The notes beneath the pieces were generated by a model. The model was not told the origin of the DNA and made no database searches. It was given only the letters and a program-made list of their open reading frames with translations. Positions 1-32,569 of a stretch of DNA of 32,569 nt are shown here, in pieces; the stretch's first letter is position 1; the number at the start of each line of letters is the position of its first letter. The position numbers and the translations under genes are program-made. Location of the stretch: positions 1 through 32,569 of the forward strand of contig JAFOBJ010000043.1 of the NCBI GenBank assembly GCA_017381865.1, written 5' to 3'. The stretch is from Bacteroidales bacterium (GTDB lineage Bacteria > Bacteroidota > Bacteroidia > Bacteroidales > F082).

Positions 1-50
1 CGGAACTTCAATATTAGAATATATTGGTAAATATTTTAAATTTAGGATAG

Positions 51-104
51 AAAAAAAGACAGGTAATTTGGGCTGTTTTGTATGCCCATTACCTGTCTTT
101 TTTT
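51..104 (-). terminator. Intrinsic terminator downstream of the S46 peptidase gene
   Basis: Long inverted repeat: the left arm 51-73 (A7, then GACAGGTAAT, then GGGC) pairs with the right arm 84-104, with a 2-base bulge and a loop of about 10 bases. Read on the minus strand it ends in a run of seven T, so it can stop transcription coming from the S46 gene. The plus strand also ends in T7, so it may work in both directions and serve a gene lying left of the window. Confidence 0.8.
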
Positions 105-150
105 CGCTCAACTGCCAACCATTTTTGGCAACATTACCATATTTATTTTA

Positions 151-176
151 AGACGCCACAGGAGTGACGTCTCTAC
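151..176 (-). repeat. REP-like palindrome, isolated copy
   Basis: One copy of the imperfect palindrome that forms the arrays near 10.0-12.3 kb: AGACG-CCAC on the left, GTG-A-CGTCTC on the right, and CTAC at the foot (GTAG on the minus strand). It lies between the S46 stop codon and its terminator, about 9 kb from the RAYT gene. Confidence 0.8.
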
Positions 177-186
177 ATTTGGTCAA

Positions 187-2400
187 TTATTCAGCTACAA
201 CTTCTTCTGTTGCTGGTTCGCTTTTAACGATTGTCAACTCTTCGATGAGGTTTGTTGCGCCAGCGAATTTGTCGATTACGAATAAAACGTAACGAGCGTC
301 AACGTTGATTGTACGTTGTAATCTTGGTTCGAAGTTGATGTCGCCGCTCATAGCTTCCCAGTTGCCGTCGAATGCGAGACCGATGAGTTCGCCTCTGCTG
401 TTCATGATAGGGCTACCTGAGTTACCGCCTGTGATGTCGTTTGTTGAAAGGAAGCAAACGATTAACTCGCCGTTTTCGTCAGCATATTGACCGAAGTCTT
501 TAGCTTCGATGAGGTCGAGGAGTCTTTGTGGAACGTCGAATTCATAGTCGCCAGGAACATATTTTTCGAGGATACCGTTAGCTGTACAAACATAGTCATA
601 AGAAACAGCGTCAGCTGGTTGGTAATCTTGAACAGAACCGTAAGTCATACGCAATGATGAGTTAGCGTCTGGATATAAAGATTTTTCTGGTTGTGTTTCT
701 GCGTAGAATTCGCGTAAGCCTTTAACGAAGAGATGGCTGTTTTGATCAACGGTTTGCATTGCTGCACGGTAAGGAGCGAGACCGCTTACCAAATGATTTA
801 CCATTGCATTGCACACGATGTAAGCTGGGTCTTTTTCAACTTTCTTAGCATTTGGTTTTTCGATGAATGCCTTGATTGATTCTGGAGTAGCGAAGTTTGA
901 GTTTTCCAAGATATCGTTAGCTAAAGCAACAACATCACCTTTGTATTTCTTTTCTACCAAGTTATAGAAGTTAGGATTTGCTTCAGCGTTGAAAGTGTTG
1001 TAATATAATTTTAACATTTCAACTAACATCTTATCTTCTAATGGTTTGTATGTTTCAGCGAAGAAAACATCAAAGTCGATGCCTTTAAGAGCTTCTTCTG
1101 CTGCTGCGATAGCTTCTTTGTCTTTGCTTTGAGCAGCTGTTACATATCGTGTGAATGCTCCTGAAATACCTATTGCGCCTGTTTGAGCAACATAGTTAGG
1201 GAAATATACTGATGCGCTTACTTCTGAGAGAACAGCGTATGTTTCAGCCAATGTGTTCAATACGTTACCGTATTCTTCAACGCGAGCTGGGTCAGCGTTT
1301 ACCCATTCTGAGAATTTGTTTTCGAGTTCTAATTTTGTTTCAGCTACTTTATTCTTGCGGAGCATCAACATTTGACCTTCGAAGTTTTTCCATGTGTTAG
1401 CAAGACCAGCTTTGTTGTCAGCGTACATGATGTTAACAGAAGCGTCTTTTTGCATGAATTCGTCCATGATGTCTGTTTGGAGTTTGAAGATATCGTGGAT
1501 GATTGGGTAGAATGTTTCTACGTTATAATCGATACCGTAAGAAGTGAGGTAACGTTCTGTTGTGCCAGGGAAGCCCCAAATCATTGTGAAGTCGTTTTGT
1601 TGAACGCCATCGAGGCTGATTGGGAGGTGATGTTTTGGAGTTAAAGGTTTGTTTTCTGGTGAGTAAGGAGCTGGATTTCCTTCAGCGTCAGCGTAAACGC
1701 GGAAGATTGAGAAGTCGCCAGTGTGACGTGGCCACATCCAGTTGTCAGTGTCGCCACCGAACTTACCGATTGATGAAGGAGGAGTACCAACGAGACGAAC
1801 GTCTGTGTATACTTGATATACGAACATATAGTATTCATTACCTTCGAAGAAACCTTTGATGATTGGGTTGTATTTGCTATCTTCTGAAGCAGCTGCTTCG
1901 AGTTCTGCAGCTTTAGCAGCGATAGCTTGGTTACGTTCAGCCCATGACATTGTGTCGTTCAAAACGCTGAAGATTTGTTCTGTAACGTCTTCCATACGAA
2001 CGAGGAAAGATGCTGAGATTCCTTCAGCTGGAAGTTCTTCTTCAAAGCTTCTTGCCCAGAAACCGTCTGTTAAATAGTCGTGTTCAACAGTTGAAAGTTT
2101 TTGGATTGAGCCATAACCACAGTGGTGGTTGGTGAACATAAGGCTGTTTTGAGAAACGATTTCGCCTGTGCAGAAGAAACCGCGTGGTGTTGCGCCTTCT
2201 GAAAGACCTACGATAGCGTCTTTTAAGCTGCTGTTGTTGATGCTGTAGAGTTCTTCTGGAGTGAGTTGAAGACCCATTTTTTCCATGTCAACATAATTCA
2301 AACGCTCGACGAACATAGGAAGCCACATACCTTCGTCAGCGTGTACTTTGCCCACTAATGAGAAAATAGCGAGGGCAACAAATAAGAAAGTTTTTTTCAT
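187..2400 (-). CDS. S46 dipeptidyl-peptidase, DPP7 type
   Basis: Family S46 serine exopeptidase of 737 aa; characterised members remove dipeptides from N-termini in the periplasm. A Sec signal peptide covers about residues 1-21 (cleavage near HADEG). The catalytic set of this chymotrypsin-fold family is visible: His in TNHHCGYG (His92/93), Asp in RHTGDFS (Asp229) and Ser in GGNSGSP (Ser661). Eighteen residues after the Ser is Gly679 (FDGNWEAMSGD). DPP11 enzymes, which prefer Asp/Glu at P1, have Arg there and DPP7 enzymes have Gly, so broad or hydrophobic P1 preference is expected. An acidic tail (SEPATEEVVAE) follows the usual family end. The start is the ATG before MKKTFLF. The downstream side carries a REP and a terminator; about 117 bp separate its start from the stop of the M49 gene. 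I am sure of the family, fairly sure of the DPP7 subtype. Confidence 0.93.
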   Translation of the reverse strand: MKKTFLFVALAIFSLVGKVHADEGMWLPMFVERLNYVDMEKMGLQLTPEELYSINNSSLKDAIVGLSEGATPRGFFCTGEIVSQNSLMFTNHHCGYGSIQKLSTVEHDYLTDGFWARSFEEELPAEGISASFLVRMEDVTEQIFSVLNDTMSWAERNQAIAAKAAELEAAASEDSKYNPIIKGFFEGNEYYMFVYQVYTDVRLVGTPPSSIGKFGGDTDNWMWPRHTGDFSIFRVYADAEGNPAPYSPENKPLTPKHHLPISLDGVQQNDFTMIWGFPGTTERYLTSYGIDYNVETFYPIIHDIFKLQTDIMDEFMQKDASVNIMYADNKAGLANTWKNFEGQMLMLRKNKVAETKLELENKFSEWVNADPARVEEYGNVLNTLAETYAVLSEVSASVYFPNYVAQTGAIGISGAFTRYVTAAQSKDKEAIAAAEEALKGIDFDVFFAETYKPLEDKMLVEMLKLYYNTFNAEANPNFYNLVEKKYKGDVVALANDILENSNFATPESIKAFIEKPNAKKVEKDPAYIVCNAMVNHLVSGLAPYRAAMQTVDQNSHLFVKGLREFYAETQPEKSLYPDANSSLRMTYGSVQDYQPADAVSYDYVCTANGILEKYVPGDYEFDVPQRLLDLIEAKDFGQYADENGELIVCFLSTNDITGGNSGSPIMNSRGELIGLAFDGNWEAMSGDINFEPRLQRTINVDARYVLFVIDKFAGATNLIEELTIVKSEPATEEVVAE

Positions 2401-2441
2401 TTTTTTGATATTAATTTATTGTTGAGAAATTTATTTTTATG

Positions 2442-2516
2442 TTTTGAGCTTTGAGCCATGAGTTTTGAGCTTTGAACACTTATATGCTCACGGCTCATAA
2501 CTCATAGCTCACGGCT
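2442..2516. repeat. Degenerate heptanucleotide repeat, inverted arrangement
   Basis: 2442-2476 reads as 7-base units ending in GAG or GAA: TTTTGAG, CTTTGAG, CCATGAG, TTTTGAG, CTTTGAA. After a 7-8 base spacer, 2484-2516 reads GCTCACG, GCTCATA, ACTCATA, GCTCACG, GCT, which is the complement type. The two halves can pair into a long imperfect hairpin. The repeat begins directly after the M49 stop codon (minus strand, 2518) and ends about 40 bp before the S46 start. There is no T-run, so it is not a classical terminator. Confidence 0.75.
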
Positions 2517-2517
2517 T

Positions 2518-4155
2518 TCATCTTCCAATGAGAAGTTCTGGAGACATTTCGTAGTAGATGTCTTTTGGAATTCCCATGCCATTGACTTTGTCGAGGTCTG
2601 ATTGGAGAGTTGGTTTGATGACGCCTTCTGTAGCAATCCATTCTTTTACGAATTCGTAGTTGCCATCACCTTGAGCTTTAAGGATTTCGCCACCGAGTTT
2701 AGCAACAGCTACTTTCATATTTTCAAAATTGATAGCATACATGCCTTCTTCGTTGCGTGTAAATGCGCCTTCTTTTTCAAGGAAGTTGAATGTCAACATA
2801 TTAGCTTTACCGTGTGCGCTTGATGCACCGAAACGTACTGAACGGAAGATGCCTGCCATGAAAGTTGTGTAGTTTTCTACTAATGTTGAATTTGTATATT
2901 CACCCATTTCTGAAAGTTTTGTGACTAAGTAAAGACCTAAAATGTCAGCCTTAGCTTCTTCGATAGCTGAATATTGTTCTTTAAGAGCGTGACGTACAGT
3001 ACCTTGACCATCGAGAGTGTTTTTGATACCCATACCGTGAGCGACTTCGTGGAACATGACATTAGCGAAGAAAGCTTCGAATTTAACGTTTTCGCGTGAT
3101 TCTGGAGTCATGAGGACATCTGAAATAGGAACGAGAATGTTATCAAACTTAGCTTTCATAGCATTTTTAAGTTGTAACTTACGAGTTCCTTTTTGAAGCT
3201 GAACGCGTTCATCGTTAGGAAGATTGATGGCGATAGTCTTGCCAGCCATGTTACAGTCGCCGCCATAAAATACAGCGTCGTAAACTGCGAGGTCAGCGTC
3301 AGCACCTGGTTTTTCTGATTTATATTCTTCTGCTACAGGAAGTCGTGTTTGTAACAAAGGAAGAAGTGATGCATAATGAGCGAGTTGTTTGCTCCATTCT
3401 TGGTCTTTGATTAAGATGAAAGCTTCGTGAGCTGATTTGTAGCCATAGAGAGCATCTACATAATTTTCGATTGGACCAACAACGAAGTCGACATTATTGT
3501 TACGGACGTCCATCCAAGCCATATCGCTTTCGAAATAATCGTCAGTCAAGACAGCCTTAGCTCTGAGACGCAAGTAGTTAGCAAATTCTTCGTCACCAGC
3601 GAGGTCAGCGGCTTTGTTCAACAAGTCAGCGACTTTATTGATTTGTTCTGCGTATGCTTCGTGGAACCAAACAGCTTGTAACTTGCCGTTTTCGTCACGT
3701 TTAATCAAAGTGTATTGGCTTGTTTTATCAGGATTTTCCCAAGCTTCGAATTCTTCTTTTATCATATCAGTTGGATAGAAACCAGCACCTTGAGGCATTT
3801 CGCCGTATTCTGGAAGGAATGGAGCGAGGTTATCGAAGTGATTCCAAGGACCATAGTTGATTTCAGCAAAAAGACGAGCGTCTTTATCTTCAATAGAATT
3901 CAAGAATGTTTCTTTATCGCCACCATAGTTTTGAGTCCAGAAAATGTCATCCATGATATTACCGATTTCGTAGAGATAATTCAACATTTGTTTTTCATTA
4001 TCAGACAAATGAGAAATGTCGGAAGTCAACTGAACCTTAGCGTATTGCTTTGTAAGGTCAGCGTAGTTAGTTTTAGCTTCTTGTTTTGGAGATTCAGCAC
4101 AACTGATTGTTGCAACTCCTAAAGTCAAAATCATTACTAAATTTCTAATTTTCAT
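2518..4155 (-). CDS. M49-family (DPP III-like) zinc peptidase, probable lipoprotein
   Basis: 545-aa metallopeptidase related to dipeptidyl-peptidase III, a family that removes N-terminal dipeptides. The N-terminus looks like a lipoprotein signal (hydrophobic to residue 18, then Cys19, AESPKQE), so it is probably membrane-anchored facing the periplasm. The zinc site is HEVAH at 369-373 inside FFANVMFHEVAHGMG, and the second motif is EEAKAD at 399-404, matching the M49 EExxAD/E site. Most M49 enzymes have a hexapeptide HExxGH; here the spacing is the pentapeptide HExxH, a form reported for DPP III of Caldithrix abyssi. A pattern-only reading could mistake it for a thermolysin-type enzyme, but the EEAKAD spacing and context favour M49. 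Same strand as its neighbours, separated by repeat spacers of 70-120 bp; cotranscription is possible but unproven. Confidence 0.85.
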   Translation of the reverse strand: MKIRNLVMILTLGVATISCAESPKQEAKTNYADLTKQYAKVQLTSDISHLSDNEKQMLNYLYEIGNIMDDIFWTQNYGGDKETFLNSIEDKDARLFAEINYGPWNHFDNLAPFLPEYGEMPQGAGFYPTDMIKEEFEAWENPDKTSQYTLIKRDENGKLQAVWFHEAYAEQINKVADLLNKAADLAGDEEFANYLRLRAKAVLTDDYFESDMAWMDVRNNNVDFVVGPIENYVDALYGYKSAHEAFILIKDQEWSKQLAHYASLLPLLQTRLPVAEEYKSEKPGADADLAVYDAVFYGGDCNMAGKTIAINLPNDERVQLQKGTRKLQLKNAMKAKFDNILVPISDVLMTPESRENVKFEAFFANVMFHEVAHGMGIKNTLDGQGTVRHALKEQYSAIEEAKADILGLYLVTKLSEMGEYTNSTLVENYTTFMAGIFRSVRFGASSAHGKANMLTFNFLEKEGAFTRNEEGMYAINFENMKVAVAKLGGEILKAQGDGNYEFVKEWIATEGVIKPTLQSDLDKVNGMGIPKDIYYEMSPELLIGR

Positions 4156-4187
4156 TTTTTGTTAATTTATGTTGTTAATATTTTTTG

Positions 4188-4239
4188 CTATGAGCCTTGA
4201 GCTGTGAGCATTTCATTCCTAACTCCTAATTCCTAACTA
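4188..4239. repeat. Degenerate heptanucleotide repeat, two word types
   Basis: 4188-4208 has three GAG-ending heptamers (CTATGAG, CCTTGAG, CTGTGAG). From 4215 a second family follows: ATTCCTA, ACTCCTA, ATTCCTA, ACTAAAT. The stop codon of the membrane-protein gene (plus-strand positions 4226-4228) lies inside this second run, so its last codons (Val-Arg-Asn-stop) are written in repeat units. Confidence 0.7.
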
Positions 4240-4945
4240 AATCAACTATCATCAAGATGTCATTCCATGTTTGTGTAAAATAAATTTTCACTGCTTCGAT
4301 AATATTCACTGGGTCAGACATTCCACCGCTTACAGAATAGATTATCAATGAAATATTAAAAAGAATGAGTGTTATGATATAGAGATAAGAGAGAAAATGT
4401 CCGCAAATTTGAATATCGTTTTGGTCGTGACGTGTATCTTTTTTCCAGCATAAAAAATAAAACATCAGTGAGAATCCGATTATGACATCAATTATCGGAA
4501 GGCATTCATTTTTAATCATTAAACGAAATAAAAGAAGTACGAAAGTGATATAAGGAAGCGTATATGGAGCCAATGTCGACATTATGCTAATGCGTCCGTT
4601 TTTCATTTCGCTACTGACAAAACCCAAGGAATCATCATTGTAAGAAAGTGAATCAGAAGACCTTGCATTAAACTGATATATTTTTCTTCTTAGGAAAAGA
4701 GCTCCGACGAGCATATGAGCGCCTTCGTGCGACATAGTCTGCATGATGTCGATGTTTTTTCTAAAGATAAACTTGTGAAAAATGAGATAAACCACGAGAC
4801 CCACAGCCATCCATAAATATCCAGAATACAACTGATTCACAGAGGCATTGAATGCATATTGAATAGTTCTATAAAATTCAAAAGCAGCTACAATAATAGC
4901 GATAAGCAAGAGGAATATGGTCAGAAATCTGCGTAAATTACTCAT
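4226..4945 (-). CDS. M50B-like membrane metalloprotease homologue
   Basis: 239-aa polytopic membrane protein. Hydrophobic segments lie at about residues 6-24, 42-60, 118-134, 140-156 and 180-206. A HExxH motif, HEGAH at 73-77 (TMSHEGAHMLVGALF), sits at the start of a semi-hydrophobic stretch. This resembles the zinc helix of M50/M50B site-2-protease-like proteins, where HExxH is partly buried in the membrane. The second M50 motif, an Asp near the C-terminal transmembrane helices (LDG type), is not evident; TLAPYTLP at about 125-132 is at the right place for the Pro-rich helix but has no Asp. It may therefore be a divergent or non-proteolytic member. Partner and substrate cannot be told from context. 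The stop codon overlaps a repeat run. Confidence 0.6.
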   Translation of the reverse strand: MSNLRRFLTIFLLLIAIIVAAFEFYRTIQYAFNASVNQLYSGYLWMAVGLVVYLIFHKFIFRKNIDIMQTMSHEGAHMLVGALFLRRKIYQFNARSSDSLSYNDDSLGFVSSEMKNGRISIMSTLAPYTLPYITFVLLLFRLMIKNECLPIIDVIIGFSLMFYFLCWKKDTRHDQNDIQICGHFLSYLYIITLILFNISLIIYSVSGGMSDPVNIIEAVKIYFTQTWNDILMIVDLVRN

Positions 4946-5050
4946 TGTTAATACGTTATAAATACTGTAGTTTCACTTTTTCTCGTTTGTAAAATTAAGA
5001 AAAAAAGTACAATGTTTTACATTCACAGAAAATTAATTAGAATACCGTTT

Positions 5051-5106
5051 GGCTATTAGCTATTGGCCATTGACTATTGACTTTGGTTCAACGGTCAACG
5101 GTCAAA
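5051..5106. repeat. Eight consecutive degenerate heptamers at the hemW stop codon
   Basis: The segment divides exactly into 7-base units: GGCTATT, AGCTATT, GGCCATT, GACTATT, GACTTTG, GTTCAAC, GGTCAAC, GGTCAAA. The hemW stop (TGA on the minus strand, plus-strand 5102-5104) lies in the last unit. No terminator-like hairpin with a T-run is seen between hemW and the next gene. Confidence 0.75.
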
Positions 5107-6253
5107 GAAACAATTCCGCTGCGATTCCGTCGGCGAAGAGCATTCCTTTATCGGTAAGGTGATAAGTGTTAAAATTCTTTAACATTTCTCCAGATTCTAA
5201 ATATTTTTTAACGTTTTTCTGGAAATAATCTGAATAAGATTTTCCGTAATCACGTTCTATTTTCTCGACATTGCAACCCCATGATGTTCTGAGAGATGTC
5301 ATCACATACTCGTTAAATTTATCTTCTTTTGATAAAATCTCTTTTTCATAGTAACGCCCCATGTCTGCGTCAGTGTCTGCGTCAATGTCAGCGTTAACAA
5401 GTTGAATATATTTAGTGAGATTGGAGACATTCCATTGGCGAGAATTTCCGTCGTAAGAATGAGCCGACGGACCGAGTCCGAGGTAATTTTCATCATTCCA
5501 ATAAATGCTGTTATGTTGCGAGCGACAACCAGGTTTTGCAAAATTAGAAATCTCGTAATGTTCGAAGCCGTTTTCTTTTGTTCTTTCGACTAAAATATTA
5601 TAATGACGCACAGTTTCTTCTTCACTAACATCTTGCAAATCACCCTTTTCAATACGCTGACCCAGAATTGTTTTTGGTTCTACCGTGAGAGCATAAGCCG
5701 AGAGATGCGATATTCCAGTCGAGAAAAAAATATCGAGGTTTTTGTTCCATTTCTCTTCTGTCAAAGTCGGTATTCCGTAAATAAGGTCGAGAGTAAGTTT
5801 TTCAAAACCAACGCATTTCAAATCGTCAATAATTTGCAGAGCATGTTTCGAATCATGTTTTCTGTCGAGGTATTTCAAATCATCATCATGAAAGCTCTGA
5901 ATGCCAACACTTATCCTATTGATGCCCAACGACTTTAAATCAAATAATTGTTCTTTATTGATAGTATCAGGATTCGCTTCCAACGTAATTTCCGGATTTG
6001 AAATCAAATCAAAATTATCATTAACAATTCCTAGTATTTCGTCAATATATTTTACAGGCAAAAGAGATGGTGTTCCTCCGCCGAAATAAATAGTTTTAAC
6101 TTTCTCATTACCAAGATATTGCTTACGAGCAACGAGTTCTTTTTTCAAGGCATCGACATATTCAACAATTTTCTTTTCCGACACCAACGAGAAAAAATTA
6201 CAATAAGCGCATTTGCTTTTACAAAACGGGATATGAATGTAGATTCCAGCCAT
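5102..6253 (-). CDS. hemW: Radical SAM haem chaperone HemW
   Basis: 383-aa cytoplasmic radical SAM protein of the HemN/HemW family. The [4Fe-4S] motif is CxxxCxxC at Cys11, Cys15 and Cys18 in HIPFCKSKCAYCNFF. A Phe-type residue two places after the last Cys, instead of the CxC extension of true coproporphyrinogen dehydrogenase HemN, is the HemW signature. Other family motifs are IYFGGGTPSLLP (SAM binding), EANPDT, GINRISVGIQSF and GLGPSAHSYDG. HemW passes haem to target proteins; many genomes mislabel it as coproporphyrinogen III oxidase. Length is normal for the family. The gene diverges from the GGGP synthase gene with 81 bp between starts; a TAATTTTG box lies only a few bases before the ATG, so the transcript may have almost no leader. 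Confidence 0.92.
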   Translation of the reverse strand: MAGIYIHIPFCKSKCAYCNFFSLVSEKKIVEYVDALKKELVARKQYLGNEKVKTIYFGGGTPSLLPVKYIDEILGIVNDNFDLISNPEITLEANPDTINKEQLFDLKSLGINRISVGIQSFHDDDLKYLDRKHDSKHALQIIDDLKCVGFEKLTLDLIYGIPTLTEEKWNKNLDIFFSTGISHLSAYALTVEPKTILGQRIEKGDLQDVSEEETVRHYNILVERTKENGFEHYEISNFAKPGCRSQHNSIYWNDENYLGLGPSAHSYDGNSRQWNVSNLTKYIQLVNADIDADTDADMGRYYEKEILSKEDKFNEYVMTSLRTSWGCNVEKIERDYGKSYSDYFQKNVKKYLESGEMLKNFNTYHLTDKGMLFADGIAAELFL

Positions 6254-6257
6254 GATG

Positions 6258-6265
6258 CAAAATTA
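6258..6265 (-). promoter_or_regulatory. Candidate Bacteroidota -7 box for hemW
   Basis: TAATTTTG on the minus strand fits the TAnnTTTG consensus. It ends 4 bases before the hemW ATG, so a transcript from it would be nearly leaderless. No convincing -33 TTTG was found, so confidence is modest. Confidence 0.35.
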
Positions 6266-6302
6266 AAATATTTCTTAATGCTTTTCATAAAGAAAAAAAT
6301 CT

Positions 6303-6310
6303 TATCTTCG
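6303..6310 (+). promoter_or_regulatory. Candidate -7 box for the GGGP synthase gene
   Basis: TATCTTCG differs from TAnnTTTG at one base and lies 24 bases before the ATG. No clear -33 element. Confidence 0.3.
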
Positions 6311-6334
6311 TAAACTATTTCATTTCAAAAAGAT

Positions 6335-7069
6335 ATGAGTATATATAATAGATTATCAGACACTTCCAAGAAAAAGTTTGTCGTTTTAATCGACCCTGAC
6401 AAACCTACTGACAAGGAAATAATCGACATTGTTGAAAAGTCAAAAAATGTCGGTGTTGACTTTTTCTTTGTTGGCGGAAGTCTGTTAACGACAGATAGTT
6501 TAGACCATTGCATAAAATTGATTAAGGAACACAGCGATATTCCAGTTTTAATTTTCCCAGGCAATTCGTTGCAAATCAGCAAATGGTGCGATGGATTTTT
6601 ATTATTATCGCTTATTTCTGGACGTAATTCTGAGATGTTAATCGGCCGCCATGTGATAGCTGCTCCTTATTTGAAACTTTATGGTAATGAGATAATTCCG
6701 ACAGGTTATATGCTGATTGACGGTGGTTGCCAGACATCGGTTTCTTATATGAGCAACACTACGCCAATACCTCACGACAAAGACGACATCGCCATGTGTA
6801 CAGCTCTTGCTGGCGAGATGTTGGGGTTGAAAATCATATATTTAGATGCAGGTTCTGGAGCTAAGAATCCTGTTTCGGCAGAAATGATCAGCAAAGTAAA
6901 ACGAACCATTGAGGTTCCACTCATCGTTGGCGGTGGCATCAACACTCCTGAAAAAGCGGCCATCGCTGTTAAAGCTGGAGCAGACATCATCGTGATTGGC
7001 AATGCTTTAGAAAAAAGCACCGAACGACTTCAGGAATTCGCAGAGGCAGTGCACAATGGCAATTCATAA
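6335..7069 (+). CDS. Geranylgeranylglyceryl-phosphate synthase family protein (PcrB-like)
   Basis: 244-aa TIM-barrel prenyltransferase that joins sn-glycerol-1-phosphate to a long polyprenyl diphosphate, making an ether lipid precursor. Family motifs in order: LIDPDK (19-23), GGS (47-49), FPGN (75-78), YLDAGSGA (169-176, a close variant of YLEAGSGA), VGGGI (198-202) and IGNALEK (221-227). The last two form the glycerol-phosphate binding loops. Group II members from Bacteroidota such as Flavobacterium and Chitinophaga make geranylgeranylglyceryl phosphate in vitro; the role in these bacteria is unclear. It is followed after 39 bp by the tripeptidyl-peptidase gene on the same strand with no terminator between, so they may be cotranscribed, though no functional link is evident. 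The C-terminal residues run into the CATAATT repeat, which supplies the stop codon. Confidence 0.9.
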   Translation: MSIYNRLSDTSKKKFVVLIDPDKPTDKEIIDIVEKSKNVGVDFFFVGGSLLTTDSLDHCIKLIKEHSDIPVLIFPGNSLQISKWCDGFLLLSLISGRNSEMLIGRHVIAAPYLKLYGNEIIPTGYMLIDGGCQTSVSYMSNTTPIPHDKDDIAMCTALAGEMLGLKIIYLDAGSGAKNPVSAEMISKVKRTIEVPLIVGGGINTPEKAAIAVKAGADIIVIGNALEKSTERLQEFAEAVHNGNS

Positions 7070-7092
7070 TTCATAATGCATAATTCATAATT
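7058..7092. repeat. Heptamer repeat (CATAATT type) at the GGGP synthase stop
   Basis: GGCAATT (7058-7064) followed by CATAATT, CATAATG, CATAATT, CATAATT in exact 7-base register to 7092. The stop TAA (7067-7069) is inside the first CATAATT unit. It fills most of the 39-bp gap before the next gene. Confidence 0.75.
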
Positions 7093-7108
7093 AAAATACA
7101 ATAACACT

Positions 7109-9256
7109 ATGAGAAGAACATTAGTATTAATCGCATTGGTTTCATTAGCAATATCATCATTTGCACAGGAAAAGAAAATGCTTACTCCTATGGACGCAGC
7201 GTATCAAAATCGCAGCATCTACCCTGTAGGCAAAAACGTAAATTGGTTGACTGGTTCTGACAAATACATTTTCACAGAAAACAACAACCTTATGGTTCAA
7301 GATGTTAATGCTAAAGACGCAAACATTTTATTAACTTTAGACCAAATCAATTCATACTTAAATCAAGCTGGAATGGACAGCATCAAACGTCTTCCTAACT
7401 TGACTTGGCTCGACACCGAAAAAGCTTATTATTATAGTTTTAACCAAAACACAAATAATGTCGACCTTAATATTCTTAACATAAAAGCAAAAAATATCAA
7501 GAAAGTTGCAGAAGTTCCAGCAAATGCTGAAAATCACACAATAACAACTCCATCTTTAAAAGTCGCTTACACAATCGACAATAATTTATATTATGCCGAT
7601 GGAGAAAAACAAGTACAAGTAACAGACAACGCAGCTCATGTTATTGCAGGTCAATCAGTTCACCGTAACGAATTCGCCATCGACGGCGGTATTTTCTGGT
7701 CACCAGACGGAAGCAAACTCGCTTATTATTCAATGGATGAAAGTATGGTTTCTGACTATCCTTTGGTTGACATCACCACACGCGTCGCTGAAGCAAAACC
7801 TATCAAATATCCAATGGCTGGCATGACAAGTCACGAAGTCACATTAAAAATTTATGACACAGAAAATGGTGAAGAAATCGTTGTCAAGACAGAAGATCCA
7901 GCTGATCAATACCTTACATCAATAACATGGAATCCTAACAACGAAATGATTTATATCGGCGTATTGAACCGCGGACAAAACCATCTTCAGTTCAACGAAT
8001 ATAACGCATTGAACGGCGAATATTTACAAACAATTTTCGAAGACAGAGACGAGCAATATGTAGAGCCTGTTGGTCCAGCTCATTTCTTGCCAAACAGCAC
8101 TAAAGAGTTCTTATGGCTCGCACAACGCGATGGTTTCTATCACGTTTGGAAACACAATACAATCACAAAAGAAGCTAAACAAATCACAAAAGGCGACTTC
8201 GTCATCACATCTTTTGAAGGTTTCGACAAAAAAGGCGACAACATTTACTACACTTCAACAGAAGTAAGTCCATTGGAACGTCATTATTACAAACATAACA
8301 TCAAGAATGGCAAAAAAGTAAAAATCAGCAAATTACACGGAACACACAGTGTAATGCCAAGTGCTTCTGGAAAATATTTCATCGATTCTTATTCAAGTAC
8401 AGAAGTAGCAAGAAACATCGACATCATGGATGCTAATGGCAAGATGGTCAAACGTTTACATGAAGCCACAGATCCTTTGAAAGAATATAACATCGGCACT
8501 ATCGAACTCGGCACTTTGAAAGCAGAAGACGGACAGACTCTTTACACTCGTCTCATCAAGCCTTATAACTTCGACGAAAACAAGAAATATCCAGTGGTGA
8601 TTTACGTTTACGGCGGTCCACACGCACAAATGATTACAGATTCATGGACTGCAGGTGCTGGCATCTTCTTACATTATCTTTCACAAGAAGGTTTCATCGT
8701 CTTCACTTTGGATAACAGAGGTTCTGCAGATCGTGGTGAGGCTTTCGAACAAGTGATTCACCGTCAATGCGGACAAGCAGAAATGCGCGACCAAAAAGTC
8801 GGCATCGATTATCTTAAAACACTCCCTTACGTCGACGCTGACCGCATCGGAACTGACGGCTGGAGCTACGGCGGTTTTATGAGTACAAACATGAAAATCA
8901 ACTATCCAGAAGATGTTAAAGTATCAACAGCTGGCGGTCCTGTGATGGACTGGAAATATTATGAAGTGATGTACGGCGAACGTTATATGGACACTCCAGA
9001 AGAAAATCCAGAAGGCTACGAACTCACAAGCCTTGAAAACAAAACAGATAAACTCGAAGGTAAATTGATGATAATCCACTGCACCACTGACCCTGTCGTT
9101 CTTTGGCAACATTCTTTGGTATTCGTTCAAAACTGCATCGAAAACGGAAAACAATTGGATTACTTCGTCTATCCAGGTCACGACCACAATGTCTATGGTC
9201 CTGACAGAGCTCACCTTATAACAAAAATCACCGAGTATTTTAAAGCAAACCTTTAA
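7109..9256 (+). CDS. ptpA: S9B prolyl tripeptidyl-peptidase
   Basis: 715-aa exported serine peptidase: signal peptide about 1-19 (cleavage after SSFA), N-terminal beta-propeller to about residue 460, then the alpha/beta-hydrolase domain. The catalytic triad is Ser586 (GWSYGG), Asp661 (CTTDPVV) and His693 (GHDHNVYG). The glutamates that bind the substrate N-terminus in Porphyromonas gingivalis PTP-A (Glu205 and Glu636) have matches at Glu188 (VHRNEFAI) and Glu619 (YYEVMYGERY). Their spacing to the Ser (398 and 33 residues) agrees with that enzyme as I recall it. Recalled PTP-A blocks such as SPLERH, YVYGGPHAQ and FEQVIHR also match. PTP-A cuts Xaa-Xaa-Pro tripeptides from N-termini, so this label is preferred over DPP IV, its nearest relative. 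A strong terminator closes the gene. Confidence 0.85.
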   Translation: MRRTLVLIALVSLAISSFAQEKKMLTPMDAAYQNRSIYPVGKNVNWLTGSDKYIFTENNNLMVQDVNAKDANILLTLDQINSYLNQAGMDSIKRLPNLTWLDTEKAYYYSFNQNTNNVDLNILNIKAKNIKKVAEVPANAENHTITTPSLKVAYTIDNNLYYADGEKQVQVTDNAAHVIAGQSVHRNEFAIDGGIFWSPDGSKLAYYSMDESMVSDYPLVDITTRVAEAKPIKYPMAGMTSHEVTLKIYDTENGEEIVVKTEDPADQYLTSITWNPNNEMIYIGVLNRGQNHLQFNEYNALNGEYLQTIFEDRDEQYVEPVGPAHFLPNSTKEFLWLAQRDGFYHVWKHNTITKEAKQITKGDFVITSFEGFDKKGDNIYYTSTEVSPLERHYYKHNIKNGKKVKISKLHGTHSVMPSASGKYFIDSYSSTEVARNIDIMDANGKMVKRLHEATDPLKEYNIGTIELGTLKAEDGQTLYTRLIKPYNFDENKKYPVVIYVYGGPHAQMITDSWTAGAGIFLHYLSQEGFIVFTLDNRGSADRGEAFEQVIHRQCGQAEMRDQKVGIDYLKTLPYVDADRIGTDGWSYGGFMSTNMKINYPEDVKVSTAGGPVMDWKYYEVMYGERYMDTPEENPEGYELTSLENKTDKLEGKLMIIHCTTDPVVLWQHSLVFVQNCIENGKQLDYFVYPGHDHNVYGPDRAHLITKITEYFKANL

Positions 9257-9274
9257 GAAGACTTTAGAATTCAT

Positions 9275-9312
9275 AAAAAGCGAGCAGAAATTGATTTCTG
9301 CTCGCTTTTTTT
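9275..9312 (+). terminator. Strong intrinsic terminator after the tripeptidyl-peptidase gene
   Basis: A perfect 16-bp stem, 9275-9290 (AAAAAGCGAGCAGAAA) with 9295-9310, a 4-base loop and T5 within the stem continuing to T7. It lies 18 bases after the stop codon. Confidence 0.93.
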
Positions 9313-9347
9313 ATAAATCCTGAATTCCGAACATTCCTCATTCCCGA

Positions 9348-9373
9348 AGACGCCACATGGGTGACGTCTCTAC
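9348..9373 (-). repeat. REP-like palindrome downstream of the RAYT gene
   Basis: Imperfect palindrome with AGACG-CCAC and GTG-A-CGTCTC arms and CTAC (GTAG on the minus strand) at the foot. With the oppositely oriented copy at 10048-10074 it brackets the RAYT gene as an inverted pair. Confidence 0.85.
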
Positions 9374-9422
9374 AAAATTCTCTATTATTAAAATGTATTT
9401 TATTTATAAATGGAATTTAACA

Positions 9423-9968
9423 TCATTGGTCAGATAGCGTATAATGTTCATCATTTTGCCATTTAATGACATTATTATCAATATAATGTTCTACCACAAT
9501 AAAATCCGAATAATCTCTTATAATTCTGTCGTAAAACCTGGTTTGCCACATGAATGGAAGGTCGTTGTTTCTTGCGTATTGCGTCACAAACGATTTAAAT
9601 CTGGAAATAACATGCGACAATCTTCCACATTTATTCGCAGTTTGTTGCATCTTCTCATTCATATCGTCATTAACATTTTTTACCTTTTTCTTTCCCTTTT
9701 CAATGGCGACAAGCAGATGAACATGATTCGGCATAATGACATATGACAATATCCCTACATCATCATAAAACAAATGCAATTCTTTCAAATAAGAATCTGC
9801 ACAATTGCCAATCTGAGACAACACCATCTGTCTATCAATTATTTCTCCGAAATAATGAATACGTTTATCTGTACATATCGTTATGAAATAATATCCAATG
9901 TTGTAATCATGCCATTCTGCACGAGCTGATGGAATCCTATATTTATTCCTAAAAAGATTATTTGACAT
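9423..9968 (-). CDS. REP-associated tyrosine transposase (RAYT; Y1/HUH, IS200-like)
   Basis: Small single-strand DNA nuclease of the Y1 transposase superfamily (181 aa from the ATG at 9968). The HUH motif is HVH in MPNHVHLLVA (residues 82-84). The likely nucleophile is the Tyr in VEHYIDNN (residue 162), at the position of Tyr115 (DYIYINP) in E. coli TnpA_REP. FITICTDKRIHYFG near the N-terminus is the usual first strand. Domesticated RAYTs act on REP hairpins by recognising a GTAG tetranucleotide at the foot; palindromes with GTAG feet flank this gene on both sides and fill the next 2.3 kb. An in-frame TTG at 9992 would add 8 residues, but the ATG is preferred. No terminal inverted repeats or passenger genes were seen, so it is not a complete insertion sequence. 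Confidence 0.88.
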   Translation of the reverse strand: MSNNLFRNKYRIPSARAEWHDYNIGYYFITICTDKRIHYFGEIIDRQMVLSQIGNCADSYLKELHLFYDDVGILSYVIMPNHVHLLVAIEKGKKKVKNVNDDMNEKMQQTANKCGRLSHVISRFKSFVTQYARNNDLPFMWQTRFYDRIIRDYSDFIVVEHYIDNNVIKWQNDEHYTLSDQ

Positions 9969-10047
9969 TTTTTTTGGTTTTTGATATGCCAAAAATACAA
10001 CATATTTCTATAATAAAAAAGTTAATATTTTTTCACCATCGCCCCAT

Positions 10048-10418
10048 GTAGAGACGTCACTCCCGTGGAGTCTCTTCGGGTTCCTGATTTCAACGGATTC
10101 CTGGATTCCTGAGACGCCACAGGGGTGACGTCTCTTCAAATTCCATATTTCAACGGATGCCTGGATTCATGAGACGCCACAGGGGTGACGTCTCTACCAA
10201 ATTCTCTATTATAAAAACACATCATATTTATAAAGAATATCCATAAAAAAACAATCGACTTTGTCACCATCGCCCATTGTAGAGACGTCACTCCCGTGGC
10301 GTCTCTTCGGGTTCCATAATTTAACGGACTTCTGGATTCACATCCGTGACATCTCTTCGAATTCCTGATTTCAACGATTTTCTGGATTCCTGAGACGCCA
10401 CAGGGGTGACGTCTCTAC
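10048..10418. repeat. REP array 1 (five copies plus one remnant), upstream of plsC
   Basis: This fills most of the gene-free stretch 9969-10568. Full palindromes (arms GAGACG and CGTCTC or a one-base variant) lie at 10051-10074, 10111-10134, 10171-10194, 10282-10305 and 10392-10415. Copies at 10051 and 10282 have GTAG on the plus strand; 10171 and 10392 have it on the minus strand; 10111 has a degenerate foot (CTTC). 10081-10140 and 10141-10200 are a 60-bp direct duplication. A half element (ATCCGTGACATCTCTT) lies near 10342-10357. Spacers share words such as AACGGA and CTGGATTC. No gene is seen here. Confidence 0.88.
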
Positions 10419-10534
10419 CAAATTCCTAAAATTAACGGATTCCGGAAATTGCAATTCCATGTCGTCTCATAAAAAAATCATGATTTTATAATAATTCATA
10501 ATTAAAAATATCGCCCGTTATTAAATGATTTTTT

Positions 10535-10542
10535 TAAATTTG
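10535..10542 (+). promoter_or_regulatory. Candidate -7 box for the acyltransferase gene
   Basis: TAAATTTG is an exact TAnnTTTG match, 26 bases before the ATG, just after REP array 1. No clear -33 TTTG. Confidence 0.5.
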
Positions 10543-10568
10543 TGGTTTCATCATAAAAGCATAAAATC

Positions 10569-11846
10569 ATGGGAAAAATTCAAGATGACAATAAATTATA
10601 TTCATTTCTAAGACCATTTATCGATCATCATTTAAGAAAATCTTTTCGTCGTTACGAAGTGGTTGGTTTGGAGAATATTCCACAAAATGCTGCATGTATC
10701 TTCGCCGCAAATCACACCAACACATTGATGGATGCCTTGGTGTTGCTTAGCATGACACGCGAAAAAAAAGTATTTATCGCTCGTGGCGACATTTTCAAGA
10801 AAGCATTCATCGCAAAGATTATGCATTTCTTACGCATTCTTCCTATTTATCGTATCCGCGATGGTTATAAGAGTGTGAAAGACAATAATGCTGAAATTAT
10901 CGAAAAAGCTTCCGATGTCATTCACGACGAAGTAAAACTTTTCCTTTTCCCAGAAGCTGCACACAGAACCAAGCATTCTCTCCGCCAACTCAGCAAAGGA
11001 ATATTCCACATCGCTTTTAAAGCTAACGAAGAATTCGGTCACGAAAAACCAGTATATATCATCCCTATTGGCATAGAATACGGCGATTATTTCCGCTATC
11101 GCTCAACAGCACTCATCAATATAGGCGAACCAATCAACGTGACGGGATTCGTCAATCAAAACAAAGACGAAAACGAAGCCGTCGTCATGAATAAACTTCG
11201 TGAGTTGTTGACCAAAAAATTGTCAAAACAAATTTCTTATATCCCTGATAACGAAGAAAACTACGAAGCCATCTGGGAAATGACCAAGATAAAATCAGGG
11301 CTAAATGGCAGCTTAGAAGAACGTTTAAAACGTAATCAGAAGATTATCACAGAAATTCTAGAATGGAAAGAAAAAGAGCCTGAAAAAGCACAGGAGACTT
11401 TTGAAAAAGTCAACAAATTCATAAAGAAACGTAAGAAAAAAGGTATCTCCGTAACATCCGTCACCAAAGAAAAACCTTGTCACGCCGCGTTATGGAAGAC
11501 TTTAGTCACATTATTAGGACTTCCTTTCTACCTTGTTTCTGCAGTGGCAAACCTGCCAATATGGTTAATCACCATGATTTTGAAAAATGTCTTCAAAGAC
11601 AAAGCTTGGGGCAATACAGTAAGTTTCGCTGTTGAAACAATATTACATCCTTTGTTGACGACATTATGCATCGTCTTGACATTCTGCAAACTTCCTTGGG
11701 AAATGGCTTCAGCAAGCTGCATTTTCTACTATTTCAGTTATATGTACTTTGTGGATTTCACCGAATTCATCAGAAGATGGATTTCCGATGTGAAATGGAG
11801 CTTCAACAAGAAACTTCGCCAATTTAAATTGACAATTAACAAATAA
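10569..11846 (+). CDS. PlsC-type glycerolipid acyltransferase
   Basis: 425-aa membrane-associated acyltransferase (PlsC superfamily), expected to acylate glycerol-3-phosphate, dihydroxyacetone phosphate or lysophosphatidate in phospholipid synthesis. Block I is NHTNTLMD (residues 48-55): His49 and Asp55 are separated by five residues instead of the common four, as in the yeast Gat1/Gpt2 branch. The FPE block is LFPEAAHR, with an Ala where Gly is usual, followed by LRQLSKGIFHIAF. A basic, charged middle region (about 220-300) and two C-terminal hydrophobic hairpins (about 310-340 and 355-400) suggest tight membrane association. The exact substrate cannot be read from sequence. It stands alone between two REP arrays, with its own promoter box and terminator. 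Confidence 0.82.
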   Translation: MGKIQDDNKLYSFLRPFIDHHLRKSFRRYEVVGLENIPQNAACIFAANHTNTLMDALVLLSMTREKKVFIARGDIFKKAFIAKIMHFLRILPIYRIRDGYKSVKDNNAEIIEKASDVIHDEVKLFLFPEAAHRTKHSLRQLSKGIFHIAFKANEEFGHEKPVYIIPIGIEYGDYFRYRSTALINIGEPINVTGFVNQNKDENEAVVMNKLRELLTKKLSKQISYIPDNEENYEAIWEMTKIKSGLNGSLEERLKRNQKIITEILEWKEKEPEKAQETFEKVNKFIKKRKKKGISVTSVTKEKPCHAALWKTLVTLLGLPFYLVSAVANLPIWLITMILKNVFKDKAWGNTVSFAVETILHPLLTTLCIVLTFCKLPWEMASASCIFYYFSYMYFVDFTEFIRRWISDVKWSFNKKLRQFKLTINK

Positions 11847-11852
11847 CAATAT

Positions 11853-11879
11853 AGAGACGAGAAATCGTCTCTTTTTTTT
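11853..11879 (+). terminator. Intrinsic terminator after the acyltransferase gene
   Basis: An 8-bp stem AGAGACGA (11853-11860) with TCGTCTCT (11865-11872), GAAA tetraloop, then T7. The stem uses the same AGAGACG/CGTCTCT word as the REP palindromes. Confidence 0.88.
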
Positions 11880-11919
11880 ACAATTACAAATACTGGATTC
11901 CGCACATTCCCCATCCCCT

Positions 11920-12317
11920 GAGACGCCACAGGGGTGACGTCTCTACCAAATTCCATCAAAAAAAACAATCGACATTTTATTAATCGCCCCATGTAGAGAC
12001 GTCACTCCCGTGGCGTCTCTTCGGATTCCATAATTTAACGGACTTCTGGATTCATATCCGTGACATCTCTTCGAATTCCTGATTTCAACGGATGCCTGGA
12101 TTCATGAGACGCCACAGGGGTGACGTCTCTACCAATTTCCATCATAAAAAAACAATCGACATTTTATCAATCGCCCCCATGTAGAGACGTCACTCCCGTG
12201 GCGTCTCTTCGGGTTCCATAATTTAACGGACTTCTGGATTCACATCCGCAACGTCTCTAAATCACGATTCCCGAATATTCCTCATCCCCGGAGACGCCAC
12301 AGGGGTGACGTCTCTAC
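11920..12317. repeat. REP array 2 (five copies plus remnants), between plsC and the giant subtilase
   Basis: This fills the gene-free stretch 11880-12327. Palindromes lie at 11920-11943, 11996-12019, 12106-12129, 12184-12207 and 12291-12314, strictly alternating in orientation. GTAG is on the minus strand at the first, third and fifth copies and on the plus strand at the second and fourth. The composite unit repeats about every 186-188 bp (11920 to 12106, 11996 to 12184, 12106 to 12291), and each unit also carries a half element (near 12056 and 12244). The spacer sequence is shared with array 1 (for example AATTTAACGGACTTCTGGAT). No gene is seen here. Confidence 0.88.
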
Positions 12318-12327
12318 CAAAACACAA

Positions 12328-12357
12328 AAAAATAGAGACGTCTCCGTCTCTATTTTT
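12328..12357 (-). terminator. Intrinsic terminator of the 3199-aa subtilase gene
   Basis: A 13-bp perfect stem: AAAAATAGAGACG (12328-12340) with CGTCTCTATTTTT (12345-12357), loop TCTC. On the minus strand it ends in T5 and lies 26 bp after the stop codon. The stem again resembles REP arms. Confidence 0.85.
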
Positions 12358-12382
12358 AATATTTATAAGATTTTATATCTTA

Positions 12383-15300
12383 TCAATAAACCACGATCTT
12401 TTGTGTCTTAGCACCGTCGCCGTTTATCAAGCGAACCACATATGCAGCTTGACTGAAATTGCTTACATTTATTCTATTGTTGTCGCTTGTGACTTCACTG
12501 CTATAAACTACGCGGCCCATCACATCGATGATTTGTACAACACCGTCTGTGTTGAAGATAAGTTCTTCACCTGACATGAAAGCGAACTTGTCTTGTTCAA
12601 CTGTGCTGTTACCCTTAGCGAATTTCAATACGAAGCGATTGCCGTTTTCTTGTGGTGTTGTTGTGAATGAATAACTTCTTGTCAACATATCTGTTTCAAC
12701 ACCATTGATTTTATCAACCAATACAACATGTTTGAATTCGCCTGTTGGTTCGATATGGATGTTATATTCTCCCATACGTTTTGCCTTGAATACAAGTTCT
12801 ACCTCAAGAGCGTCGCTGTTGCAGTTATAGATACCATAAGGAGCGCCGTTTTCTAAGACATAAACCAAAGCGATGTCTTCGTTGAAGTTCTTAATCTTAG
12901 GGAAGCCCTCTTGTTCACCTGCGAGGTTTACGATGACGTTGTCGTTACCAGCCTTACCAGAAGCGATGACATTCAATGAGCTTACTTCTTCGATGTTTCT
13001 GCTGCTTCTTTGGTTGTATGACAATGTTGGATTTGAACCTATAGCTTTTACGAAGAAACCGTCACCGACTTTAATTTCGCCGCTTGTCAGATAATTGTAA
13101 CCGCCTTGTTCATTAACCACTGCATAGCCGTTAGCCAAGTCATTTGCAGTTGTGTTAGCCCAGTTCATATTGAATGAGAATGGGTTACCGAGCAAGTAAT
13201 AGTTAGAGAGTTCATCTTCGCTGTTATAGCCTAAGTTAAATTCGTAAGACTTTTCATGGTGGAGGATACCTTTGAATGTAGCCACTGTTTCATTTTCGTA
13301 TGAAGCGAGGTAACCTACGCCTTGTTCAAATTCTGTCTCGAACTTGCTGAGTTCTGTGCCAGAAGAAGTGCCAAATGCTGATACCTTTTCGAAACCACCC
13401 TTGACGTCTGTCATCTTTGCTACTGGAGCAACTGATTTAGCTGAAGATGGTCCTATTGTAAGTTTGATGTTATTGATGTAGTATACATTTGCTGGAGATC
13501 CATATCTACCAGTATTTACTGCAGATCCATAGAATGTTGAAACATTGGCTAAATTTAATGCAGAATTTGAACTACAATAATACAAACCTCTCCATTCATT
13601 TATTTGTGAACTATAGAATTTATCGCAAATATCCTGTGAATAACCATAGTTAGTTCCTGTTTGGTCATAAACTGTAACGGCAATATTTCCACCTGTATAT
13701 TCAAATTCATTTTGGAAATAGATTGTTACCCAATCTCCTGCCATACCAAAGTTAAATGTACCTTGATATACTATATCTGAATCTGAGAATACACACCAAT
13801 CATAATTTCCACTAAATGATGCTTTATCTACATTCTGCATATATACAACGATATCACGGACATTATTGTTACCTGTAGCATGGTGGAAAGAAATACCCTT
13901 GATACTTCCTGATGTTACACCTATTTCACTTTGTGTATAAATTTGTTGTGATAATGTGTATTTGTAAGGAGCATAATTATATGTAGGAACTGATAATTGA
14001 GCAATAGTACCATCACCTATTGGAACTATTGTAGTACCTGCGGCATGTGTTGTAACACAAGCTTCATCTGATATTTCTGAATTTCCTACTTCGTTAACAG
14101 CGACAACTGTAAAGCAGTATTCTGTGCCTGCTGATAAGCCACTAACGACATAAGTATCTCCTGTTACACCTGTTGCAATTATAGCTCCTTCTTGGTAGAT
14201 ATTATAAGTTTCTGCACCTGCTGCTGACATTTTCAACTCTATAGTTGTTTCACCTGTTGGTGCAGCTGCTAATTCTGGTTTATTTGGAACTACAGGTGTA
14301 CAATTTATTACATAATTATAGCTAATTGTGCCAGAAGAACATGAGGTTTGATTATGGATTACTTTGCCGTCTTCGTATTTGACAGTAAATGTATTTTCAG
14401 ATTGATAGCTACCTGTTCCATAATATGTTATTGTCATTTCAGCATTTTGTGGGATTGCTAAAGTTTCTGTTTTTGTTTTATAAGATTGTCCTGAACCTAC
14501 AAATTCTATTCTTTTAGTAGTTCCACTATATGAAATTTCCAAATAGTTATTATTCCAACCGTCACCATAGCTGTCATTTAAAGTGAAGATTACATAACAA
14601 CCACTAAACGCATCTGTTTCAGCACAATCTTCATTTGATGCAGCAGACTCACCGCCAGAGTTAACAGCTTTCACTGTGAAGCAGTATTCTGTTCCTGCAT
14701 CCAATCCTTCAACAGTGTATGTTGTTCCTGTTACTCCTGTTGCAACAGAATTGCCACCTTGGTAAACATTATAACTTGTTGCTGTTGCTGATGCATTCCA
14801 TGTTAATACAATTGAATTTTCTCCATTTGATGTTGCGGCTAAGTTTGCAGGAGCTGATGGTGGTAACATTTTTGTTGTTGCACAAACTTCTGCTGTTGCT
14901 TCTGATTCTTCTCCCAATTCGTTAACAGATGTAACTTTATAGCAGTATGTTGTTAAAGCTGCTAAACCTTGAACTGTACATGTTGTTCCTGTTACATTTG
15001 CTACGAATTCTGAACCTTTATAAACATTGTAGCTTGTAGCGACCAAAACTGGGTTCCAACTCAAAGAGATTGATGAAGAACTTTCAGCTGTAGCAACCAA
15101 GTTTTGTGGTGCTGTTGGAGTTGGGTCAACTGACATACCAAGTTGAACTTGACTTACATAAGATTGTGAAGAACCCGTACCTAAATTTGACATATCATAT
15201 GGGCTACTACCGTATTTATATAAAGATCTTCCTGAAGCAGTATATCTATAGAAGGTATGGTAAGTACCATAATCTGTTCCTGTTTTATCATATACTGTAA

Positions 15301-18300
15301 TAATAATATTATCACCAGTATAGTCAAATGATTTATCAAAGTTAATCGTATACCATGTGTTCATAATACCTGAAATAGTAACACCACCTTCAAATACTTT
15401 ATCATTTTCACTTACAGAAACAAAATTATAACCATTGAATGTATTAAGTGTAGTGTTTGTAATATAAACCTCATATTGTTTTGTTACGGACATTACACTA
15501 TTACCCAATTTGAAAGCAACACTATTAATTTTACCACCGCTAACACCTAATTCTTCAGCTGTGTAAATTTGTTGTGACATTGAATAAGCTCTATAGTCGT
15601 ATACTGGCAAATAATAATTGCCATTTACAATAGGATTCTTATCTGTGCCAGTTTCAACAACTACGTCTATTAACACTTTTTCTTTTTCAGTTGTTGCACA
15701 AGCTGCTGCTGTTGCTGCAGATTCAAAGCTGCCATTAACAGATGTGATTGAGAAACAATATTCTGTTTCTGCTGCTAAACCGGTAATTGTGCAAGATGTT
15801 CCTGTTACGTTAGTTTTAATTTGTGTAGAACCTTGGTAAACATTATAGCTTGTTGCATTTGCAGCTTCATTCCATGTCAAAGAGATTGTTGAAGAGCCTG
15901 TAGCTGTAGCAACTAAGTTTTGAGGAACTGTTGGAGCATCATTTGTTCTAGCACAATCTTCTGATGCTTCTGATTCGCCGTATTCGTTAACTGCTGTAAC
16001 TGAGAAGCAGTAATCTGTACTTGGATTTAATCCTTCAACATTATAAGATGTTGCTGTTAAACCAGTAGCAATTCTTGCAGCACCTTGGTAAACGTTATAG
16101 CTTGTTGTATTTAACGTACTATTCCATGTCAAAGCAATTGATGTTACACCAGTTGCTTCGGCTGTTAATTCAGGTGCATTTGGCGCTTTAGGTGTACAAT
16201 CTGCTGTGAATGGAAATATATCACCGTTTGCTAATGTACCTTCTGCTGCAGAGACAAGCACTGTGCCGTTTTCACAAATAATATCAAATGAGTTTTCATT
16301 CAAGTTGTATGTTCCTACGAAAGTTACAGTAACTTCAGTGCCCTTTTGAATTTCCAAAATTTCTGTGTTTTCATAATTGCTTGAATTTAGTTGAGAACTA
16401 TAAGGCACTTTGTATTCTTTTGTAGTTGTTCCATAAGAAACTATTAATTTAGTTCCACTATCCCAACCATCGCCATAATTATCTCTTAAATTAAAATATA
16501 TCTTACACATTTCAATTTCTATGTCGCCAGCTGTGGCACCGGCTCTTTCTGAGTTTTGAGATTCACCGCCTTCGTTAACGGCTGTTACAGAATAATAATA
16601 TGTGTTTCCTGTTTCCAAACCTGTCACTTCATAAGAAAGCTCGCTTGTGTTGCCAATAATGTTGCCTTCGCCAAAGTGGATGTTATAGCTTGTTGCGCCA
16701 GCAACTGGATACCATGACAAGCTGATAGTTGTAAGATCTGTTGATCTTGCAACCACGTTTTGAGGTCTTGCAGTGATAGTTGTTGCACATACTTCAGCTT
16801 GAACGCCTTCTCCTGCTTCATTTTCAGCGCTTACATAGTAGCAATATCTTGTTGCACATTCTAAACCTTCAATAGTGAATGTTGTTTCGCTTGTCTGACC
16901 TATAGTAGTGCCTTCTGCATCATAGATATGATAGATTTCAGCTGTAGCATCTGCATCCCATGTCAAAGTGATTGCATTTGTATATACATCGTCAGTAGGC
17001 ATTTCTTGGCTACATGTAGCAATCAAGTTTGTTGGAGCTGCTGGTATTGCAGGTTCGTTGCCTGTAACAAATGAGAAACGAATTTGGTTTCTTTTTATTG
17101 GGTTATAGTAACCTGTTTTATTCACATCAGATGGGTCGAGTGGGTTTGGGAACATCGTGTTATAATAAGACATTCCTTTCAACTCATTTATTTGGTCCGC
17201 AGCGAATGTTATTGAGTTATTAGCTATGCCTGTATAGTCATAAACGCAGACAACCAAGTTGTTTCCAGTATATTCAAATGGAGTATTTAATTTGACGCGT
17301 ACCCATTCGTCGGCAATGCCATTGATAGTGATGTCGCCATCATAAACCAAATCAGCATTTGTCATAGATACCCAGTCTGTGCCACTTGTAAAGAATGCTT
17401 TTGTGGTTTGTTGAAGATATACTTTAACAGTACGTGTGCAAGGTTCTGACAAGCCACTCTTATATTTGAATGATACGGCTTTGATACTTCCTGTTTGTCC
17501 TATCTCTCCTCTGGTGTATATCTGTTGTGAGATTGAATAAGCGCAATTTGAATAGATAGGAAGAGCAGTACTTGTACTGTTGCCGTCGCCAATTATTACA
17601 TTTTCTGCTATTGGAGTGTCTGGGTCTTGTGCTGTAGTTATTGCACAAGCTTTATTTGATGCGCTAGATTCGCTGCCTTCTGCATTAACTGCAACTACTG
17701 TAAAACAGTGTTCTCCTGCTTCTAAGTCATAAACTGTATAAGTTGTTGAAGATATAGCTTCATCTACGAGACCTTCCTCGTCATATACTTTATAAGTTGT
17801 TGCATAAGCAGGGTCGTTCCATGTCAATTCTACTGTAGAACCAACAGCTGTAGCAGTTAATTGAGGAGCTTCTGGTGTTGGAAGAGGTGTATTGACTTCA
17901 TTAGATCCAGTTTGATTGGATTCACCTTTTGCATTAACTGCTGATACCGCGTAACAATATCCCATTCCTGGAGTGAGACCATCGAAAATGTATTCTGTTC
18001 CTTCAACATTAGGAACCTCTAAAGTGCCAATAATCAAATAAATATTATAGCTTGCAGCACCTGCCACTGCATCCCATGTCAGTTTTACAGAATAAGGACT
18101 TGTTGCTACTAATGCTACATTTTGAGGAGCAGTAGGTACTGTTATATCTGTTGTAGCACATGCTGGTGTAGATTTTGCAGATTCTATTCCGAGGAATTCA
18201 GAACCAACGGATGTAACAGTGAAACAATATTCAGTTGCTGGATTTAAGCCGTTTACTGTATAAGACATTGATGTTACACTAGCAATCTTTTCATCATCTT

Positions 18301-21300
18301 TGTATACATTATAGAGTTCTGCGCCTGATACAGCATTCCATGACAAGACTATTGAACTCTGACTTGCCATGTTAGCAACTAAGTTTTGAGGAGCTAAAGT
18401 TATTGTTTTGGTACATATTGCAGAAGGTTTTTCTGATTCACCTGCTACATTGACAGCAGTGACTGTATAGCAATATTCTGTGCCAGCTGCCAAACCTGTA
18501 ATAATCTCGTATGTGTTGTTTGTAGTACTAATAAAATTATCACCATTATAAACATTATAGCTTGTTGCACCTTCAACAGTGTTCCATGACAATGCTATTG
18601 TTGAAGTGCCTGTTGGTTCAGCCAAGAGGTTTTGAGGTGCTGTTGGCACTTCTGGTTCATAAGTGTCATCTTTATGGTTGAGCCATTCCAAATCTTTTGT
18701 TCCGTCATATTTATACAAGTCATAATCTGAATATGATGAAGGAACGAAATCTGAAATCTTTGAATATTTCAATGGTGAAGCGATGAATTGCCATCCTGTT
18801 TTGTTTGTGCCCCATTCGTCTGGGTTATTGATGTTCATTCTGAATGTTGCTGCAACATCTTCGTTGTTTTGGAATACTTGTGCGCCATCGTTGATGATGA
18901 AAGCGTCAGCGTCTGTATTTGCAAAATCACCAGTAACATTCAAGATAACGCCATCGTTAATTGTCAATGTTTTGCCTTCGTTAATAACCAATGAGTTAAC
19001 ATTGATATTTCCGCTTTCTATTGTAGCGTTAGCATCAATAATGACTTTTGCATCGTTTTCGTTTGGAAAACGTTTTGCTGTCCAGTTGTCTGTGTTAAAC
19101 CAGTTACCATCTTGAACGAACATATTAACGTTTTTACCAACTGGTTCTGACCATTCAATTCTAGATTCTGCACTGCCTTCAACAGCGATGCTGATATTGT
19201 CAACGCCGGTGCAATAACCATAACCAGCAACGTTTACGAATGCGATGTAGAATTGTTGTCCAACGTATGCACTCAAGTTAATTTCTACATCTGTCCATTC
19301 TTGAACATCTTTGTTGCTTGACCATAATTCTTCCCAAGTACCTGTATGAGTGTCTCTACTTAACATCACTTTCAAAGTGTTGATGTCTTTTCCCCAAGCT
19401 GGAGTGATGTACTTGAATGACAATTTTACATTACTTCCATTATGTTGAGTGTAATTCAATTTAGGTGATACCAAATAATATGGTAAAGCATTATAGGAGG
19501 TAGAATTTATGAATGCTGCTTTTCCTGAGTGTGCCTCGAATTCTACTGGAGTGTTTACTGCACCACTTGTAATGATTGTGGCAGTTGTCCATGAGTAGTT
19601 TGGCTTACTTCCGTCATAATAATAGTACCAAATAGCATCACTATTCGTATATGTATTTACGTCATTTGTAAGGGTAGTATTTTCAAAACCTTCTTCGTAA
19701 ATCTTTTCATTTGCTGCATAAGTATTAGCAACGCCATATTGGTAAACGCCGTCTTCTAAAGAATTCCAAGTGTTATCTGTGTATGAAGTTCCATTTACAT
19801 TTGTAGCAATGCTTGTTTCTGTGCCTGCCAAATAATCTTTTCTGTAGATGTTAGAACCTTCGCTTTCTGCTCCGTTTGTCCAAGTTACTGTTCCGTTATT
19901 AGCTACGACATTTGTTGGAGAAGGTCTGTCAGGGTTGTCTTCTGTTTGTATGCGAGCGTTAAGAGAATGTTCAGATTCTAAATCACCACGTTTTGAAGTT
20001 ACAGAATAAGCGTAAACTGTACCGAATTCCAAGCCAGAATCTGTGTAAGATGTAGATGTTGTGTTTGTGAGGTATGCTCCATCGCGATAAACATTGTAGC
20101 TTGTTGCGTTATTTGTAGCGTTCCAAGTCAAGTTGACATTAGTTCCGTTTGCTGTTGCATTAACTACAGGAGCTACAAATTCGTTAGAAATATTTATCTT
20201 AACGTTATAAGTTTTGCTAAAACCATTTATTGTGAGTTCAACGATATGATTATCTTCCACTAATGGGTCGATGCTTATGACGAATGTTGCTGTAGCTGTT
20301 GCACCAGCAGTCATTGAGCTGTAGTTTTTACTACCTGACACAATAGTGGTATAAGCGTCATTTGTTGAGATTGTCACATTTGCATTTGCAGAGCTTGAGC
20401 TTCCACCGTCGTTAATGAAAGAAAGTTCGAAGTCAAGGTTTGAGCCTGCTGTTAGATTTCTGGTGAAAGAATAAAGGTTTATAACAGGATCGGATGTGTT
20501 GAAGTTAACAGCTTGCACAGCAGCTAAAGCGTCGATTACGCCAGAACCTATGCTATTGTTTTTAGTAGCAGGTTTGTTAGATGCTGTTGTTTCAATGATT
20601 CTACATAAGTCAGCTGGAGTGAGGTTAGGGTTTTTCTCTAACATAAGAGCCATAACACCTGCAACGCAAGGAGTTGCTTGTGATGTTCCTGATGATTTTC
20701 TATATCCACTAGTGGCATTATCAAGAGATACTAATAAATGTCCAGGCGCACAGATGTCAGGACGGATAAGACCGATGCCAGGATTATAAGGATAGTCGTT
20801 ATAATCAGGGATGTCTTGCCATGTTACAGGACCATGGGATGACAATCCGATGACGGAATTGTTACTGTCGACAGCACCAATGCTAATTACGCTTGAGGTT
20901 CCGCTTGCGTTAGCTTGTTGGTCAGGATGAATCCATGGTGGAGGACAGTTACCAGGAGTACGTACGTTATGAGGAACTGCCAATGTTGCTAAGTCGTTAC
21001 CTTCATTACCTGCTGCTACTGCTGCTACGATATTCATTTCCAAAAGAGTTTCAAAAGTAGCACGCATAGTAGCTCTACCTGCATCGGTAATAGCAGTTGA
21101 TGTTTTTTTAAAACCTTGAGAGATACTTAAAATGTCTGCTTCTTTTTCTACTGCCCATTCTATACCTGTTATAAACTGGCTGAGACTTAAACCTGTGGCG
21201 TCATGTATCTTGATACACATCACTTGTGCGTCAGGTGCTATACCAGTCATCGTTCCGCCTGTTCCGTCACCAGCTATGATACCAGAGCAGTGTGTTCCGT

Positions 21301-21982
21301 GACCGCTGTGGTCTGATGGGAGTTGTCCTGGATTAACGACATTATATCCGTGTTGTGCGTTGCCATCCCATAAATTGTTCTTAATGTCGACGTGGTTTGT
21401 ATTGACACCAGAGTCGAGAACTGCTACGACGACGCCTTTACCAGTGTAACCCAAGTCCCATACTTTATCAGCCTTGACTTGTGTAACATGTTCTGCAATA
21501 GTAGCTGATGAGGCTTGAGTGCCACGGCTTTCTATTTCGCTTTCAATACCACAAAATGTGTCTTCTTTAGCATTATAAATGATTGAAGCCACATCAGGAT
21601 GTGATGCTAATTGATAGATGACGTCACGTTTTGCCTTACAGTTGATGAAGTTGGCAATCCAGTGTGTCTTGATGTCAATAACGCTGTTGCTTCTTTCTTC
21701 AGCGTTGATGACAGACATGACGTCTCTTTGGGATTTTTCTGCGAATTTCTTTAATTCGTTGATAATGAGTTCGCGACGCACTTCTTTGCTGTCGCTTTTG
21801 CAGTTCAAGACTGCGAAATCATCGGTCGTCATCTGTGATTTAAACATGATGTTGACGTCGATGTAGTCGTTACCTTTTTGGTTTAAGATTTTCTGTAATT
21901 CATTGTCAATTACGTTGTTCTGTGCATTTGCAAATAATGTACACAAGAACAGACTTGCTACAAGTACAAATATTTTTTTCAT
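12383..21982 (-). CDS. Giant secreted S8 subtilase with Fn3 array and T9SS sorting domain (paralogue 1)
   Basis: 3199 aa. Signal peptide 1-20 (FANA|QNN); I9-like propeptide about 21-150; S8 domain about 155-490 with Asp190 (AVLDSG), His228 (GHGTH), oxyanion Asn326 (AAGNEG) and Ser434 (SGTSQATP), so apparently active. Next come a CARDB-like domain (about 500-610), two Fn3 domains (about 615-775), a cleaved-adhesin/MAM-like jelly roll (about 775-950), and a C-terminal module starting near 950. That module is interrupted after LNHKDD by about 1770 residues: eleven Fn3 domains with three X and two Y modules. It resumes at LSKFETEFEQG and ends in a type A T9SS sorting domain (VQIIDVMGRVVY, AAYVVRL). 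It probably digests extracellular protein at or beyond the cell surface; the Fn3/X/Y region may bind substrate (inference). It has its own promoter box and terminator. Its N-terminus is very close to paralogue 3. Confidence 0.92.
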   Translation of the reverse strand: MKKIFVLVASLFLCTLFANAQNNVIDNELQKILNQKGNDYIDVNIMFKSQMTTDDFAVLNCKSDSKEVRRELIINELKKFAEKSQRDVMSVINAEERSNSVIDIKTHWIANFINCKAKRDVIYQLASHPDVASIIYNAKEDTFCGIESEIESRGTQASSATIAEHVTQVKADKVWDLGYTGKGVVVAVLDSGVNTNHVDIKNNLWDGNAQHGYNVVNPGQLPSDHSGHGTHCSGIIAGDGTGGTMTGIAPDAQVMCIKIHDATGLSLSQFITGIEWAVEKEADILSISQGFKKTSTAITDAGRATMRATFETLLEMNIVAAVAAGNEGNDLATLAVPHNVRTPGNCPPPWIHPDQQANASGTSSVISIGAVDSNNSVIGLSSHGPVTWQDIPDYNDYPYNPGIGLIRPDICAPGHLLVSLDNATSGYRKSSGTSQATPCVAGVMALMLEKNPNLTPADLCRIIETTASNKPATKNNSIGSGVIDALAAVQAVNFNTSDPVINLYSFTRNLTAGSNLDFELSFINDGGSSSSANANVTISTNDAYTTIVSGSKNYSSMTAGATATATFVISIDPLVEDNHIVELTINGFSKTYNVKINISNEFVAPVVNATANGTNVNLTWNATNNATSYNVYRDGAYLTNTTSTSYTDSGLEFGTVYAYSVTSKRGDLESEHSLNARIQTEDNPDRPSPTNVVANNGTVTWTNGAESEGSNIYRKDYLAGTETSIATNVNGTSYTDNTWNSLEDGVYQYGVANTYAANEKIYEEGFENTTLTNDVNTYTNSDAIWYYYYDGSKPNYSWTTATIITSGAVNTPVEFEAHSGKAAFINSTSYNALPYYLVSPKLNYTQHNGSNVKLSFKYITPAWGKDINTLKVMLSRDTHTGTWEELWSSNKDVQEWTDVEINLSAYVGQQFYIAFVNVAGYGYCTGVDNISIAVEGSAESRIEWSEPVGKNVNMFVQDGNWFNTDNWTAKRFPNENDAKVIIDANATIESGNINVNSLVINEGKTLTINDGVILNVTGDFANTDADAFIINDGAQVFQNNEDVAATFRMNINNPDEWGTNKTGWQFIASPLKYSKISDFVPSSYSDYDLYKYDGTKDLEWLNHKDDTYEPEVPTAPQNLLAEPTGTSTIALSWNTVEGATSYNVYNGDNFISTTNNTYEIITGLAAGTEYCYTVTAVNVAGESEKPSAICTKTITLAPQNLVANMASQSSIVLSWNAVSGAELYNVYKDDEKIASVTSMSYTVNGLNPATEYCFTVTSVGSEFLGIESAKSTPACATTDITVPTAPQNVALVATSPYSVKLTWDAVAGAASYNIYLIIGTLEVPNVEGTEYIFDGLTPGMGYCYAVSAVNAKGESNQTGSNEVNTPLPTPEAPQLTATAVGSTVELTWNDPAYATTYKVYDEEGLVDEAISSTTYTVYDLEAGEHCFTVVAVNAEGSESSASNKACAITTAQDPDTPIAENVIIGDGNSTSTALPIYSNCAYSISQQIYTRGEIGQTGSIKAVSFKYKSGLSEPCTRTVKVYLQQTTKAFFTSGTDWVSMTNADLVYDGDITINGIADEWVRVKLNTPFEYTGNNLVVCVYDYTGIANNSITFAADQINELKGMSYYNTMFPNPLDPSDVNKTGYYNPIKRNQIRFSFVTGNEPAIPAAPTNLIATCSQEMPTDDVYTNAITLTWDADATAEIYHIYDAEGTTIGQTSETTFTIEGLECATRYCYYVSAENEAGEGVQAEVCATTITARPQNVVARSTDLTTISLSWYPVAGATSYNIHFGEGNIIGNTSELSYEVTGLETGNTYYYSVTAVNEGGESQNSERAGATAGDIEIEMCKIYFNLRDNYGDGWDSGTKLIVSYGTTTKEYKVPYSSQLNSSNYENTEILEIQKGTEVTVTFVGTYNLNENSFDIICENGTVLVSAAEGTLANGDIFPFTADCTPKAPNAPELTAEATGVTSIALTWNSTLNTTSYNVYQGAARIATGLTATSYNVEGLNPSTDYCFSVTAVNEYGESEASEDCARTNDAPTVPQNLVATATGSSTISLTWNEAANATSYNVYQGSTQIKTNVTGTSCTITGLAAETEYCFSITSVNGSFESAATAAACATTEKEKVLIDVVVETGTDKNPIVNGNYYLPVYDYRAYSMSQQIYTAEELGVSGGKINSVAFKLGNSVMSVTKQYEVYITNTTLNTFNGYNFVSVSENDKVFEGGVTISGIMNTWYTINFDKSFDYTGDNIIITVYDKTGTDYGTYHTFYRYTASGRSLYKYGSSPYDMSNLGTGSSQSYVSQVQLGMSVDPTPTAPQNLVATAESSSSISLSWNPVLVATSYNVYKGSEFVANVTGTTCTVQGLAALTTYCYKVTSVNELGEESEATAEVCATTKMLPPSAPANLAATSNGENSIVLTWNASATATSYNVYQGGNSVATGVTGTTYTVEGLDAGTEYCFTVKAVNSGGESAASNEDCAETDAFSGCYVIFTLNDSYGDGWNNNYLEISYSGTTKRIEFVGSGQSYKTKTETLAIPQNAEMTITYYGTGSYQSENTFTVKYEDGKVIHNQTSCSSGTISYNYVINCTPVVPNKPELAAAPTGETTIELKMSAAGAETYNIYQEGAIIATGVTGDTYVVSGLSAGTEYCFTVVAVNEVGNSEISDEACVTTHAAGTTIVPIGDGTIAQLSVPTYNYAPYKYTLSQQIYTQSEIGVTSGSIKGISFHHATGNNNVRDIVVYMQNVDKASFSGNYDWCVFSDSDIVYQGTFNFGMAGDWVTIYFQNEFEYTGGNIAVTVYDQTGTNYGYSQDICDKFYSSQINEWRGLYYCSSNSALNLANVSTFYGSAVNTGRYGSPANVYYINNIKLTIGPSSAKSVAPVAKMTDVKGGFEKVSAFGTSSGTELSKFETEFEQGVGYLASYENETVATFKGILHHEKSYEFNLGYNSEDELSNYYLLGNPFSFNMNWANTTANDLANGYAVVNEQGGYNYLTSGEIKVGDGFFVKAIGSNPTLSYNQRSSRNIEEVSSLNVIASGKAGNDNVIVNLAGEQEGFPKIKNFNEDIALVYVLENGAPYGIYNCNSDALEVELVFKAKRMGEYNIHIEPTGEFKHVVLVDKINGVETDMLTRSYSFTTTPQENGNRFVLKFAKGNSTVEQDKFAFMSGEELIFNTDGVVQIIDVMGRVVYSSEVTSDNNRINVSNFSQAAYVVRLINGDGAKTQKIVVY
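13446..14045 (-). repeat. Module X, third copy in paralogue 1
   Basis: About 190-200 residues, limits approximate. Shared landmarks of module X: a SQQIYT line followed by an acidic (E-I/L-G) turn, G-x-I-x-x-(V/I)-(S/A)-F, a V-Y strand, FEYTG-x-N, and VYD-x-TG. This copy is followed by the resumed C-terminal module instead of Fn3 domains. Confidence 0.75.
14300..14612 (-). repeat. Module Y, second copy in paralogue 1
   Basis: About 105 residues with the NDSYGDGWNNN turn near its start, a TETLAIP strand and a final Cys-Thr-Pro. The YGDGWN turn occurs in other Bacteroidota secreted proteins; no function is assigned here. Limits are approximate. Confidence 0.7.
15125..15690 (-). repeat. Module X, second copy in paralogue 1
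   Basis: Same landmarks as the other X copies: SMSQQIYTAEELG, GGKINSVAF, FDYTGDN, VYDKTGTDYG. Flanked by two Fn3 domains on each side. Limits are approximate. Confidence 0.75.
16190..16531 (-). repeat. Module Y, first copy in paralogue 1
   Basis: About 110 residues: CKIYFNLRDNYGDGWDSG near the start, TEILEIQKGTEVTVTF in the middle and a closing Cys-Thr-Pro. It aligns by eye with the copy at 14300-14612 and sits between two Fn3 pairs. Confidence 0.7.
17053..17625 (-). repeat. Module X, first copy in paralogue 1
   Basis: Landmarks: AYSISQQIYTRGEIG, GSIKAVSFKY, RTVKVYLQQTTKAFF, DLVYDGDITI, FEYTGNN, VYDYTG, ending IRFSFVTGNE. It is preceded by four Fn3 domains and followed by two. Limits are approximate. 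Confidence 0.75.
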
Positions 21983-22018
21983 AATAGCTATATTAATGCA
22001 ACTTTAAATTTTAGGGGG

Positions 22019-22026
22019 CAAATATA
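22019..22026 (-). promoter_or_regulatory. TATATTTG -7 box of the 3199-aa subtilase gene
   Basis: TATATTTG on the minus strand is an exact TAnnTTTG match, 36 bases before the ATG. The same octamer precedes both other subtilase genes. The -33 element is weak (TGTGAA about 20 bases upstream). Confidence 0.6.
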
Positions 22027-22057
22027 CAAAATATTATGATAATGTTCACATTTTGTT

Positions 22058-22091
22058 AAAAAAAAGAGCACCGCACATACATGCGATGCTC
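22058..22091 (-). terminator. Intrinsic terminator of the 2304-aa subtilase gene
   Basis: On the minus strand, GAGCATCGCA pairs with TGCGGTGCTC (one G-U pair) around a 6-base loop and is followed by T8. It lies 33 bases after the stop codon. Confidence 0.92.
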
Positions 22092-22124
22092 CGAAGTGTT
22101 GAATTTGTTGAATGTTTGTCTTAA

Positions 22125-25100
22125 TTAAAAGACCAAGACTTTTTGGGTTTTTATATCATTTCCGTTCACACGGCGTACAATATAAACTGCTTCATTTAAA
22201 TGGCCGACATTGATTCTTGAAGTGCCATTCAATTCATTGTTGTAAACTACTCTACCCATCACATCGATGATTTGTACTAATCCATCGCCTTCGATGATGA
22301 GTTCATCACCTGATTGGTAAACGAAGTTTTCTTCTGATGTAGCTTTCTTACAGAATTTAATAGAGAAGCGGCCTTTACCTTCTTCTGTTGAATATACTGT
22401 GAAAGCATATTCGCCTTCAAGCATATTTACTTCTTTTCCTGTAATATTATCTACGAGAGTTACATATTCGAAGTTGCCGTCAGCATTGACTCTGATGATG
22501 TGAGTTCCTGGTTTTGCTGCGCGGAATCCTAATTTAACTTCATTAACATCTTCGTCAAAGCTGAAGATACCGTATTTTGTACCTGCATTTTCTACATATA
22601 TTTCAGCGATGTTTTCGTTGAGGTTATCGAGTTTTGTGAAGCCTTCTTCTTCTTGGCCAGCGAGGTTGATGATTACGTTGTCGCTACCATAGATATTTGA
22701 AGCAGAGATGTCGAGGCTTTCGTGTTTTTCAATGCGAGTTCTTACATTATGATTGTAAGTAAGTTCTGGATTAAATCCTGTTGACTTAACCATGAAGCCG
22801 TCGCCAACATTGATTGTTCCGCTTGTGTGATAATCGTAAGAACCGTCAACATTGCTGATTGTTGCGTAACCATTATAAACGTCGCTCACTGTCATGTTAG
22901 TCCAATCCATATTGAACATGAATGGGTTACCCAAGAGGTAGAAGTTATTGTAATGGTTTTCAGCGTCGAATGCTTTAACATCTGTGAATGAGAATGTTCT
23001 AGCATTGTTGATGATACCTTCGAATTCTGCTGTTGTTTCAGCTTCATAAGAAACGATATAACCGCGTCCTTGTTGGAATGTTGTCTCGAAGTCAGTGCCG
23101 TGGTTTTTATGGTTAATCCATTGCAACTCTTGAGTTCCGTCATATTTGAACAAGTCGTAGTCTGTTTCGCTTTCAGGTTTGAAGCCATCTATCTTAGCGT
23201 TGGTAATTGGAGATGAGATAAATTGCCAGCCGCCTTGGTGGTCGTTGCCCCATGACATTGGTCTGTCGATGAGCATATTGTATGTAGCTACTACATTATC
23301 ATTGTTTTGGAATACTTGTGCGCCATCGTTGATGATGAAAGCCTTAGGATTTGCGTTCAAGAATAATCCGTTGACTGTTAAAGTAGCGCCACTGTTGATT
23401 GTCAAAGAACCGCTATTGATTGTGATAGACTTAGCTACAATGCTGCCGCTTTCAATTGTAGCATTGCCATCGATGATGATGTCTTCGGTTTCTGTTGGCA
23501 CTGAACCTTTGCTCCAGTTGCTTGCAACGTTCCATGCACCACTGCCACCGAATGTGTTGATTGATGGATTTACAGATACAGAGAATGATGATGTGTTTGT
23601 TACAAGACTGCTGAAATTAACATTAGATATTGTAATATCGTCAATTGCCATTGCCATATTATCTTCACAATTAAAATGTCTTATAGCAATCCAAATTTTT
23701 TGACCTTTGTATGATTCTAAATCTACACTATAACGAGTCCATTTTAGAGCATCTGTAGTAATTTCAACAACTGGGGCAACAGCTTCAACTTCGATAGCAT
23801 CAGAAGTTACACCGTCTTTCTTAGCGTAGAAACTATATTTACCTGCAGTGCTTGTCTTGAATGACTTGTCATTTGTAGTAAGTTGAACTGCATTTTGAGT
23901 TCCTGTTGTGTACCAAATTTCAGCATCATCAGGTGTTACTGTGAATGTAACATAGTCTGAATTGTCAGCTGTGAATTGTGTTTTATTAACAGAGATTGTT
24001 GGTTTTACAGGTTCTGGTTCTGGATCCACTGGAGTGTCGCCGCCGTCTCCATCTGTTACAAATGTGAACTGAACCCAACTTAAAGAGTTGTAACCAGTGG
24101 AACTAGTAACATTTGGACATGTAAATGTTGTTTCAGCAGTGGATTGCAATGTTGGATCATACGCTAATCCTGCATATTTATAAAGTTGTCTAAGTATCAA
24201 TGTATTGCTATCATCTCTTTTATTAGGTCTATATGCTGAAAAAGTTACATTACCAGATCCAGCTGTACCTGTACAATCATACACACACAATAAAACATTG
24301 TTACCAGTGTACTCAAATTCTTCATTTAAATTCAAAGTATACCATCCTGTTGCAGACATTACAATTGTTCCTTCATAAACCAAATCACTCTCATTCATCA
24401 AGAAAGGTTTTTTTGTAGTTGCATCAAATCTATCAGCAGTAATATTAGCCATATAAATTTTTATCTTTCTTGTATATGTCGTACCAATAGTTTTTACATT
24501 AAATGCGACACTTGTAATCTTACTTCCATTTGTCAAGCCATTTAATTCCTCAGCAAGATATATTTGTTGAGATGTTGAGTATGCGTACTTTGTGTTAATA
24601 GGAACATAGTTAGAAGAACCTGCCTTCACATAATCACCTACTGTACCATCTATTGTCACAACATCTCCTCTAGTATCACCGCCTCTTTGTCCTGATTTTG
24701 CTGTTGGAGCTGTAGTTGGGAATGTCCATTCCCATCCATCTTTAGTTTCAAAATCATTTTCACCTAAAGTAGCATTTCCACTTGTAGATACAAATACTCC
24801 AAAGTGTTCCCCTGCATATTTATATCCAGAAGATTTAGATCTCGCATAAAATTCAAATGTAGTTGACTCAGTTGGTTCCACTTGCATTGGTGAAACTATA
24901 AAATCATTTGGAGTTATTGATTGATATGTAGCATTACAATAAGACTCACTTATTATATGTCCACCTCCAGAAGGAGAATAACTACTATTACTTTGATGTT
25001 GATTATTTGCATCCATCTGATGTTGATCTGCTATAGAAGAATGATACCATGTGTGTTCATCTCTATTTGCATTTATAGTAGTCCATCCGTTAAGGTCATT

Positions 25101-28100
25101 ATCAAATGTGTATGTAAGAGTTTGTACTCCACCAGTTCCATCGCTTTCATATTCAACATCAACATCAAAATTCAAGTTATGATTTAAAGGTGCGTCATTT
25201 GAAATTTGTATTCTGAATGTTGCTGTTGCTGTTCCACCTGCTGCAATAGAACCTAAGTTATATGTGCCATCAAGAATAGTTACATATTGGTCTGCACATT
25301 TCAAAATTGCATTTGTTACAGATGGTGTAGCTGCATTACCATTATTAATTAATGTAGCTGTCAATGTTGTTTCACCAACTGGTTTTTCCAAATTAAATGA
25401 TTGTAATACGATATTACTTGAACCAGCGCTTGTTGTCACAACTAGTCTTTCTGATTTTTCAGATTCACCTGTTTCACTAACACTTGTCACTTCATAATAA
25501 TATTCTGTTGCTGGTTCTAATCCGTTATCAAAATATGATGTTGAAGATGTGTAACCTACGAAAGCACCATTACGATAGACATTGTAGCTGATAGCATTTG
25601 TTGTTTGGTTCCATTTTAAAGTGACAGAATTTTCACTCTTAGCTGTAACAACTAAACCTTTAGGAGCTTTAATGTCATTTTTGATAGTAACAGAGAATGG
25701 CAAGTCGAATGTGAAATAATCAGCTTGTGTAGGGTCTGTTACCATTGAAAGTATATTCAAATTAAAGTTGATAACAGATTTATTAGGTGTATTTTCGCTG
25801 AATTTAACATTGACTGTCTTTGTAACTTCTTCACCAGATGCAAGAGCTTTCAAAGCATCTGTTGCTTTATTTGTAATTGTAACATAAGTACCATTGTCAC
25901 AAGTCAATGTATAATAAGCTCTTGCTTTGAATTGATTTGCACCGTCATTAAGAATTGTGAAATTAAAATCAACAGATGTTTCACCATCAATGTAAACTAC
26001 ATCTTGGGTAAAGTTCTTAAGAGCTGCACTGTATTGTATTTGTTGTGTTGTTGCAGAAGCTTCATTTGAGTGTTCAAATTCAACGTTTGAGTAGACAGCA
26101 GCAACTGTATAATTATATGTAGTATTATGTGTTAAATTGCTGTCTTCGTAAGAATTAGTCTTAACGTTAGCTACTTTTGCGCCATCACGATAGATGTTGT
26201 AGCTTTGAGCGTCTTCAACAGCGTCCCATGTCAATGTTATTGATGTTTCGCCTTTTGCTGTAGCGACTAAGTTTTTAACAGCTGCCAATTCTTTCATATT
26301 ATAGACATAGATGCTGAACATATTCTTGTCGTCACCACTATATGTAGGAACGCTATGGTTATCCATCATAACATTTGTAAACAAGACATCGTCGATATTC
26401 AAGGCATCAACGCCGAGACCTTCGTCAGCTTTTGCTGGGTCGGCCCATTCTTCGCTAGTGAAGAAGTGACGGATAGCCACATAAATTTCTTGTCCTGCGT
26501 ATGCGCCCAAGTTGACTGTATATTTATTCCATGATGTGCCTTGTTGTTTTGTGATTGTCCAGTCTTGCAACATTGTGAAGTCATTAGCTGAACTATTACC
26601 GCTTGTAGAGACAGCCAAACCGAAGTGTTCTGGGTAATAAGTTGCATGGTGAGCGCGAGCGTAGAAGCTAACTTCAGTATTTCTTGTTGCTAAGACTTTA
26701 GTTGGAGAAACGAGGTAATTGTCAATAGGAGAAGCGTATTGTACAGAGCTATATCCAACTGTTTCACTCATAAGGTGTCCTTTTCCAGAGTGAGAATCTT
26801 TTCCTTTTTTGCTATGTTCTAAGGCTTTTGTGCTATGCCACCAAGGTTCTGCAACATTATTTGTAACTGCGAAAGAAGTCCAGCCTTCGTTATCGTTTTC
26901 GAATTCATAAACTAAATTTGTTGCTTCTTCTGATTTTGAATAAGTTTCCATGAAGAAGTCGACTCTATAGTTGTGAGGAGTTTCTTTGTCAGCGCGGATT
27001 GTGAAAGAACCTGTGCTTGTTCCGCCAACTTCCATTGAACCTACTGTAGCTGAATTGTCAACGATTGTTATGTATTTCAAGTCACCAGACAATGCTGAAA
27101 GAGTAAGTTCTGTATTACCATTCATTGCTGCGGTACCATTGTTCTTCATTGTGACATTGATGTTTACGTCTTGATTAACATTGATAGAACCTGGTGTTAC
27201 GCTTGAGAAAACGACATCTGGAGTTGATATTATTTTTACAGACAAAGGATATTTCCAAGCGAAGTCGCCACTTGTTATATCAAGTGTGAAGTTAGCGACG
27301 TGACCATTAGGTGTTTGTGAGTTAACATTGAGGGTGAATTCAGCGTCTTTTGTATTACCGGCACTAATTTGTCCTAATGTAACTGTAGGAGTTGAGATTG
27401 TTACATATTCGTCGTTTGCCAAAGACAATGTTGCAGATGTTGCAGCAGCGCTTGAGCCTTTACCGACGTTTTTAACTTTAACTGTTATTGCTTTTCCGTC
27501 ACCTTGAGTAATGACTTGAGGAGCAACTGATTCGAATTTGATATAAGGCACTTTAGTTCCTTCTGCAACTGCGTTAACAGCTGCCAAAGCATCGACGCGA
27601 CCTGCTCCTACCACGTTATTTTTTGTTGCAGGTTTTGAAGCTGCTGTTGTTTCAATGATTTCTGAGATTTGAGCTGGAGTCAATGTTGAGTTTTTCTCTA
27701 ACATAAGAGCCATCACGCCAGCCACTACAGGAGTAGATTGTGATGTACCGCTCAACATTCTATATTTATCAGATTGAAGGTGGTTCAAAGAGTAGAGCAA
27801 ATTACCTGGAGCTGAGATGTCAGGACGGATAAGACCCATTGATGCGCCTTCGTTATATGGATAATCATTGTATTTTGTATCTTCCCATGTTGAAGGACCT
27901 TGTGAAGAAGAACCGATGAGGTCGCTACCGCCGACGCAGACAACACTAGAAAGGCCGCCTTTGAGAGTTTGGTCAGGGTTGCTCCATGGAGCTGGACAAG
28001 CTGCTGGATAGTCGACATTTTTAGGTGCGCCCCAGCTATTGCCGTCGTTACCTGCTGCTGCACAAACGATGACACCTGCTTTCAATACGTTATCGAATGT

Positions 28101-29039
28101 TGAACGTATTGTTTCTATTTGAGCTACAGTCAATTGTGTTTTCTTGAAACCAAGAGACATGCTCAAAATGTTAGCGCCGTTTTCCACTGCAAACTGAACA
28201 CCGCTAAGCATATCAGCAGGAGTACCTGTACCAGCACCACCGACGATTTTCACTGTCATCAATTTTGCGTCTGGAGCCACACCTGTTGATGTTCCTGATG
28301 TTCCGTTACCGCAAACGATACCAGCGCAGTGAGTTCCGTGACCGTTGTCGTCGCTGATGTCACTGTTATCTGCAATGAAGTTCCAACCGTTGACGAGTTG
28401 GCCATCTACCTCACCTTCCCACAAGTTGGATTCGATGTCTTTATGTTCGTAGTTTGTTCCTGAGTCTAACACAGCAACAACGACGTTTTTACCTGTATAA
28501 CCTTGGCTCCAAACGTCATCGGCATTGATAGTGAGAATGTGGTGAGCAGCTGTTGCTCTTGACTTCTCAATTTCTGCACTAGAAACTTCTTTTACTTCTT
28601 CAGGAGATATGACTTGGATTTCTTTGTTATAACCCAAAGCTTTGATGTCAGGGTGAGATGATAATTTGTAAATGACATCGCGAGTAGCTTTACAATTGAT
28701 TGAGTTAGCAATCCAAAGGCAATTGATTTCTGCGACATTACCGTTCAATTCTTCTGCTTTAAGAACTGATAATACGTCAGATTGGATTTCTTCTGAGAGG
28801 CCTTTAAGTTCACTGACGACGATTTCTCTCTTGATAGACTTGTCAGCGACTCTTTTTGTCTTTTGTGACAATTGTTTTGCATTGATCTGTGATTTGAAAT
28901 AGATATTGACATCTATAAGATCATTGCTTTTTTGATTTAAAACATTTTGTAGCTCAGTTTCAATAACTTCAATATTCTGAGCATTTGAAAAAACACATAA
29001 AAATAGTGTAAAGAACAGGGTAAAAAAAACTTTTTTCAT
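22125..29039 (-). CDS. Large secreted S8 subtilase with T9SS sorting domain (paralogue 2)
   Basis: 2304 aa from the ATG of MKKVFFTL; a longer reading adds 11 residues before the signal peptide and is unlikely. Signal peptide 1-20, I9-like propeptide about 21-150, S8 domain about 160-490 with Asp192 (AVLDSG), His234 (GHGTH), Asn331 (AAGNDG) and Ser433 (SGTSQSTP). After that: two CARDB-like domains (about 500-700), a jelly-roll/MAM-like domain (EFENDNEGW to about 880), then Fn3, CARDB-like, Fn3 and CARDB-like domains. A second jelly roll (TFDNDLNGW) is split by a module X plus a Big-like domain. Then comes the uninterrupted C-terminal module (NWSKGSVPTETEDIIIDG through FETTFQQGRGY) and a type A sorting domain (VQIIDVMGRVVY). 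It is more divergent in the protease domain than paralogues 1 and 3 are from each other. Probable extracellular endopeptidase. Confidence 0.92.
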   Translation of the reverse strand: MKKVFFTLFFTLFLCVFSNAQNIEVIETELQNVLNQKSNDLIDVNIYFKSQINAKQLSQKTKRVADKSIKREIVVSELKGLSEEIQSDVLSVLKAEELNGNVAEINCLWIANSINCKATRDVIYKLSSHPDIKALGYNKEIQVISPEEVKEVSSAEIEKSRATAAHHILTINADDVWSQGYTGKNVVVAVLDSGTNYEHKDIESNLWEGEVDGQLVNGWNFIADNSDISDDNGHGTHCAGIVCGNGTSGTSTGVAPDAKLMTVKIVGGAGTGTPADMLSGVQFAVENGANILSMSLGFKKTQLTVAQIETIRSTFDNVLKAGVIVCAAAGNDGNSWGAPKNVDYPAACPAPWSNPDQTLKGGLSSVVCVGGSDLIGSSSQGPSTWEDTKYNDYPYNEGASMGLIRPDISAPGNLLYSLNHLQSDKYRMLSGTSQSTPVVAGVMALMLEKNSTLTPAQISEIIETTAASKPATKNNVVGAGRVDALAAVNAVAEGTKVPYIKFESVAPQVITQGDGKAITVKVKNVGKGSSAAATSATLSLANDEYVTISTPTVTLGQISAGNTKDAEFTLNVNSQTPNGHVANFTLDITSGDFAWKYPLSVKIISTPDVVFSSVTPGSINVNQDVNINVTMKNNGTAAMNGNTELTLSALSGDLKYITIVDNSATVGSMEVGGTSTGSFTIRADKETPHNYRVDFFMETYSKSEEATNLVYEFENDNEGWTSFAVTNNVAEPWWHSTKALEHSKKGKDSHSGKGHLMSETVGYSSVQYASPIDNYLVSPTKVLATRNTEVSFYARAHHATYYPEHFGLAVSTSGNSSANDFTMLQDWTITKQQGTSWNKYTVNLGAYAGQEIYVAIRHFFTSEEWADPAKADEGLGVDALNIDDVLFTNVMMDNHSVPTYSGDDKNMFSIYVYNMKELAAVKNLVATAKGETSITLTWDAVEDAQSYNIYRDGAKVANVKTNSYEDSNLTHNTTYNYTVAAVYSNVEFEHSNEASATTQQIQYSAALKNFTQDVVYIDGETSVDFNFTILNDGANQFKARAYYTLTCDNGTYVTITNKATDALKALASGEEVTKTVNVKFSENTPNKSVINFNLNILSMVTDPTQADYFTFDLPFSVTIKNDIKAPKGLVVTAKSENSVTLKWNQTTNAISYNVYRNGAFVGYTSSTSYFDNGLEPATEYYYEVTSVSETGESEKSERLVVTTSAGSSNIVLQSFNLEKPVGETTLTATLINNGNAATPSVTNAILKCADQYVTILDGTYNLGSIAAGGTATATFRIQISNDAPLNHNLNFDVDVEYESDGTGGVQTLTYTFDNDLNGWTTINANRDEHTWYHSSIADQHQMDANNQHQSNSSYSPSGGGHIISESYCNATYQSITPNDFIVSPMQVEPTESTTFEFYARSKSSGYKYAGEHFGVFVSTSGNATLGENDFETKDGWEWTFPTTAPTAKSGQRGGDTRGDVVTIDGTVGDYVKAGSSNYVPINTKYAYSTSQQIYLAEELNGLTNGSKITSVAFNVKTIGTTYTRKIKIYMANITADRFDATTKKPFLMNESDLVYEGTIVMSATGWYTLNLNEEFEYTGNNVLLCVYDCTGTAGSGNVTFSAYRPNKRDDSNTLILRQLYKYAGLAYDPTLQSTAETTFTCPNVTSSTGYNSLSWVQFTFVTDGDGGDTPVDPEPEPVKPTISVNKTQFTADNSDYVTFTVTPDDAEIWYTTGTQNAVQLTTNDKSFKTSTAGKYSFYAKKDGVTSDAIEVEAVAPVVEITTDALKWTRYSVDLESYKGQKIWIAIRHFNCEDNMAMAIDDITISNVNFSSLVTNTSSFSVSVNPSINTFGGSGAWNVASNWSKGSVPTETEDIIIDGNATIESGSIVAKSITINSGSLTINSGATLTVNGLFLNANPKAFIINDGAQVFQNNDNVVATYNMLIDRPMSWGNDHQGGWQFISSPITNAKIDGFKPESETDYDLFKYDGTQELQWINHKNHGTDFETTFQQGRGYIVSYEAETTAEFEGIINNARTFSFTDVKAFDAENHYNNFYLLGNPFMFNMDWTNMTVSDVYNGYATISNVDGSYDYHTSGTINVGDGFMVKSTGFNPELTYNHNVRTRIEKHESLDISASNIYGSDNVIINLAGQEEEGFTKLDNLNENIAEIYVENAGTKYGIFSFDEDVNEVKLGFRAAKPGTHIIRVNADGNFEYVTLVDNITGKEVNMLEGEYAFTVYSTEEGKGRFSIKFCKKATSEENFVYQSGDELIIEGDGLVQIIDVMGRVVYNNELNGTSRINVGHLNEAVYIVRRVNGNDIKTQKVLVF
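24045..24670 (-). repeat. Module X inside the second jelly-roll domain of paralogue 2
   Basis: About 205 residues with the X landmarks YSTSQQIYLAEELNG, SKITSVAFNV, RKIKIYMANIT, ESDLVYEGTI, FEYTGNN, VYDCTG, ending VQFTFVTDGDGG. It is followed by an acidic-proline linker (PVDPEPEPVKP) and a Big-like domain before the host jelly roll resumes near 23765. Confidence 0.75.
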
Positions 29040-29069
29040 TTCTAAAAAAATTAAAATAAAATGAACGGG

Positions 29070-29102
29070 CAAATATAAGGCTTTTTTCTTTACAATATCA
29101 AA
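29070..29102 (-). promoter_or_regulatory. Promoter of the 2304-aa subtilase gene
   Basis: TATATTTG at 29070-29077 with a TTTG at 29099-29102, 21 bases upstream. Both match the Bacteroidota -7/-33 pattern. The -7 box is 30 bases before the ATG. Confidence 0.65.
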
Positions 29103-29136
29103 AATTTTTATGTAACTATAAAGAAAATCATAGAGT

Positions 29137-29164
29137 AAAAAGAAAGGGGCTTTCCGCCCCTCTT
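29137..29164 (-). terminator. Intrinsic terminator of the 1026-aa subtilase gene
   Basis: GGGGC/GCCCC stem (29046-offset excluded: arms 29146-29150 and 29156-29160) extended by one A-T pair, 5-base loop, then TTCTTTTTAC on the minus strand. It lies just after the stop codon. Confidence 0.8.
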
Positions 29165-29171
29165 CAAATAT

Positions 29172-32100
29172 TTAATATAATCTTAGTTTCTGCGCCTTGA
29201 CTTCATTGCCGTTTATCAGACGTATGATATATGCTGCTTTATTGAATTTACTTGCGTCTACTCTACTGCCGTCAGTGACATTTGCGCTATAAACTAGACG
29301 TCCCATTGTGTCGATAATTTGTAGCAAGCCGTCTCCATTGATGACAAGTTCATTGCCATTTTTGAATACGAAATTACCATCGGCGTTATTTTCGGATAAT
29401 CCTTCGTCGGTGATGCCTTTATAGATTTTTTCAGACCATTCAATTCTTGATTCTTTGTTTGTGTCGCCTAAGAAAATCACTTCATCAACACCTGTACAAT
29501 ATCCATATCCAGCAACATTTACGAATGCTATGAATATTTTTTTGCCTACATAATCGCTCAAGTCTATTTCAACTTTTGTCCATTCCGAGACATTGTTTTT
29601 ACTACTTGACCATAATTCTTTCCAGCCTTTATTATAAGATTCTGTGCTAACCATGACTTTCAAAGTGTTGACGTCAGTGCCCCATGCTGGAGTGATGTAA
29701 TGGAACGATATTCCGATGCTACTTCCGCTATATTGTGTATAATCCATCGGATTTGCCACCAGATATGTCAGATATGACGGGTCGTTGTAATACGACTTGA
29801 TGAATGCCGCCTTATTTCCCATATATGGAGTAAATATCACAGGGTCGTTTACCATACCGGCCGACATGCTTTCTTCGATTGTCCAGCTATAATTGCCGTT
29901 ACCTTCATTATAATAGTACCAGTCGGCATTGCTTGCATTATAAGAATTGCTTGTGGATATATTTTCAAAACCTTCCTCGTACATTGCTCCATTTTCCAAG
30001 TATAAATTAGCGATACCATATTGATAGACACCGTTTTGTAGAGTATTCCAATCATTGTCGGTATACGATTCGCCGCTTATGTTAGAAGCGAGTTTTGTCA
30101 TTTCGCCAGATGTTGCGTCTTTTCTGTAGATGTTGGAGCCGTTGTTGTTGCTATTAGTCCAAGTGACACTGATGACGTTACCATTTTCCATTGCTGCGAC
30201 ATTGGTTGGTGCTGGCGCATTAGGGTCATCGGATGTTTGTATGCGTAATATTTTTGAGTGTTCCGATTCTTGTTCGCCACGTTTTGTTGTCACGGTATAC
30301 GCATATAACGTACTGTATTCCAAGCCTTCGTCCAGATAAGAAGTATACTCTGTGTTGGCGACGAATTTTTCGTCACGATAAATGTTGTAAGATGTAGCGT
30401 TGTTGGTTGCGTCCCACGACAAGCTGATGTTATTTTCATTTGCCTGAGCATTTATGCTTGGAGGCAGCAATTCGTTATCGATATTGACTTCAATGTCGAA
30501 AGTACGCTGATGATTTCCATTAACGGCATTTACTGTCAATATAACTTTATGATTATCAGGAGATAATTTATCTATCGACATTGTAAGTTTCGCTGTTGCT
30601 GTTGCATTAGCTGCCATTACGCCAAAACTTGCTTCGCCATTGACGATGGTTGCATAACTATCGTTTGTAGAAATTGTTATATTTGTATTTCCTGATGTAG
30701 ATTCTTTTCCATTATTAATTAATACGAGTTCTAAATCGATATTTTCAGCTGGTTTAATATTATTTTTAAAAGAATATACATTGAGATAAGGTTCATTGAC
30801 GTTGAAGTCGACGTGTTGTACAGCGGCGAGGGCGTTTATCACGCCGGAGCCAGTGTCGTTGTTTTTCTTATCAGAAAGTTTTGTTGCTGTAGTCTCGATG
30901 ATTCTACACAAGTCAGCTGGAGTGAGGTCAGGGTTTTTCTCGAGCATCAGAGCCATGACGCCAGCCACACATGGTGCCGACTGTGATGTGCCTGCTTTTT
31001 TTGCATAAAGCGCATTCAAGTCATTGCTAAGAGAAATGGCTTCGCCTGGAGCCACGATGTCGGGACGGATGAGTCCCATTCCTGGACCGTAAGGATAGTC
31101 ATCCCATTCAACTGGGCCTTGTGATGATATTCCTGAAACGACATTATTTTCATCTACTGCGCCAACAGAAACGACGCTCGACAAACCGCCTTGTGTTGTT
31201 TGGTCTGGATGCAACCATGGTGGAGGACAGTCGCCAGGAGTACGGACGTTGTAAGGTGTCGGATATGAATTCAAATCCTGACGGTCGTTGCCGCAAGCCA
31301 CAGCCGCGATGATGCCCATCTCCAACAAATTATCGAAAGTGCTGCGCAATTCTTCTCTATACGATGTGGCATACGAGCCTCTCCATCCTTGTGAAATACT
31401 CAAGATGTCAGCGTCGTTTTCCACTGCGAATTCAAGGCCTCTTGTCAATCTCTCGAGGGTGAGTCCCGTGTTTCCTTCATATAATTTGATGCTCATCAAA
31501 GTAGCGTCTGGAGCCACACCAGTTATCTTTCCAGATGTGCCGTCGCCACATACGATGCCAGCGCAGTGTGTGCCATGACTGCCAGTGTCGATAGGGTCTT
31601 GTCCTGGATATACCACGTTATATCCGTGTTGAGCGTTGCCGTTCCATAAATGGTCTTTGAGGTCAGGGTGTTCTGTGTTGACGCCTGAGTCGAGCACTGC
31701 CACAACAACGCCTTTGCCAGTAAATCCTAAACTCCATGCTTGATCAGCCTTGATTTGTGTAATATGTTGTGCTATTTCTGCAGACGAATTAATGCCTCGA
31801 GATTTTTTCTCAACGGCGTCAGAAACGACTTCCATCTCGCCATTATAAACTATTGAAGCGATGTCTGCATGTGATGCCAGCTGATAGATGACATCGCGTT
31901 TCGCCTTGCAGTTGATAAAGTTTGTCAGCCAAAAACTCTTGACGTCAATGACGTTGTCGCTTCTTTCTTCAGCATTGATGAATGATAAAACGTCAGATTG
32001 TGTTCTTTGAGAATATTTCTTCAACTCATTCACCATGAGTTCACGACGCACTTCTTTGCTATCGCTTTTGCAATATAAAGACGACAATTCCGCAGTCGAC

Positions 32101-32252
32101 ATCTGCGACTTTAAAATAATGTTAATGTCGATGTAATCGTCATTCTTTTGGTTTAAGATAGTTTGTAATTCATTGTCAATTACATTGTTCTGAGCATTTG
32201 CAAATAATGTGCAAAGGAACAATCCAGCTACAAGTACAAATATTTTTTTCAT
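29172..32252 (-). CDS. Secreted S8 subtilase with T9SS sorting domain, short form (paralogue 3)
   Basis: 1026 aa from the ATG of MKKIFVLV; the longer reading adds 27 residues before the signal peptide and overlaps the promoter box, so it is rejected. Signal peptide 1-20, I9-like propeptide, S8 domain about 155-480 with Asp188 (AVLDSG), His226 (SHGTH), Asn322 (ACGND) and Ser423 (AGTSQSAP). Then a CARDB-like domain, two Fn3-like domains (the second with SNIYRKD) and one cleaved-adhesin/MAM-like domain ending ESRIEWSE. From there it passes through a short linker directly to the type A sorting domain (LQIIDTMGRLVY), with none of the C-terminal module seen in paralogues 1 and 2. The first 60 residues are nearly identical to paralogue 1. 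It may show the ancestral layout or a deletion product. Confidence 0.92.
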   Translation of the reverse strand: MKKIFVLVAGLFLCTLFANAQNNVIDNELQTILNQKNDDYIDINIILKSQMSTAELSSLYCKSDSKEVRRELMVNELKKYSQRTQSDVLSFINAEERSDNVIDVKSFWLTNFINCKAKRDVIYQLASHADIASIVYNGEMEVVSDAVEKKSRGINSSAEIAQHITQIKADQAWSLGFTGKGVVVAVLDSGVNTEHPDLKDHLWNGNAQHGYNVVYPGQDPIDTGSHGTHCAGIVCGDGTSGKITGVAPDATLMSIKLYEGNTGLTLERLTRGLEFAVENDADILSISQGWRGSYATSYREELRSTFDNLLEMGIIAAVACGNDRQDLNSYPTPYNVRTPGDCPPPWLHPDQTTQGGLSSVVSVGAVDENNVVSGISSQGPVEWDDYPYGPGMGLIRPDIVAPGEAISLSNDLNALYAKKAGTSQSAPCVAGVMALMLEKNPDLTPADLCRIIETTATKLSDKKNNDTGSGVINALAAVQHVDFNVNEPYLNVYSFKNNIKPAENIDLELVLINNGKESTSGNTNITISTNDSYATIVNGEASFGVMAANATATAKLTMSIDKLSPDNHKVILTVNAVNGNHQRTFDIEVNIDNELLPPSINAQANENNISLSWDATNNATSYNIYRDEKFVANTEYTSYLDEGLEYSTLYAYTVTTKRGEQESEHSKILRIQTSDDPNAPAPTNVAAMENGNVISVTWTNSNNNGSNIYRKDATSGEMTKLASNISGESYTDNDWNTLQNGVYQYGIANLYLENGAMYEEGFENISTSNSYNASNADWYYYNEGNGNYSWTIEESMSAGMVNDPVIFTPYMGNKAAFIKSYYNDPSYLTYLVANPMDYTQYSGSSIGISFHYITPAWGTDVNTLKVMVSTESYNKGWKELWSSSKNNVSEWTKVEIDLSDYVGKKIFIAFVNVAGYGYCTGVDEVIFLGDTNKESRIEWSEKIYKGITDEGLSENNADGNFVFKNGNELVINGDGLLQIIDTMGRLVYSANVTDGSRVDASKFNKAAYIIRLINGNEVKAQKLRLY

Positions 32253-32277
32253 AAAATCAATGAGACTTAATATTTTG

Positions 32278-32285
32278 CAAATATA
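32278..32285 (-). promoter_or_regulatory. TATATTTG -7 box of the 1026-aa subtilase gene
   Basis: Exact TAnnTTTG match on the minus strand, 25 bases before the chosen ATG; it has the same octamer as the other two subtilase genes. No strong -33 TTTG. Confidence 0.6.
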
Positions 32286-32381
32286 AAAATAATTGCGAGA
32301 ATTTTGAACTAAGAACTTTTTGTAATGAGCCATGAGCGAACAAAGTCACGTCCCCTGCATTCATGACCATAATGATATAAA

Positions 32382-32440
32382 AAGTGCCGAAGGTACGACA
32401 GAGGGATTTTCTGTCGCACCTTCGGCGCTTTGATTTTTTT
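32382..32440. terminator. Long GC-rich hairpin, probable bidirectional terminator or repeat
   Basis: 20-base arms 32382-32401 and 32411-32430 pair with two imperfect positions and a 9-base loop (GCCGAAGGT with ACCTTCGGC at the core). On the plus strand it is followed by TGAT7; on the minus strand by T5. It lies 130 bp upstream of the subtilase start, so it more likely ends transcription from a gene right of the window. Confidence 0.6.
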
Positions 32441-32454
32441 ACAATCTTATTTTA

Positions 32455-32519
32455 CAGGGATTCCGCACTGCGTGCTTCATCACCTGCCCGGGCACTGTCG
32501 TCCTTACAGGACTTTTTTT
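32455..32519. other. GC-rich patch with a small terminator-like hairpin
   Basis: Unusually GC-rich for the window, with a CCCGGG palindrome (in CTGCCCGGGCA). It is flanked by ACAGGGA and TACAGGA. GTCCT (32500-32504) and AGGAC (32508-32512) form a short stem followed by T7. Open on both strands but too short to call a gene. It may be a dispersed repeat of a second family. Confidence 0.35.
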
Positions 32520-32524
32520 GCAGC

Positions 32525-32567
32525 GAGCTTTGAGCCACGAGCAATTGCTCACAGCTCACGGCTCACA
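32525..32567. repeat. Degenerate heptamer repeat, inverted arrangement, at the right edge
   Basis: GAGCTTT, GAGCCAC, GAGCAAT, then one T and GCTCACA, GCTCACG, GCTCACA. The centre GAGCAATTGCTC is a perfect palindrome. It uses the same words as the repeat at 2442-2516; two more units (TAATGAG, CCATGAG) lie at 32323-32336. The rest of 32253-32569 shows no supportable gene. Confidence 0.75.
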
Positions 32568-32569
32568 GC

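What the first reader, a model, noticed from the sequence alone, without database searches (positions are those of the whole stretch)
13362..18665. 5.3 kb in-frame Fn3/X/Y array sits inside a C-terminal module that is continuous in the neighbouring paralogue
In paralogue 2 the stretch LFKYDGTQELQWINHK is followed at once by TDFETTFQQGRGYIVSYE. In paralogue 1 the matching halves (LYKYDGTKDLEWLNHK and FETEFEQGVGYLASYE) are about 1770 residues apart, with eleven Fn3 domains, three X and two Y modules between them. The reading frame and both halves of the host module are kept. This is a clear case of array insertion inside a domain instead of growth at a domain border. The mechanism is not visible.
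Basis: partly seen in the sequence, partly recalled or inferred. Interest (0 to 1): 0.82.

Follow-up and report, generated by a model that had tools for sequence, protein, structure and literature searches.

The report
Domain array spliced into recurrent loop
A gut bacterium's secreted protease carries a 16-domain side arm inserted in the middle of another folded domain, and related bacteria have repeatedly ended up with other domains in exactly the same small loop, so this loop seems to act as a natural docking point for building new surface proteins.

Summary
Confirmed and extended. P1 (window 12383-21982, minus strand; 3,199 aa; S8 protease with a T9SS sorting domain) has a C-terminal host module interrupted by 1,776 residues: 11 Fn3, 3 X and 2 Y modules, in frame. 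An orthologue in a yak-gut MAG (L051) carries a shorter related array (X-X-Fn3-Fn3-Y) in the same loop; three other orthologues (L053, L055, L106) have the ordinary 10-12-residue loop. Two trees on different parts of the protein pair P1 with L051. The array is a derived insertion that changed size in place. The main new result is that the loop is reused: 10 of 48 related host modules carry 160-1,783 residues there. Seven guests are complete choice-of-anchor-J domains, one is an X module, two are arrays; the host tree needs at least six changes, and one common origin of the seven is rejected. No other large insert was found in those 48 modules; two distant relatives have one in the next loop. 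Misassembly is unlikely. Insertion of domains is a known kind of event; repeated filling of one loop and a 16-domain guest are the unusual parts.

The parts
12383..21982 (-). P1: S8 subtilase, Fn3, MAM-like domain, interrupted host module, T9SS type A sorting domain (3,199 aa)
20540..21442 (-). P1 S8 catalytic domain (residues 181-481; triad motifs VLDSG, HGTHCSG, GTSQATP)
19940..20182 (-). P1 Fn3 domain outside the array
19187..19606 (-). P1 MAM-like domain (residues 793-932; PF00629 22.9 bits, below its cut-off 26.4)
18671..19132 (-). P1 host module, N-terminal half
13343..18670 (-). The inserted array (1,776 aa): 11 Fn3, 3 X, 2 Y and end linkers
17621..18658 (-). Array modules F1-F4 (Fn3)
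17060..17620 (-). Array module X1 (no Pfam family)
16526..17059 (-). Array modules F5-F6 (Fn3)
16196..16525 (-). Array module Y1 (DNYGDGWD motif; no Pfam family)
15689..16195 (-). Array modules F7-F8 (Fn3)
14300..15688 (-). Array modules X2-F9-F10-Y2, the stretch that best matches the L051 array
14045..14299 (-). Array module F11 (Fn3)
13460..14044 (-). Array module X3
13343..13459 (-). C-terminal linker of the array, partly shared with L051 (..GGF...GTEL..)
12995..13342 (-). P1 host module, C-terminal half
12389..12553 (-). P1 T9SS type A sorting domain (TIGR04183 31.5 bits, cut-off 23; PF18962 29.5, cut-off 27)
22125..29072 (-). P2: neighbouring S8 paralogue, 2,315 aa
22725..23561 (-). P2 host module, continuous; unfilled loop at about 23097-23105
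24732..25118 (-). P2 second Cleaved_Adhesin/choice-of-anchor-J domain, N-terminal part
23769..24731 (-). X module plus Ig-like region inserted inside that P2 domain (about residues 1448-1768); absent from L057 and L106
23636..23768 (-). P2 second Cleaved_Adhesin-type domain, C-terminal part (minimum extent)
29172..32333 (-). P3: third S8 paralogue, kin of P1 (58.7% over 965 aa), no host module

Best explanation
The host module is a C-terminal unit of T9SS-exported surface proteins in this genus. One of its loops, between the W-x-N-x-K strand and the F-x-x-x-F-x-x-G-x-G-Y strand, tolerates insertion of whole domains. In the common ancestor of P1 and its L051 orthologue, a module or short module set (X/Fn3/Y type) entered this loop of an S8 protease; it then gained or lost modules in place and is now the 16-module arm of P1. 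In other lineages the same loop was filled separately, with a choice-of-anchor-J domain (from at least two sources) or an X module. SHOWN here: the array, its place, its derived state, at least six changes of state at this loop on the host tree, and the completeness of the seven choice-of-anchor-J guests. INFERRED: that the two halves still fold as one domain with the array as a side arm, that the loop is surface-exposed, that guests come by recombination from the many copies of such modules in the same secretomes, and that the arm serves binding (substrate or surface) while the protease feeds peptides to the dipeptidyl peptidases encoded nearby (S46, M49, S9).
For: Halves match one profile at adjoining positions. 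L051 orthologue with 726 residues at the same site by the same cut that gives 1,783 for P1; L053 and L055 and L106 without. Host tree of 48 rows with insert columns left out: P1+L051 97/85 within 98/95 and 99/97 clades; 10 inserted rows need 6 changes, 5 forced by starred branches, bootstrap range 6-6. Separate N-terminal tree: P1+L051 95/99. Guests: 7 of 7 choice-of-anchor-J inserts span positions 2-6 to 161-162 of the 162-position NF038128, all over its cut-off; one clade for these seven is rejected (p-AU 2.9e-07); the G066:C24 insert is one X module. Among the 55 profile hits of 46 of these rows the largest extra length inside a hit is 33 residues, at the site itself. SprA, the T9SS pore, is in the genome (2,556 bits).
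Against: No structure was predicted and none is solved for the host core: the weak profile matches to RemZ and Mfa5 lie in regions that the papers do not resolve. P1's own Fn3 modules are 32-63% alike, so how the array grew is not visible. The inserted choice-of-anchor-J domains cluster more than by chance (3 changes against a shuffled mean of 6.6, 0 of 500 shuffles as low; starred branches force only 1), which fits some spread of guests between host modules; the C85 guest has a very long branch. Inserted host modules also cluster (2 of 500 shuffles as low). P3 has no host module and cannot inform polarity. The genomes are drafts, MAGs where named. The 8 genomes were partly chosen because they had splits.
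Confidence: 0.82

Rival explanations
1. One or a few original loadings of the loop were passed between host modules by homologous recombination or gene conversion through the shared host flanks. This would explain the shared site without special tolerance of the loop.
For: The seven choice-of-anchor-J guests cluster more than by chance; several host modules per genome offer partners (9 in the own genome); a 41-bp identical block links the P1 and P2 host modules.
Against: One clade of the seven guests is rejected (p-AU 2.9e-07; 0% of 200 bootstrap trees), and two further guest types (X module, Fn3/X/Y array) sit in the same loop, so several separate loadings remain.
Confidence: 0.25
2. The array is ancestral in this protease family and was cleanly lost in the continuous orthologues.
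For: Loss of a loop insert is possible; L051 has fewer modules than P1, so modules have been gained or lost in place.
Against: Two or three clean losses would be needed inside the P1 clade (L055, and L053 and L106 together or apart), each restoring a 10-12-residue loop, and continuous modules dominate.
Confidence: 0.06
3. The two halves are two separate small domains, and the array is an ordinary linker-region array between them.
For: No structure prediction was possible; no Pfam or NCBIfam family over cut-off describes the module.
Against: The conserved unit spans the site in 310 census rows against 11 split modules (22 partial rows unresolved), with conserved residues on both sides; the loop is short and of steady length.
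Confidence: 0.08
4. The array is an assembly artefact: a misjoin or a repeat expansion.
For: The genome is a 99-contig draft, 79% complete.
Against: Longest exact repeat touching the array within the window is 21 bp; open frame throughout; an orthologue in another MAG has a related array at the same point.
Confidence: 0.02
5. The insertions were made by a dedicated recombination or mobile system that targets this loop.
For: The ten site-1 inserts fall in one loop; X modules also sit in another loop of a distant host module (L062) and inside a different domain in P2.
Against: I did not search systematically for a DNA motif, integrase or target duplication; the flanks are diverged, several guest types occur, and tolerance of the loop plus recombination explains the pattern without a device.
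Confidence: 0.07

Closest known systems
A1-B-A2 domain insertion in proteins generally (PMC13114784; abstract, section 2.1 and one passage read)
   Same: One domain's sequence is interrupted by another complete domain while both halves are kept.
   Different: That survey's abstract gives a median of 115 residues for inserted domains and calls most cases single-level; here one guest is 16 modules (1,776 aa), and one loop is filled in several lineages by different guests. The terms hotspot, same position and tandem do not occur in its main text.
[quoted passage not shown] start of abstract seen in the listing)
   Same: Guest domain inside a host domain of the same enzyme class. Three of 17 S8 proteins found by motif here also carry about 160-190 extra residues in a catalytic-domain loop.
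   Different: The P1 array sits in a C-terminal module, not in the catalytic domain.
vWF domain inserted between strands of the D2 domain of the adhesin Mfa5 (PMC7835359; section 7 and passages read)
   Same: Bacteroidota surface protein with a T9SS signal and a nested domain.
   Different: Single guest, different host fold; its own match to our host core (residues 784-890, E 0.004) lies outside the modelled residues 99-664.
RemA and RemZ of Flavobacterium johnsoniae (PMC10994853; passages read)
   Same: T9SS cargo; weak profile similarity of RemZ 677-778 to the host core (E 3e-4) and of RemA 895-985 to the N-terminal part of the module (E 7e-7).
   Different: The RemZ match is continuous; per the paper only the RemZ C-terminal domain is well resolved.

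Membership tests
T9SS type A cargo (TIGR04183 / PF18962) | C-terminal sorting domain above curated cut-off | tested here: met
   P1 31.5 bits (cut-off 23) and 29.5 (cut-off 27); P2 29.1 and 27.4
T9SS type A cargo (TIGR04183 / PF18962) | T9SS translocon in the genome | tested here: met
   SprA, TIGR04189, 2,556 bits, cut-off 200; 0 of 14 control genomes match. Other T9SS genes not searched
T9SS type A cargo (TIGR04183 / PF18962) | Export and surface attachment observed | not testable with these tools
   needs experiment
Peptidase S8 (PF00082) | S8 profile above cut-off with Asp, His, Ser motifs | tested here: met
   E 3.9e-51; VLDSG, HGTHCSG, GTSQATP in order
Domain insertion (A1-B-A2) | Host sequence continuous in relatives and split by whole guest modules here | tested here: met
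Domain insertion (A1-B-A2) | Host halves fold as one domain | not testable with these tools
   Structure prediction switched off; conservation across the site is indirect support
Choice-of-anchor-J / Cleaved_Adhesin (guests in other genes) | Full-length profile match above cut-off | tested here: met
   site-1 guests: 7 of 7 over the NF038128 cut-off, full length; 4 of 5 scanned over the PF07675 cut-off
X module of the array | Membership of a named Pfam family or a solved fold | tested here: not met
   Pfam: nothing above cut-off for X1, X2, X3; PDB profile search: none at E 0.1
Y module of the array | Membership of a named Pfam family or a solved fold | tested here: not met
   Pfam: nothing above cut-off for Y1, Y2; PDB profile search: none at E 0.1

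The most novel reading that the evidence does not exclude
The host module is an evolutionary display socket: one fixed loop in a C-terminal module of T9SS cargo into which whole adhesion or binding domains have been loaded many times, including a 16-domain looped arm whose two ends both return to the same loop, giving the genus a way to add surface functions next to the anchor without touching the catalytic end.
Probability: 0.37. Interest if true: 0.78.

Novelty: new variant of a known kind. Interest (0 to 1): 0.62.

Why it matters
Domain insertion is common, but one loop filled again and again by different guests, with filled and empty relatives side by side, is a natural insertion-scanning experiment. 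It gives a naturally validated insertion site, a test set for methods that predict permissive sites, and a route by which gut Bacteroidales can diversify surface proteins. A 16-domain guest closed into a loop also poses a concrete question for the T9SS pore, which would have to pass two domain strings side by side (inference).

Tried and rejected

Recent tandem duplication as the source of the array: not visible. P1's Fn3 copies are 32-63% alike, its X copies 34-43%, Y1/Y2 37%; the best cross-species pairs are 55-64% (X2, F10, Y2; F9 at 56% is not distinctive). Module order hints at a repeat X-F-F-Y-F-F, but the identities do not support it.

Right-only profile hits, several in giant ORFs of other genomes, first looked like more splits. 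On a sensitive scan some proved continuous but divergent (for example L063, L074), three had halves 22-48 residues apart (L076, L081, L083), and L064, L072, L073, L075, L077 and L082 stayed unresolved; seven weak partial rows were not read (six; one). None is counted as an insertion.

Across the order, 60 genomes including the own one: 16 doubtful regions were fetched and read by scan and eye; no inserted domain was seen at the site. One (G133:C34) has the two halves in two overlapping reading frames.

Donors of the guests: the trees of guest and resident domains do not name donors; the search profiles were built from inserts, which biases the sample.

Two ORFs of L104 (G099) stop soon after the second loop; not pursued.

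Literature: searched for domain insertion with T9SS, Fn3, cargo, hotspots, subtilases and same-loop use (65 for Mfa5); the listed titles and abstract starts (a capped part of the hits in most calls) showed no report of this loop. That covers the held open-access library only.

Full report
Observation. P1 and P2 are adjacent S8 proteases on the minus strand (12383-21982, 22125-29072), with a third, P3, beside them (29172-32333). Both P1 and P2 end in a T9SS type A sorting domain over the curated cut-off, and the genome encodes SprA. The insert spans 13343-18670 and contains, in order, FFFF-X-FF-Y-FF-X-FF-Y-F-X: 11 Fn3, 3 X, 2 Y. X and Y have no Pfam family over cut-off and no PDB relative by profile at E 0.1.

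Is it real? The longest exact repeat touching the array within the window is 21 bp, so collapse or expansion by the assembler is unlikely; the frame is open throughout; and an orthologue in a different MAG has a related array at the same point (below).

Host module. A profile of the three continuous modules of the own genome (A1: P2, G000:C38, G000:C94) finds P1 as two hits, positions 2-157 and 157-277. The module has no Pfam or NCBIfam family over cut-off. A broader 26-sequence core profile (A3) shows conserved residues on both sides of the site (W-x-N, G-x-G-Y, GNP). Census with A3 in 32 genomes of the genus: own genome 11 rows, 23 others 98, 91 and 72 rows, and 8 genomes chosen because they held splits or orthologues 82 rows. 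Of these 354 rows I class 310 as continuous across the site (profile start at or before 40, end at or after 88), 22 rows as the two halves of 11 split modules, and 22 rows as partial and unresolved. Ten splits are at this loop (site 1), one (G005:C47) at the next loop. This is a hand count from the listings at E up to 0.05, so a few of the weakest continuous rows may be chance.

Polarity. Scanning named genomes with the right half gave 9 loci. L051 (yak cecum MAG RGIG9490) is an orthologue of P1 (62% over 1,132 aa) with 726 residues (X-X-F-F-Y and linkers) at the same site. L053 (RGIG4154), L055 (SIG107) and later L106 (G063:C124) are orthologues with a continuous module (53%, 53%, 58%). The tree of host module plus tail pairs P1 with L051 at 97/85 inside 98/95 and 99/97 clades whose other rows are continuous; a tree of the N-terminal region gives the pair 95/99. 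P2 lies in another S8 subfamily. So the array is a derived insertion. The L051 array corresponds best to P1 X2-F9-F10-Y2 (58% over 478 aa; X 63-64%, F10 64%, Y2 55%, F9 56%); P1's modules are mostly less like each other than that (Fn3 32-63%, X 34-43%, Y 37%). Either L051 lost modules or P1 gained diverged ones: the array changed in place.

The loop is reused. In the own genome, G000:C85 has a choice-of-anchor-J domain in the same loop while its sister module G000:C38 (100/100) is continuous. A search of 99 genomes of the genus, own included (the list is cut, only the best matches are shown), and reading of regions added G063:C22, G063:C101, G049:C93, G049:C5, G066:C95 and G046:C4 (choice-of-anchor-J type) and G066:C24 (one X module). 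All seven choice-of-anchor-J guests match NF038128 over nearly its whole length. On the tree of 48 modules the 10 inserted rows require 6 changes, 5 of them forced by well-supported branches: P1+L051; C85; G066:C24; G063:C101; G046:C4; and a clade of four shorter proteins that sits among continuous homologues of similar N-terminal layout. Changes may be gains or losses and do not by themselves tell fresh insertion from transfer of a filled loop between host modules. The guests bear on this in both directions: the seven choice-of-anchor-J guests cluster more than by chance (3 changes, shuffled mean 6.6, 0 of 500 shuffles as low; starred branches force only 1), but a single clade of them is rejected (p-AU 2.9e-07; 0% of 200 bootstrap trees; the C85 guest has a long branch). 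With the X guest and the array this leaves at least three guest types and at least two sources of the commonest one. No other large insert was found in these modules: the largest extra length inside any of 55 profile hits is 33 residues, at the site itself in L089. If ten loops were equally likely, six independent events in one loop would have a chance of about 1e-5, three about 1e-2 (my estimates; they ignore ascertainment). Two distant relatives carry a guest in the next loop, after GYLYAN: an X module (L062) and a choice-of-anchor-J domain (L103). A sample of 60 genomes across the order, own included, gave no insert at site 1 outside the own genome.

Nesting elsewhere. P2's second Cleaved_Adhesin-type domain is itself interrupted by an X module and an Ig-like stretch (about residues 1448-1768), absent in L057 and L106. 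Three of 17 S8 proteins found by motif have 160-190 extra residues in one catalytic-domain loop. So whole modules inside other domains are not rare in this secretome.

How it most likely works. Shown: position, derived state, reuse, complete guests. Inferred: the loop is an exposed turn, so a guest whose ends lie close together leaves the host fold intact; guests come by recombination from the many module copies in these genomes (47 distinct choice-of-anchor-J-type and 32 X domains in the ORFs read, inserts included), sometimes perhaps passed on between host modules; the arm binds substrate or surface. The window also encodes S46, M49 and S9 peptidases, which fits a protein-degrading locus; that link is an inference from neighbourhood. 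A 16-module guest in one loop must be a closed arm with both ends at the host; whether T9SS handles that in a special way is open.

Known and new. Domain insertion is an established kind of event (PMC13114784: 20% of multidomain proteins, median inserted domain 115 residues). PA domains inside S8 domains (listing) and a vWF domain inside D2 of Mfa5 are precedents. What I found no report of, in the listings, is this host module as a recurrent insertion site or an array of this size as guest. I rate it a new variant of a known kind.

Note on names: G040-G043 (reached through L050, L051, L053, L055) appear to be the same genomes as G056, G068, G057 and G047, judged from identical contigs and coordinates; they are counted once.

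Noticed in passing
window 23769-24731: P2's second Cleaved_Adhesin-type domain carries its own X + Ig-like insertion; orthologues L057 and L106 are continuous.
   Followed up: partly
L060 (G000:C38), L055 450-2744, L094: About 160-190 extra residues in one loop of the S8 catalytic domain, between the GPVTW and LIRPD motifs, in 3 of 17 S8 proteins found by motif; the other 14 have gaps of 12-22.
   Followed up: partly
window 10042-12332: REP-like array: several copies of a palindromic GAGACGCCAC..GTGACGTCTC element in two orientations on both sides of the acyltransferase gene, next to a Y1-transposase-like ORF at 9423-9992 (PF01797, 22.2 bits, just under cut-off 23).
   Followed up: partly
window 18864-18904 and 23302-23342: 41 bp identical between the P1 and P2 host modules in an otherwise diverged stretch; possible local gene conversion.
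   Followed up: no
window 187-9256: Peptide-degrading gene set: S46, M49 and S9/DPP IV peptidases in the same window as three S8 proteases.
   Followed up: no
window 29172-32333: P3 is 58.7% identical to P1 over 965 aa but passes almost directly from the MAM-like domain to the sorting tail: host module absent.
   Followed up: partly
L062 (G005:C47) and L103 (G113:C1): A guest domain in the next loop of the host module, after GYLYAN: an X module and a choice-of-anchor-J domain.
   Followed up: partly
L089 (G057:C35 module): A 33-residue acidic, low-complexity loop at the insertion site, intermediate between empty and filled; could be a remnant or a spacer.
   Followed up: no
L130 (G133:C34): A host module whose two halves lie in two overlapping reading frames in another family of the order; frameshift or sequencing error.
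   Followed up: no
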